Origin: a virus
IMG/VR virus record: IMGVR_UViG_3300043425_000825
Location: 1 to 44,995 of that record
Length of the DNA: 44,995 bases
Strand: one strand, 5' to 3'
Both the position numbers and the translations under genes were made by a program. The notes beneath the pieces are model-generated. The model was not told the origin of the DNA, ran no database searches, and worked only from the letters and a program-made list of their open reading frames with translations. Shown here piece by piece: positions 1-44,995 of this stretch. Within the stretch, counting starts at the first letter, position 1. Each line of letters starts with the position of its first letter.

Positions 1-1782
1 ATCTATAACATCAAATACTTCATCTTCTAATTCTTCAATAATTTCATATTCGGCTCCTTCAATATCCATTTTAACTAAAGATACTCTATCAATATTATTC
101 TGTTTAATAAATGTTTTTAAAGATATTGCTGGAACTACTATTTCTTCTAATGAATTTGAATGTATTTCTAAATGCTCTTTAGAAAGACTTCCTATAGTAG
201 TATTTGTAGGATCTATATAAAATTTAAGATCTTCATCTTTAGTATAAACTGCTTTATCTAGTATTTCTATATCTAAATTTTGAGTAACACTTTTTAAGTT
301 AATTAAAGAATCTTGATTTGGTTCAAATGCATAAATCTTTTTAACTCCTTTATTTGCACATAAAAGAGAAAATAATCCACTATTAGCTCCAATATCAAAA
401 ACTGTATCTAAATTATCTAATTCATAACAGTCGTATTTTTTAGATAAAAACATTTCATTGTAATTATTAAATAGACAATCAAATGGATTATTTAAATTTA
501 ATGCGACATCTTTTTTTACAGTTTCTTTTATAAATAAATCTTTAGAATATAAAAGTTCATTTTCTAAATTATAAAATTCAATTACTAAAGTACCAACTAC
601 TGGATCTCTTACGAAGTCTAAAGATTGCACAGGAATTGGTACTATCCACCACGCAGAGCCATTAACAAACTCAGCATTAAACCAATACATTGGTGCATTA
701 GAATCTTTTTCTTTTATTGATACTTTATATTTACTAGGCTCGTGTTTTTTATATGTAATATGAATTTTATTCTCTGATGGATTTATTGATATATCAAATA
801 TTTCGTCTATTTTATTTTCTTGCATTCCTAATTTATTTAATATCAATTTTATATTTTGTTCTTTATTATTAAAATCTAGATAATTTATATTACTAAATTT
901 ATTAAAATAATTTAAATAAACATCTAGATTAAAAATAAGTGATGGTGTTTTCCAACTAATAGCCTCTCTAATTACCAGAGGCATTGTTTCTTTATCAGTG
1001 GCATGGCCTCTAGAAGTAAATAAAAATAGATCAGCCATTTCAAAAAAAGTATCTACATCATCTCGTTCTCCCCACCATTTACAATTACTAGGAAATTCTT
1101 TCATTAAAGGTTGCCAATAATCTTGAAAATTATCTGCTTGATTTCCTATAAAGTGAAATTGAATAGGATAGTCTTTAAGCATTCTAGCATACTCAATAAC
1201 TTCTGCTTGATTCTTTCTAGGAGTAAATAATCCTACGTTTATAACATGTTTTTTATTAGGATCTAAACCTAATTTATTTAATAATTCTTGTCTAGTATAA
1301 GTTTTAGTTTTATATTCTATGGGATATTCTACTAATTGTATTGGAATATTTAATGGTTTATAAGTCTCTACTTGATATTGACTTACCATCATAAATTTGT
1401 CTGGAAAGTATATTTTTCTATTTATGTCAAAACTTGAATCGTGAGATGTTTCAATTATTTTATATGTTCTATTTATTGAATAAAATTTATCTGCAATATC
1501 ACTAGGCATAAACATTTCAGGGATTTCTTGAAGGTGTATTATGTCTGGATTATATTCTTCAATCAATTTAAATAAATGGTGTTTATCTTGATCTAGTGTT
1601 ACTAATCTTTTACCTAAAATATTTTTAATTTTATTTCTTTGAACTACAAGATTACCTCCTGTAATGTCATCCCACTCTAAACAATATATAGAATGTTTTT
1701 TATGTAAAGCCTCTATTTGTTTATAAAGATATTGAGGCATTCCACCTGTAGAAAGGTGAGGAGCAATAAAAAATATCGTCAT
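1..1782 (-). CDS. Glycosyltransferase-FkbM methyltransferase fusion (partial, C-terminus beyond window)
   Basis: An open frame starts at the ATG at 1782 and runs 594 codons without a stop to the left edge, so the C-terminus is missing. Residues 1-300 read as a GT-B/GT4-type glycosyltransferase. The N-terminus has a hydrophobic strand and STGGMP loop, NVGLFTPRKN (182-191) matches the second Rossmann domain, and E265-x7-E273 is the family's donor-binding motif. Residues 330-430 form a β-rich linker domain I do not recognise. Residues 455-594 match FkbM-type SAM-dependent methyltransferases: FDIGANSG (463-470) is SAM motif I, AFEPN (485-489) holds the acidic ribose ligand, and KMDIEGAEYE (571-580) is the FkbM signature. 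It lies downstream of the fibre genes on the same strand. I infer that it adds and methylates a glycan on a virion fibre or host surface polymer. The domain calls are firm; the target is unknown. Confidence 0.85.
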   Translation of the reverse strand, partial: MTIFFIAPHLSTGGMPQYLYKQIEALHKKHSIYCLEWDDITGGNLVVQRNKIKNILGKRLVTLDQDKHHLFKLIEEYNPDIIHLQEIPEMFMPSDIADKFYSINRTYKIIETSHDSSFDINRKIYFPDKFMMVSQYQVETYKPLNIPIQLVEYPIEYKTKTYTRQELLNKLGLDPNKKHVINVGLFTPRKNQAEVIEYARMLKDYPIQFHFIGNQADNFQDYWQPLMKEFPSNCKWWGERDDVDTFFEMADLFLFTSRGHATDKETMPLVIREAISWKTPSLIFNLDVYLNYFNKFSNINYLDFNNKEQNIKLILNKLGMQENKIDEIFDISINPSENKIHITYKKHEPSKYKVSIKEKDSNAPMYWFNAEFVNGSAWWIVPIPVQSLDFVRDPVVGTLVIEFYNLENELLYSKDLFIKETVKKDVALNLNNPFDCLFNNYNEMFLSKKYDCYELDNLDTVFDIGANSGLFSLLCANKGVKKIYAFEPNQDSLINLKSVTQNLDIEILDKAVYTKDEDLKFYIDPTNTTIGSLSKEHLEIHSNSLEEIVVPAISLKTFIKQNNIDRVSLVKMDIEGAEYEIIEELEDEVFDVID

Positions 1783-1825
1783 AACTAAATATAACTAAAA
1801 AATTTAAATAATAAAATTTATCTTA

Positions 1826-2101
1826 TTAGTAACCATTATTATCTAACCAATCTTGTAGTGGTTGTCTATCTCCATTATATAATTCTCTTCTAAGATCGTG
1901 TTCTATATGTTGTTCAGGAGTTGGTACTTCTCCATTTGTCAACAATTCACCGTGTCTTTGTCCTTTAATAAATTGAATTATATTTTCAAAACATCTAACA
2001 TAATAAAGAAAATTCATATACTCAAAAGTAACAATCTTAGTAGATTCTTCTCCTGTTAATTCTGTTTTAATGTAAATAAAATCATTAGTACTATAACTCA
2101 T
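1826..2101 (-). CDS. Hypothetical protein, 91 aa, adhesion block
   Basis: I do not recognise this protein. It is 91 residues with an aromatic-rich middle (FEYMNFLYYVRCFENIIQF), then a charged C-terminal half ending in QDWLDNNGY. There is no signal peptide or clear membrane span. It sits 12 nt downstream of the triple-repeat protein and 43 nt upstream of the glycosyltransferase fusion, so it probably shares their transcript. The MSYxxxxFxxx start faintly resembles the 85-aa protein at 6415-6672, too weakly to claim homology. A tail-fibre accessory or chaperone is possible from position only. Confidence 0.6.
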   Translation of the reverse strand: MSYSTNDFIYIKTELTGEESTKIVTFEYMNFLYYVRCFENIIQFIKGQRHGELLTNGEVPTPEQHIEHDLRRELYNGDRQPLQDWLDNNGY

Positions 2102-2113
2102 ATTAAATTATTT

Positions 2114-3409
2114 TTAAACTATAAAAGCGCCTTCTACAGGTGTAGGTCTAGATCTTTTTATATCTCCAAAAGCTAAATAACCATGCCATTCATTTTCAGG
2201 ACCACCTGCATCGATTTCAACTACTGTTGTAAAGTTATTAAATCCCCAAGCATTCAAATCAAATCTAGCTTGAACACCACCAGCAGTACTAGGAAATGCT
2301 AATAGGTTATTATATTCTATTACTGTATCTATTTCTGAGGATGCTGTAAGATCCTCATCTAATACTGACATAGTTTGTCTTGATGCTGTACCTGTAGCCG
2401 TTCCAAAACCCATCCTATCCTGTGTTGATGCTGTACCAGCTGCACTTTGAGTTTTCATTGCTCCCATTATACAAATACCTCTTAAATAAAATGGAAGTCC
2501 TGTAACAGCTGCTGTACGGCCAGCATCTTGTCTTATAGTATAAGAACCTACTTGCCAACCTCCACCTTTTATTGCCATATAAATGCTTCTTCTATTTGTA
2601 GTAGCTCTATTAGTCCAGTTTAATGTAAATTGGTCTGTACCAAAAGATTGTAATACTGCTCTAGCATCTGGGTTACCTCCTGCTACTACAATCATTGCTA
2701 AACAATCTCCTGCTCTAGCATAACCATCAGTATCCATAGTTGCTGAAGCATCGTCTGCATTACCTAGAACAACGATATTATTTGCTGCTGCTGTTCCTGT
2801 TGTAAATCCAACAAATAGTCCAGAGTCATTAGCTTGTCCTGTGCCTACTGCTGCTGTTGATTGCACTCCAGCTAACATCACTACTTGATCATTTACTATA
2901 TTAGTAGACGTAAATCCTGTAGCTGTATAGTTTTGATTGCCAGTAGCTGCTGGTTCCGCTATATCTCCTATTGTTACGTCTTGTATATCATCACCACCCC
3001 AAACTTCATAAAATATTGTTAAATTAGCAGGTGTAGCATCATCTACTATTAAAGTAAATCCATCAGCATCAAAACTACTTATATCAAGTTTTCCATCAAT
3101 AGCACCTGCTCCAGTAACAGTTACAACAACACAATCACTTGCTGCTACTGATCCACAATCAGAATCTGCTACGTTATCTGCACTGAATGTGCCTACGCAT
3201 CTTCTAGTTGTTGCTGATGAAGCAAATCCGATTCCTCTTCTTTCTGATACGGCTTGTGACGCAGCATTAGTTGGAGAGTTAGATTGTAAACCTACCCAAT
3301 AAAATCTTATTGCACGAGGAGGAAAACCTAATCCTGAAATAACTTTAGTAGAATTAAGCGCATCAGAAGTTAACCATTGAATAGAACCAAACCGGAATAA
3401 CGCCGCCAT
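2114..3409 (-). CDS. Putative virion adhesion protein with three tandem divergent domain repeats
   Basis: This 431-aa protein appears to consist of three diverged copies of one β-rich domain of about 130 residues (roughly 20-137, 138-285 and 288-425). Each has a hydrophobic strand near its start (IRFYWVGLQS, QVVMLAGVQS, RGICIMGAMK), then a GxGF/VGFTTG element, and the first two end in FTL...IFYEVWGGDD and FTLNW...IYMAIKGGGW. There are few charged residues and many Ala, Thr and Gly, as in phage tail adhesins. It is followed after 12 nt by a 91-aa gene and preceded 1 nt upstream by the 986-aa fibre gene, so translation is probably coupled. I infer a distal fibre or baseplate adhesin. No enzymatic motif is visible. 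Confidence 0.65.
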   Translation of the reverse strand: MAALFRFGSIQWLTSDALNSTKVISGLGFPPRAIRFYWVGLQSNSPTNAASQAVSERRGIGFASSATTRRCVGTFSADNVADSDCGSVAASDCVVVTVTGAGAIDGKLDISSFDADGFTLIVDDATPANLTIFYEVWGGDDIQDVTIGDIAEPAATGNQNYTATGFTSTNIVNDQVVMLAGVQSTAAVGTGQANDSGLFVGFTTGTAAANNIVVLGNADDASATMDTDGYARAGDCLAMIVVAGGNPDARAVLQSFGTDQFTLNWTNRATTNRRSIYMAIKGGGWQVGSYTIRQDAGRTAAVTGLPFYLRGICIMGAMKTQSAAGTASTQDRMGFGTATGTASRQTMSVLDEDLTASSEIDTVIEYNNLLAFPSTAGGVQARFDLNAWGFNNFTTVVEIDAGGPENEWHGYLAFGDIKRSRPTPVEGAFIV

Positions 3410-3410
3410 A

Positions 3411-6371
3411 TTATGCTTTTGTATAAGTTATATGTATAGAAAGCAATTCTGCTGTTGCTGCTAATGTATCACCAGCTGCTGCAGGGTTTCTATACGCTCT
3501 AAATTGAACAAAATTTCCAGCTGCTGGAGTACCACCAATAGTAATTGCTGATGTTGCTGCTGATATATTAACATCATCATTAGCTTGGTTTGCGTCTGTT
3601 ACTTCTTGTGCTGTGCCAAATGCTTGATCTAAAGCATCGCCATCAGCGTAAGCCCGCGCTTGTAGTCCCCAAACTACAGAGTTTGTTGATGCATTACCTG
3701 CAACCCAATAAAATTTTGCAGTAATAGTTCCACCATTATAATCTGATGGCATTGGTATTGCCCAGTTAGCATATAATGTTGTAGCACCATCTGCAAATCC
3801 TAAATAATAAAAATTAACTTGGTTAGTTGTTGTTTGTGTTGTTTGCGGAGGTTGACAACCGTTAGTTAATGAAGGCCATCCACCTGCTGCTGTAAGTATT
3901 ATTGTACCAGTAGTTGATCCACCACCTCCTGGTGTAGCAATTGTTAAAATATTACCTGATGAATCAAATGCAAGTACACCAGCTGCAGTACCAGTAAATG
4001 ATGTGGTTGTAGTATACTGAGGTAGTTGTATTTGACCAGTATTTTTTAGTATTAATGTGTTTGTACTTGGTGCAAGTCCAGTAGAAGTTCCATATCCAAT
4101 CACAAATTGACTTGTCGCATAATAAGTGAAATATGGATTACTACTTGCAAATCCATGTCCTGTAAAAAATCCTCCAGAAGTTCTTTCTAATGTTATACCA
4201 GCTGCATCTCCACCAGTAACTACTTGTAATTTACCAGAAGTAGGACTTGTAGTATTTATACCTAAGTTACCAGCATCTGATAGAGTCATTCTTTTTTGAG
4301 TACCTTGAGTATAGAAAGTTAAACCCGATGCTTGGTTAGTTCTGATTTGGAGTTCTCCAGCCGCATATAAAATAGAGTTGGCATTACTTGCTGCTCCAAA
4401 ATATAAACTGCCTCCTGTAGTTCCATCTCCTATAATAGCAATATTACCACTTCCTGATATATCTAGTGTTGCTCTTGGAGAAGTTACAACTCCTACACCT
4501 ACATTACCTCTAAGTACAGTCCGTGTGATACTATTATTACCTAAAGTAGCAGTATTTGAACCGTGTCCAACATTATTAGATCCAATTACTATTTCATTTT
4601 GTCCATTACTTTGAGAAGCATATGCAGCATATCCTACATATACTGAACTATCTGCTGTTGTATTTTCTGTAACTCCACCTCCTAGATATCCTCCTGCACC
4701 ATTTCCTATTGCTACATTTTGAGTTCCATCTGTATTTCCTACTAAAGCACTATTTCCTATAGCTGTATTAAATGAACCTCCTGTATTAGCAAATAAAGCG
4801 CCGTCACCAAGAGCAACATTTTCTGCTCCATTAGTATTATTTCTCATTGCTGTAGCTCCTACAGCCGTATTAGAATATCCTGTAGTACTTCCTGATAAAG
4901 CAAACCATCCTATTGCGGTATTTCTATCAAGAGATCCCGCTGATCTGGCTAATGCTGCAAGACCAAAAGCAGTATTTGAAGTAGTCGTATCATTTCCTGT
5001 ACCTATAGTAAGGCCTGCTACTTGTATATTTCCACTACTTGTAATATTACCAGTTACTGTTAAAGTAGTTCCATTAAATGTTAAATTACTTTCTACAGTT
5101 GCATTTGGAGCAGTACCATTAAGAGTTATTACACCATTATCTGTAGTTCCAGTTAAAGTTAGCGTGCCGCTAGTTCCACTCGATCCAGAAGAACCTGATG
5201 ATCCTGTATTACCAGAAGTTCCTGAACTACCTGATGAACCTGAACTACCAGAAGATCCAGGAGAGCCAGTTTGACCTGATGAACCTGAACTACCAGAAGT
5301 TCCTGAACTACCAGGTGAACCAGTTTGACCTGATGAGCCTGAACTACCAGAAGTTCCAGAAGTACCTGGAGCTCCTGTTTGTCCAGATGAACCTGATGAA
5401 CCTGAACTACCTGAAGATCCATTAGCGCCTGAAGTACCTGAGCTGCCACTAGATCCAGATGATCCATTTGCTCCAGAGGTACCAGAAGATCCTGAATTTC
5501 CAGATGAGCCAGAAGAACCGCTAGATCCACTTGAACCGTTAGCACCACTAGTACCTGATGAGCCACTAGATCCATTTGCTCCGGAAGTTCCTGAGGATCC
5601 TGATGACCCTCGAGTACCTGATGTACCAGATGAGCCAGAAGAACCGCTTGATCCGCTAGAGCCGTTTGCTCCACTTGTTCCACTAGATCCTGCAGTACCG
5701 CTAGATCCTGCGCTTCCAGACGAGCCAGAAGATCCATTTGCGCCTGATGTACCTGCGCTACCAGATGAACCACTTGATCCATTAGCCCCACTTGTTCCAG
5801 AAGAGCCGGCACTACCTGAAGATCCTGAGCTACCAGATGAACCTGACGACCCATTGGCTCCACTTGTTCCAGAAGATCCTGATGATCCACTAGAACCGGA
5901 AGTGCCAGATGAACCAGCTGCAGCTACCCAAGTGCTACCATTATATCTATAAATGTTATTATCTGAAGTATTGTAATATATTTGACCTGCAGCAGTACCT
6001 GTTGGATTTGATGCAGCTACGGGTATTCTTAATGATCCTGTTAAATTAGTACTACCTGTTACAGTAAAACTACCACTAATATCTAATGTAGCATTTAATA
6101 AAGTTTCTTTACCTACACCTACTGTTGATTGAGAAACAAATAAAGCTCTTTGACCAAATTGACCAATACGTACTGTATTGTCAGAAAAAGCTTCTATAAT
6201 AGGAAGGCCCGCTGCTGTATTGACTGAGAATAACGAACCAGAAAGAGAGTCATCAATCTGGAATAAACGACCAGATGTTCCATCTACTGAAAATACTTCT
6301 GACCCAGAAGAATTAATGTTGGCTGATCCTGAGACCAGCAGGCCGTTTTTTACTTTAAATTCGTTTGGCAT
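3411..6371 (-). CDS. Tail fibre with Gly-x-y collagen-like stalk and YadA-like head repeats
   Basis: This is a 986-aa fibre. Residues 1-146 are an N-terminal β-rich attachment region rich in SGS and ending in the phage-fibre element GQIYYNTSDNNIYRYNGSTW. Residues about 147-402 are Gly-x-y triplets (GSS, GTS, GAN and a few GQT/GAP) that predict a collagen-like trimeric stalk with very little proline. Residues about 470-600 contain NTAIG/NTAVG/NVAIG repeats of the trimeric autotransporter (YadA) head type. The C-terminal 160 residues form a separate β-rich domain ending ITYTKA, probably the receptor-binding tip. An ATATTTAT motif lies about 35 nt upstream. The YNTSDNNIYRYNGSTW module also occurs in the 3160-aa fibre, so the two genes are modular relatives. 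Confidence 0.85.
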   Translation of the reverse strand: MPNEFKVKNGLLVSGSANINSSGSEVFSVDGTSGRLFQIDDSLSGSLFSVNTAAGLPIIEAFSDNTVRIGQFGQRALFVSQSTVGVGKETLLNATLDISGSFTVTGSTNLTGSLRIPVAASNPTGTAAGQIYYNTSDNNIYRYNGSTWVAAAGSSGTSGSSGSSGSSGTSGANGSSGSSGSSGSSGSAGSSGTSGANGSSGSSGSAGTSGANGSSGSSGSAGSSGTAGSSGTSGANGSSGSSGSSGSSGTSGTRGSSGSSGTSGANGSSGSSGTSGANGSSGSSGSSGSSGNSGSSGTSGANGSSGSSGSSGTSGANGSSGSSGSSGSSGQTGAPGTSGTSGSSGSSGQTGSPGSSGTSGSSGSSGQTGSPGSSGSSGSSGSSGTSGNTGSSGSSGSSGTSGTLTLTGTTDNGVITLNGTAPNATVESNLTFNGTTLTVTGNITSSGNIQVAGLTIGTGNDTTTSNTAFGLAALARSAGSLDRNTAIGWFALSGSTTGYSNTAVGATAMRNNTNGAENVALGDGALFANTGGSFNTAIGNSALVGNTDGTQNVAIGNGAGGYLGGGVTENTTADSSVYVGYAAYASQSNGQNEIVIGSNNVGHGSNTATLGNNSITRTVLRGNVGVGVVTSPRATLDISGSGNIAIIGDGTTGGSLYFGAASNANSILYAAGELQIRTNQASGLTFYTQGTQKRMTLSDAGNLGINTTSPTSGKLQVVTGGDAAGITLERTSGGFFTGHGFASSNPYFTYYATSQFVIGYGTSTGLAPSTNTLILKNTGQIQLPQYTTTTSFTGTAAGVLAFDSSGNILTIATPGGGGSTTGTIILTAAGGWPSLTNGCQPPQTTQTTTNQVNFYYLGFADGATTLYANWAIPMPSDYNGGTITAKFYWVAGNASTNSVVWGLQARAYADGDALDQAFGTAQEVTDANQANDDVNISAATSAITIGGTPAAGNFVQFRAYRNPAAAGDTLAATAELLSIHITYTKA
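5165..5930 (-). repeat. Gly-Ser-Ser/Gly-Thr-Ser collagen-like repeat block
   Basis: About 85 consecutive Gly-x-y triplets are encoded here, mostly GSS, GTS and GAN. Synonymous codons are mixed, so the protein repeat is far more regular than the DNA repeat. The opposite strand has few stops across the block and gives long false reading frames rich in Pro, Asp, Glu and Val. Confidence 0.9.
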
Positions 6372-6405
6372 AGTCTATACTGTTTTCACTTTCCAACAGC
6401 TATGA

Positions 6406-6413
6406 ATAAATAT
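6406..6413 (-). promoter_or_regulatory. ATATTTAT junction motif (candidate phage promoter)
   Basis: On the minus strand this reads TATATTTATTC, about 35 nt before the start of the 986-aa fibre gene and directly after the stop of the upstream 85-aa gene. It is one of ten junction copies. Promoter function is an inference. Confidence 0.4.
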
Positions 6414-6414
6414 A

Positions 6415-6672
6415 CTACGGAATTGGATTAGGATTAGTCCATTCGGGAGTTGTTAAAATATTTAGCATTTCATTATAAGTGTATGGTCCTTCTTTAGTAG
6501 TTAATGAATCTACTGATGGTGGAATAGTTGTTCCGTCCCATTTTATAAATGTTTTTGTTTCGTCTACTGATTTTCTTACTGTGTCAGCTGATGTTTCTAA
6601 TACTTGATTAAAATCAATTTGTGGCAATTCTGATACATTGAAGATCATGAATTCTCTGTTTTCGTATGACAT
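6415..6672 (-). CDS. Conserved small phage protein, 85 aa
   Basis: The protein has no membrane span. The pattern FMIFNVSELPQIDFNQVLETSADTVR..S.D.TKTF.KW.G, ending in a YTYNEML..L.TPEW element, matches small proteins I have seen in fibre regions of marine T4-like phages. That is a recollection, not a search result, and their function is not known to me. It lies 3 nt downstream of a LamG-like gene and 43 nt upstream of the 986-aa fibre gene. A role in fibre assembly or attachment is a guess from position. Confidence 0.65.
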   Translation of the reverse strand: MSYENREFMIFNVSELPQIDFNQVLETSADTVRKSVDETKTFIKWDGTTIPPSVDSLTTKEGPYTYNEMLNILTTPEWTNPNPIP

Positions 6673-6675
6673 AGT

Positions 6676-7347
6676 TTATAAATTAAATCGTAATTTTTGT
6701 GCGTTATAATTTTGTAGGATTTCTATAGCCGAGAGAGCTTTATTATATATTTTAGTAGATGCTATTTTTCCGCTCCAAGCATAACCAGCACCTGAACTCC
6801 ATTGAGCCAATACTATATTACCGGTTCCTGATGATCCAGGGGCGTGAGTGTAACTAGCATCTAATAATCCATTTACGTATATTATAGATGAAGAACCATT
6901 CCAAGTCCAAGCCGTATGATACCAGGTGTTTGCAACAACAACGGTATTGCTACTATCAGTAGTAAAAAGCCAACTACTACCATTTCCTAAATGAATATTA
7001 AATTTATTTGTTGTTGTTATTTCGTATCTTAAAGATGTATTTTGATCTAAAAATATATTTTGTGTACCATCTACAACAGCTGTATTTAAAAAAAGTTCTA
7101 TAGTAAAATTACTTAAAGAAGGTATTGAATTTGTTACTGTACAATTATCATCTGCTCCATCAAATACAATTATACCTCCATTAGTAGAACTAAAAGTAGG
7201 TCCATTAGTTAAAGTACCATTATTTCCATTTCCAGACATATCTCTCCAAGTAGTTCCACTACCAGGATAAGAATTTTTATCGGCTGCATCTAATGCTAAT
7301 ACTAATCCGTTTGTTACTATTTTACCAAATGCAAATTGTGTTGCCAT
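6676..7347 (-). CDS. LamG-like (concanavalin-fold) virion protein, copy 3
   Basis: This 223-aa protein is a single LamG/Laminin_G_3-type β-sandwich. It starts with the IVTNGLVLALDAADKNSYPG element, followed by TTWRDMSGNGNNGTL, FDGADD, FTIELF (strand) and WYHTAWTWNGSSSIIYVNG, all typical of the fold. It ends in KIYNKALSAIEILQNYNAQK. The family binds carbohydrates or glycoproteins, so I infer a virion adhesin that recognises host surface sugar. It is the last of three tandem paralogues sharing N- and C-terminal ends. Its start is 4 nt from the stop of the small gene at 7352-7501. Confidence 0.8.
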   Translation of the reverse strand: MATQFAFGKIVTNGLVLALDAADKNSYPGSGTTWRDMSGNGNNGTLTNGPTFSSTNGGIIVFDGADDNCTVTNSIPSLSNFTIELFLNTAVVDGTQNIFLDQNTSLRYEITTTNKFNIHLGNGSSWLFTTDSSNTVVVANTWYHTAWTWNGSSSIIYVNGLLDASYTHAPGSSGTGNIVLAQWSSGAGYAWSGKIASTKIYNKALSAIEILQNYNAQKLRFNL

Positions 7348-7351
7348 AACT

Positions 7352-7501
7352 TTATAGATTATTTATCCAATTTTGACATTCTTCATAAGTAACTCCCCAA
7401 TATACTTGATTATTATTTTCATCAACTACATAAAAAGGAGGAAGTGTTTCTACTGATCCACTTATAAAAATATTCATATTTTGTTCTATATTATAAGCCA
7501 T
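7352..7501 (-). CDS. Small protein, 49 aa, between LamG genes
   Basis: An ATG at 7501 opens a 49-codon frame ending in TAA at 7352. It overlaps the end of the upstream LamG-like gene by 11 nt and stops 4 nt before the next LamG-like start, so it fills the gap exactly as phage genes do. The protein has an acidic, aromatic C-terminus (NQVYWGVTYEECQNWINNL) and a central FISGSVETLPPFYVVDE stretch. I do not recognise it. It could be a dedicated assembly factor or a small virion component of the LamG adhesins. Confidence 0.65.
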   Translation of the reverse strand: MAYNIEQNMNIFISGSVETLPPFYVVDENNNQVYWGVTYEECQNWINNL

Positions 7502-8138
7502 ATCTTGATTTATTAGCATTATAATTGTAAATTATTTCATTGTCTGATAATTCTCTATTATAAAAATAGATTTCTTTAACTTTACTAGTACCTGCTGCTT
7601 CTGGACCATATAATCCTATTGCTGCTGTTGCTGATGTAGTAGGACCTATATTTCCTGTAGTTCCACTTCTTCCTCCTGTTTTAGCTCCATTTTTCCACAT
7701 TATTCCTCCTCCACTAGATGTATTAAATTGTAAAACTATATTTGCTATTTCTCCACTAACCATCCAAGCACCACTGCCTGCTATACCCGTCCAACCATTT
7801 CCTGTAGTATACCCATACCAAACTAATAATCCATCTTGATTATTACCTAAATAATTTTCAAAATGATATAATATAAAAGAAGCATTAACATTATAAGCTG
7901 TATTCCATTTTGCAACAGGATGGTTAGCATAACCCGTTCCAGTGCCTGTTTTTTCTAACCATAATTGAACTGTTATTTGAGAAGCATTATTTGCCCATGA
8001 TGGATCTCCAGGTGAAGTTCCTCCATTAACTAAACTATACCATGTAGCTCCTGTTCCTAAATATGAATTTTTGTCGATGCCAGAGTAGGCATCTACTAAT
8101 CCACTTTCAATTATATTTGGTCCACCTGATATTCCCAT
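7491..8138 (-). CDS. LamG-like virion protein, copy 2 (divergent)
   Basis: This 215-aa protein has the same ends as its two neighbours, an N-terminal SGLVDAYSGIDKNSYLGTG element and a C-terminal NYNANKSRYGL. The inner sequence differs: the segment normally carrying GNGNNGTL and FDGxDD is missing or replaced by GGTSPGDPSWANNAS. The middle keeps β-sandwich features (ITVQLWLEK, WMVSGEIANIVLQF, KVKEIYFYNRELSDNEI). It is probably a carbohydrate-binding adhesin whose binding face has been exchanged while its attachment ends were kept. It overlaps the 49-aa gene by 11 nt and starts 2 nt after the stop of copy 1. Confidence 0.75.
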   Translation of the reverse strand: MGISGGPNIIESGLVDAYSGIDKNSYLGTGATWYSLVNGGTSPGDPSWANNASQITVQLWLEKTGTGTGYANHPVAKWNTAYNVNASFILYHFENYLGNNQDGLLVWYGYTTGNGWTGIAGSGAWMVSGEIANIVLQFNTSSGGGIMWKNGAKTGGRSGTTGNIGPTTSATAAIGLYGPEAAGTSKVKEIYFYNRELSDNEIIYNYNANKSRYGL

Positions 8139-8140
8139 AG

Positions 8141-8809
8141 TTATAAGCCGAAGCGTGATTTTTGTGCGTTATAGTTTTGCAGTACTTGAGAAACAGATAG
8201 TGATTGATTATATACTCTCATTAAAAATGTTGAAAAATTTGAACAATATATAATATCAGATCCTAGTCTAGCCATAGTAGCCCATGTAAATTGTCCTGAT
8301 CTAGACCCAGTATTTATTAAAATCCCATTAACATATAAAGAAACTAAATTAGATGAGTCTCTTGTAACAACTGTATGAAAAATTGTATTTAAAGGAAAAT
8401 TATAAGATATAGATAAACTATTAACACCACCTGCTTGATTCCACATAAGAAAGCTAGTAGAATTAAAAATCATCATACTATTTCCTCCAGAACTACCTAG
8501 CCAATGAACTCTTGATAGTGTTTGACTAGCAAAGTTTGGTATTGATAGTATAATTTCAGCAGAGAATGGACTTGCATCTGCAAAATCTATTGCTGTACCA
8601 AAATTTAAAAAATCATTTGTTCCATCAAATGTAATATTCCCTCCATTTACGGAACTAAAAGCTGGGCTATTGTTTAGACTTGAGTTATTTCTGCTAGTTG
8701 ATAAATCAGTCCAAGTGGTTCCACTACCAGGATAAGAATTCCTATCAGCAGCATCTAGATTTAATACTAATCCACTAGTAACAATTCTTGGTCCATTTCC
8801 AAATGCCAT
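8141..8809 (-). CDS. LamG-like virion protein, copy 1
   Basis: This 222-aa protein contains one LamG-like β-sandwich. SGLVLNLDAADRNSYPGSGT opens the domain. It is followed by TWTDLSTSRNNSSL, NITFDGTNDFLNF, FSAEIILSI and a YVNGILINTG strand, and closes with YNQSLSVSQVLQNYNAQK. Its start is 12 nt from the stop of the giant fibre gene, so it is probably co-transcribed. The fold suggests glycan binding; virion location is inferred from the context. Copy 3 is its closest relative here, with nearly the same first 50 residues. Confidence 0.8.
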   Translation of the reverse strand: MAFGNGPRIVTSGLVLNLDAADRNSYPGSGTTWTDLSTSRNNSSLNNSPAFSSVNGGNITFDGTNDFLNFGTAIDFADASPFSAEIILSIPNFASQTLSRVHWLGSSGGNSMMIFNSTSFLMWNQAGGVNSLSISYNFPLNTIFHTVVTRDSSNLVSLYVNGILINTGSRSGQFTWATMARLGSDIIYCSNFSTFLMRVYNQSLSVSQVLQNYNAQKSRFGL

Positions 8810-8820
8810 ACACCTTTATT

Positions 8821-11800
8821 TTATAATAAGTTAGCAATTGATTTTACTGTCCAAACACCAGATGATGTAAATTGAAGTTGCACATTTGCTCCTGATATAC
8901 CTACTGCAAATAAAGCAGAGTTGGTATTTCCTATATCAGTAGTTGTTACTTCAGTAAATCTTACGGTTGTTCCATTCCAAACACTCATTACTTGACCTGA
9001 TCTTGCATTTGATCCAGAAGCTATTGTATAGTTATAGAATGCAGATGTTGCAGAACCTGTGTTTATTGATGATACTACTACTGCACCAGTTGTTGTAATA
9101 GATGATGTAGAATTAAATTCTGCTATACCTAAATCTAATGGTCCACCATTTATTAATACAGATCCTGTAAATTGGTGAGTATTAGTAGTCAGCGTACCAA
9201 ATCTAGTTGATCCAGTTATAAAGCTTACACTTGATGTTACTGTTTGAACACTAAGTGTCTGAGCAGTTATTGTACCTGTTGAAGTTACATTACCAGTTAC
9301 TGTTAATGTGCTACCATCAAATGTTAAGTTTGCTTCTGCGTTTGCAGTATTAGTCGTACCTAGAGATGTTAATACCCTATTGTCAACAGGGTTAGTAATT
9401 GTATTGAATCCTGTACCTGAAGTTCCTGAGCTGCCAGATGATCCGGAAGATCCACTACTACCATTTGCACCTGAAGTTCCACTTGATCCTGATGTACCTG
9501 AGCTACCTGAAGTACCTGATGAACCAGAACTACCATTTGCTCCAGACGTGCCTGATGATCCTGAGCTACCTGATGAACCATTTGCCCCACTAGTGCCTGA
9601 TGAACCGCTTGATCCATTTGCACCTGAAGTTCCACTTGATCCAGATGAGCCAGAGCTACCATTAGCTCCAGATGTACCTGATGAACCGCTTGATCCATTT
9701 GCACCTGAAGTTCCACTTGATCCAGATGAGCCAGAGCTACCATTAGCTCCAGATGTACCTGATGAACCGCTAGATCCGTTAGCACCTGAAGTTCCTGATG
9801 AACCGGAAGAACCGCTAGAACCAGATGATCCATTTGCTCCAGATGTGCCTGATGAACCCGATGTACCTGATGAACCACTTGAACCATTAGCTCCTGATGT
9901 ACCTGATGAACCAGAAGATCCCCGAGTACCTGAAGTTCCTGAACTACCACTAGTACCATTTGCTCCAGATGTGCCTGATGATCCTGATGTACCGGAACTA
10001 CCATTTGCACCTGATGTGCCTGAACTACCAGAACTACCATTAGCTCCACTAGTTCCACTTGATCCTGATGTACCTGATGATCCTGATGTACCTGATGAAC
10101 CACTTGAACCATTAGCTCCACTAGTTCCTGATGATCCAGATGTGCCTGAAGATCCAGAAGTTCCAGATGACCCAGAAGTTCCGCTTGAACCAGCAGCCGC
10201 TAACCAAGTAGTACCATTATATCTGTAGATATTATTGTCTGTACTATTATAATATATTTGACCTGCTGATGTACCAACTGGATTAGTTGTAGATACGGGT
10301 ATTCTTAAAGATCCTGTTATAGAAACAGATCCTGTGAATTGATGCGTATTAGTTAATAAAGATCCATTAATACTTGAGCCAGTAACATATTCTCTAGATG
10401 AAGTTACTTCTTGTACATTTAAAGTTTGCGCTATAATATTTCCAACTACAGTTAAAGTAGTTCCATCAAAAGTTAAATTAGCTTCAGCATTTGCTGTATT
10501 AGTCGTACCTAGAGATGTAAGTATTCTATTATCTGCTGGGTTAGTAATAGTATTAAAACCAGTACCTGAAGTTCCTGAGCTACCTGATGATCCACTAGAA
10601 CCAGAAGAACCACTTACTCCACTTGTTCCACTAGATCCTGCAGTACCGCTAGATCCACTAGTTCCTGAAGAGCCACTTGAACCATTTGCGCCAGATGTAC
10701 CTGAGCTACCTGAAGTACCTGATGAACCAGAACTACCATTTGCACCTGATGTACCAGAAGAACCACTTGAGCCGCTTGATCCATTTGCACCTGAAGTTCC
10801 ACTTGATCCTGACGTACCGCTAGATCCAGAAGTTCCAGATGAGCCAGAAGATCCATTTGCTCCACTTGTTCCAGAAGAACCAGATGTACCTGATGAACCA
10901 CTTGAACCATTAGCTCCACTAGTTCCACTTGTACCAGATGAACCAGCGCCAGATAACCAAGTAGATCCATTATAACGATAAATGTTATCGTCAGTCGTAT
11001 TATAATATACTTGACCTTCTTCTGTACCAGTAGGAGTTGAAGCGTATACTGGGAATCTTAGTGAGCCTGAAATAATTGTTGAACCAGATATTGTTAATCC
11101 ATTTGTATATCTACCTGAACCAGATACGTCAAAGCTAAATTGAGGATTAGGTTGATTAATACCTATTCTACCATTAGCAGAGCCAGAGAATGGATTCGCA
11201 GTATATGTTGTATAGTTACTATTTACTCCTTGCCAAGCAGATCCTGTAGCAAATATTAAACCTCCTATATTGATGCTATCTTGAGCATTTGTTGGTAATG
11301 AAATATTTGTACCTATTATAATGTTGTTTCTTCCTAGAGTAGAGTTTCTCCCAGAGAATGAACCTATAATTATAGAATTAGAACCACTAGTTAAAGAATT
11401 GCCAGTGCCATTTCCTATTATAATTGATGAAATACTATTATTAGACAAACTAAATGCATCAAACCCAATAGCAATACTATAGCTACCTGTTTTTGCAGAA
11501 TACGCTGTAGAATTTCCTATAAATGTAGATCTAGTTGCTCCTTTAACTCCGTATGCAGCACTCTCTCCTATAGCAACTATTTCAGAAGAATTTACTAATC
11601 CATTTCCTGAAAGCCATCCAATTAAAACGGATTCTTGGCTATTAATTGTATTTAGTCCTGCATATGCGCCTACTACTACATTATAAAAATTATTGTCTGA
11701 ATTTTTTCCAGCACTAGCTCCTATTAAAACTGCATCTGATGAAGCTGTACTATTAGCTGCTACTGAATCTCCTATTAACACATTATCTCCTGAATTAGAA

Positions 11801-14800
11801 AATACTACAATAGATCCACTATGTATATTATTTCCTATAGCAACACTTCCATAATTATAAACATCTGTTTTATATGATGTTCCAACAGTAGAATATATAG
11901 TACTACCACTAACAGCTAAAGGATAAGATGAACTAATAGCATTTCTTGCCCAACTAGCAGTTCCGAATAACGAACTTGTTATAGAAGTAGCAGAAATATT
12001 ATCTACATTAGTAATGTCATTTCCATCAAGAGATAAATTTCCTTGCATTGCTCTAGTACCATCAACTAACAAATATTGTTGATGATCATCTGCATCTAAC
12101 CCTAATAAGTTTCCATGTAAAGTAACTACGCCTGTTCTAGAAGGCGATGCAAAACCAAGCCTAGGTCTTTCATCAATTATAGATTGAATACTAGCACTAT
12201 CTGGGGTTACTACTATGGAAGCAAATAAAGCAAATTGCTCTGTTACAAAGCTTGGAGGAGTCGGTAAAGAACCTGCTTCAGCAGCTTCAACATTATCATA
12301 TAAATCTTGACCATAAACAAGGAAATACCTTGTTGTAGGAAGACCTATCATATATAATGAATGCTTAGTATATTTTCCAGATGGTATTGATTGCAAAGTA
12401 CCAAAACTAGCACTATCGTATAAAGTATTACTTGCAGTAGTTTGACTTGCAACTCTAGTAAATCCAGATCCACCAACACCTGTACCAGCTGATCCGCTTC
12501 TATAAAAAGCATCAAAAGTTATAGGAGACGCACCTGTAGTACTTATTCTATGTTCGGAGAAGAAATATATTGCAGAAGTAACGTCTAAACTTCTAGATAC
12601 AATTCCTTGAGTAGTTGTTGCTCCTGATTGGAATATAGGTCCTAATGCATCTCTAAATAATCTGTCTACATAGTTGCTATAGTGGTGAGCATCTAAAGGT
12701 GTTCTATCTATATAAACTATAGAAGTTGAATCAGTAATAACTCTTCCTAAAGGAACGTTAAATCTAGAGTTAGGTTCAGTTGCAGAAGAGGTTAATATAC
12801 CAGAACCATTATAATAAACATATCTATCAGATGAAGTAGGCATTGTTATTTGCCTAGATTCTGTAGTTGTTCCTCTAGTATTAATTTTAAATAAATTATG
12901 ATTAGCATACCCACCTTGACTCATTACGTATCCTACAGACTCTGCTACTTGAAGAGTTAATGCACTAGCAGTACTTAAAGCACCGCCATCAATAATACCC
13001 ATCGTACTAGCAAAAGATATTAGATCACCAATTTCTGTTTTAACAGCAGACGGTTCTCTAACCCAATCAAGTCCTCCATAAAGTACGATTGATGCAGTAT
13101 TAATTCCAGCACCACCGCTAGGAATTAAAGTGATATTGCCTCTAGGATTAGCAAATATACTTGCAGAAATAGAACTAGAAACAGTTAAAGATCCTGTAAT
13201 TATTACGTTTCCAGGAATAGTAACATTAGTTCCATCATCAGTAATTTGAGAGTCTCCGATATGTTCTCCGCTCTCTCCTGAATATCCTTTTGTAAGTCTA
13301 TTTAAAGTTATTTGAGTTTCATTACCTAAATTATTATAGGTTTCAGGACCCATAATTCCAATAGAACTAGTCGGTGATGATCCAGCAGGTTGTTGATGGA
13401 TCATTATCCATCTATCTTTAGTGGAATCAAATAACCAAGATCCTGATCTTTGAGGGCTTGATCCTGAATCAATAACAGCTAATCCACCATAACGTACAGA
13501 TGGAGTATTAGAGTTTACAGTAATTAAATTAGTTCCAATATTAAGTGTAGATTCACTTACATATGTAATAGAAGCAGATCCTAAAACAGTTAAATTTTGT
13601 AATATAGTTAAACTTCCTGATACTGTAGTAATGCTACCAGAAACTGTTAATACTGACGAAGCTGTTGCGGCATTTGTAGTACCATCTGATACTAAAACTC
13701 TATATAATGCTGGATTATTTATTGTATTAAATCCTGTTCCACTAGAGCCAGATGATCCAGAACTACCTGAAGAACCTGACGATCCACTTGAACCAGAAGA
13801 TCCGTTTGCTCCACTAGTTCCACTAGATCCTGACGAACCTGTGGAACCAGAACTACCAGAAGTACCAGTAGAACCTGAGCTACCGCTAGTACCTGTTGAT
13901 CCACTAGAACCACTTGATCCAGATGATCCAGCACTACCTGATGAACCAGATGAACCGTTTGCTCCGCTTGTACCAGAACTACCGGAAGATCCAGAACTAC
14001 CACTAGTACCTGTTGATCCGCTTGATCCAGATGAGCCTGCAGTACCACTAGTACCAGATGAACCTGAGCTACCAGATGAACCATTAGCTCCTGATGTTCC
14101 ACTAGATCCGCTTGTGCCAGTAGATCCACTTGAGCCTGAAGATCCAGAACTACCGCTAGATCCTGCTGTACCAGAAGTACCACCACCAACAATTAATGAT
14201 GCTTCAAACCAAGTTCCGTTTCCTGAAGAATTTATATTTTGAGATGTAGGATTTCCTGTATAAGCAGTAACTTCTACATAATCTGTTGAACCATTAAAAT
14301 AAATTATTGCATCTATTTCTTGTGCATAACCTGAGCCAGATAGAATTTGAGTTTGATGTATGGCAATTTGAGTTGTTCCATTTTTTCTAAATTGGATATT
14401 GCTTTGGTTATTAGTTACAGAACCGGCATCCCACCAAACTTGGGCATTAGTTATATAATAACCTGCAACAGTTGGTTGAATTTTATTAGAAGTTAACCAA
14501 TTATTAGGATCAAAATCATCGCCAAATGTTACAACAGTATCAACACCATTTGATATAGTTTGCGAACCTCCTTGTTTAGTACCTCTAACAATATAGTTAG
14601 ATGCTACAAGTCCTGTTGGTGAAGTACCTGATGAACCTGCAGTACCTGATGAACCACTAGAACCAGAAGTACCAGAGTTACCAGACGTACCACTAGATCC
14701 ACTCGAGCCATTAGCTCCGCTAGTTCCTGCAGATCCACTTGAACCTGATGTCCCTGAACTTCCAGAAGATCCAGAAGAACCATTAGCACCACTAGTTCCT

Positions 14801-17800
14801 GCTGATCCAGAACTACCTGATGAACCACTAACACCTGATGATCCAGATGATCCGCTTGATCCAGATGAGCCTGAGGAACCGCTTACTCCTGACGTACCTG
14901 AACTACCGGAAGATCCAGAACTACCATTTGCTCCTGATGTACCTGATGTACCACTAGTTGCTGTAGTAAATGATGTTCCGTTTATAGTTAATGATCCAGT
15001 AATATTTACAGAGCCTGTAAATTGATGAGTATTAGATAATTCACTACCAAATACTGTTGAGCCTGTAATATATTCTTGAGAAGATGTAATATTCTGTACA
15101 ATAAGTGTTTGCGCTGTTATTGTTCCAGAACTTACAATACTTCCAGTTATACTAAGAGTATTATTAGAAAAAGATAAATTAGTTGATGCAGTTGCTGCAT
15201 TTGTAGTGCCGTCTGATAATATTATTCTATTAGCTCCAGGATTATTGATGGTATTGAATCCTGTACCTGAAGTTCCTGAAGTACCTGATGATCCAGATGA
15301 TCCGCTTGAACCATTAGCTCCTGATGTTCCACTACTGCCAGAAGTACCAGTTGATCCACTACTACCGCTTGTACCTGTTGAACCAGATGTGCCGCTAGAA
15401 CCAGATGATCCATTTGCTCCGCTTGTTCCAGAAGATCCAGAACTACCTGCAGATCCTGAGCTACCAGATGTTCCACTAGATCCGTTTGCTCCAGATGTCC
15501 CAGAACTTCCAGATGAACCACTTGAACCAGAAGTACCATTTGAACCATCGGCACCGGAAGTACCTGACGATCCTGAACTACCTGAAGTTCCTGATTCTCC
15601 ACTTGTGCCACTAGATCCTGAGCTGCCAGATGATCCACTAGAACCAGATAAACCTGAAGTACCTGATGAACCACTAGTTCCACTCTCTCCGCTTGTACCT
15701 GAAGACCCTGAACTACCTGATGTACCAGAAACTCCACTACTTCCAGAAGACCCTGATGTTCCCGCACTTCCTGATGAGCCGCTAGTACCGCTCTCTCCAC
15801 TAGTTCCTGAGCTTCCTGATGTTCCAGAAGTACCCGATTCTCCAGAACTTCCACTAGATCCACTTGTTCCTGTAGAACCAGATGAACCAGAACTACCGCT
15901 TGAACCAGATGATCCAGTTGTACCAGAACTACCTGATGATCCAGAGCTGCCAGATGAACCATTAGCTCCCGATGTTCCACTTGTACCTGAAGTCGCAGCA
16001 GTAAATGATGAACCATTTATAGTTAATGATCCAGTAATATTTACAGAACCTGTAAATTGATGAGTATTTGAAAGTTGAGATCCAAAAACTGTTGATCCAG
16101 TTACATATTCAACACTAGAAGTTATTGTTTGAACAATTAAAGTTTGTGCAGTAATTGTATTTTGGATTAATGCATTTGATGCAGTTATTGCTCCATTAAT
16201 AGAAATATCTCCTAAATTATTTATTGATCCTGTAACTGATAAAATATTATTATCATAAGTTAAATTAGACGATGCAGTCGCTGCATTTGTTGTACCATCA
16301 GACAATATTATTCTGCCTTGACCAGCATTGCTAATAGTATTAAATCCTGTTCCTGAAGATCCTGCTGTACCGCTTGAGCCTGTAGAACCAGATGAGCCAC
16401 TAGATCCGCTAGTGCCTGCAGATCCACTTGAACCTGCCGATCCTGAGCTGCCAGATGATCCGCTTTCCCCACTAGTGCCAGATGAACCAGAACTACCCGA
16501 AGTGCCAGATGTTCCAGAGCTTCCGCTAGATCCAGTTGAGCCAGAACTTCCAGATGTTCCTGATTCTCCACTAGTTCCTGAACTACCTGATGATCCAGAG
16601 CTACCAGACGTTCCCGACTCTCCACTAGTGCCAGATGATCCAGAGGAACCTGTACTACCAGATGATCCTGTAGAACCAGAAGATCCCGATGTACCTGTAG
16701 ACCCAGAAGATCCTGATGTACCAGAACTTCCAGATGAACCTGAGGATCCAGATGTTCCACTTTCCCCACTAGTACCAGAAGATCCTGATGTACCTGTACT
16801 TCCAGAACTTCCTGATGATCCACTAGATCCAGAAGTACCTGAGCTACCGCTTGAACCTGAACTACCAGATGATCCAGCAGTTCCAGAAGTTCCTGATGTA
16901 GCTGCGGTGAAAGACGATCCATTTATACTTAATGATCCAGTAATATTTACTGAACCAGTAAACTCATGAGTATTAGATAATTGAGAGCCGAATATAGTTG
17001 ACCCAGTTACATATTCAATTGATGATGTAATTGTTTGTGCTACTATAGTTTGTGCAGTTAATGTTCCTCTAACTAAAAAATTATCTGCAGAAGATGCTGT
17101 ATCCGCTAATGTTGCAGATGCTGCTTTATTAGTATATTGAAATAAACCAGTAGATGGATTTACAGCAACTAAAGAGCCTGATAATGAATTATTTTGAGCA
17201 ATAACAGGATTGTAAATACTACCACTTATATTAATTGATCCAGTTAATTCATGTTGATTATTTGGATCTAATCTAAATTTTCTATTAGATATACTATCTT
17301 CTCCTCCAACAAAAAATTCAAGAGGGTAATTAGAAGCATTACCTATATATAAATAATTTCCTGTAGAATATAAATAGGCATCACTTCCTAATCCAACCCC
17401 TCCAGTAACATTATAATTAGTGCTGTTAATACCTAAATTAATAAAGTTAGTAGTTTCAGTAGCATTGTCATTTTCAGCTACTATATCTGAAGAAGCTTCA
17501 CTTCCTGTTGATCTATTTTGTAAACTAAGTTGAGAGTAATTATCAACATCACCTTTTATTTGAACTAAATTATATGTTTCTGTACCTTGTATTCCTTCTA
17601 TCCAAAGAGAAGCAGGATTAAATGAATCATATTGACTTGAGTTAATACTAATAGTACCTTGATTATGAATCCATAATCTAGCATTTTCAGTAGTATCAAA
17701 ACCACCATTAAAGAAAATAATTTGTTTACCTGAAACAGCATTACCTATTAGTAAATTTTCACCTGTAGAATATAAATAAGCATCTAAAGCACTACCAATA

Positions 17801-18303
17801 TATTGATTAGCATTATATCCAGAACCATTAATACCTAAATTAACATAATTAGCTTCTTCGTTTCCATTATCAGCAGTCGCTACAATATCTGAAGACGCAC
17901 TAGGTCCTGAATTAAAATTTTTTATATTTAATTGAACATAACCATCTACATCAGCATGACCTGATATTAAATTATACGAATTTGTTAAAGAGTTTACTAA
18001 AAAAGTTTCAATAGCTTCAGGATGTAATGATCCTGTTGCGTTTATAGCAGTAAAAGATCCTGATTGATAAATCGTACTAGAAACTAACGCTTCTGATCCA
18101 GAAAATACAGATAAATAAAATGAAGATCCACTAATAAAACCTGAACCTATAGTAACTATTTCTTCACCTGCAGAACCAGATCTTTTCATAAACGCTTTAC
18201 CATCATAGGTATTAAGCGCAATTTCACCAAGTTGTAAAGAAGCTGTATCAGGTATTCTACCTGGTACTGCGCTTCTACGCAGTTTCAGATACTGGTTTGA
18301 CAT
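8821..18303 (-). CDS. Giant modular tail fibre, 3160 aa
   Basis: A single uninterrupted frame encodes 3160 residues. The N-terminus (LGEIALNTYDGKAFMK at about 26-41) matches the attachment region of T4-like marine phage fibres. Six Gly-x-y blocks, mostly GSS and GTS, lie near residues 468-653, 771-1013, 1114-1226, 1371-1521, 2451-2581 and 2703-2964. They are separated by a repeated β-rich module containing ITSSxEYVTGSTxFGSxLSN and HQFTGSVNITGSL. Residues about 1231-1371 are a C1q/TNF-like jelly roll (VAGYYITNAQVWWD, QIAIHQTQ). Residues about 2140-2350 carry YadA-head-like repeats (VLIGxSA, SIAIGFDA, NIIIGTN). The protein is probably a long trimeric adhesin. The stop-free length supports a real gene rather than an assembly error. 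Confidence 0.85.
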   Translation of the reverse strand: MSNQYLKLRRSAVPGRIPDTASLQLGEIALNTYDGKAFMKRSGSAGEEIVTIGSGFISGSSFYLSVFSGSEALVSSTIYQSGSFTAINATGSLHPEAIETFLVNSLTNSYNLISGHADVDGYVQLNIKNFNSGPSASSDIVATADNGNEEANYVNLGINGSGYNANQYIGSALDAYLYSTGENLLIGNAVSGKQIIFFNGGFDTTENARLWIHNQGTISINSSQYDSFNPASLWIEGIQGTETYNLVQIKGDVDNYSQLSLQNRSTGSEASSDIVAENDNATETTNFINLGINSTNYNVTGGVGLGSDAYLYSTGNYLYIGNASNYPLEFFVGGEDSISNRKFRLDPNNQHELTGSINISGSIYNPVIAQNNSLSGSLVAVNPSTGLFQYTNKAASATLADTASSADNFLVRGTLTAQTIVAQTITSSIEYVTGSTIFGSQLSNTHEFTGSVNITGSLSINGSSFTAATSGTSGTAGSSGSSGSSGSSGTSGSSGSSGSSGSTGTSGSSGTSGESGTSGSSGSSGSSGTSGSSGSTGTSGSSGSTGSSGSTGSSGSSGTSGESGTSGSSGSSGSSGTSGESGTSGSSGSTGSSGSSGTSGTSGSSGSSGTSGESGSSGSSGSAGSSGSAGTSGSSGSSGSTGSSGTAGSSGTGFNTISNAGQGRIILSDGTTNAATASSNLTYDNNILSVTGSINNLGDISINGAITASNALIQNTITAQTLIVQTITSSVEYVTGSTVFGSQLSNTHQFTGSVNITGSLTINGSSFTAATSGTSGTSGANGSSGSSGSSGSSGTTGSSGSSGSSGSSGSTGTSGSSGSSGESGTSGTSGSSGTSGESGTSGSSGSAGTSGSSGSSGVSGTSGSSGSSGTSGESGTSGSSGTSGLSGSSGSSGSSGSSGTSGESGTSGSSGSSGTSGADGSNGTSGSSGSSGSSGTSGANGSSGTSGSSGSAGSSGSSGTSGANGSSGSSGTSGSTGTSGSSGSTGTSGSSGTSGANGSSGSSGSSGTSGTSGTGFNTINNPGANRIILSDGTTNAATASTNLSFSNNTLSITGSIVSSGTITAQTLIVQNITSSQEYITGSTVFGSELSNTHQFTGSVNITGSLTINGTSFTTATSGTSGTSGANGSSGSSGSSGTSGVSGSSGSSGSSGSSGSSGVSGSSGSSGSAGTSGANGSSGSSGSSGTSGSSGSAGTSGANGSSGSSGTSGNSGTSGSSGSSGTAGSSGTSPTGLVASNYIVRGTKQGGSQTISNGVDTVVTFGDDFDPNNWLTSNKIQPTVAGYYITNAQVWWDAGSVTNNQSNIQFRKNGTTQIAIHQTQILSGSGYAQEIDAIIYFNGSTDYVEVTAYTGNPTSQNINSSGNGTWFEASLIVGGGTSGTAGSSGSSGSSGSSGSTGTSGSSGTSGANGSSGSSGSSGTSGTAGSSGSSGSTGTSGSSGSSGSSGTSGANGSSGSSGSAGSSGSSGSSGSTGTSGSSGSTGTSGSSGSTGSSGSSGTSGANGSSGSSGSSGSSGSSGSSGSSGTGFNTINNPALYRVLVSDGTTNAATASSVLTVSGSITTVSGSLTILQNLTVLGSASITYVSESTLNIGTNLITVNSNTPSVRYGGLAVIDSGSSPQRSGSWLFDSTKDRWIMIHQQPAGSSPTSSIGIMGPETYNNLGNETQITLNRLTKGYSGESGEHIGDSQITDDGTNVTIPGNVIITGSLTVSSSISASIFANPRGNITLIPSGGAGINTASIVLYGGLDWVREPSAVKTEIGDLISFASTMGIIDGGALSTASALTLQVAESVGYVMSQGGYANHNLFKINTRGTTTESRQITMPTSSDRYVYYNGSGILTSSATEPNSRFNVPLGRVITDSTSIVYIDRTPLDAHHYSNYVDRLFRDALGPIFQSGATTTQGIVSRSLDVTSAIYFFSEHRISTTGASPITFDAFYRSGSAGTGVGGSGFTRVASQTTASNTLYDSASFGTLQSIPSGKYTKHSLYMIGLPTTRYFLVYGQDLYDNVEAAEAGSLPTPPSFVTEQFALFASIVVTPDSASIQSIIDERPRLGFASPSRTGVVTLHGNLLGLDADDHQQYLLVDGTRAMQGNLSLDGNDITNVDNISATSITSSLFGTASWARNAISSSYPLAVSGSTIYSTVGTSYKTDVYNYGSVAIGNNIHSGSIVVFSNSGDNVLIGDSVAANSTASSDAVLIGASAGKNSDNNFYNVVVGAYAGLNTINSQESVLIGWLSGNGLVNSSEIVAIGESAAYGVKGATRSTFIGNSTAYSAKTGSYSIAIGFDAFSLSNNSISSIIIGNGTGNSLTSGSNSIIIGSFSGRNSTLGRNNIIIGTNISLPTNAQDSINIGGLIFATGSAWQGVNSNYTTYTANPFSGSANGRIGINQPNPQFSFDVSGSGRYTNGLTISGSTIISGSLRFPVYASTPTGTEEGQVYYNTTDDNIYRYNGSTWLSGAGSSGTSGTSGANGSSGSSGTSGSSGTSGANGSSGSSGTSGSSGTSGSSGTSGANGSSGSSGSSGTSGANGSSGSSGTSGSSGTSGANGSSGSSGTSGSSGTAGSSGTSGVSGSSGSSGSSGSSGTSGTGFNTITNPADNRILTSLGTTNTANAEANLTFDGTTLTVVGNIIAQTLNVQEVTSSREYVTGSSINGSLLTNTHQFTGSVSITGSLRIPVSTTNPVGTSAGQIYYNSTDNNIYRYNGTTWLAAAGSSGTSGSSGTSGSSGTSGSSGTSGANGSSGSSGTSGSSGTSGSSGTSGANGSSGSSGTSGANGSSGTSGSSGTSGANGTSGSSGTSGTRGSSGSSGTSGANGSSGSSGTSGSSGTSGANGSSGSSGSSGSSGTSGANGSSGSSGTSGANGSSGSSGSSGTSGANGSSGSSGTSGANGSSGSSGSSGTSGANGSSGSSGTSGANGSSGSSGSSGTSGANGSSGSSGTSGSSGTSGSSGTSGANGSSGSSGSSGSSGTSGTGFNTITNPVDNRVLTSLGTTNTANAEANLTFDGSTLTVTGNVTSTGTITAQTLSVQTVTSSVSFITGSTRFGTLTTNTHQFTGSVLINGGPLDLGIAEFNSTSSITTTGAVVVSSINTGSATSAFYNYTIASGSNARSGQVMSVWNGTTVRFTEVTTTDIGNTNSALFAVGISGANVQLQFTSSGVWTVKSIANLL
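9411..10195 (-). repeat. Gly-x-y collagen-like repeat block F of giant fibre
   Basis: This is the longest triplet block, about 260 residues of GSS, GTS, GAN and one GTR. It contains an exact 81-bp tandem duplication at 9596-9771. Gly codons keep strict spacing of three residues. Confidence 0.9.
9596..9771 (-). repeat. Exact 81-bp tandem repeat inside fibre gene
   Basis: The sequence beginning at 9596 (CCTGATGAACCGCTTGATCC) is repeated exactly from 9677 with a period of 81 nt. A third partial copy of 14 nt begins at 9758, after which the sequence diverges. The unit encodes 27 residues, or nine Gly-x-y triplets, and keeps frame. Neighbouring triplets use mixed codons, so this exact copy points to a recent duplication. 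Confidence 0.9.
10560..10950 (-). repeat. Gly-x-y collagen-like repeat block E of giant fibre
   Basis: About 130 residues of GSS/GTS/GAN triplets with strict glycine spacing lie between the YadA-like region and the next β-rich module. Confidence 0.85.
13740..14190 (-). repeat. Gly-x-y collagen-like repeat block D of giant fibre
   Basis: About 150 residues of GSS/GTS/GST triplets directly follow the C1q-like domain. Domain order is therefore stalk, jelly roll, stalk. Confidence 0.85.
14625..14960 (-). repeat. Gly-x-y collagen-like repeat block C of giant fibre
   Basis: About 110 residues of GSS/GTS/GAN triplets directly precede the C1q-like domain. Confidence 0.85.
15265..15990 (-). repeat. 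Gly-x-y collagen-like repeat block B of giant fibre
   Basis: About 240 residues of triplets include GES, GVS, GLS and GAD variants besides GSS and GTS. This block has more acidic and varied triplets than blocks C to F. Confidence 0.85.
16345..16900 (-). repeat. Gly-x-y collagen-like repeat block A of giant fibre
   Basis: About 185 residues of triplets, dominated by GSS, GTS, GST and GES, form the first stalk segment after the N-terminal β-rich region. Confidence 0.85.
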
Positions 18304-18354
18304 GTGACGTTATTAGTTAGTATATACTGGTTCAAAGACTATGTAGTCTCATGT

Positions 18355-18362
18355 ATAAATAT
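18355..18362 (-). promoter_or_regulatory. ATATTTAT junction motif before giant fibre gene
   Basis: The minus strand reads TAATATTTATACATG about 50 nt before the giant fibre start and at the stop codon of the upstream 73-aa gene. It could launch a separate fibre-gene transcript; this is inferred. Confidence 0.4.
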
Positions 18363-18583
18363 TAGTAATCTCCTAAATCCATAGTATCAAAGCTGCCAGA
18401 ATCTCCAAAAGAATCAATATTTTGTATAGTTAATGAACCTGTTTTTTCATTAGTAGAAGCTATATAAACAGAACCTGAAATAATAAAATCTGCATTTTGT
18501 CCACTGCCACTTAAACTAAGTTGTGAATTAGCTTCATTATATTGAAGATTTGATAATATTTGTTTAAATTTTAACCTTGCCAT
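18362..18583 (-). CDS. Small fibre-associated protein, 73 aa
   Basis: This 73-aa protein starts MARLKFKQILSNLQYNEANS, then has short β-strands of the SGSVYIAS type also found in the fibre N-termini, and an acidic Asp/Ser-rich tail ending in MDLGDY. It lies 1 nt downstream of the gp15-like gene and about 60 nt upstream of the giant fibre. I recall similar short proteins in T4-like marine phages but know no function. A fibre-attachment or hinge role is plausible from sequence style and location. Confidence 0.65.
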   Translation of the reverse strand: MARLKFKQILSNLQYNEANSQLSLSGSGQNADFIISGSVYIASTNEKTGSLTIQNIDSFGDSGSFDTMDLGDY

Positions 18584-18584
18584 A

Positions 18585-19847
18585 TTAGTTAAATTTACCT
18601 ACTCCTATAATAACATCCGAAACTTCTAATTCGTACTGTAAAGCTGTTGTATCTAATACTAAAGTAGAAGATGTTGTATTATTAGTAAAGCTTATTATAC
18701 TTGTAGCTTCTACGTATTGACCATTTACAAAGAATGTAAAGTTATTTACGCTAGTAGCGGGAAGCCCTGTTGGAGCATCTAAGAAACCATATGGGAACGT
18801 TACTGTATTTGCTGATACAAATGTTCCTGTTGCAGTCTTGTTAGTATTTAAATAAGTTATTGCTGCCACATCAGTTCCAGTATTATTAGTTATATTATTT
18901 ACAATATTCACAGAATCGTTTAATAGTACAGATTTAGATCCACCAGATTTTCCTTTTTTAACTCTAGCACTAAACTCTTCAGTGCCTGTAGAAGTTTCTA
19001 GTCCAAAAACTACTTTAGAAATCCCATAAGCGTTAGATGGAGTGGCTAATTTTTTATTTAAAGTATCAGGAATTAAATAACCGTTTAAAGTAATATTAAA
19101 ATTTGTTCTAACCGCACGATTGTCACCTATATCATAGGTTATGCTATCATCAAATGATTCAATTGAACTGTAAAAAAGAAAGCGATTTGGGTCACCCCAA
19201 TAGCTTCTGGATGCGAAGTTTAGTGATTCAATAAGCTTATCCATTTGCTCAACAAAATAAGTCCAAACTATGCATTCATACTCTACAGTTATATAATCTG
19301 GAGTAGCTGATACTACATACTTTGTTTCTGGTACTCTATTATTTAGCGCTCCAAAATTACTATAAATATTTCTTTGAGTAAATGCTTTTTTAAATAGTTG
19401 AACATTATAAACTTGATTACCATCTAATTTATATCCTAAATTACGATTTTGTGTTATAGAACTTCTTTTAAACATTAAAAGAGGCGCCATTAATTTTTCA
19501 TTCTGATCTCTATAATAACCATCTCTTTGAACACTTTTCCAGTTTTCAGGAGTACCATAAATTACAGGAACAGTTAATTTAGAATTATTTTGAACTACAG
19601 ATAATTTAAGATGATTATTAAAATAGTACATTAATGCTTCATCAACATCTTTTATACCAATAGTAAAATCTTTATCTCCATTTTTTCTTTCGCTTATTTC
19701 ATAAGCTCTATTTTGTTCAGGCTGTCCTAATTTAGTTGGTTCAGAAAAAGGTTTTTGCACTGTACCCTCATTTGGTGCATAAGCAGGCCCAATGAGTTTA
19801 CTCATAAATTCTTTTCTATTTTCAGGTCTAACTATTTGTATCGCCAT
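18585..19847 (-). CDS. Tail sheath stabiliser / tail completion protein, gp15-like
   Basis: This 420-aa protein resembles T4 gp15, the hexameric cap that ends the tail and meets the neck. Family-like stretches are LTVPVIYGTPENWKSVQRD, where T4 has a VPITYxxxEHF strand, then MAPLLMFKRSS, PDYITVEYECIVWTYFVEQM and a VRTNFNITLNGYLIPD strand, each with a counterpart in T4 gp15. It is about 150 residues longer than T4 gp15 (272 aa), mostly in a C-terminal β-rich extension after residue 290. It overlaps the gp14-like stop by 1 nt. The order gp13-gp14-gp15 matches T4. The match is by eye. Confidence 0.75.
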   Translation of the reverse strand: MAIQIVRPENRKEFMSKLIGPAYAPNEGTVQKPFSEPTKLGQPEQNRAYEISERKNGDKDFTIGIKDVDEALMYYFNNHLKLSVVQNNSKLTVPVIYGTPENWKSVQRDGYYRDQNEKLMAPLLMFKRSSITQNRNLGYKLDGNQVYNVQLFKKAFTQRNIYSNFGALNNRVPETKYVVSATPDYITVEYECIVWTYFVEQMDKLIESLNFASRSYWGDPNRFLFYSSIESFDDSITYDIGDNRAVRTNFNITLNGYLIPDTLNKKLATPSNAYGISKVVFGLETSTGTEEFSARVKKGKSGGSKSVLLNDSVNIVNNITNNTGTDVAAITYLNTNKTATGTFVSANTVTFPYGFLDAPTGLPATSVNNFTFFVNGQYVEATSIISFTNNTTSSTLVLDTTALQYELEVSDVIIGVGKFN

Positions 19848-20338
19848 TATAATCTTTCTTTAGTTATACCAAGTTTATCAGGATTAACATAGTGTCCAGT
19901 TAAAATAATAGAATAAGATTGACCAAATCCTTCAACTGGTGTTGAATAAGAATAATCGGGATCTTTACCTAATATCAACTGGTTTTCATTTGTATTATTT
20001 ATCTCATAATAAACTTCATTATACATAACTATATCTCCCATTTCTGGAACTATATTTGCTTCAATTAAATGGTCTTTAAAAAATCTAAAATCAACAGATC
20101 TTTCTGTATCAGGACCATAATCTGTATTTGTTCTACTAAAATCCCCTCTTACAATTAAGCAAGGAATTAAAACAGGTCCTATAAAATATTTAGTTAAAGC
20201 TTCACCGTACATATTTACAGGAGTATCATTTAGCTTTATTTTATAATAGCCTACTTGTTGAGACACAATATCTTCAACGATCTCTTTTGTAAAGATCTTA
20301 AATGTAGCTACATCCCTAGTAGATCCAAACATTGCCAT
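19847..20338 (-). CDS. Neck protein, gp14-like
   Basis: This 163-aa protein begins MAMFGSTRDVATFKIFTKEIVEDIV and has a central DYGPDTERSVDFRFFKDHL segment followed by PEMGDIVMYNEVYYEINNT, which resembles T4-like gp14 head-completion proteins. The T4 protein is longer (256 aa), so this is a compact version. In T4, gp13 and gp14 close the DNA-filled head and join it to the tail. It lies between gp13-like and gp15-like genes, 1 nt from one and overlapping the other by 1 nt. The call rests on weak sequence resemblance plus gene order. Confidence 0.65.
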   Translation of the reverse strand: MAMFGSTRDVATFKIFTKEIVEDIVSQQVGYYKIKLNDTPVNMYGEALTKYFIGPVLIPCLIVRGDFSRTNTDYGPDTERSVDFRFFKDHLIEANIVPEMGDIVMYNEVYYEINNTNENQLILGKDPDYSYSTPVEGFGQSYSIILTGHYVNPDKLGITKERL

Positions 20339-20339
20339 A

Positions 20340-21515
20340 TTATCCTATATATATGAACATCGGTACCTCATTTAATGTACTCGATATTGATTGATTTTCA
20401 GATTGTTTACGCTCTAACTGAGCTCTACGACTCATATCTTCAAAATCCCCTCTAAGTCTTTCTCTAAGAGCTGTTTGTTGTTCACGACCTTTACTAATTA
20501 AGTCTCCAGAATTTAAAGTAACTTCCGAACCAGGTGCAGGGATTTGTGAATATTTTCCTCTAATTAAACCAAGAAGTTCTGAGGCTAGGGCTAAAGTATA
20601 TTCATAGATCCATTGTCTACCAGGATGATTAATTTGTTTGTATGTTATAGTTGAATATGGGGCAAGTCCTGGATTTGCTATTAAACCTGGATCGGTTCCA
20701 TAAGGACTATTTCCTGATATACTTTTTAATTCACTTTCTTTTGCATAATCAACCCAAACAACTATACCATCTTGTTCAGGCCAAGGAAATATAGTTAATT
20801 TATTATTTGTTATAGAAAAAGAATACATTGAACGACGAACATTATTTGACATTTCAATTTCTTGTATTCTAGATATATCCCAATAAATAGGAAATAAAAC
20901 AAAGTTTAAGCCTGGTGAATAACTTGCCCAACCAAAATTTTCAGTTGCGCCTTGATAATTTATGCTACCTCCAATATATGGATCATAATACTGATTAATT
21001 GCTGGTTGAGCTTCATAATATATTCTATTAATAGAAATTCTATCTCCACTAGATATTAAACTTCCTGATAATGCCCATGCTTGTAAATCATAAGTCTGTT
21101 GACTAGCAGTTAGATATAATGCTGCTTTATATTGATTAACATACCCTCCTACTTGAATAGGCGTGCCATAATTTCCTGCTACAGTAATTATAGAATTTAA
21201 ATTAGGAACAACAACTGTATTATTTAATGATGAACCTGTAGATGCTCCTTCTAAAGAAAGATAGTTATCTTTTATTTTAGATTGATAAAGTTCTTCTGCA
21301 TAAACAGATACAGCTTCCTCAAAACAAGCATAAAAATTTATATCTTGTAATTCTACTTCCATTACAGGATAACCTAATTTACGAGCACAATAATTTGCTA
21401 CTTTAGGACCGTCTGCTTGGAAATTAAGATCTAAATCATAAAAACCAAATGGAGTAGATCCTGAAATAGGACCTGGAGTTCCATCATATATTACTGTTGT
21501 TGCTGTAGATGCCAT
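20340..21515 (-). CDS. Neck protein, gp13-like
   Basis: This 391-aa protein has the features of marine T4-like gp13 proteins. FGFYDLDLNFQADGPKVANY is followed by RKLGYPVMEVELQDINFYACFEEAVSVYAEE, a helical segment seen in connector and adaptor proteins. A long middle holds aromatic strands, and an α-helical end (YEYTLALASELLGLIRGKYS, then a charged helix RERLRGDFEDMSRRAQLERK) precedes the final FIYIG. It is probably the neck or head-tail connector component binding the portal. It overlaps the PhoH stop by 1 nt (TAATG). T4 gp13 is shorter (309 aa), so the assignment relies partly on the order with gp14 and gp15. Confidence 0.6.
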   Translation of the reverse strand: MASTATTVIYDGTPGPISGSTPFGFYDLDLNFQADGPKVANYCARKLGYPVMEVELQDINFYACFEEAVSVYAEELYQSKIKDNYLSLEGASTGSSLNNTVVVPNLNSIITVAGNYGTPIQVGGYVNQYKAALYLTASQQTYDLQAWALSGSLISSGDRISINRIYYEAQPAINQYYDPYIGGSINYQGATENFGWASYSPGLNFVLFPIYWDISRIQEIEMSNNVRRSMYSFSITNNKLTIFPWPEQDGIVVWVDYAKESELKSISGNSPYGTDPGLIANPGLAPYSTITYKQINHPGRQWIYEYTLALASELLGLIRGKYSQIPAPGSEVTLNSGDLISKGREQQTALRERLRGDFEDMSRRAQLERKQSENQSISSTLNEVPMFIYIG

Positions 21516-22180
21516 TAATCGTGTGCTTTATATATTTCAAGAATATGTTCTACTATTGGATCACGATGATTTGTTTTCAAAGTGACTACTGCAAAACCTG
21601 GCACTTCTTTAAAATTAGTGCATATGAAATTAAAACCACTTATTTTTTTATCTTTTAAATCTATCTGAGCAGTATCACCGCATATAATCATTTTACTGCC
21701 TTGACAAATTCTGCCTAATAATAACTCCATTTGTCTATGAGTTATGTTTTGACCTTCATCTACTACTACGCAACAATTAGTTAAGTTTCTCCCTCTCATA
21801 AAAGCTAAAGGTATTACTTCAATATTACCTTCTGCTAATTCTTTATCTATTTTTTCCTTATTATAAAGTCTATACATATTGTCATATATAGCTGCTGTAT
21901 AAGGAGCAAGTTTATCATCTTTAGAGCCAGGTAAAAAACCAATATCTTCACCTGATGTAACCGCCGGCCTTGTTAAAATAACTTTTTCAACTTCTTTACG
22001 AAATAGCAAATCAAGAGCTATTTGAGCTGCGACTAATGATTTACCTGAACCAGCCTGTCCTTTTAAAACTGTTATTTTATTATTTAGTATAACTAATTTG
22101 GCTTCTTTTTGTTCTTCATTAAGTTGAACTTGAAATCTAATCTCATTTTTGGGTCTACGCTTAGCACTTTTATCAACCAT
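21515..22180 (-). CDS. phoH: PhoH-like P-loop ATPase
   Basis: With the start at 22180 (MVDKSAKRRP) the protein is 221 aa. GQAGSGKS (41-48) is Walker A, VILTRPAV (67-74) is the PhoH family segment, and VVVDEGQN (138-145) is Walker B. ICGDTAQIDL further on is the sensor region, and LKTNHRDPIV closes the fold. PhoH proteins are common in marine phages; their exact role (RNA-linked ATPase or phosphate-stress link) is unsettled. I chose this start because the longer frame to 22231 begins inside the capsid gene terminator, while 22180 lies 18 nt after an ATATTTAT motif. PhoH between gp23 and gp13 is not the T4 arrangement. Confidence 0.9.
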   Translation of the reverse strand: MVDKSAKRRPKNEIRFQVQLNEEQKEAKLVILNNKITVLKGQAGSGKSLVAAQIALDLLFRKEVEKVILTRPAVTSGEDIGFLPGSKDDKLAPYTAAIYDNMYRLYNKEKIDKELAEGNIEVIPLAFMRGRNLTNCCVVVDEGQNITHRQMELLLGRICQGSKMIICGDTAQIDLKDKKISGFNFICTNFKEVPGFAVVTLKTNHRDPIVEHILEIYKAHD

Positions 22181-22197
22181 GTTATAACGCCTTTCAA

Positions 22198-22205
22198 ATA
22201 AATAT
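22198..22205 (-). promoter_or_regulatory. ATATTTAT junction motif before phoH
   Basis: The minus strand reads CAATATTTATTTG 18 nt before the chosen phoH start and 16 nt after the terminator T-run. A terminator followed by this motif is the layout expected if the motif is a promoter restarting transcription. Confidence 0.5.
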
Positions 22206-22220
22206 TGATTAACAGTAAAT

Positions 22221-22246
22221 AAAAAACCCAACCTTACGGGGTTGGG
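22221..22246 (-). terminator. Rho-independent terminator after major capsid gene
   Basis: On the minus strand CCCAACC and GGTTGGG form a perfect 7-bp stem with loop CCGTAA, followed by six Ts. It begins 26 nt after the capsid stop codon. It is the clearest terminator in the window and would insulate the abundant capsid mRNA from the PhoH and neck genes. Confidence 0.9.
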
Positions 22247-22272
22247 CTTTTATAATCTATAGTAGAGTTAAA

Positions 22273-23916
22273 TTACACTACGTTAAGATCAGCTACTGCT
22301 ACCAAGCCATAGTATTCAGGACGTACCATAGTCATTGCGTAACGAGTCATAATACCTTTTCTTGGAGTGAAGGTATTTGGATCGTACACAAGTGGAGTCA
22401 TGATCAATGGAACATATGGAGAGTAAACAGCGCCACACTCAAGGAACTGATTGCCACGGAAACCGAGCAAGATAACGTTCTCAAGCATGTAAGGATTTTT
22501 GTAAACCTTGTAACGGCTGTTCAACTGACCGATTTTTTGTACACCGAAAGCATACTTCATTGTATCAGCTGCGCCATCTGTATCAGCAGCAAATCCTGGG
22601 ATAGACTCAAGAATTGTAGCTACAGTAGGAGAAACTACCATGAAGTTTGCACCACCGCGCAAAGTACGCTGATGGATAATATTAGATACTTTCTGAAGTT
22701 TGATACCCAAAGTCTGGAACCAACTCATTTGAGTATAGTAAACACCGTTAGTGTTGCTATCAAATGTAGTTGCAGCAGCGTTGATTTGGTTACCAACTTT
22801 AGCTGACCAATACTCGATAGTTGGAGCGTTTTGAATCAACATATCTAATACTTCCAAATCAATCTCAAGAGAGATATGCTCAGAAAGAAGACCAGTCAAT
22901 TCAGCTTCAGCATCAAGAGAATGGTAAGCATTCAAGTCTTGTGCAAATTCTGGAGTCCATTGTGCTTTCAACTTACGAGTTTTAGCACTGATTGTTTGAG
23001 ACTTCATTTGAACGTTGATCTCAGGGATAACGATAGAAGTTGCAGACAATGTATTTGGAACAGATGGGTTACCATTTCTGTCTTCGAAATCACCACGTGC
23101 ATTGAAGTCAGTAGCTTTGTTATAAATAACAAAGAATGCATCCAATGTTGGAATTTCAGCTGTAGATGCAGTAACAAAGAATTCAATGTTAGCACCATTA
23201 ACTTTAGTAAACTGCTGCAAGTTATCAGCAACAGATACTGATCCAGAAGTAACGATAAATGCACGTACTCCGTCAAGATTTGGAGTAGTCAAAGATGAAG
23301 TTGCTACAGTAAGCTTCTTGATTTGACCAGCTGCAACTGATGCAGAATATAAATTGTTGAAATCTATATCATTATAAGATGCAGTAGCTGCTGTTACAGT
23401 TACACCAGAAGCTGAGAATTGGTTCAAAGAATAACCAAAGCGACCAGCACCGTAAAGAGCGCCTTGAGCAAGGTTACCAAAGTTTGCACTTGGAGTACCG
23501 TAGATAGAATCACCAGCAGTGAAAGGACTCTTAGTGTTTCCGTATTGGAAATCAAGATAGAATACTAAACCAGCAGGAAGATTCATTGGCTGTACAGAAA
23601 CGAATTCTTTAGCAGCGATTTGACCAAAGATCTTACGTACTAATGGAAGAGCAACACCAGCCCACTGCTCACCAGTACCAGGAGTAAAGGTAGCACCGCC
23701 AGAGTTTGCGTTACCGTTAGTAGAAGAAGATTCAACTACAAGCTGTTTAGCTTGGTTTTCGAGAATTACGGCCATGTTGTTGGCGTCGTAATCATGCATG
23801 CCCTCGAGAAGGCCAGACTTGCTCCACTTTTTAGCAAGACGCTGAGCAACACCATGTTGATCAGAGAAAGCCGTGTTAGCGGATTCAGTCAATAAAGATT
23901 GTACTAAATTTGCCAT
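22273..23916 (-). CDS. gp23: Major capsid protein, gp23-like
   Basis: This 547-aa protein carries the gp23 hallmark TPEFAQDLNAYHSLDAEAEL followed by LSEHISLEID, and a C-terminus typical of T4-like capsids (YAMTMVRPEYYGLVAVADL). The N-terminal 60 residues are a probable propeptide: (L/I)-x-E sites at LTE (9-11) and ILE (51-53), and a looser VVE (60-62), are candidates for gp21 cleavage. T4 gp23 is cut after residue 65. GATFTPGTGEQ follows near residue 73 and recurs in another head-region protein. Codon choice is richer in G/C than in neighbouring genes (many AAC, GTA/GCA and CGT), as for highly expressed genes. A strong terminator follows, and the scaffold gene lies 24 nt upstream. Confidence 0.95.
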   Translation of the reverse strand: MANLVQSLLTESANTAFSDQHGVAQRLAKKWSKSGLLEGMHDYDANNMAVILENQAKQLVVESSSTNGNANSGGATFTPGTGEQWAGVALPLVRKIFGQIAAKEFVSVQPMNLPAGLVFYLDFQYGNTKSPFTAGDSIYGTPSANFGNLAQGALYGAGRFGYSLNQFSASGVTVTAATASYNDIDFNNLYSASVAAGQIKKLTVATSSLTTPNLDGVRAFIVTSGSVSVADNLQQFTKVNGANIEFFVTASTAEIPTLDAFFVIYNKATDFNARGDFEDRNGNPSVPNTLSATSIVIPEINVQMKSQTISAKTRKLKAQWTPEFAQDLNAYHSLDAEAELTGLLSEHISLEIDLEVLDMLIQNAPTIEYWSAKVGNQINAAATTFDSNTNGVYYTQMSWFQTLGIKLQKVSNIIHQRTLRGGANFMVVSPTVATILESIPGFAADTDGAADTMKYAFGVQKIGQLNSRYKVYKNPYMLENVILLGFRGNQFLECGAVYSPYVPLIMTPLVYDPNTFTPRKGIMTRYAMTMVRPEYYGLVAVADLNVV

Positions 23917-23940
23917 TTTGTTATTAATTTTGTTTTTTTG

Positions 23941-24993
23941 TTATTTGATTCCAGCAAGTTTTTGCCATCTACTCATCATATTATCTTGTTCGATAATAGG
24001 TTGTTTAGGGGCTACACCAGCTGCTTGTGAAGCAAAACCAATTGATTCTTTAAGTTGCTTTTTAGATTCAAAAGATTCTTTCAAAGTTTCAAAAGTATTC
24101 TTAACCTCAGTTACAGATGTAGCACGGTCAAGAGCATTAATTACTTTTACTTTTTGAGATTCAGTCAAAGTCTTAGCTTTAAACAACTTATTCATGTAAA
24201 GATATTTTGCATTAAGAAGATTAACTTCTTGAAGATCTTGGCGAAGTGCCTCTACAGTAGCTTTAGCTTCTTCGAGTTCTTCTTCCATTTTCTTTTTGTC
24301 ATCATGGTCTTCTTCTTTTTTCTCTTCAAGTTCAGGCTCAGAATCTTTAGCTTCTTCAATGCCCTCTGCTTCAAGTTCAGCAAGAATTTCGTCTAATGAA
24401 ATTTCAGCTTCAGCTTCAGAATCAGCGTCTGCTTCGTCAGAAGCAATGTCTGCACCCATATCTTGAGAGCCAGCCATTACAGATTGAAGAACTTGTTTAA
24501 GGTCACCAAGAGTGATGTCGATAATTTTAGTTTCGTCATCAACGTCTTCGCCGCCTTCTACTTCTTCTTCTTCTTCCTCTTCTTCTTCAGCTTCTTCTTC
24601 TTCAGCTTCATTTAAACTTTCGTCTTTCATTTCGTCATGCTTAGCCTCTTCCATTTCTGGTTTATCGTGGCCAACTTCATCAACGTTAGAAAGTTCTTCA
24701 AGTTGAGCAAGAATTTCTTCTAACTCAGCTTCATTAATGTCAAGATTTTCCTCCATTCCATCTTCAGAATAGGTTTCTTCCATCTTGTCATCGTGCATTT
24801 TTTTGTCCATACCTTCTTCAACTTCAGCCTCTTCAAGATCTTCTACTTCATCTAATTCTTCAGATAACTTCAAACGAAGCATCTCTTGAATCTTAGGTTC
24901 GAAAGCTTCTTCAAGCGCAGCTTTGGCGTTAGCCATTGCAGATGCTCTTAAGGCTTTAGCATCAAGGATAGCGTCTTGATACAATTTGCTCAT
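23941..24993 (-). CDS. Prohead core scaffold protein, gp22-like
   Basis: This 350-aa, very acidic protein is mostly helical. Its N-terminal helix (LYQDAILDAKALRASAMANA) is followed by long Glu/Asp runs near residues 50-240, a coiled coil (EELEEAKATVEALRQDLQEV) and a C-terminal basic helix ending in MMSRWQKLAGIK. Position just upstream of gp23, composition and length fit T4-like gp22, the main scaffold that is degraded by gp21 during maturation. The conserved MSRWQKLAGI end resembles scaffold proteins of T4-like phages that bind the capsid shell. A 141-nt leader with a hairpin and an ATATTTAT motif precedes it. Confidence 0.8.
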   Translation of the reverse strand: MSKLYQDAILDAKALRASAMANAKAALEEAFEPKIQEMLRLKLSEELDEVEDLEEAEVEEGMDKKMHDDKMEETYSEDGMEENLDINEAELEEILAQLEELSNVDEVGHDKPEMEEAKHDEMKDESLNEAEEEEAEEEEEEEEEVEGGEDVDDETKIIDITLGDLKQVLQSVMAGSQDMGADIASDEADADSEAEAEISLDEILAELEAEGIEEAKDSEPELEEKKEEDHDDKKKMEEELEEAKATVEALRQDLQEVNLLNAKYLYMNKLFKAKTLTESQKVKVINALDRATSVTEVKNTFETLKESFESKKQLKESIGFASQAAGVAPKQPIIEQDNMMSRWQKLAGIK

Positions 24994-25058
24994 GATTATA
25001 AGATTGTGTCGGGGATTGCTTATTAAATGTAAAGCAATATAAGGATTTTTTTATAGTA

Positions 25059-25080
25059 GTGCCATATTAGATCATGGCGC
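25059..25080. other. Inverted repeat in leader of scaffold gene
   Basis: GTGCCAT (25059-25065) and ATGGCGC (25074-25080) can form a 7-bp stem (one G-U pair on the plus strand) with loop ATTAGATC. On the minus strand the stem has one A-C mismatch and no following T-run, so it is not a standard terminator. It lies between the ATATTTAT motif and the scaffold start and could act in the mRNA leader. The rest of 24994-25134 shows no gene. Confidence 0.35.
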
Positions 25081-25087
25081 ATATACC

Positions 25088-25095
25088 ATAAATAT
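25088..25095 (-). promoter_or_regulatory. ATATTTAT junction motif before scaffold/capsid genes
   Basis: The minus strand reads AGATATTTATGG about 95 nt upstream of the scaffold start, the longest leader among the ten copies. It is flanked by CTAAGT/ACTTAG arms at its upstream side. It may be the promoter of the scaffold-capsid unit. Confidence 0.4.
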
Positions 25096-25134
25096 CTAAG
25101 TCTGTAGTAAAATACATAAACTTAGAAATATTTT

Positions 25135-25767
25135 TTATTTACTTATACAACAAACACCAGATTGAGAACAAATAATATCTGATATTAATTGATGTACTTT
25201 ATTTTCTTTACGTTGAACTATTGTATGATCTACTGATTCTCTTAAACCTCCCATTGGTTTCATATATGCACCATAAGTTGATGGTGTAGATACAAAATCC
25301 CAACAAATAAGATCTAGATCATCTTCAACTTGAACAAGACCTTCGCCAATTGGAGTAACAGAACCCATGGCCCTAGATGAAATACCAACTGTAATATTGT
25401 TCTTAAATAGTTCTTTTAATATATTTCCAGAAGGAGTAGGAAGTATTTCAACATCTCCATATAAATCTTTACCTTCCCAAAATAGTCTTATTATATTATG
25501 ACTAACATTTTTAAGGTTAATAATAGAAGATTCTGGATGATCTAATTCTCCTAAAGCTCTATTCTCTGCAATTGGTCCGGCAATATATTTTTGTACTTGC
25601 TCAAATAAAGTTTGATAAGGATATATTCTTCTATTTGCATTAGGTTTATCAGTTGCCTGGACAAGTCCAGATACCACCATATTACCATTAGCTAAACGAC
25701 GACCTTCAGTCAAAGACTGGGCTATAGGTTGGAAAGCGTTGTATTCTATTAAGAGTTGTTTAGACAT
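25135..25767 (-). CDS. gp21: Prohead maturation protease, gp21-like
   Basis: This 210-aa protein matches the T4 gp21 (S77) serine protease family. Visible features are GELDHP with the likely catalytic His77, VGISSRAMG with the likely catalytic Ser130 or Ser131, and DLDLICWDFVSTPS near 152-165. These proteases cut scaffold and capsid proteins after (L/I)-x-E during head maturation. The N-terminus contains such a site itself (LIE, residues 6-8), fitting self-cleavage. The C-terminal tail CSQSGVCCISK has three Cys and is unusual. It overlaps the 442-aa gene upstream by 8 nt, and a 141-nt gap separates it from the scaffold gene. Confidence 0.9.
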   Translation of the reverse strand: MSKQLLIEYNAFQPIAQSLTEGRRLANGNMVVSGLVQATDKPNANRRIYPYQTLFEQVQKYIAGPIAENRALGELDHPESSIINLKNVSHNIIRLFWEGKDLYGDVEILPTPSGNILKELFKNNITVGISSRAMGSVTPIGEGLVQVEDDLDLICWDFVSTPSTYGAYMKPMGGLRESVDHTIVQRKENKVHQLISDIICSQSGVCCISK

Positions 25768-27088
25768 TTTGTTCTTGGCCTGTTTTTAAATTTACAATTT
25801 TTAATGGCTCTCCAGTATTTTGTTCTATTCCTTTAGCTTGGTTTTTACCCATACTATCATTTTTTCCTGCTCCAACAACAGTATTTGAACCAACTGTTTT
25901 TATAACATAAGCCTCTTTTAATTTTTTTAAAACCTCTTTAAGTTTTTTCATTTTTTCTTTATCATCCTTATACATTTCCATGTATTGTTTGATCTTAGAT
26001 AAATCTAAAGGCTTTTTAAATTGTTCAGGATCACCAATCATGCCGCTAAAAGGTTTTGCTTGATTTTTGTCCCAGTTTGCCCACATATCTTTTACAGAAG
26101 GTTCTGTTTGTGATCCTTGAGTAGGCTCTTGTTCTTGTGACTTTTGAGTAAAATGATCTACAGTATTAATTTGATAGTCTTTATGTGTACCGTCTTCCAT
26201 TTCAACAGTAAATGTACCACCTACTATTTCAATTACTTTACCTTGACCATCAGGAGTGTGAACTTCTGAACCCACATGATGTTTCCAGTGGCTATCTTCG
26301 TTAACTAACTCTTTTTTTTTAAGATGCGTAGTAAGCTCTTCAATAGCAGACTCTTTCAAGGATTTAACCTTTACTTTCTTCATCTCATTAGCCTTGTTCT
26401 TATGATTAGCTTTTTTAACTTCTTCAGTTTCAAGCTTAGCATCTGCCTTTTCTACATCTTTTGCATTAGCAAACATCTCTTCATCAAATGCATGGGGATT
26501 CTTTTCAAGCATTGATGCAGCTTTGTTTAGAGCTTTAATATATGAATCGTTAGTAAGTTCTTTTTCTTTTGCTAATAGTTTCTCTACTCCTTTTTTCAAA
26601 AAGTATGGATTTACTCTATCAACCGCTGGATCTGTAGGAATGTTATTATCAACTTCATTTAAAGACATTTTTTTAGCAGCTAATTTAGGATCATTTTTTG
26701 ATTTATTATCCATAAAAGAACCATCCCCCCACCAAGCTACTACTGCATCAGTATCTGCTGTTGAATTAAAATTAGGTCCTGCTTTAAATACATCTACATG
26801 TTGTAATTTGTCGTTAGTACTTACCAATGACTTAGCAAAAGATATGGCTTGATTTATATCTTTGAACTTCTTAGCTTGTCTAACTCCATCTGAATAATGC
26901 ACCTCATAGTTCTCACTAATCTCAGCTTCACTAATCACACCCTTATTCTTAAGGATCTTTACAGCATCATCATAAGAAGTAACATTAGTTACCCAAGGAA
27001 GATTTTTATCACGGCGTACTTCGTAAAGAAACTTCTCACGACTTACTTCACCGGCTTTATGCTTACGATATAATTCAATTGTTCTCAT
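25760..27088 (-). CDS. Head-region protein with β-barrel segment, 442 aa
   Basis: I do not recognise the full protein. The N-terminal 60 residues are basic and helical (MRTIELYRKHKAGEVSREKF). Residues 62-128 contain an ASYEVxYSDGVRQAKKF-like strand-rich segment. The middle is Lys/Glu-rich and helical. Residues about 280-315 (VGSEVHTPDGQGKVIEIVGG, then TVEMEDGTHKDY) look like a small SH3/KOW-like barrel. LNE and LKE tripeptides are possible gp21 cleavage sites. Its place between portal-side genes and the protease, and its composition, suggest a prohead core protein. Its start is only 4 nt from an ATATTTAT motif, and 12 nt from the stop of a 42-aa gene. Confidence 0.7.
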   Translation of the reverse strand: MRTIELYRKHKAGEVSREKFLYEVRRDKNLPWVTNVTSYDDAVKILKNKGVISEAEISENYEVHYSDGVRQAKKFKDINQAISFAKSLVSTNDKLQHVDVFKAGPNFNSTADTDAVVAWWGDGSFMDNKSKNDPKLAAKKMSLNEVDNNIPTDPAVDRVNPYFLKKGVEKLLAKEKELTNDSYIKALNKAASMLEKNPHAFDEEMFANAKDVEKADAKLETEEVKKANHKNKANEMKKVKVKSLKESAIEELTTHLKKKELVNEDSHWKHHVGSEVHTPDGQGKVIEIVGGTFTVEMEDGTHKDYQINTVDHFTQKSQEQEPTQGSQTEPSVKDMWANWDKNQAKPFSGMIGDPEQFKKPLDLSKIKQYMEMYKDDKEKMKKLKEVLKKLKEAYVIKTVGSNTVVGAGKNDSMGKNQAKGIEQNTGEPLKIVNLKTGQEQNV

Positions 27089-27092
27089 GCTA

Positions 27093-27100
27093 ATAAATAT
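27093..27100 (-). promoter_or_regulatory. ATATTTAT junction motif (start only 4 nt downstream)
   Basis: The minus strand reads ATAAATATTTATTAGCATG, so the start codon of the 442-aa gene follows almost at once. If this is a promoter the transcript would be leaderless or nearly so. The copy is palindromic (ATAAATATTTAT). Confidence 0.4.
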
Positions 27101-27229
27101 TTATCTTCCTTGTCCACGATAATTCTTTTCTGAACGGTCGTGTTTGTTAAATGATTTTTGTGCTTTTCCTTTTCTTCTTTTACCAAATGTAACTTTAGCT
27201 GCGCCACCTGAACCTTTTGCTTTTGCCAT
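27101..27229 (-). CDS. Small basic Gly/Lys-rich protein, 42 aa
   Basis: An ATG at 27229 overlaps the stop of the 288-aa gene (TAATG) and opens a 42-codon frame ending at 27101. The protein begins MAKAKGSGGAAKVTFGKRRK and continues with KSFNKHDRSEKNYRGQGR. It is strongly basic, with no membrane span. Tight coupling to the upstream gene and sensible protein composition support it despite its size. I recall similar short proteins in T4-like phages of marine bacteria, without a known function. A DNA-binding head component is possible. Confidence 0.7.
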   Translation of the reverse strand: MAKAKGSGGAAKVTFGKRRKGKAQKSFNKHDRSEKNYRGQGR

Positions 27230-28095
27230 TACTTAAACTTTTTTATGTTTTGATTAAGTTCTGAAACCATTTCCTTGATTTTTGCAAGGGCTTTTTCTGT
27301 ATGCATTTTATATTTAAGACCACCTTCACCTTCAGATAATTCTGTTTTTAGGCGGCTTACATATTCAAATAATCTATTAATCTCTTGTACTTTCCTTCTC
27401 ACTTCACGAACAGCTTGGTGGAATTGATCTGATTTACCTCTAGTCTTAGTCTCTGTCTTAAATTTAGAATAGCTTTCATTTATATTGCTATTAGTAAACC
27501 AATCGTAGCTATCTTCATCATCATCTTGTTCTTCAGGTTCATACTCATTTCTGATATCTTCGATAGCTTTTAAAGCATCTATTTTAGTTATCCTATCTAC
27601 TTTTGGATGATTTTCAATCTTTACTTTTAAATCATCAAGAATATTTACAGCAGACATTAAGTCTGTTTGAAATCTTAAAGATTCAAGAGCCTTATATAAT
27701 TCTTCACTATTTTCATCTCTCATCTGTCTAATTGCCTCTCCTACTTTACTAATATAGTAGTTAAAGCTACGAATATCTTTTATATTGAGTTTGTTCTCTT
27801 TAACAAAATCACTTAGTTCTTCAAATAATTGTTTATAGATAAAACCACCTTTTGATGGACGATTAGGAACAGATGGAGCATCTTTCCAACCCCATTTGTT
27901 TTTCATATATACATTAGCTTTACCCGCAGCCAATTTAGGTTCAACATCTTTTTCTTCTTTTTTTACTTTCTTTTTGAATGCCTTATTAGTAGCCATTTGT
28001 TCACCGGTTCCAGGAGTAAAAGTTGCTCCAGTACCAGTCACAGACATTTCCTGACGTAGTTTTTGAGTAGCAAATTGATTGTTGAAATTAGACAT
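27229..28095 (-). CDS. Head-region protein sharing a GATFTPGTGEQ motif with the capsid protein
   Basis: This 288-aa protein is mainly helical and charged. Near its N-terminus (about residues 23-33) is GATFTPGTGEQ, identical over 11 residues to a segment near the mature N-terminus of the major capsid protein. A basic stretch follows (KKKVKKEEKDVEPK), then GGFIYKQLFEELSDFVKENK and helices with coiled-coil potential to the end. It lies between the portal-side 283-aa gene and the small basic gene, with 1-nt overlaps on both sides. I infer a prohead core or capsid-associated protein. The family is not known to me by name. Confidence 0.7.
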   Translation of the reverse strand: MSNFNNQFATQKLRQEMSVTGTGATFTPGTGEQMATNKAFKKKVKKEEKDVEPKLAAGKANVYMKNKWGWKDAPSVPNRPSKGGFIYKQLFEELSDFVKENKLNIKDIRSFNYYISKVGEAIRQMRDENSEELYKALESLRFQTDLMSAVNILDDLKVKIENHPKVDRITKIDALKAIEDIRNEYEPEEQDDDEDSYDWFTNSNINESYSKFKTETKTRGKSDQFHQAVREVRRKVQEINRLFEYVSRLKTELSEGEGGLKYKMHTEKALAKIKEMVSELNQNIKKFK

Positions 28096-28946
28096 TATTG
28101 GTTGTTTTTTAACTCTTCAATCAAATCAAAATATTGTAATATTCCTGTTATGGTCTCGTCTTTAATAGACTGATTATCTTTAATAGGAGTTACAAATTTT
28201 AATACTTCTTCTAATTTGATTTTAACAACCTGGTCTTTTGAAGACTCTTTCAATTCAGTTAATTCTTTTTGTATTTGATCTAACTGACTATTTAAATATA
28301 CTTTAAGATTCTTTGTATCAGAAATATTTGTAATATATTCTTTCAATACCTCTTTTTGCTTTTCAGACATATCTTGATACTTGTTGTTGAACTTCTCAAC
28401 CATCAATTTGTATGCTAAAAGTCTGATCTCTTTGTCTTCTTTCATAAGATCCTCTACTATAGACTTAGGAGCTTTTGAGTCAGAAAGATCTTGTTTTGTT
28501 AAGTGTTCAAGAAGATTGATCTTATTTACAATCAACTGTTTAGTATCTGATGTTTTTGAGTTTTGAGACTCAAGAATAGTATAAATTGAAGCATAAGGCT
28601 TGTAGTTATCTATTTTAGCCTTAAAGAAATTATCTAGGTCGTAATTCTGCTTAATTTCTTTTATCAAATTATATTTTAACTTGTTTATCTTTTCATAATC
28701 AAGTTTTTTATATTGCTCAATAAGAGTAGAAATTAATATTTCAGCTTTAGATTCTGTTAATTTAGGGCTAGTTGAGAAAGCGCTATAGAGACCATATTCT
28801 TTACCTAGTTCTGTATTTGTAAAATACTTTTTAAGTATCTTAACAGATTTTGAATCTTGATTATTCAAAAGGTCTGAAGTGGTCTGTCTAACTAGTAGTT
28901 CAAATAAAATACCAGTATTGCGATATTTGGAATGTTTTATTGCCAT
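28095..28946 (-). CDS. Conserved portal-adjacent helical protein, 283 aa
   Basis: The protein is almost wholly α-helical and Lys/Glu-rich. It opens with the distinctive MAIKHSKYRNTGILFELLVR and follows with TSDLLNNQDSKSVKILKKYF. I recall this opening from proteins next to the portal gene of marine T4-like phages, with no assigned role. It has no membrane span or enzymatic motif. It lies immediately downstream of the portal gene behind a 40-nt gap containing an ATATTTAT motif, and overlaps the next start by 1 nt. A prohead core or initiation-complex role, like T4 gp40, gp67 or gp68, is conceivable but only positional. Confidence 0.7.
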   Translation of the reverse strand: MAIKHSKYRNTGILFELLVRQTTSDLLNNQDSKSVKILKKYFTNTELGKEYGLYSAFSTSPKLTESKAEILISTLIEQYKKLDYEKINKLKYNLIKEIKQNYDLDNFFKAKIDNYKPYASIYTILESQNSKTSDTKQLIVNKINLLEHLTKQDLSDSKAPKSIVEDLMKEDKEIRLLAYKLMVEKFNNKYQDMSEKQKEVLKEYITNISDTKNLKVYLNSQLDQIQKELTELKESSKDQVVKIKLEEVLKFVTPIKDNQSIKDETITGILQYFDLIEELKNNQ

Positions 28947-28970
28947 AGTTTTTTTACGAGTCCGCTAGTA

Positions 28971-28978
28971 ATAAATAT
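28971..28978 (-). promoter_or_regulatory. ATATTTAT junction motif after portal gene
   Basis: The minus strand reads AGATATTTATTACTAG, 24 nt before the start of the 283-aa gene and 8 nt after the portal stop. Confidence 0.4.
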
Positions 28979-28986
28979 CTAAATAT

Positions 28987-30897
28987 TTAATCTAAACCAT
29001 TAATTATATTGTCTTCACTTAAAAGATCTGGTTGCTCAAACAAATTAACCTTTCTTTGGTGTTTCTTTGTCATTGCATTCAAAGCATTTTTATTTTTTAA
29101 ATATTCTGCCATAGTCCCTTCTAATGCTAATGGGCTTCCTCCTTTATAGTTTGGCTTCATATTATTTTCTCCAGTCTCAGCATCCTTACTATAGGCTGCT
29201 TGACCAATTGGATCTCTGCCAAATCTAGAATTATCAGTGCCAATAATAGAAGTTACAGATTTAGGACGCCCTGGCTTATTTTCATCGTATCCATAAGGTA
29301 CATTTAACATAGAATCTTCTTTACCTCCATATAGACTAGCTATCTGATGAGGTGTTCCGTATGCCTGACCTGATTCTGCTGGATCATTACCTTCTTCTTG
29401 TATTTGTGCATACCTAAATTCCCTCTTCTTATCTTCAATGATCATATCTTCAAGCTCAGCATATTGATCTTCAGAGAAGTGGAATATTTTATCATAGATA
29501 AAATCTCTAGGTAAGAGTGATCCTTCCATTGCTTGTTTAGCCAAATCAATCTTTTCTTTAAATAGTGCTATCCTTTCTTGATCGTAAATAATAGAAGGAT
29601 TAGTCAATGAAAGGCTAAAGTTAGCAGCAGACTCATTAGTATATCCATGAGCATATAAGTGAACTAAGGCAATCTTAGTCAACTCACTAATTATAATTCT
29701 TTGTAATCTTTCAATAGTTCTAGCAAAACGAATATCTTCTGCAGCAAGTGTAGCTTTACCAGTTAGATCTTTTTCGTATCCCATGAAAGCTTTAGGTATT
29801 TTAAGAGCCGCAAATAACTTCTCACGGAAGTAAGCTACGTCTTCAATACCATTATAATCAAGGCCTTTTGCAGTATCTATCTTAGTAGAAGTATCATTAC
29901 CTCTTACAGGGATAAAGAAGTCTTCTAATAAGTTTTGCTGGTTGTATTTGAGGTTATAATTACCTGTATTTGGATCAATCAAAGGAGTTTTCTTCATCTT
30001 TTGAATCATCTTCTGCATGTAATTATCTACTTCACCTGGAGGAATTGCTCCTACATTTACATAGAAAATTCTTCTTTCAGGAGCTCTTACTATACGATGA
30101 ATCAACATTGCATCTTCAATCAACACATACTGCTTAAATAACTTACGAGCAGGCTCTAAATAAGATCTACCATAAGGAAGATAGTTAACGTCTCCAGTTA
30201 ATCTGAAGTGCGCCATTTCAAAGTTGTCAAACCAAATACCGGTATCATTGTTCTTTTGTGAACTATATCCTGTAGATGAAGCTAGAGTTGCATTTGGATC
30301 ATACTTAAATCTTACCTCTTGTGGGTTTTCTGGATTGTATCCTTCTTCACGAATAATATTATACGCTGAGAAAGGAATTACATTATAAACACCGTAGTTT
30401 TCTGCTATCTCTAATTTGAGGTAGAAGTCGCCGTATTTAGCCATGTTACGAACCCAAGACCAAAGATTAAATTCAATATTAAGTACAGAATAAAATAAAT
30501 TGTAGAGGAGTTTCTGAATGTTTTCGTCAGAAGATCTAATTTGTAATACTTCACCTTGTTCATTTTTAAGTGTACATTCGTCTGCTACAATATCCAATGC
30601 TGAACAACAAATAGCATCTGTGTCCATAGCATCATAGTCTGCATATATTTGAACCCTTGCGGATTGATAGTTCTGCGCTAAGTTAAGGTTCACACCATAA
30701 GCTGTTGATGTAGTATATACCTTATTGAATCTATCAATTAAAGAGTTAGTTTGAATAACGCCAGATCTTTGTATAGTATCTGTGTCAATTACTTTAAGCA
30801 TATCTCCGCCTTCATTACGAATGATAACATCTGTAGAAAACAGACGTCTTAAGGTAGAGAATAAATTGTTTTGTTTTTGCGGTTGTTGTTCTGCCAT
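28987..30897 (-). CDS. gp20: Portal protein, gp20-like
   Basis: This 636-aa protein is a T4-type portal. Diagnostic stretches are HRIVRAPERRIFYVNVG (the gp20 core), MQKMIQKMKK, GIEDVAYFREKLFAALKIPK and GYEKDLTGKATLAAEDIRFA. The portal is the 12-fold ring at one head vertex through which DNA is packaged and released, and it starts prohead assembly. Residues about 500-636 form a charged, flexible tail that is longer than in T4 gp20 (524 aa). The terminase gene ends 4 nt upstream. The genes for sheath and tube that separate gp17 from gp20 in T4 are not here. Confidence 0.95.
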   Translation of the reverse strand: MAEQQPQKQNNLFSTLRRLFSTDVIIRNEGGDMLKVIDTDTIQRSGVIQTNSLIDRFNKVYTTSTAYGVNLNLAQNYQSARVQIYADYDAMDTDAICCSALDIVADECTLKNEQGEVLQIRSSDENIQKLLYNLFYSVLNIEFNLWSWVRNMAKYGDFYLKLEIAENYGVYNVIPFSAYNIIREEGYNPENPQEVRFKYDPNATLASSTGYSSQKNNDTGIWFDNFEMAHFRLTGDVNYLPYGRSYLEPARKLFKQYVLIEDAMLIHRIVRAPERRIFYVNVGAIPPGEVDNYMQKMIQKMKKTPLIDPNTGNYNLKYNQQNLLEDFFIPVRGNDTSTKIDTAKGLDYNGIEDVAYFREKLFAALKIPKAFMGYEKDLTGKATLAAEDIRFARTIERLQRIIISELTKIALVHLYAHGYTNESAANFSLSLTNPSIIYDQERIALFKEKIDLAKQAMEGSLLPRDFIYDKIFHFSEDQYAELEDMIIEDKKREFRYAQIQEEGNDPAESGQAYGTPHQIASLYGGKEDSMLNVPYGYDENKPGRPKSVTSIIGTDNSRFGRDPIGQAAYSKDAETGENNMKPNYKGGSPLALEGTMAEYLKNKNALNAMTKKHQRKVNLFEQPDLLSEDNIINGLD

Positions 30898-30901
30898 ATT
30901 A

Positions 30902-32497
30902 TTAAATTAACCAAGTTAAATCTTGTGTTTCGCCACCCATTGGAGTATTAACATTCATAATCCAAGGATTTTGATTATATTGATTATTAGCATTATAACT
31001 AATACTGTTATCTTGAGTTCTAGTAAAACTATTTAATGCTGCATAAGTTAAATTTTCTGCTGTCTTTCTATATCTAAGACTTGTTTCTCTTAAATACATT
31101 GCGATAGCAAAAGACATAACTAAGTCATCATTATAACTCTGCATTGCTTGTGCTTTACCATTTTTCCAAATAAAGACTCTTAACTCTTCTAAAAGTCTTA
31201 TTGACTTTATGTTTGCTAATTTAGTCTCTACAAAGTCTCTCATCTTTTCTATAACCAAAGGCCTAGTTTTTTCTGTTGTACTAAAGCCAGGAACTAAACC
31301 AGTTTGAGTATTAAATCTATCTACATACTTAGTAAAGTCCATGTTTTGATCTTGCTTATAACTATAATGTACATTGTTATAACCCCTCTCTAATACTGTT
31401 TGAATTACATCCCAACCTATATTAGCATTCTCAATTACAACTAGTGCATTATTATATTCAGATGCAACACTTAATATTATATTAGCATAATCTCTAGTAT
31501 CTATTTGTGACTTATACTCTGCTACTTGAGTTACAGATTCTATATCTATAACATGAAAAGAAGAGTAGTCTTTACCATCACCACGTGCAACGTCAGCAAC
31601 CAAGGCATAGTATTTCATTGGATCGGGATATTCCCATAACCATAATGCTTTATCTAAACCACGCCTTTCTATTGGTTCTGAGATCATATTCTGCTCATAC
31701 CAATTCAATATATCTGGTTCTATAACTGTATTACCTGACGTGGCGAAATCACAATCACACTCTTGAGCAGCATTACGCTTACCTAATATTGTATCTTGCT
31801 CGTCTCTCCAATCTTGATTACGTTCAGGGTGAACTGTCCAAGGAAGAGAGATTGGTAAAAACCTGTTCTTTTCTTCTTGGGCAGACGTATATGTTTTATG
31901 AAACCAATTACCTACACCATTAGGAGTAGATAAAGCTATACAACCACCACCTGTTGCCAATGTTTGTTGAGCAGCAGTAAATATTTCTTCAATACGATCA
32001 ATGAACGCAGCCTCATCTATAACTAGTAGAGATACAGCTTCAGAACGGCCAGCATCACCAGCGGCAGATACTGCTTTTACTTGAGAACCATTTACTAATT
32101 TTAGACTAAGTCTATTATCTTCAGCTGTTCCTATTTTAAGCCAACTTGGTAAGTTTTGGTAAGCAAATCTTACTTTAGTTACCATATTCTTGGCAGTATC
32201 TTGCTTAGTAGCAATAACAAGAACGTTTTTATCTTTATTAAAGAGCATTAACCATAATGAGTAAGCAGATACTAAGGTAGATATACCTAACTGTCTTGAC
32301 TTATTTATGATTGAATAGTCATGTTTCTGAAACAGTTTAAGAACCTTTTCTTGAAACGGATAAAGATTAAAAAATTGTCTACCTCTTTGCGGGTGCTGGA
32401 TCATATAGTACTTCTTCATGAAGTATACAGGATCTGTCGCGCATTTGACAAACTCTTCTTTAATCTTTTCTTTTATCGATATCTGGTTATCAGACAT
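30902..32497 (-). CDS. terL: Large terminase subunit, gp17-like
   Basis: This 531-aa protein is the DNA-packaging motor. The ATPase half has SRQLGISTL (67-75, Walker A type), LLVIDEAAF (157-165, Walker B with catalytic Glu) and LSTPNG (189-194, coupling motif). The nuclease half has VADVARGDGKD (300-310, with the first metal-binding Asp302), VVIENANIG further on, and a C-terminal YNDDLVMSFA with paired Asp. The adaptor segment YPFQEKVL typical of gp17 is near residue 46. Length and domain order match the family (T4 gp17 is 610 aa). It overlaps the stop of the upstream membrane/coiled-coil gene by 1 nt. No small terminase was recognised. Confidence 0.95.
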   Translation of the reverse strand: MSDNQISIKEKIKEEFVKCATDPVYFMKKYYMIQHPQRGRQFFNLYPFQEKVLKLFQKHDYSIINKSRQLGISTLVSAYSLWLMLFNKDKNVLVIATKQDTAKNMVTKVRFAYQNLPSWLKIGTAEDNRLSLKLVNGSQVKAVSAAGDAGRSEAVSLLVIDEAAFIDRIEEIFTAAQQTLATGGGCIALSTPNGVGNWFHKTYTSAQEEKNRFLPISLPWTVHPERNQDWRDEQDTILGKRNAAQECDCDFATSGNTVIEPDILNWYEQNMISEPIERRGLDKALWLWEYPDPMKYYALVADVARGDGKDYSSFHVIDIESVTQVAEYKSQIDTRDYANIILSVASEYNNALVVIENANIGWDVIQTVLERGYNNVHYSYKQDQNMDFTKYVDRFNTQTGLVPGFSTTEKTRPLVIEKMRDFVETKLANIKSIRLLEELRVFIWKNGKAQAMQSYNDDLVMSFAIAMYLRETSLRYRKTAENLTYAALNSFTRTQDNSISYNANNQYNQNPWIMNVNTPMGGETQDLTWLI

Positions 32498-33186
32498 TAT
32501 TTTACAATTAATAAACCTATGATCGCAGCACCTAGTGCTACTTTTTGGAATCTACCAAATTTAAGTTTGCGATCAGCTTTTTTTACTTCTGTTTTCAAAC
32601 CGTCAACTTGTATTTTATAGTTGTCAATTTGACTTGATTTATCTTTATCTATTTGAATATAATTAGCTTCTTTATCTCTTAATTTAACTATAACTTCTTC
32701 ACGATTCTTAAGAGATTGGTCTAAAGTAACTATAACACTATCTTGTGCTACTACTAACTTTTCATTTGTTTCTCCTTCTTGAAGATCAACAACAATTGCT
32801 TTACTTACTTCTAGAGGAAGTTGGGTAGTATCTTTAGAAACTAAAATATATTCATTAGAATACTTAGCTATAAAAAAACTATCTACTTGAGTAGGAGTAT
32901 ATTTTAATGCGTCTTTTGCATCTTTAAGATCTCCTTTTAAATCTAAGACTTTTTCATTTAATTTACCTACTTTAACTACCAAGTATCCATTATCTTGTTC
33001 TAATACACTGATAGCTCCTTCTAAATGAGTATTTTCTATTTGTACAGAATCTATATTATGTTGTAATGAATCAATCTTTTGTTCAAATGGCTTAGTATCA
33101 AATTTAGGTGCTTTATAAATGAATACATACCATACTGCTATTAAAGCTAAAAGGCATATTACTATAATACTAATTGTCTTCTTCAT
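32497..33186 (-). CDS. Membrane-anchored coiled-coil protein, 229 aa (possible spanin-like)
   Basis: A membrane segment at residues 5-27 (ISIIVICLLALIAVWYVFIY) follows two lysines, predicting an N-in anchor with the rest outside. Residues 35-90 and 150-210 have heptad-like coiled coils, with a Thr/Gln-rich middle. A second hydrophobic stretch near the C-terminus (VALGAAIIGLLIV) is bounded by lysines. An N-anchored coiled coil recalls inner-membrane spanins, but the C-terminal hydrophobic segment is atypical, and no partner lipoprotein is visible. It overlaps the 116-aa gene upstream by 17 nt and the terminase start by 1 nt. It might instead be a virion or membrane-remodelling factor. Confidence 0.6.
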   Translation of the reverse strand: MKKTISIIVICLLALIAVWYVFIYKAPKFDTKPFEQKIDSLQHNIDSVQIENTHLEGAISVLEQDNGYLVVKVGKLNEKVLDLKGDLKDAKDALKYTPTQVDSFFIAKYSNEYILVSKDTTQLPLEVSKAIVVDLQEGETNEKLVVAQDSVIVTLDQSLKNREEVIVKLRDKEANYIQIDKDKSSQIDNYKIQVDGLKTEVKKADRKLKFGRFQKVALGAAIIGLLIVK

Positions 33187-33520
33187 CTGGATCTAATTTA
33201 GGGTTTTCTACTTTATCTATTTGAGCTTTAAGAAGCTTAATTCTATCAGGAATATTTCCAACAGCATTCTTATATCCAGCTACATCTTTAAGTTTAAGAT
33301 TACCATCAGGTCCTCTTTCTGTATATTTTGCAAGGATAGTTTTTACTTGTTGTTGAAGATTGGCTAGCTCTTTTTTCTTTTTGTCTATTGATCTAAAATC
33401 CTTTTCAGATTGTTTAAGATCATCTTTTGAAGGTTCTGCCTCCATATCTTCCTCTTCTCTAATTCTAGAAATTATGGTAAGATTGTTTTCGACTAAATAC
33501 TTTTCTAAGTTAAATGACAT
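33170..33520 (-). CDS. Small helical protein with capsid-targeting-like N-terminus, 116 aa
   Basis: The N-terminus MSFNLEKYLVENN has LVE at residues 9-11, resembling the (L/I)-x-E capsid-targeting and cleavage peptide of T4 internal proteins. The remainder is a charged helical domain (KKKELANLQQQVKTILAKYT; IKLLKAQIDKVENP) that could form a coiled coil, with an acidic C-terminus. It lies just upstream of the membrane/coiled-coil gene with a 17-nt overlap, two genes before terminase. A small terminase subunit is a conceivable alternative because of position, but no DNA-binding motif is evident. Confidence 0.6.
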   Translation of the reverse strand: MSFNLEKYLVENNLTIISRIREEEDMEAEPSKDDLKQSEKDFRSIDKKKKELANLQQQVKTILAKYTERGPDGNLKLKDVAGYKNAVGNIPDRIKLLKAQIDKVENPKLDPDEEDN

Positions 33521-33536
33521 GGTCGTACATTTACTT

Positions 33537-33544
33537 ATAAATAT
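33537..33544 (-). promoter_or_regulatory. ATATTTAT junction motif before 116-aa gene
   Basis: The minus strand reads ATAAATATTTATAAG, palindromic, 16 nt before the start of the 116-aa gene and 3 nt after the upstream stop region. It would drive the unit leading into terminase and portal. Confidence 0.4.
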
Positions 33545-33547
33545 TTA

Positions 33548-33793
33548 TCAATCAACAAAATCTTCTTTAGTAGTAGCTTTCCTTAAAGGTCTAGATAATT
33601 CTAACCATCTGTCATAATCGTATTTAACTCCAAACAAATAGTATTCGTCCTGCTTATTATGTCCTTTTCCATAAAGGATGGCTGGTCCTGTAGCACAGTG
33701 AGGTTTTGTAACACCTTTTTCGTCTTCGTAAATGTGAATTGTTGTCCCTTCTATAGTCTTTATTGTTCTATAGATCGTATCTTTTTTTGCCAT
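33548..33793 (-). CDS. Hypothetical protein, 81 aa, MORN-like GPAxxY strand
   Basis: The protein has a β-hairpin-like pattern: IHIYEDEKGV..., then HCATGPAILYGKGHNK and DEYYLFGVKYDYDRWLELSR. The GPAxxYxxG...YYLxGxxY arrangement resembles MORN/YwqK-type repeats seen in small phage proteins. That similarity is by eye, and the role is unknown. It ends with the only TGA stop I noted nearby. It lies 43 nt downstream of the 509-aa gene and 27 nt upstream of the next gene. Confidence 0.6.
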   Translation of the reverse strand: MAKKDTIYRTIKTIEGTTIHIYEDEKGVTKPHCATGPAILYGKGHNKQDEYYLFGVKYDYDRWLELSRPLRKATTKEDFVD

Positions 33794-33836
33794 GTTATTA
33801 ATTTATGGCTAATATACAAAAAATAATTAAGAGATA

Positions 33837-35366
33837 TTAACTAAAGTCTATAGTATCATTTACTGAAATATCATCATCTGTCAGGGTATCTCCAAATAAA
33901 AATTTAGTGAGAGAATAAATTCCATTATCCATAAAATCTTTTACTTTATCAATATAAGATTTAATAGTATCTGTTATTCCTTCTTTAAGTTTAGTTGGAT
34001 CTGATATTAAAGATACCACACTCCAAAATCTATATCTTCCAGTTTTTTCTCCTTTTAATTTTTCAGAAGAAGATTTAAATCTAACAGTCAATTTCATTTG
34101 ATCTGCTATTTTTGAAGCATACGCATCATTTTGAGTAGAGTGCAATTTAGGATTAGATAAATCACTACTTACAGATAGTACATAATCAGCAGACGCAGGA
34201 CTACCTGCCCCAAATTTTTCATATCCAGACATTGCTTCTTTTGCAAATGCAATTTTAAATTCAGGACTTTTAGTAAATAAAGACTCTAACTTTTCAGCCA
34301 TTTCTTTATGCGCTTTATCACCAGCCGCTAATATCTTGTCTTTTCCTGATTTTAAACCCGCTTCTACTCCTCCAGATTTTGTATATCCTACCTCAACAAA
34401 TTTATCAAATGTGTTTAGGACTTCTTTTGCTTCTTTTGTATTTAGTATTCCAGGAACTTTTTTAGCCGCGGCATAAAATGTTGCTAAAGACTCATTTTTA
34501 CCTCCTGACATTAATTGAGAATTTCCTACTTTTACTGATATTTTTTTATTTCCTAATATTACATCAGTTTTTGGAGTTGTATTAACAGCTCCTTGATTTT
34601 TCCAAAAATCGGTTAATGTTGCTTTTTCACCGCTTCTTCCTGTTGCTCTAGCAGATTTACCTGTTTGAAGTTTTAATTCTATTATTACATTCTTTGCTTT
34701 TTCTAGCATTTTTTTATTAGACTTAAGTTTATCTAATTCTTCTGGTAAAATTGCATCAGGTGGTACTTTTAATCCGTTAACTAAATACCAAGCGTATACT
34801 AAAGCCGATTCAAAAAGGGTCGCCTCACCTGTATCTGCTTCTTTTAATATAGCTTCTAATATTCTAGATTCTGTTAATTCTTCTCCTCCGCCTTCTTCTG
34901 TACTAGTTTCCGCTGGAGGTGTTGGTCCTGCTTCTTCTGCAGGTCCTTCTGAATCTCTAGTGCCTTGCTCTGCTCCATCTGGGCCTTTGGTCTTTAAAGG
35001 ATTACCAAACCTAAGAAGTCTTGATATAGCAACCATACATCTTTCTTTCTCACCAATAGACATTAAATAATACTTCTTTCCTTCAACAGTTGCTTCATAG
35101 GCTTTGCCCATAAACTGCAAGAAAAAGAATTGCCCATTATGTAGAACAATTTTAAATGTAGTCGGCTTAGGAGCAACTACATATATACCAGTAATATATT
35201 CTTCAAATGAAGGAGTCATAAGATACTCAAGAGTATTCTTAAGTCCTACATACTTCTTTAATATAAACTGCATAGGATCATCCTCAAACGTTGATTGTTC
35301 AGGTTCCATCCTATCTAATTCTTGTAAGAGTATTGTTTTTAATATGTCTTGGTTACTCACTGGCAT
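33837..35366 (-). CDS. Possible virion-associated PD-(D/E)XK-like protein, 509 aa
   Basis: Residues 1-125 form a first domain with an N-terminal helix ending in LQE (14-16), resembling a capsid-targeting peptide. Residues 126-165 are a Pro/Glu/Gly-rich linker. A second helix with LKE (174-176) precedes a domain with nuclease-like spacing: FESALVYAW (Glu186), PKTDVILGNKKISVK (Asp268 and Lys279), then GNSQLMSGGKNESLATF. This resembles PD-(D/E)XK folds, but I cannot confirm the metal-binding set. The C-terminal 200 residues are mixed and end in an acidic tail. A packaged nuclease or a structural relative without activity are both possible. Confidence 0.55.
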   Translation of the reverse strand: MPVSNQDILKTILLQELDRMEPEQSTFEDDPMQFILKKYVGLKNTLEYLMTPSFEEYITGIYVVAPKPTTFKIVLHNGQFFFLQFMGKAYEATVEGKKYYLMSIGEKERCMVAISRLLRFGNPLKTKGPDGAEQGTRDSEGPAEEAGPTPPAETSTEEGGGEELTESRILEAILKEADTGEATLFESALVYAWYLVNGLKVPPDAILPEELDKLKSNKKMLEKAKNVIIELKLQTGKSARATGRSGEKATLTDFWKNQGAVNTTPKTDVILGNKKISVKVGNSQLMSGGKNESLATFYAAAKKVPGILNTKEAKEVLNTFDKFVEVGYTKSGGVEAGLKSGKDKILAAGDKAHKEMAEKLESLFTKSPEFKIAFAKEAMSGYEKFGAGSPASADYVLSVSSDLSNPKLHSTQNDAYASKIADQMKLTVRFKSSSEKLKGEKTGRYRFWSVVSLISDPTKLKEGITDTIKSYIDKVKDFMDNGIYSLTKFLFGDTLTDDDISVNDTIDFS

Positions 35367-35369
35367 TAT

Positions 35370-36041
35370 TTATTTTGCTTTTTTAAGCTTTATAACACTT
35401 TCCATCATAGATTTAAGAGACGTTTCGTTAATCTTTTTTGGAATAGGTAATACATCAAGATCTTTAGCAAGCTCCTTAGCTTTATCTTGATCTTTTGCAC
35501 TTAACTTATTATAAGAGGTAATAAGTTGAGATTTGGTGATGTTTTCTTTTTTATATAGCTGTAAATTTTTAGAAAAATCTTTAAGACTAATAGACTTGAC
35601 TTCCATCATAGATTGAAGTTTCATATCTAAATCTTCTGCATCGCCTGCAGGTTCTTCAATTGTACCGTTTGGTAATTCATCCATATCATGTTCACTATTA
35701 TGATATTCATGGTAGTTTTTTGAAGCTTGATTAATAAAGTTCTCTGCATTAGTAATGTGATCTTGGATCCAAGCTGGGATGTCTTTTTCATCTTGGCCTA
35801 ACATATTCATTAATTGACTTGCTGAGCTTATAATAGACTTAAGACTATTTTGTGCCATTGATACTTCATGGTCTTCACCTTCTTTTTTTACATCTTTTTT
35901 TGCACGAAGTGCAGCAAAGTCTGCACCAGTAATTTTGTCTTTAGGTTCAGCAGCTTGTGCTATTTTTTCTTGATTTCCAGGAAGATCTTTTTCGTTCAAC
36001 TCTTTCATTAAAAGAGCTTTAAAGAATGAAATACTATTCAT
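35370..36041 (-). CDS. Conserved phage protein, 223 aa, helical
   Basis: The N-terminus is a hydrophobic helix (MNSISFFKALLMKELNEKDL) with LNE at 15-17, like the other candidate capsid-targeted proteins here. The segment SIISSASQLMNMLGQDEKDI followed by PAWIQDHITNAENFINQASK matches a helical element common in T4-like phage structural proteins (pattern LPxWxQxKITxAxxYI). This is a recollection. The C-terminal 75 residues are Lys-rich and helical. It overlaps the small membrane protein gene by 8 nt (ATGAATAG) and precedes the 509-aa gene by 3 nt. Function unknown; probably virion or head-core. Confidence 0.65.
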   Translation of the reverse strand: MNSISFFKALLMKELNEKDLPGNQEKIAQAAEPKDKITGADFAALRAKKDVKKEGEDHEVSMAQNSLKSIISSASQLMNMLGQDEKDIPAWIQDHITNAENFINQASKNYHEYHNSEHDMDELPNGTIEEPAGDAEDLDMKLQSMMEVKSISLKDFSKNLQLYKKENITKSQLITSYNKLSAKDQDKAKELAKDLDVLPIPKKINETSLKSMMESVIKLKKAK

Positions 36042-36204
36042 TTGTATTATTTTGTCTTTGTTTACATTTATTACATTTACAACCTTTATGTATATAAATA
36101 TTATATCTTAATTTTAACCAACTATAAACACCAGCTAATCCTAATGCACCAGAAATCCATGCTAATGCATTTAATATCATAGCAGTCCAACAGGCTGGGC
36201 ACAT
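36034..36204 (-). CDS. Small membrane protein with cysteine motifs, 56 aa
   Basis: An ATG at 36204 overlaps the preceding stop (TAATG), and the 56-codon frame ends in TAG at 36034, overlapping the next start by 8 nt. The protein starts MCPACWTAMILNALAWISGA, has one clear membrane segment (residues 8-30), then a basic tail with GCKCNKCKQRQ. Two cysteine pairs, CPAC before and CKCNKC after the span, could bind metal. Tight coupling on both sides supports expression. Function unknown; a membrane-targeted late protein is one option. An ATATTTAT copy at 36094-36101 lies inside this gene and is probably just coding. Confidence 0.75.
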   Translation of the reverse strand: MCPACWTAMILNALAWISGALGLAGVYSWLKLRYNIYIHKGCKCNKCKQRQNNTNE

Positions 36205-36491
36205 TACTTTTTCTTTTTAGATTTACTTGCTTTTTTCCATAACTTTTTATCTACTTTTCTTGCTCCACCTTTACCTGTTACAAATGAATTAACTCTACCC
36301 ATTGCCCATTGATGCTGTCCAACTCCAGGGCGATGTCCTGTTTTCCAAGCCGCTAAACCTTTAGCATAAACGCTTTTAAGTATAGTTTTAGATATACCAG
36401 TAGACTTGGCTTTATTTGCTAATGCTTTTTCTACTTCAGCATCGTACTCAAGCATGAGTATTTGCTTTAATATATCTAATTTATTTATCAT
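36204..36491 (-). CDS. DUF5824-like small basic protein, 95 aa
   Basis: This 95-aa protein has an amphipathic N-terminal helix (MINKLDILKQILMLEYDAEV), a short helix, then the conserved block GLAAWKTGHRPGVGQHQWAM and RVNSFVTGKGGARKVD. That block is what I associate with the phage-encoded DUF5824 family. The C-terminus is a Lys-rich tail. DUF5824 proteins have no known function. It overlaps the 91-aa gene upstream by 4 nt and the small membrane protein gene by 1 nt. Confidence 0.7.
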   Translation of the reverse strand: MINKLDILKQILMLEYDAEVEKALANKAKSTGISKTILKSVYAKGLAAWKTGHRPGVGQHQWAMGRVNSFVTGKGGARKVDKKLWKKASKSKKKK

Positions 36492-36763
36492 TTCTTTTTC
36501 TTTTTATCTAGTTTGTTTTTAACTATTTCTCTAGTTCTATCCATTTTCCTTGCATAAGCAGGATCGTCTTTACGGTTAAAATTTGCTTGTTGGTTTAATG
36601 AGCCAGTTATTTTACTCATGTTACCTTTTCTTGTTTTAATTAACCAATTAGCTAACTTTTCTGCTGGCAACTCTTTAAACCTACCTTTTGCATCTGGTGC
36701 GTTTGAATGGTGAAACTTTAATCTTTCTTCAACTAATTGTTGTAATAGTTTTTGTAGCTTCAT
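36488..36763 (-). CDS. Conserved phage protein, 91 aa, capsid-targeting-like N-terminus
   Basis: The N-terminus MKLQKLLQQLVEERLK has LVE at 10-12. The body contains HSNAPDAKGRFKELPAEKLA followed by NWLIKTRKGNMSKITGSLNQ and RKDDPAYARKM, a block I recognise from small proteins of many T4-like phages, though not with a function. The tail is Lys-rich. The pattern of a short hydrophobic leader before a compact, basic domain suits a packaged internal protein. Overlaps with both neighbours are 1-4 nt. Confidence 0.7.
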   Translation of the reverse strand: MKLQKLLQQLVEERLKFHHSNAPDAKGRFKELPAEKLANWLIKTRKGNMSKITGSLNQQANFNRKDDPAYARKMDRTREIVKNKLDKKKKK

Positions 36764-37293
36764 TATTTTTCTTTTTTACCAAACCTTTTTTCATACGCAG
36801 AAGTTGCAGCACTTTTCTTAGTTTTATATTTTTTAGTCTTAGCCTTATCTGAATAATCTGCATCCCATTTACCATACGCAGAAGGATCATCAGACTTTAA
36901 TTTCTTTACTCTATCAATTTCTTTCTTCATTGCTGCTGCATCTTTAGTAAGATATGCAGGATTAACTTTACCTTTCTTTTTTGCTTCACTTACTCTAACA
37001 CAATTAGGAACCATTCTGTTCCCTTTCTTTTTTAATCCTTTTTGTCTGTATCCTTTCCAACAAGCTTCTTCTAAAGGATTTAAATCTAATTCTCTTCTTA
37101 TTAAATCAAACTCTTCATATTCCATCCCTAAAAGTTCCTCTTGTACATCTTCTTTAGATCTTAGTTTGTGATAAGGGAATACTACTTTAGATACTAATTC
37201 AGGATTTTGATCATATAAATCTAGAATAGGTTGTATTGTCATTACTCCCATTTCTGAGATAACTTCATTCAATATATCTTTAAGCTTGATCAT
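36763..37293 (-). CDS. Phage protein with CWKGY...VPNCV motif, 176 aa
   Basis: The first ten residues (MIKLKDILNE) form a near-ideal amphipathic leader ending in LNE. A helical region follows (residues 20-90). Then comes EACWKGYRQKGLKKKGNRMV-PNCV, a short element found at the ends of many phage structural and scaffold proteins. The last 70 residues (NPAYLTKDAAAMKKEIDRVK onward) are basic and helical, ending in a YEKRFGKK element. The arrangement suggests modular tagging domains. It overlaps adjacent genes by 1 and 4 nt. No enzymatic function is visible. Confidence 0.7.
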   Translation of the reverse strand: MIKLKDILNEVISEMGVMTIQPILDLYDQNPELVSKVVFPYHKLRSKEDVQEELLGMEYEEFDLIRRELDLNPLEEACWKGYRQKGLKKKGNRMVPNCVRVSEAKKKGKVNPAYLTKDAAAMKKEIDRVKKLKSDDPSAYGKWDADYSDKAKTKKYKTKKSAATSAYEKRFGKKEK

Positions 37294-37607
37294 TTATTTC
37301 TAATTATTAGTTCACCTAATACTTCTAGTCTACCAACCTCTCTTTGAAATTCTGTTTGAGTCATATTCAAAGATATGCTTTTATACGTTTTATCATATTC
37401 TTTTTTAGCTTCTTCTATATTAAACTCACCTTGTTTAGCTTTCTTATAATAAGGAAGCTTAACTATAAAGTGGTTATAAGTAAGCATAGATAGGCCGCCT
37501 TTTTCCTTTGCGTTGTTTGCAATCTTCTCAGCACCCTTCATTCTTGTTTCTGCAAAATCTATGAAAGACTCTTTAATTTCCTTTAAAATATCTAGAAGCT
37601 TTGTCAT
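37290..37607 (-). CDS. Conserved phage protein, 105 aa, LxE leader
   Basis: The leader MTKLLDILKEIKES ends in LKE at 8-10 and is almost the same as that of the P-loop kinase at 41797-42585 (MIKLLDLLKE). The body reads FAETRMKGAEKIANNAKEKG, LTYNHFIVKLPYYKKA and a C-terminal EFQREVGRLEVLGELII. It is compact and helical with a conserved-looking YNHFxVKLPYYKKA core. I do not know its function. Its start is 6 nt from an ATATTTAT motif. Confidence 0.7.
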   Translation of the reverse strand: MTKLLDILKEIKESFIDFAETRMKGAEKIANNAKEKGGLSMLTYNHFIVKLPYYKKAKQGEFNIEEAKKEYDKTYKSISLNMTQTEFQREVGRLEVLGELIIRNK

Positions 37608-37613
37608 ATGAAT

Positions 37614-37621
37614 ATAAATAT
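37614..37621 (-). promoter_or_regulatory. ATATTTAT junction motif before 105-aa gene
   Basis: The minus strand reads AGATATTTATATTCATATG, 6 nt before the start of the 105-aa gene and 1 nt after the upstream stop codon. It also contains TATTTATA, the reverse complement of the T4 late promoter core. Confidence 0.4.
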
Positions 37622-37622
37622 C

Positions 37623-38243
37623 TTAATTTCCACTTTGATTTATATCATAGTAATAGGAGTCTGAGTCTTCGGATACCCACCTATCAGAAACAGATTCTAC
37701 ATTTAATAGTTCCGTATCTACTTTAATCATTTTTGGATCAATAGGAAAGTCTTTTGTTATCCAGTTAGAATCCTTCCAGTATATCCTATTATTAGGCATA
37801 CAAAGTAAATAACCATCATCTGCTACTAAAATATGGCCGCATTTGTAGTCTGATGGTTCATTTGAATAAGTATTATTCTGCCAATCTATGGTCATTAAGT
37901 ATGTAGCCCAGACCGTAGTTTTATCTCTAAGAATAACTTTGCATCTTTTGTCTTTTAGGAAGTCATATTTTATAACTGCGGCATCTGAACCAAAACAATC
38001 CCATAATTGTTTAAAATAGTAAGGTATATCTTTAGTGGGAGGTTTTAAATATATTTCAGACATAGGAACTCTAGATCTAAGCATCCCGTAGTCTGTCATT
38101 ACATGGAAAGTTAGTATCTTAGCATCTACAGATTGAACTCCAAAGGCGTAACAATTATGAAATATATTATCGTCTTTTTTGTCTTTTGTAAAATAAGATT
38201 GTCTAACTAAACACTTAAAAGATTCTATATTATAATTTAGCAT
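37623..38243 (-). CDS. Conserved phage protein, 206 aa
   Basis: The protein has a mixed αβ pattern with blocks NCYAFGVQSVDAKILTFHVM, LWDCFGSDAAVIKYDFLKDK, TTVWATYLMTIDWQ and KCGHILVADDGYLLCMPNNR. I recall this combination from hypothetical proteins of T4-like cyanophages and related viruses, with no known role. There is no leader peptide and no membrane span. Cys residues are scattered, without a zinc-binding pattern. It is the last gene of the unit begun at 39724 and ends just before an ATATTTAT motif. Confidence 0.65.
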   Translation of the reverse strand: MLNYNIESFKCLVRQSYFTKDKKDDNIFHNCYAFGVQSVDAKILTFHVMTDYGMLRSRVPMSEIYLKPPTKDIPYYFKQLWDCFGSDAAVIKYDFLKDKRCKVILRDKTTVWATYLMTIDWQNNTYSNEPSDYKCGHILVADDGYLLCMPNNRIYWKDSNWITKDFPIDPKMIKVDTELLNVESVSDRWVSEDSDSYYYDINQSGN

Positions 38244-38250
38244 AATTCAT

Positions 38251-38715
38251 TTACCACTTCCTACATGACCAATATCTTGCTTTCCATCTTGGTCCAGGAT
38301 TAGTATCACAATGATGTCTTGCTCTAAAACTTTTTCTTCTTTTAGGATTACCTTTTTTTATTTTTACTCCTTTCTGGCCAAAGTTTACTTTAACAACGTT
38401 TCCTTTAGCATTCTTAACATACACCTTAAACTTTTTAACATCACCAGCCATTGGTTTTCCTAATTGCACTTTTCTACCTTTATATTCTGCTTCATGAAGT
38501 ATATTAATATGATCTTTTATATATTGCGCTAAACATTGAGGACAAAATTCTCCTTCATTTAGTTCTTCAAGTCCTGCTTTAATTAATTTATCATAGTATT
38601 TAGGATCTTCTTTAATATGATCTAAAGCTATTTTTAAAGCTATTTTAGGATCATCAGTATGCTCCATTTCAACTTCAATACCTTTTTTTATTTGAGATAA
38701 TAAAGCTTTATCCAT
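38251..38715 (-). CDS. Two-domain phage protein (DUF5661-like + DUF6321-like), 154 aa
   Basis: Residues 8-50 (KKGIEVEMEHTDDPKIALKI...HIKEDPKYYDKL) match the vElEHT...IAldHLkEdPdYY pattern of the DUF5661 type. A CPQC pair sits near residue 58. Residues 78-154 (GRKVQLGKPMAGDVKKFKVY, VNFGQKGVKIKKGNPKRRKS and a CRKW end) match what I recall as DUF6321, with conserved FRARHHC and ARYWSC. Both domains occur widely in phages without known function. The Cys/His-rich end could bind zinc. Start and stop are coupled to the Dps-like gene by 1 nt. Confidence 0.65.
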   Translation of the reverse strand: MDKALLSQIKKGIEVEMEHTDDPKIALKIALDHIKEDPKYYDKLIKAGLEELNEGEFCPQCLAQYIKDHINILHEAEYKGRKVQLGKPMAGDVKKFKVYVKNAKGNVVKVNFGQKGVKIKKGNPKRRKSFRARHHCDTNPGPRWKARYWSCRKW

Positions 38716-39086
38716 TACTGTAAGAATTTAAGTTTATACTTAGTATCTTCTATTAGTTTAACTACAGTATCAACTTCATTTTGAATATAAGAATCTTGAG
38801 GAATATCTTGCCTAATCATTTCTACAAACTTAGAAAGTCCTTCAAAATACATTTTAGGATTATTATCTTCACGAATAGCTTCAGGCATTTTATAACCTGT
38901 TATAATCCCATAACGACCTTGCAATCCTTCTGCAATTCCATCTATTAAAGGTACTATATCTTCATAGTATTCTTGTAAAGCTTTATGAGCCGCAAAAGAG
39001 CCTGGGCCTTGGATTTGTAAATGATAAATGTGAGCCTGATTTCTAGACTGCATTAATGTTCCAAGAAATAAACCTAAAGCCTCCAT
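38715..39086 (-). CDS. Dps/ferritin-like helical protein, 123 aa (DUF5856-like)
   Basis: The protein is a predicted four-helix bundle. SRNQAHIYHLQIQGPGSFAA-HKALQEYY then DIVPLIDGIAEGLQGRYG resembles the Dps fingerprint, in which a His follows the first helix, a second His begins the next helix, and Asp and Glu in IDGIAE complete the iron site. I recall such phage proteins as DUF5856. Dps stores iron and shields DNA. Whether this one binds iron is unknown, since the C-terminal half differs. It is shorter than Dps (about 160 aa). The gene overlaps both neighbours by 1 nt. Confidence 0.65.
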   Translation of the reverse strand: MEALGLFLGTLMQSRNQAHIYHLQIQGPGSFAAHKALQEYYEDIVPLIDGIAEGLQGRYGIITGYKMPEAIREDNNPKMYFEGLSKFVEMIRQDIPQDSYIQNEVDTVVKLIEDTKYKLKFLQ

Positions 39087-39724
39087 TATTTTTCTTTTTT
39101 CTCTTCTTTCTTGTCTTCTACTTTCTCAACATTCTTTTTGCTCTTCTCAATCTTTTCCATCTTACTCATAAGATCATCTATTTGTGTAGCAATCTTGGCA
39201 ATATGTTCTTTGTGTTTAGAAGCATTTTTAGGATCTTCTTTAGCCATATCAACGTGCTCTTTACGCTTTTTTTCAAGATGATCGATAGTCTTTTTTAATT
39301 TGTCTCCAACTTTTCCTTTCTTTTCTTCAAGTTGTAAAGCTTCATCCATACAAGACTTATAAGCTTCAGCAGCAATTGCTTGTGCTTCTTCAGCATTTAC
39401 ATGTACAGAATGCACATCTTCCATACCTATATTTAAAGGTTGAATTCCTTCAAGTGGATTTAATTCTAATACTAAATCTGATTCATTCATATCTGCATTA
39501 GGTTTGCGTACTATATACATAGAGGCTACTCCCATATTTTCTTTCTTAACTTTTTTAGGAAGGCCTTTATGTTTAGTTGCAGCGAAGTCTTTTACATCGC
39601 CTTTTTTCATTGATTTAGCCATTTCTTTTGCTTTTCCTGATGCTTGTGAAGGTTTTATATCTCCTTTTTGAAGGGCATGAACTATACCCATTAATTTTTG
39701 TTGTTGTTTAGATGCTGCTGGCAT
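39086..39724 (-). CDS. DUF3008-like protein with coiled-coil C-terminus, 212 aa
   Basis: Residues 1-57 (MPAASKQQQKLMGIVHALQK, then AKEMAKSMKKGDVKDFAATK and HKGLPKK) match the DUF3008 family, found in phages and bacteria and of unknown function, though its basic helices suggest nucleic-acid contact. A middle part has IVRKPNADMNESDLVLELNP and an acidic strand-rich segment. Residues 130-212 are Lys/Glu-rich coiled coil. The gene begins the unit after the ATATTTAT motif at 39742 and overlaps the Dps-like start by 1 nt. Confidence 0.75.
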   Translation of the reverse strand: MPAASKQQQKLMGIVHALQKGDIKPSQASGKAKEMAKSMKKGDVKDFAATKHKGLPKKVKKENMGVASMYIVRKPNADMNESDLVLELNPLEGIQPLNIGMEDVHSVHVNAEEAQAIAAEAYKSCMDEALQLEEKKGKVGDKLKKTIDHLEKKRKEHVDMAKEDPKNASKHKEHIAKIATQIDDLMSKMEKIEKSKKNVEKVEDKKEEKKEK

Positions 39725-39738
39725 ACTATATAGATTTA

Positions 39739-40317
39739 CTAATAAATATCTGTTTTCCTAAACTCCTCTATCTTTTCTTTAAGCTGTTTATATAACTGAG
39801 ATTTGTCTCCACCATGCCAATTTTCTACATCTCCTTGTTCAGTTACAAATGTGTCTTTTTCCTCAAGCCATGAATCCAAGGCCTGTTCAAATTCTTCAAG
39901 ACTAGCATTCTTATTCATATTAAGAATATTCTTCTCATATTCCTCATACTTTCCTTCAAGCTTTAGTTTAGCCTCCATATCAACAACACAGTTCAAACAC
40001 ATTTTATGTACAGAGTACATCTTCTTATTTAATTCATTTGCCTTCATAGGCTTCTTACAACTAGGACACGTAAGAGGTAAAGATACTAAGTGTTTGAATT
40101 TATCTAGCTTGGTAATAGATTGTTTTATACCATTCTTAATGGTCCACTTCTTTCCATCCTCTTCCCAAGTATCACCCTCTTTGTGCTCCTCTATTTTATT
40201 TTCCCAACCTCCGAGTATTTGAGTTTTATCACCAGTTTTACCAGTGATAATGTTTCTCATTCTTTGAACGTCTTTTTGTTTGAATTCTTTTTTTAGAGTA
40301 GAATCTTTTGGTAACAT
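39739..40317 (-). CDS. Zinc-ribbon phage protein, 192 aa
   Basis: Two CxxC pairs, CPSC (near 84-87) and CLNC (near 107-110), form a probable zinc ribbon. Upstream are RMRNIITGKTGDKTQILGGW and WEEDGKKWTIKNGIKQSITK, a β-rich block that I recall from proteins in other T4-like phages. The C-terminal part is helical and acidic (EEYEKNILNMNKNASLEEFE). A nucleic-acid-binding or regulatory role is possible; I know no named function. The last three codons overlap an ATATTTAT motif at 39742-39749. It starts 2 nt after the stop of the metallopeptidase-HAD gene. Confidence 0.7.
   Translation of the reverse strand: MLPKDSTLKKEFKQKDVQRMRNIITGKTGDKTQILGGWENKIEEHKEGDTWEEDGKKWTIKNGIKQSITKLDKFKHLVSLPLTCPSCKKPMKANELNKKMYSVHKMCLNCVVDMEAKLKLEGKYEEYEKNILNMNKNASLEEFEQALDSWLEEKDTFVTEQGDVENWHGGDKSQLYKQLKEKIEEFRKTDIY
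39742..39749 (-). promoter_or_regulatory. ATATTTAT junction motif before DUF3008-like gene
   Basis: The minus strand reads AGATATTTATTAGTAAATC, 18 nt before the DUF3008-like start. It overlaps the last codons of the zinc-ribbon gene, so the coding sequence there must satisfy both uses. Confidence 0.4.
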
Positions 40318-40319
40318 AA

Positions 40320-41213
40320 CTATTTTATTCTAAATTTACTTAATATATCTTTTGTTTTATTAATATCTTTATGCATTATTGCAATCCCGCCTAATGCTTT
40401 CCAAGGAGCAAGATTCGGCCAATAATCATCTATTAGCATAGAGTTCTTAGGATCAGCTGTCATCATAGAATGCTTATCTCCTGTTTGAGCAAATAGAATT
40501 TTTTTAGGTTGAGGATTTAAATTATTTTCTATCCACATTTTTTTTCCTTCTTTAGCAAACTCAAATTTACTAGGACTAGTTAAAATATACGGTTTATATT
40601 TTCCTATAATAGACCATAATTCTTTACCTCCAGGCATCCAATTCATTTTGGCCCAGAAGTCAATACCAGCTTCATTTACTGCAACTTCAAATGCTTTAGA
40701 ACCTTTTTCTGTATAATATTCTCTAGGTTGAACTCCATAAAAGTGTTCAAATCTTTCATCAAAATCACATAGAACTCCATCCATATCACAATAGATTTGA
40801 ATACCTCCAGTTTGTTCTACTTCATATATTTGTTTTAAGCTAGGTAGAAGAGATTCGTAAATAAGATCATTACTCTTACCATAATCTCTCATCATCATAC
40901 CAGCTAGTGCATTTGCTTGATTCTCTATATTAGAACCGGTTTTGCCTGCATCTGCATATAATTTACCTAATTCATTTTGTTTATGATGAACTAATTCATG
41001 ACATAAAGTTCTAAGTATGTCTGCTAGATTTCTATTACCTATATAAACATCTAAATGTTTTTGATTTGGATCATATTGTCCAAAACTTCTTTTTTCAGTA
41101 GCCCATTCACGATCATTTAAAAACCTAATTGTAGGAAGTTTATCTATATCAAGTTTATTTTTTACAAACTGTATAAAATCCTCTATTATTTCTTGTCTTT
41201 GTTCTGGTGTCAT
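40320..41213 (-). CDS. Metallopeptidase-HAD phosphatase fusion, 297 aa
   Basis: Residues 1-112 hold a zincin-like domain. CHELVHHKQN (71-80) is an HExxH motif (His72, Glu73, His76), and IENQAN (96-101) offers a third ligand Glu97, as in small metallopeptidases. Residues 135-297 are a HAD hydrolase of the 5'(3')-deoxyribonucleotidase type: YCDMDGVLCDFD (141-152) has nucleophile Asp143 and Asp145, a YILTSP stretch follows as motif II, and MLIDDYWPNL as the acidic motif. The fusion is unusual. It overlaps the nucleotidyltransferase stop by 4 nt and shares a unit with the P-loop kinase. A combined role in nucleotide or RNA-end processing is inferred. Confidence 0.8.
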   Translation of the reverse strand: MTPEQRQEIIEDFIQFVKNKLDIDKLPTIRFLNDREWATEKRSFGQYDPNQKHLDVYIGNRNLADILRTLCHELVHHKQNELGKLYADAGKTGSNIENQANALAGMMMRDYGKSNDLIYESLLPSLKQIYEVEQTGGIQIYCDMDGVLCDFDERFEHFYGVQPREYYTEKGSKAFEVAVNEAGIDFWAKMNWMPGGKELWSIIGKYKPYILTSPSKFEFAKEGKKMWIENNLNPQPKKILFAQTGDKHSMMTADPKNSMLIDDYWPNLAPWKALGGIAIMHKDINKTKDILSKFRIK

Positions 41214-41800
41214 TTCATTATTTTCAATAATCTTCCAAATACATCTTTAGCTACTCCCTTATTATATGCTGAGTCTGGGATAAACTTAACAAACTCTTCA
41301 AAGTTACCATCTTTAATTGTAGCTCTCATTTGAGTTGCAGATATTCTACCAAATTGTGCAGGTATAATTTGAGGTCTTATTTTATTAGGGAATCTTTTTT
41401 GTATAGAATCAAAATATCCTAATTCTGTTTGTTCTTCTTCACCTGATGCAACATAAACTGGATCAATATCTGGGTTCTCTGCCATAAAAGAAAAGATATC
41501 TTTTATAGGTGTTGACTCTTTAGATATTGATACTTCTATTTTAGGATTAGGTTCTGCTTTTAAATATTCTTGCCAAATATAAAGAGAATCTTCAGGAGTT
41601 ATACCGTACTTAGTAACATTAGATATAACAACATATACCTTATTAATATAATTTAGTGATGCTAAATACTTTGCAGCTTCAAAATGTCCTTTATGAGGAG
41701 GCTTAAATTTACCAGGGTAAAAACAAGGGCCTACATCTGGAGATGCTTCTTTTAATATATCCTCTGCTATCTGTCTTCCTAGTTGTTCGAAGTTAATCAT
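41210..41800 (-). CDS. Cytidylyltransferase-like nucleotidyltransferase with LxE leader, 196 aa
   Basis: After a helical leader ending in LKE (16-18), residues 25-160 form an HxGH nucleotidyltransferase. GKFKPPHKGHFEAAKYL holds His36 and His39 of the HxGH motif, VYVVISN is the Rossmann strand, and ISATQMR (153-159) corresponds to the ISST-type motif that binds ATP phosphates. Family members make NAD+, CDP-lipids or pantetheine intermediates. The substrate here cannot be read from the sequence. An NMN adenylyltransferase (NAD+ salvage) is one option. It overlaps the kinase by 4 nt and the metallopeptidase-HAD gene by 4 nt. Confidence 0.85.
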   Translation of the reverse strand: MINFEQLGRQIAEDILKEASPDVGPCFYPGKFKPPHKGHFEAAKYLASLNYINKVYVVISNVTKYGITPEDSLYIWQEYLKAEPNPKIEVSISKESTPIKDIFSFMAENPDIDPVYVASGEEEQTELGYFDSIQKRFPNKIRPQIIPAQFGRISATQMRATIKDGNFEEFVKFIPDSAYNKGVAKDVFGRLLKIMK

Positions 41801-42585
41801 GACTTAATAAATGATTTTGCTTTAGACACAACATTTTCAATACTATCATCTTTTAAAGACTCAACTTGCTTTTCTATATCTTCAAATTGTCCTGATAAGA
41901 TGTCTATTTGTTTATCCACTAACTCTTTAGATTTTGCTTTCTCCTCAGGTGATTTTTCCTTGGCGGGATCTTTTCTAAAGGTAGAAGTAAATTGTCCAGA
42001 AGATAATAGCTCAGAAAAGAATTCTTTTAATTTACCAGAATTGTAGGCTTTCATAAAAGCGTCTACCATTTTCTTTTCAGCAGGACTTACATCAGTTTGA
42101 ACTAGTAAAAAATTATCTCCAAACATACTTTTATATGTAGAGATATTTTTATATACGTTATTCCAACTTGACAATACTCCAACTGTTGGTACCTTTCTTT
42201 CTCTCTTAAAGTTTCTTAAGAAGCTAACTACTGGATTGGTGTAGACCATAATCATCATTACATCGTATCCAGCAGATTCTATACCCTTCACTCTTTCTAC
42301 ATTTGTTCCTGTAGTATCGTAAAGAAAGTTTTTTCCTGATTTTATTGCATTAGGAAGATCAACTTTCTCGATATAACTAGAAGCTTTGCCCAGACTATTA
42401 TACATAGGACTATCTTTGTCTTCTACATACTTGTCTGCATTTAGTTCTTCCCAGCCTGCTTTTTGAAGATCTGGTTGTAATTGCCTAACTACACTGGACT
42501 TGCCTGCACCTGCTCCGCCAGCCATAACAATAGCCTTACTACCATTTTCAGGTTGTTCTTTTAATAAATCTAGTAGCTTAATCAT
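41797..42585 (-). CDS. P-loop kinase (zeta-toxin/polynucleotide-kinase-like) with LxE leader, 262 aa
   Basis: MIKLLDLLKE (1-10) is a clear amphipathic leader ending in LKE. GGAGAGKS (23-30) is Walker A. LNADKYVED (about 48-56) gives the Asp of the substrate site, YDTTGTN the following motif, and RERKVPTVGVLSSWNNVYKN the lid arginines, as in zeta-toxin and polynucleotide-kinase families. Residues about 185-262 are a helical, Lys/Glu-rich C-terminal extension with coiled-coil character, not part of the kinase. The substrate is not known. A DNA/RNA 5'-end or a small molecule is possible. It starts 8 nt from an ATATTTAT motif and heads the three-enzyme overlapping unit. Confidence 0.8.
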   Translation of the reverse strand: MIKLLDLLKEQPENGSKAIVMAGGAGAGKSSVVRQLQPDLQKAGWEELNADKYVEDKDSPMYNSLGKASSYIEKVDLPNAIKSGKNFLYDTTGTNVERVKGIESAGYDVMMIMVYTNPVVSFLRNFKRERKVPTVGVLSSWNNVYKNISTYKSMFGDNFLLVQTDVSPAEKKMVDAFMKAYNSGKLKEFFSELLSSGQFTSTFRKDPAKEKSPEEKAKSKELVDKQIDILSGQFEDIEKQVESLKDDSIENVVSKAKSFIKS

Positions 42586-42592
42586 ACTACTA

Positions 42593-42600
42593 ATAAATAT
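42593..42600 (-). promoter_or_regulatory. ATATTTAT junction motif before the kinase gene
   Basis: The minus strand reads TTAATATTTATTAGTAGTATG, with the kinase ATG about 8 nt downstream. It overlaps the stop codon of the nuclease gene. Confidence 0.4.
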
Positions 42601-43394
42601 TAATCTGTAAGTTTAACGGTATTAGGCAGAGTAAGTAATTCAATCTCAGACTCAGGATGCATAATCTTATAAGTCTCATAGGTATGCAAGAACATACTAA
42701 AGTACTCGTCAACTGTCTTCTTTCCTTCAATTATTTCCCAACCTGCACCTTGCATTTTTTTGCCTGCCTTATCTGCCCCTCTTTTAGAAGATTTAAGCCA
42801 TATGATACCGTTACGATCCACTTTTTGGAGGTATCTTTCTTCATAAGCTTTAGTGTAGGCTGACATTTGTAAGTAGTAGCTTTCATGAACTGAGTTTGAT
42901 GTTTTGATATCTAATAACCACTTTTCTCCTTTAATATCTACCAATAGATCTAAAGTACCAGAATATTTGTAGGTGTCACTAAACATGAATTCTTCTGATA
43001 GTAAAAGAGTTGGTTTGTAGGTTGTCCAGAAGTCTGTAAAACTTAAAATCATTTTCCATACATGTGTATGATAATTAACTTTACCATCAGGTTCAATCCA
43101 TCTAATTTCTTCACCCTTTAAGAATTTTTCTACGGCATTGTGGACTTGAGTTCCCTCATCGCCAGCGCGACGCATAACAATATCAGCATTATGGCCCATG
43201 TCTTTAATCCAAGTTTCGAAAAAAGCACCTTTCGGAAAGTAACCAAGAATTGTGGTAACAGACGGATAAAAAACCCCAGGCGATCTTTGATAATATCTAG
43301 AATCATGTAATGTAATTTGTCTAAGTTCAGGATCTGTTTCAACGATTCTTTTTAAGAACTTGTCTCGATAGACATTCTTGTTTTGTTCGATCAT
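42600..43394 (-). CDS. RecB/Cas4-like PD-(D/E)XK exonuclease, 264 aa
   Basis: This 264-aa protein has the motifs of the RecB/Cas4-type nuclease fold. GTQVHNAVEKFL gives His85, YSGTLDLL gives Asp149, KWLLDIKTS gives Asp162 and Lys164, and YLQMSAY gives Gln176. Such phage nucleases resect DNA ends and serve replication and recombination. The N-terminus (KFLKRIVETDPELRQITLHD) and YPSVTTILGY resemble related phage enzymes. It overlaps the primase start region by 4 nt, so the two are coupled in a replication unit. Confidence 0.85.
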   Translation of the reverse strand: MIEQNKNVYRDKFLKRIVETDPELRQITLHDSRYYQRSPGVFYPSVTTILGYFPKGAFFETWIKDMGHNADIVMRRAGDEGTQVHNAVEKFLKGEEIRWIEPDGKVNYHTHVWKMILSFTDFWTTYKPTLLLSEEFMFSDTYKYSGTLDLLVDIKGEKWLLDIKTSNSVHESYYLQMSAYTKAYEERYLQKVDRNGIIWLKSSKRGADKAGKKMQGAGWEIIEGKKTVDEYFSMFLHTYETYKIMHPESEIELLTLPNTVKLTD

Positions 43395-44320
43395 ATTAGT
43401 TGTATTTTTTTGAGAAGCAGGTCTCCGAAAGACAGTGGCTTCGCAGTATGTAATAACTTGGTCATATTATTAAAACCAAGGTCAGAAGGATCTTTACCTT
43501 CTAATTCTATTAAATAAACTTCTTTACCTAAATTAAGAAGATTTTGTGAATAATCTAGTGCTTCTTTAAGAGCATCTTTGTCTAATGCCAAATATACTGT
43601 TTTTACTTCAGATTCTACTAATTTCATCATGAGTGACTGAGGAATAGTTTTACCAAATAAAGGAATAGCATTACGTTTAATTGCAATAGCATCAAAAATA
43701 CCTTCACATAATATAACAGGAATAGACCAATTAATAAAATACTCTAGACCTATAAGTTCTGTTTTATTACAACTAGGAGCATCATATTTACGAGAAGGAT
43801 CAGGTTCAAATGATCTAGCAATAAAATAATTTACATTTCCATCTTTATCATATGAAGGCACTATAATTCTATTTCTGTATCTTCCTGTTTTACAGTATCC
43901 AATATTATACTTTTGTATATCTTTAATAGAAATGTTTCTTTTCTTTAAATAGGCTAAAGCATGTCTACACTCAAGAGATTTATCTGGATTATATAATGAA
44001 ATGAATTCTTCCGGTAGGGTTACTTTATTTGGTTTAGTAGTATCAATCTTTGTATTATCTCCTTGAAAATAGTTTTTCATTTCGATAATTTTTTCAGTAG
44101 GAGCATCTACTTTTTTTAATAGCGACACTGGTGTTTTGCCTTTAGTAGCAGGGTGACAAGTCCAACAATTATATTGTCCAGACTTAATATTCACTATTAA
44201 CTTAGGATTATGATGCTTACAAACTGGGCAATAGAATGCATAATCCATAGTGGTTTTAGATCCTTTTCCTTTACCAAGAACTGTTTCTAATAATCCTAAT
44301 ACGAGTAACTCTTTGTCCAT
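43391..44320 (-). CDS. DnaG-type DNA primase, TOPRIM family, 309 aa
   Basis: The N-terminus has a CxxC...CxxC zinc-binding domain (Cys31, Cys34, Cys52, Cys55). The TOPRIM core follows: ILCEGIFDAI gives Glu206, and YLALDKDA gives the Asp247-x-Asp249 pair, with LEGKDPSDLG downstream. The part from residue 110 (YNPDKSLECRHALAYLKKRN, GYCKTGRYRNRIIVPSYDKD) fits the RNA-polymerase-type domain that precedes TOPRIM. No helicase domain is attached, as in T4 gp61. It makes RNA primers for lagging-strand synthesis. It is the first minus-strand gene beyond the divergent region and has a host-like promoter box 5 nt upstream. Confidence 0.85.
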   Translation of the reverse strand: MDKELLVLGLLETVLGKGKGSKTTMDYAFYCPVCKHHNPKLIVNIKSGQYNCWTCHPATKGKTPVSLLKKVDAPTEKIIEMKNYFQGDNTKIDTTKPNKVTLPEEFISLYNPDKSLECRHALAYLKKRNISIKDIQKYNIGYCKTGRYRNRIIVPSYDKDGNVNYFIARSFEPDPSRKYDAPSCNKTELIGLEYFINWSIPVILCEGIFDAIAIKRNAIPLFGKTIPQSLMMKLVESEVKTVYLALDKDALKEALDYSQNLLNLGKEVYLIELEGKDPSDLGFNNMTKLLHTAKPLSFGDLLLKKIQLI

Positions 44321-44324
44321 TTAT

Positions 44325-44332
44325 CAAATATA
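44325..44332 (-). promoter_or_regulatory. Bacteroidota-type -7 promoter box before primase
   Basis: The minus strand reads TATATTTG here, matching the TAnnTTTG -7 element of Bacteroidota housekeeping promoters. It ends 4 nt before the primase ATG, so transcription would start at or next to the start codon. A convincing -33 TTTG at the usual spacing is not obvious. Confidence 0.4.
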
Positions 44333-44355
44333 AGACAAAAAAATGACATAAAAAA

Positions 44356-44365
44356 ATATTTATTA
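44356..44365 (+). promoter_or_regulatory. ATATTTATTA motif on plus strand in divergent region
   Basis: The plus strand reads ATATTTATTA, identical to the extended form of the minus-strand junction motif and pointing towards the plus-strand transcription unit. It lies about 60 nt upstream of the structured element. TATATTGG at 44397-44404 is a further possible promoter element for plus-strand transcription. Confidence 0.35.
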
Positions 44366-44417
44366 AAAAAAATTTTTCTGTTTCAAATATTTGTTGTATA
44401 TTGGTAAAACTAATGTC

Positions 44418-44600
44418 GTATACTCAGGCTCTATGCCATAGCTTGGTTAAATTCCATGAGTGAGTTTTAGAATGAGTAAGCAACACGACTACCAGGAGTA
44501 AAGACCAATATATGCTTCAGGTATACAAAAATAGTTGGTAGTGAAAGCCTAAAATAATATCGGCCATATCCGACGGTTTAGTCCGCTAAAGGATTTTAGA
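44418..44600 (+). ncRNA. Candidate structured RNA in the divergent intergenic region
   Basis: The 351-nt stretch 44321-44671 has no substantial gene but unusually ordered sequence. By hand I see several plus-strand helices: ACTCAGG (44422-44428) with CC-A-TGAGT (44454-44461); ACTACCA (44488-44494) with TGGTAGT (44536-44542), containing a TATGC/GTATA hairpin with loop TTCAG (44511-44525); and CTAAAAT (44549-44555) with ATTTTAG (44593-44599), enclosing hairpins TCGG/CCGA (44560-44573) and TTTAG/CTAAA (44577-44590). The last set makes a three-way junction. Its G/C content exceeds the flanking A/T-rich DNA. Strand is assumed from the plus-strand motifs upstream. No known RNA family was recognised; a leader riboswitch for 44672, an independent RNA or an origin are alternatives. 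Confidence 0.5.
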
Positions 44601-44671
44601 TATAAGCTACAGATGAAAAACAAAGTCAATTACACTCTAAAAAAAGGCTAAATACCTTTAAACTAGCTATT

Positions 44672-44839
44672 ATGCAAGTAGAAGATTTTCAAATAGAAGG
44701 AGATAAAATAACAGAAGAGCAATTAAATGCACTATATATTTACTTATCGATGACATTTGATACTATGAAAGACGAAGAAAAAATGACGTGGTATCAAATA
44801 ATGCAAAAAATAGATAAAGAATTTTATGAACAAGATTAA
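44672..44839 (+). CDS. Small hypothetical protein, 55 aa
   Basis: An ATG at 44672 opens a 55-codon frame ending in TAA at 44839. The protein is acidic and helical (MQVEDFQIEGDKITEEQLNA, then YIYLSMTFDTMKDEEKMTWY) with no membrane span. No Shine-Dalgarno sequence precedes it. It is the first gene of the rightward unit and overlaps the glutaredoxin-like start by 14 nt, which supports expression. I do not recognise it. Confidence 0.7.
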   Translation: MQVEDFQIEGDKITEEQLNALYIYLSMTFDTMKDEEKMTWYQIMQKIDKEFYEQD

Positions 44840-44995
44840 ATTATTATTACTAGAAGGTTGTAGTAAGTGTGAAAAACTAAAGCAAGAATTAGGTAGAAAC
44901 TATATTCATTACGATTATGAAGTTTGTAAATCGGATACGGAACTTTGTGATTCTATTGAAGATTTAATAGGATGCTCTAACTATCCTATAGTATT
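44826..44995 (+). CDS. Glutaredoxin/thioredoxin-fold protein (partial, continues beyond window)
   Basis: The frame starts at 44826 and runs off the right edge after 56 codons. KLLLLEGCSKCEKLKQEL places a CSKC redox motif directly after the first β-strand, as in glutaredoxins. SNYPIV near the end would be the cis-proline strand. Phages often carry such proteins as electron donors for ribonucleotide reductase, so a deoxynucleotide-synthesis unit may lie to the right. The partner is not in this window. Confidence 0.75.
   Translation, partial: MNKIKLLLLEGCSKCEKLKQELGRNYIHYDYEVCKSDTELCDSIEDLIGCSNYPIV

What the first reader, a model, noticed from the sequence alone, without database searches (positions are those of the whole stretch)
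1..1782. Phage glycosyltransferase-FkbM methyltransferase fusion next to Ser/Thr-rich fibres
Seen: one frame joins an EX7E glycosyltransferase (Glu265/Glu273), a β-rich linker and an FkbM-type methyltransferase (FDIGANSG, KMDIEGAEYE), downstream of two fibres with hundreds of Gly-Ser-Ser/Gly-Thr-Ser triplets. Known: O-glycosylation of Thr/Ser in collagen-like proteins occurs (for example Bacillus BclA), and FkbM enzymes methylate sugars. Inferred: the phage may glycosylate and methylate its own fibre stalks, stabilising proline-poor triple helices or masking them. Modifying the host surface is the alternative.
Basis: partly seen in the sequence, partly recalled or inferred. Interest (0 to 1): 0.75.

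Follow-up and report, generated by a model that had tools for sequence, protein, structure and literature searches.

The report
Phage kit that sugar-coats its fibres
Hundreds of uncultured phage sequences carry a small set of sugar-transferring and methylating genes next to tail-fibre genes made of endless glycine-serine/threonine repeats, and relatives of the key enzyme sit beside the same kind of repeat protein in bacteria, so these phages probably decorate their own fibres with methylated sugars.

Summary
Window 1..1782 (-) joins a GT4 glycosyltransferase (E265/E273), a β-sandwich linker and an FkbM methyltransferase domain. It follows two fibres with 438 Gly-x-y triplets in runs, about 85% Ser/Thr. 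One correction: the record ends inside the gene, so it is truncated.

The new evidence lies just past that end. In relatives this gene is followed by a second enzyme, GT4 plus a TibC/Aah-type (BAHT) protein O-heptosyltransferase. The pair occurs in 38 of 39 non-redundant loci, and its catalytic Asp and iron-binding Cys4 are intact in 52/52.

The BAHT tree splits in two. Phages in the branch that holds the window's closest relative have Ser/Thr-rich triplet fibres near the cassette in 27/29 loci, against 2/16 in the other branch (p=8e-8). Bacterial members of the same branch sit next to (GTS/GTA/GSS)n proteins in 9/10 cases, against 0/10 for canonical BAHTs, which mostly neighbour autotransporter-like genes.

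No chemistry is shown. Enzymes and virus-encoded glycan-methyl fusions of these kinds are known. A BAHT branch tied to Gly-Ser/Thr triplets, and its use by phages, was not found in the papers searched.

The parts
1..1782 (-). GT4A-linker-FkbM fusion gene, 594 aa, cut off by the record end
823..1782 (-). GT4 domain (residues 1-320), the constant part: 58-90% identical in 12 phages, while the following modules vary
964..990 (-). E-x7-E motif, E265 to E273, invariant in 49 homologues
469..813 (-). beta-sandwich linker (residues 324-438), 7 strands; no confident structural relative
1..405 (-). FkbM-type methyltransferase domain (from residue 460), C-terminal part missing
3411..6371 (-). tail fibre 986 aa with one run of 84 Gly-x-y triplets, X/Y 81% Ser/Thr; candidate acceptor
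8821..18303 (-). tail fibre 3160 aa with six runs of Gly-x-y triplets (354), X/Y 87% Ser/Thr, no proline; candidate acceptor
6676..7347 (-). LamG/ConA-like lectin-fold protein between the fibres
7491..8138 (-). LamG/ConA-like lectin-fold protein (weak Pfam match, below cut-off)
8141..8809 (-). LamG/ConA-like lectin-fold protein

Best explanation
The gene is the first half of a two-gene phage cassette for O-glycosylating the phage's own Gly-Ser/Thr-triplet fibres. The second half, which in relatives follows 0-6 kb downstream and lies beyond the end of this record, is a GT4 domain fused to a BAHT enzyme of the TibC/Aah kind. Proposed order: BAHT attaches the first sugar (in TibC a heptose from ADP-heptose) to Ser or Thr of the triplets in the cytoplasm before virion assembly; the two GT4 domains, plus GT2 or other enzymes coded between them, lengthen the glycan; FkbM and, in relatives, rhamnosyl-O-methyltransferase-like domains O-methylate it. 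The outer genes are constant and the inner modules are swapped between close relatives, so the glycan would change from phage to phage. Shown here: domain content, intact catalytic residues, linkage of the two genes, and association of this BAHT branch with Gly-Ser/Thr triplet proteins in phages and bacteria. Inferred: acceptor residues, donor sugar, order of steps, methylation of the glycan, and any effect on the fibre.
For: Partner enzyme: NCBIfam TIGR04414 hepto_Aah_TibC at 280-332 bits against a cut-off of 200; profile match to solved TibC, E 4.3e-75 over residues 27-385; catalytic Asp and four iron-ligand Cys conserved in 52 of 52 phage domains (residues as in PMC4358343). Linkage: GT4A lies upstream on the same strand in 38 of 39 non-redundant BAHT loci with at least 9 kb upstream, directly adjacent in 15, and all 15 GT4A loci that are not cut short contain BAHT. 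Acceptor: tree split 97/91, Ser/Thr-rich triplet runs in the locus 27/29 in clade II against 2/16 in clade I, p 8e-8; the two clade II exceptions have collagen matches elsewhere in their records. Bacteria: clade II BAHT next to a (GTS/GTA/GSS)n protein 9/10, canonical 0/10, p 1e-4; in three genomes (G074, G375, G486) the only listed locus with six such triplets is that neighbour. Isolate Mel-JY01: triplet fibre, structural protein, then a GT4...BAHT fusion. Relatives without the cassette (L100, L120, Flavobacterium phage immuto) lack triplet fibres. Precedent: SgtA, coded beside bclA3, glycosylates its collagen-like Thr (PMC7157674).
Against: No biochemical datum. BAHT of the window's own virus is not seen; the closest relative with it is 83% identical. 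13-14 of 16 clade I phages have the same two genes but no Ser/Thr triplets in the locus, so the cassette can have other acceptors. L124 and L171 have Ser/Thr triplet fibres and no BAHT in their records (fragments of 46 and 29 kb), so such fibres may exist without it. TibC modifies Ser and not Thr, while several bacterial neighbours are Thr-rich. The counts are not corrected for shared ancestry. 19 of 49 GT4A proteins have no FkbM match, so methylation is not a constant part.
Confidence: 0.74

Rival explanations
1. The cassette changes the host's surface glycan (LPS or capsule) late in infection, so that other phages, or the phage's own progeny, do not adsorb.
For: Glycosyltransferases in the fibre region of pelagimyophages were read this way by their authors (PMC7029224). 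FkbM, GT2 and GT4 domains are common in surface-polysaccharide clusters; a PseC-like aminotransferase is in one cassette. In some clade I loci the cassette is not beside fibres.
Against: The constant partner belongs to a family whose tested members transfer sugar to protein Ser, and its own clade is beside triplet proteins in bacteria. No lipid-carrier, flippase or polymerase gene was recognised among the cassette proteins scanned. The genes lie inside the virion-structure cluster.
Confidence: 0.1
2. The cassette glycosylates virion proteins, but another part: beta-helical fibre segments, LamG-type proteins or capsid. The triplets are bystanders.
For: TibC acts on a beta-helix (PMC4358343). 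Clade I phages carry the cassette mostly without triplets nearby. Mycobacteriophages are reported to carry glycans on capsid and tail tube (cited in PMC12619734).
Against: The clade II link to triplets holds in phages and in two separate bacterial lineages whose neighbour proteins share little but the repeat.
Confidence: 0.12
3. Shared ancestry only: triplet fibres and the cassette are both habits of one aquatic T4-like lineage and travel together without working together.
For: Most loci come from related T4-like phages; control phages chosen by the tail sheath differ also in habitat and relatedness.
Against: Close sheath relatives differ: L003, L006, L013 and L108 have BAHT and Ser/Thr triplets, L100, L111, L112 and L120 have neither. 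Bacterial pairs occur in differing gene order and orientation. A 735-kb phage has the cassette with triplets adjacent.
Confidence: 0.04

Closest known systems
BAHT family: TibC and Aah, autotransporter O-heptosyltransferases (TIGR04414; PMC4358343)
   Same: Sequence family, catalytic Asp, iron-finger Cys4, gene beside a repetitive surface protein
   Different: Phage copies are fused to an N-terminal GT4 domain and paired with GT4A-FkbM; clade II lies beside Gly-Ser/Thr triplet proteins instead of autotransporters; donor sugar unknown
Chlorovirus PBCV-1 A064R and A061L (PMC9614988)
   Same: Virus-coded multi-domain protein with glycosyltransferase and methyltransferase domains that completes the glycan of the virus's own surface protein
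   Different: A064R works on an N-glycan of the capsid in an alga; its domains are two rhamnosyltransferases and a methyltransferase; no homology test was made here
SgtA-BclA3 of Clostridioides difficile and BclA of Bacillus (PMC7157674, PMC8968730)
   Same: Dedicated glycosyltransferase gene next to a collagen-like gene; O-linked sugar on Thr of the triplets; O-methyl sugar in the BclA glycan (PMC6222408, seen as abstract only)
   Different: GPT or GTT triplets with proline, a different transferase (single GT domain, UDP-GlcNAc), bacterial spores
Mimivirus L230, collagen lysyl hydroxylase-glucosyltransferase (PMC9614988)
   Same: Virus enzyme that modifies the virus's own low-proline collagen-like proteins
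   Different: Acts on hydroxylysine, eukaryotic-type enzyme
Mycobacteriophage virion glycosylation (Freeman 2023, as cited in PMC12619734)
   Same: Phage-coded glycosyltransferases that decorate virion proteins
   Different: Target is capsid and tail tube C-termini, not fibres; paper itself not held, taken from the citation

Membership tests
GT4 glycosyltransferase (window gene, N-terminal half) | Glycos_transf_1 match and E-x7-E motif | tested here: met
   PF00534 3.5e-14; E265/E273 invariant in 49
GT4 glycosyltransferase (window gene, N-terminal half) | GT-B fold | tested here: met
   Model pLDDT 76.7; best PDB matches are GT4 enzymes (PimB', BshA, HepE), E 1e-8 to 1e-9, but TM-scores are only about 0.4-0.65
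FkbM methyltransferase (window gene, C-terminal part) | PF05050 and TIGR01444 above curated cut-off, SAM-binding GxG-type loop | tested here: met
   58.6 bits vs 22.7; 91.6 vs 37.7
FkbM methyltransferase (window gene, C-terminal part) | O-methylation of a sugar | not testable with these tools
   needs enzyme assay
BAHT / TibC-Aah family (partner gene in relatives) | TIGR04414 above cut-off | tested here: met
   280-332 bits vs 200
BAHT / TibC-Aah family (partner gene in relatives) | Catalytic Asp and four iron-ligand Cys | tested here: met
   52/52 phage, 10/10 bacterial divergent, 11/11 canonical
BAHT / TibC-Aah family (partner gene in relatives) | Gene beside an autotransporter substrate | tested here: not met
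   Clade II neighbours are Gly-Ser/Thr triplet proteins; so these are BAHT homologues, not autotransporter heptosyltransferases
BAHT / TibC-Aah family (partner gene in relatives) | ADP-heptose donor, dodecamer, Ser acceptor | not testable with these tools
   needs enzyme assay and structure
BAHT / TibC-Aah family (partner gene in relatives) | Present in the window's own virus | tested here: inconclusive
   Record ends before it; no overlapping contig found; present in all 15 relatives that are not cut short
PBCV-1 A064R type | Homologous domains | not tested
   architecture compared from PMC9614988 only

The most novel reading that the evidence does not exclude
There is a separate branch of BAHT enzymes whose substrate is the Gly-Ser/Thr-x triplet repeat. 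Bacteria use it on small exported (GTS)n proteins and phages use it on long proline-free collagen-like fibres, adding a modular, methylated glycan whose inner enzymes are exchanged between close relatives, much as surface antigens are.
Probability: 0.6. Interest if true: 0.85.

Novelty: new variant of a known kind. Interest (0 to 1): 0.74.

Why it matters
Gly-Ser-Ser/Gly-Thr-Ser fibres without proline recur in these aquatic T4-like phages, and how they are held stiff or kept intact is not known. A dedicated glycosylation cassette gives a testable answer. It also gives a reading for glycosyltransferases in phage fibre regions that differs from the usual host-LPS one, names a substrate class for an enzyme branch now labelled autotransporter heptosyltransferase, and points to an isolate (Mel-JY01) and simple bacterial two-gene pairs (Methylobacter) in which it can be tested. 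If the modules do switch the glycan, it would be a phage counterpart of antigenic variation.

Tried and rejected
1) That the beta linker is homologous to the N-terminal beta-barrel of TibC: profile comparison gave probability below 1%. 2) That GT4A and GT4B are recent duplicates: no significant profile match with these shallow alignments. 3) Function of the linker by fold: only weak Ig/Fn3-like sandwich matches, none below E 1e-3. 4) A solved structure close to the fusion by sequence: none. 5) A contig that continues the window past its end: none in IMG/VR by exact match. 6) GT4B-BAHT fusion in bacteria: not found, but the scan used two short patterns only. 7) BAHT in the presumed host phylum Bacteroidota: only the query genome, 1 of 395, and that contig looks like phage. 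8) A heptose-nucleotide gene in the window: ORF 41210..41800 has no Pfam match. 9) DNA glycosylation as the role was not pursued, since the BAHT partner acts on protein and the genes lie among virion genes. 10) Papers: none found that joins phage and BAHT or FkbM fusions; no paper on Mel-JY01 held.

Full report
What is in the window. The window is a 44,995-base IMG/VR record with a T4-like late gene order on the minus strand: terminase, gp20-type protein, protease, capsid, PhoH, head completion, fibres (order compared with the annotated Flavobacterium phage immuto). It is cut off by the record end. E265 and E273 are invariant in 49 non-redundant relatives. The two fibres upstream hold 84 and 354 Gly-x-y triplets in runs of six or more, with 81% and 87% Ser/Thr at X and Y and almost no proline.

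Relatives of the gene. A scan of IMG/VR with the protein gave 17 full or partial homologues at 50-99% identity. Complete proteins are 650-1258 aa. After GT4 and FkbM they may add a GT2 domain, a rhamnosyl-O-methyltransferase-like domain or a second methyltransferase. Over 49 non-redundant members, all have GT4, 30 have FkbM, 10 Methyltransf_24, 4 GT2, 3 RMNT_CmcI. The GT4 part is constant and the rest is exchanged. L008 is 89% identical to the window in GT4 but 24% in the linker, while L002 and L008 are 90% identical again in the downstream enzyme.

The constant partner. Downstream of the gene in all 15 relatives that are not cut short lies a protein of about 693 aa. Its N-terminal half is another GT4 domain. 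Its C-terminal half matches NCBIfam TIGR04414, hepto_Aah_TibC, at 280-332 bits against a cut-off of 200, and the solved TibC structures at E 4e-75 over nearly the whole chain. TibC and Aah are protein O-heptosyltransferases that modify Ser of autotransporters; TibC forms an iron-containing dodecamer (PMC4358343). The catalytic Asp and the four iron-ligand cysteines are present in 52 of 52 phage domains. A scan with this protein reached the 600-stretch limit in IMG/VR. In 38 of 39 non-redundant loci with at least 9 kb upstream, the GT4A gene lies upstream on the same strand, in 15 cases directly adjacent. In 50,697 GenBank phage records only four hold the BAHT part: three uncultured huge phages and Microcystis phage Mel-JY01.

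Is the acceptor the triplet fibre? First test, presence in the record: Pfam Collagen is found in 15 of 17 GT4A records (the other two are fragments of 31 and 25 kb) and in 24 of 30 BAHT records of at least 40 kb. In 24 records chosen by a related tail sheath, BAHT is in 1 and collagen in 7, and three of the six BAHT-free ones with sequence in hand have GPQ or GDQ triplets, not Ser-rich ones. Near relatives without the cassette (L100, L120) have other fibres directly before the sheath, as does the isolate immuto.

Second test, the tree. A tree of 76 BAHT domains splits with support 97/91 into clade I (11 canonical bacterial enzymes and 16 phage clusters) and clade II (36 phage clusters and all 10 divergent bacterial enzymes). 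The closest relative of the window's virus (L002) is in clade II. Ser/Thr-rich triplet runs of at least 20 triplets lie in the fetched locus in 27 of 29 clade II clusters and 2 of 16 clade I clusters with at least 15 kb (p 8e-8). The two exceptions in clade II, L003 and L043, have collagen matches elsewhere in their records. These are counts of clusters, not of independent gains.

Third test, bacteria. Methylococcales, other Gammaproteobacteria and Burkholderiales were sampled. The family hits fall into two classes. Canonical ones (480-660 bits) mostly lie beside autotransporter-like genes with no triplet runs, 0 of 10. Divergent ones (about 300 bits, clade II) lie beside a small exported or lipoprotein-like protein with (GTS)n, (GTA)n or (GSS)n runs in 9 of 10 (p 1e-4). 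Gene order and orientation differ among these pairs. A whole-genome pattern search shows how rare such runs are: in G074, G375 and G486 the only listed locus is the BAHT neighbour, in G075 the two loci flank BAHT on both sides, and 8 of 9 canonical genomes have none (G892 is the exception).

Further support. In Mel-JY01 a fibre with 176 triplets is followed by an annotated structural protein and then by one polypeptide with GT4 and BAHT. A 735-kb phage has GT4A and GT4B-BAHT next to a triplet protein. Gene adjacency has predicted enzyme and substrate before: sgtA is immediately upstream of bclA3 and its product puts GlcNAc on Thr of the collagen-like repeat (PMC7157674).

Mechanism proposed. 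BAHT starts the glycan on Ser or Thr of the triplets; GT4A, GT4B and the optional inner enzymes extend it; FkbM and other methyltransferases cap it. A virus-coded GT-GT-methyltransferase that finishes the glycan of its own capsid protein is known in PBCV-1 (A064R, PMC9614988). The sugar, the acceptor residue, the order and the methyl group are inferences. TibC was found to modify Ser and not Thr, which fits the Ser-rich phage triplets better than the Thr-rich bacterial ones. What the glycan does (stiffness, protease resistance, keeping fibres apart, escape from receptors or predators) is open, and so is whether GSS/GTS stalks form triple helices at all.

Limits. The window lacks the partner gene, so its presence in this virus is inferred. 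Clade I phages show that the cassette has other acceptors. Two phages (L124, L171) have Ser/Thr triplet fibres and no BAHT in their incomplete records. Control sets are small and partly redundant (L111 and L125 look like the same phage). The host is unknown; the nearest isolate terminases are from Flavobacterium phages at 56%. FkbM is missing from 19 of 49 relatives, so methylation is common but not constant.

Verdict. The parts are known kinds. The combination, and a BAHT branch coupled to Gly-Ser/Thr triplets, was not found in the papers searched, with the caveat that most subscription papers are not held.

Noticed in passing
L180:6920-7783 and 7824-9122; also L192, L193-L195, L198, L203, L205-L207: Bacterial two-gene pairs of a small exported (GTS/GTA/GSS)n protein and a divergent BAHT, in Methylobacter, a Polaromonas MAG and others; function of the repeat protein unknown.
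   Followed up: partly
L003:5729-8839: Five consecutive 2OG-Fe(II) oxygenase-like genes directly before the glycosylation cassette; possible hydroxylation of fibre proteins.
   Followed up: partly
window 6676-8809: Three neighbouring LamG/ConA-like proteins between the two triplet fibres; homologues in phage immuto are annotated structural proteins. They could bind a glycan.
   Followed up: no
L067:12117-12962, L073, L076, L077, L078, L080: A second, shorter BAHT-like protein (about 280 aa) directly after GT4B-BAHT in some clade I phages.
   Followed up: no
clade I phage loci such as L067, L093-L097: The same two-gene frame without Ser/Thr triplet fibres nearby; acceptor unknown.
   Followed up: partly
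L181 (Rickettsiaceae MAG), L184 (Bacteroidetes MAG), L186: Contigs filed under bacterial MAGs carry clade II BAHT with fibre-, sheath- or other phage-like genes and look like phage sequence.
   Followed up: no
L008:978-2933 against L002:7356-11132: Close relatives share GT4A and BAHT but carry linker and FkbM modules of different types: module exchange within the cassette.
   Followed up: partly
window 41797-42585: Zeta-toxin/CPT-like kinase fold protein (PF06414 1.2e-10) next to a small ORF with a nucleotidyltransferase-like HxGH stretch.
   Followed up: no
G892:C4 and C18: Genome with a canonical BAHT and very long (GTS)n repeats elsewhere; exception to the split between the two classes.
   Followed up: no

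Follow-up and report, generated by a model that had tools for sequence, protein, structure and literature searches.

Which proteins might this virus tag for its head, and could they enter the host with the DNA? The window is the whole stretch analysed, virus record IMGVR_UViG_3300043425_000825, positions 1 to 44,995 (44,995 nucleotides). An earlier note had claimed that at least nine proteins within 33170-42585 begin with an amphipathic helix ending in (L/I)-x-E. All nine motifs were found at the residues claimed: kinase LKE 8-10, nucleotidyltransferase LKE 16-18, 105-aa protein LKE 8-10, 176-aa protein LNE 8-10, 91-aa protein LVE 10-12, 223-aa protein LNE 15-17, 509-aa protein LQE 14-16, 116-aa protein LVE 9-11, and gp21 protease LIE 6-8. 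The interval held only in part, as gp21 (25135-25767) falls outside it. Comparative evidence supports reading the motifs as T4-like capsid-targeting leaders cut by gp21; that this phage packages, cuts, and ejects the proteins is inferred. A T4-like phage of an uncultured lineage seems to place cleavable leaders of one kind on many enzymes and basic proteins. T4 tags a few proteins likewise; the set here is far larger and more modular.

Leaders and internal sites

The cassette genes are co-directional with gp17, gp20, gp21, and gp23. The proteins and their [LI]xE sites (L/I at P3, E at P1) are as follows.

41797..42585, minus strand: P-loop kinase, 262 aa; mature part 252 aa if cut after E10
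42556..42585, minus strand: leader MIKLLDLLKE of this zeta-toxin-like P-loop kinase; L/I at P3 and E at P1 throughout (53/53 homologs), with P2 variable
41210..41800, minus strand: NadD/CoaD-fold adenylyltransferase (structure comparison), 196 aa
41747..41800, minus strand: leader MINFEQLGRQIAEDILKE of this nucleotidyltransferase (gene 41210-41800)
40320-41213, minus strand: 297-aa protein; internal IYE (aa 129-131) at 40821..40829, preceding a HAD 5'-3' deoxyribonucleotidase domain
38251-38715, minus strand: 154-aa protein; internal LHE (aa 73-75) at 38491..38499, preceding a basic C-terminal domain
37290-37607, minus strand: 105-aa protein; leader MTKLLDILKE at 37578..37607, kept in 9/9 homologs
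36763-37293, minus strand: 176-aa protein; leader MIKLKDILNE at 37264..37293
37066..37074, minus strand: second site of the 176-aa protein, LEE (aa 74-76), preceding a basic ACWKGY domain; [LI]xE directly before ACW in 10/10 contexts
36488-36763, minus strand: 91-aa basic protein; leader MKLQKLLQQLVE at 36728..36763, in 18/18 homologs, P2 V/F/Y/A
36204-36491, minus strand: 95-aa DUF5824 protein; leader MINKLDILKQILMLE at 36447..36491, MLE 13-15
35370-36041, minus strand: 223-aa protein; leader MNSISFFKALLMKELNE at 35991..36041, weaker support
33837..35366, minus strand: 509-aa protein; domain A 30-120 and domain B 180-460
35319..35366, minus strand: N-terminal leader MPVSNQDILKTILLQE of the 509-aa protein; P2 Q/N/K among near relatives
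34839..34877, minus strand: internal second leader LTESRILEAILKE of the 509-aa protein (aa 164-176), within a disordered linker
33170-33520, minus strand: 116-aa protein; leader MSFNLEKYLVE at 33488..33520, in 37/37 homologs, P2 T/V/I
25705..25713, minus strand: LTE 19-21 of gp21 (gene 25135-25767); 17/17 homologs, P2 T/N/S/K
23884..23892, minus strand: LTE 9-11 of gp23 (gene 22273-23916); 11/11 homologs, P2 T/A/S/N

Conservation backs the leaders of the kinase, the nucleotidyltransferase, and the 105-, 176-, 91-, and 116-aa proteins; the support it lends to those of the 223- and 509-aa proteins is weaker. [LI]xE stands ahead of the catalytic motif in 34 of 38 nucleotidyltransferase homologs, the other four being leaderless and starting at the catalytic domain. 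The 105-aa leader has 7/9 residues in common with that of the unrelated kinase. In the 176-aa family P3 is L in 12/12 and P1 is E in 9/12, the remainder being alignment gaps, and short homologs have the leader fused straight onto the ACWKGY domain. In phage immuto, leaders of the 116-aa class also occur on several further proteins. For the 223-aa protein, P1 is E in 22/24 and P3 is L/I in 71%, otherwise M, while the 509-aa N-terminal leader shows mixed conservation in a wider alignment, with helix 6-19 modelled at low confidence.

The earlier note had overlooked gp23, the 95-aa protein, and the internal sites that precede downstream domains in the 154-, 176-, 297-, and 509-aa proteins. The 95-aa family has E at P1 in 23/23 and I/L at P3 in 22/23 (M in the window protein), and one relative bears the leader MISLLKLLLE. 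In the 297-aa family, 42 of 43 homolog contexts, fused or standalone, have an [LI]xE ahead of the HAD motif at a distance of at most 26 aa. The internal site of the 154-aa protein reads [LI]xE followed by A in 21/24 contexts with E at P1, and seven letters occur at P2.

The gp21 family assignment rests on PF03420 (E 6.3e-24) and phrog_207 (E 3.9e-46). Its LIE 6-8, which had been claimed as the cleavage site, is invariant at all three positions, whereas LTE 19-21 has P1 and P3 fixed with P2 free; for this reason LTE 19-21 is probably the propeptide site, a preference inferred from sequence alone. LIE 6-8 is not excluded. A review of T4 names LIE-9 as a logo match (PMC9026906), and LIE 6-8 of the window gp21 lines up with it by eye.

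Residues 4 and 7 of T4 leaders are for targeting and residues 8 and 10 for processing (PMC9026906). This rule fits the E10 leaders: positions 4 and 7 are hydrophobic in the kinase and the 105- and 176-aa proteins. The spacing is displaced by one in the 116-aa leader and is not kept in the nucleotidyltransferase or the 91-, 95-, 223-, and 509-aa proteins; the T4 IPI leader is also long, ending at E19. Structure models place the leaders outside folded domains. Many mature parts are basic, like T4 internal proteins, and several are small with a pI of 10-11 (11.0 in the 154-aa protein); the 223- and 116-aa proteins are acidic.

Chance controls and portability

These sites exceed chance. Under a loose rule ([LI]xE whose E falls between residues 8 and 19, the expectation being drawn from positions inside these same proteins), 17/43 window genes matched against 5.4 expected, including 9/17 in the cassette (binomial p 7e-5). 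A strict rule after the T4 capsid-targeting sequence (CTS; P7 and P4 hydrophobic, P3 L/I, P1 E) was met by 5/43 window genes against 0.2 expected and by 13/213 genes of a 162-kb relative, G001, against 2.2. Two control phages had no excess under the strict rule (crAss001, 1 against 1.9 expected; lambda, 0 against 0.8).

The loose motif alone occurs in ~13% of internal windows, and counting LxE was rejected as a criterion for single proteins because the motif is too frequent. Conservation of P1 and P3 with a free P2 was therefore used; it tells real sites from chance ones, and control sites fail. At least seven families carry this signature. Homolog counts are not independent, since homologs share ancestry. 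Sites that appear chance-like by conservation are IKE in gp17, LFE in a 283-aa protein, LLE in the primase, and IIE 9-11 in the 297-aa protein, which is not conserved and was not among the earlier claims.

One 10-residue leader of the MIKLxDLLxE type was found on 124 proteins from 19 unrelated families; the pattern has 125 N-terminal matches against ~0.7 expected from internal Met. Within the window, six pairs of unrelated proteins share leaders, compared with 0.5 after shuffling. The leaders thus behave as portable tags; portability is shown, and cutting by a protease is inferred.

Enzymes and the two-domain protein

The kinase domain begins directly past its leader (PF06414 at 14-131, 41.6 bits against a cut-off of 22.3); a PDB sequence search with the kinase gave no match. 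A split NadR, in which kinase and adenylyltransferase would yield NAD, was considered and remains a guess because the kinase matches zeta toxin.

By fold and motifs, the nucleotidyltransferase belongs to the NadD/CoaD adenylyltransferase superfamily. Comparison with CoaD and NadD gave VIA Z scores of ~15, aligned mostly from residue 22, and a Foldseek E of 8.5e-7; a PDB sequence search gave a weak match at best. Superfamily motifs are met ((T/H)xGH and one like ISSTxxR), with P34, P35, H36, G38, H39, T156, and R159 invariant. In the model the leader has a pLDDT of 56-59, compared with ~90 or more across most of the domain.

Nucleotidyltransferases have been detected in CsCl-purified virions of the T4-like cyanophages S-CREM2, S-SZBM1, and S-SCSM1 (PMC10665884, PMC9146016, PMC9602691), whose authors concede possible carry-over of abundant proteins. 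These three enzymes begin with T4-style leaders (MKNFSSFLTE, MRFRQFIIE, and MKSFLQFLKE, each followed by A), and the relevant sections of those papers make no mention of a leader. Strict-rule matches were not significantly enriched in the S-CREM2 virion proteome (3/7, Fisher p 0.25); limiting the comparison to E9-11 and non-structural proteins gave p 0.028, a restriction chosen post hoc. For S-SZBM1, one of eight strict matches is a detected virion protein. A virion proteome for this phage's own clade was sought and none was found, and the cyanophage data, from distant phages, are only a proxy for presence in its virions.

The 509-aa protein has a predicted disordered linker (122-178), and most relatives keep the second leader at the junction, followed by swappable C-terminal domains. 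A standalone homolog in Melnitz-3 begins MQGFKTFLSE, followed by A, near the same place. Domain A has a weak frataxin-like fold. Domain B is predicted by model to resemble the PD-(D/E)XK restriction endonucleases MspI and HinP1I (VIA Z 9.4, 9.2, and 8.7; other chains at most 6.4), and nuclease activity is inferred. Foldseek returned no significant match for the 509-aa model, so the likeness rests on the second aligner. E186, D268, S277, and K279, which are invariant in 13 homologs, may correspond to the catalytic Asp...x-K motif of these enzymes; no Glu precedes the Lys. The claim of a nuclease-like cargo thus gained support from the fold. Pfam and PHROGs were of little help with most cargo: neither the C-terminal domain of the 509-aa protein nor the versions exchanged for it gave a confident family, apart from one that matched phrog_8438.

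Readings of the putatively tagged set

The best reading, which we consider likely, is an unusually broad arsenal of T4-type internal proteins processed by gp21. An amphipathic leader of 10-18 residues would dock each protein to the prohead core, a gp21-type protease would then cleave after (L/I)-x-E to release the mature protein, and this would remain in the head alongside the DNA until ejected into the host at time zero. Some genes would encode a pair of cargo domains with a further site or leader between them. The sequence itself shows that the leaders exist, are portable, and are conserved in the manner of protease sites, and that a gene of the gp21 family is present. Docking, cutting, and packaging in this phage are inferred, and ejection is proposed by analogy with T4 alone; entry of the kinase, nucleotidyltransferase, and nuclease-like protein at time zero, as the earlier note had it, stays an inference.

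A bolder reading, which we hold only tentatively and would not favor on balance, is a polymorphic effector system processed by the prohead protease. Proteins of the 509-aa type would combine an unchanging N-terminal head module with a disordered linker that bears a second leader and with exchangeable nuclease-like C-domains, which gp21 would free in the head; the kinase, adenylyltransferase, and deoxyribonucleotidase would be fused or split alike. If true, the phage would deliver nucleases and nucleotide enzymes in a varying assortment at time zero, much as polymorphic toxins swap tips.

Of the rival explanations, an assembly role survives best and is unlikely. The leaders would be core docking and cleavage tags on proteins that serve as scaffold, core filler, or DNA condensation factors and are degraded or left in the empty head, none entering the host. 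The small, very basic mature parts favor it, as does the cutting of T4 core proteins gp22 and gp67 to pieces (PMC9026906). However, a kinase, an adenylyltransferase, a deoxyribonucleotidase, and a restriction-enzyme-like domain would be odd scaffold components, and T4 Alt and IPI are ejected into the host. It is very unlikely that the helices dock to other targets (portal, tail, membrane, or each other) with an incidental (L/I)xE match. Amphipathic helices serve for docking in general, and some leaders lack the T4 spacing, but P1 and P3 are fixed with P2 free, and the signature recurs internally, exactly ahead of a folded domain, in three families. Chance and composition are all but excluded: N-termini rich in Leu, Ile, Lys, and Glu in an AT-rich phage yield LxE often, as the loose-motif frequency attests, but for the core set this is contradicted by the controls from internal positions, by position shuffling, by both control phages, and by the one leader shared among 19 unrelated families. 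It could still apply to individual weak members, for example the 223-aa protein.

The system resembles the T4 CTS and internal proteins IPI, IPII, IPIII, and Alt in its 10-19-residue propeptides ending in (L/I)-x-E, its gp21-family protease, its many basic cargo proteins, and the hydrophobic residues 4 and 7 of E10 leaders. It differs in its aliphatic leader (MIKLxDLLxE, compared with MKTYQEFIAE in T4), its cargo of nucleotide enzymes and a nuclease-like fold, its internal sites before second domains, and its far greater number of families. The cyanophage cytidylyltransferase/NMNAT enzymes share the superfamily and an LxE leader before the enzyme, but the window nucleotidyltransferase is only distantly similar in sequence, and tblastn with it did not retrieve them. 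The polyvalent proteins of Iyer, Aravind, and colleagues (discussed in PMC7824862, PMC9503650) are likewise multi-domain and thought to be injected with DNA. Here, by contrast, prohead-protease-like sites lie between the domains, and the domains often occur as individual genes, each with a leader; the window showed no fusion to MuF or portal. The ejection proteins of phiKZ and SPN3US (PMC9026906, PMC5694885) are also numerous and packaged in the head, with propeptides that the prohead proteases of those phages cleave off behind a Glu motif, but the protease motif and protein families are different.

If the preferred reading is true, a leader test would predict the injected proteins of uncultured T4-like phages from sequence alone, enzymes catalogued as auxiliary metabolic genes among them. 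The recurrence of adenylyltransferases in cyanophage virions would also be explained, and host takeover preceding any phage gene expression would become testable in aquatic phages.

(L/I)-x-E motifs at protein N-termini

The 44,995-base virus record represents a T4-like phage whose lineage is uncultured. Genes for gp23, a gp22-like scaffold, the gp21 protease, gp20 and gp17, followed by a cassette (33170-42585), occupy the minus strand throughout 22273-44320. The start codons of many cassette genes gain support from short overlaps, a few bases long, with adjacent genes. The earlier note placed (L/I)-x-E motifs near the start of nine proteins, and all nine were found at the named residues. Because this motif is short, residues 8-19 were compared with stretches from the interior of each protein; it occurs in 17 of 43 window genes (5.4 expected), including 9 of 17 cassette genes (p 7e-5). 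A stricter rule derived from T4 requires hydrophobic residues at P7 and P4, L/I at P3 and E at P1. It was met by 5/43 window genes (0.2 expected), 13/213 in a 162-kb relative (2.2), 16/221 in Flavobacterium phage immuto (3.1) and 12/256 in T4 (3.5), where matches include gp24 and two proteins that open with MKTYQEFIAE, the leader of internal proteins. Control phages had no excess under the strict rule (crAss001, 1 versus 1.9 expected; lambda, 0 versus 0.8). A 54-aa T4 reading frame (AF158101, 18966-19130) begins MKTFKEFIKE, close to the internal-protein leader.

The minus-strand sequence ATATTTAT lies ≤60 bases upstream of 10/43 window genes (0.6 expected), preceding structural and leader-bearing genes alike. 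From sequence alone, it is a possible late promoter. Genes it precedes include, among others:

25760-27088, minus strand, gene downstream of ATATTTAT
33170-33520, minus strand, likewise
37290-37607, minus strand, likewise
41797-42585, minus strand, likewise
8821-18303, minus strand, likewise

Two long proteins (3411-6371, 986 aa; 8821-18303, 3160 aa) carry extensive collagen-like SSG/TSG repeats and, judged by sequence only, are likely tail fibres.

Conservation and portability of the leaders

A protease site is expected to keep P3 and P1 while P2 drifts. This pattern was found in homologs of the kinase (53/53) and the 91-aa (18/18), 105-aa (9/9) and 116-aa (37/37) proteins, and also in the 95-aa protein, gp23 residues 9-11 and gp21 residues 19-21. 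The test was failed by sites that look like chance matches, those in gp17, the primase, the 283-aa protein and the N-terminus of the 297-aa protein. The nucleotidyltransferase motif precedes the catalytic domain in 34/38 homologs; the other four begin directly at the domain. The gp21 motif of the earlier note, LIE 6-8, is present but invariant in all three letters, so LTE 19-21 is preferred as the probable cut site, an inference from sequence alone. Against this preference, LIE-9 of T4 gp21 is given as a logo match in a T4 review (PMC9026906).

Unrelated window proteins share leaders in 6 pairs, versus 0.5 after shuffling, and the kinase and 105-aa leaders are identical at 7/9 residues. In fetched relatives, a MIKLxDLLxE-type leader starts 124 proteins, which form 19 unrelated families after leader removal. 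The pattern has 125 N-terminal occurrences (0.7 expected) and 3 internal ones, which are probably overlong gene starts. Among the cargo proteins are a P-loop kinase, a 5'-3' deoxyribonucleotidase, an NTP_transf_2 enzyme and several basic proteins. A second class, FNLxKYLxE/NxLT (slash, proposed cut), starts several different immuto proteins. The leaders are portable, show protease-site conservation and adjoin a gp21-family gene.

Further leader-bearing genes were observed. An immuto protein (MW353176, 117587-118588) with a cob(I)alamin adenosyltransferase annotation starts with FNLRSFLTE/NKLT, found on other immuto proteins. In the 162-kb relative (L168, 64346-72074), a second leader-bearing group lies distant from the head genes, with leaders MKDFNIAKYLKE, MIKLIDILLLE and MKLSKILKEVLSE; one of its proteins weakly resembles DUF6934. 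A 125-aa protein of another relative (L102, 5769-6146) carries MIKLLDLLKE and had no match in Pfam or PHROGs; its start, YLYHATYEPLL, is possibly ADP-ribosyltransferase-like by eye.

Internal sites and modular cargo

The motif directly precedes the C-terminal domain in the 154-, 176- and 297-aa proteins and nearly all their homologs, and relatives encode the HAD domain of the 297-aa protein as a separate protein that has a leader of its own. In the 509-aa protein, the first 135 residues are constant and are followed by an acidic linker, a second leader and a variable C-terminal part, of which relatives hold at least six kinds. Isolates Melnitz-3 and HTVC008M encode this part alone, with its own leaders (MQGFKTFLSE/A and MLSFTGYSNLSE/A). 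The structure predicted for the 509-aa protein comprises domain A (30-120), a disordered stretch (122-178) enclosing the second leader helix, and domain B (180-460). Structural alignment matched domain A to frataxins (Z 6.4) and domain B to MspI (Z 9.4) and HinP1I (Z 9.2). Foldseek found no significant match for the model, so the predicted nuclease-like character of domain B remains a fold-level inference. The nucleotidyltransferase model has a NadD/CoaD fold with the leader outside it. The 154-aa protein (38251-38715) has a basic C-terminal domain that relatives join to many different N-terminal parts, ranging from none to >200 aa.

Independent virion data and proposed mechanism

Cytidylyltransferase or NMNAT proteins are reported in CsCl-purified virions of cyanophages S-CREM2 (PMC10665884), S-SZBM1 (PMC9146016) and S-SCSM1 (PMC9602691), and their N-termini (MKNFSSFLTE/A, MRFRQFIIE/A and MKSFLQFLKE/A, respectively) match the T4 leader pattern. 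S-CREM2 virion proteins ORF6, a SAM hydrolase, and ORF13 also start with it. Overall leader enrichment among S-CREM2 virion proteins was not significant (3/7, p 0.25); an E9-11 subset, picked after the fact, was enriched (p 0.028). The authors themselves caution about carry-over into virion preparations. The Cas9-like S-CREM2 virion protein ORF12 (OR473000, 7704-10313) has a leader-like LRFASFMAE/A at residues 17-25.

In T4 IPIII, the first ten residues are enough for packaging, and among these 4 and 7 serve targeting whereas 8 and 10 serve processing (PMC9026906); by analogy, this logic likely suits the window leaders. The inferred sequence is that the leader would dock its protein to the prohead core and then be cut, and that the protein would reside in the virion and be ejected. 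That capsid-targeting sequences let T4-like phages load varied proteins was already proposed (PMC9026906). The present analysis adds their breadth outside the close kin of T4, a putative cargo of nucleotide enzymes and a nuclease-like protein, and modular fusions.
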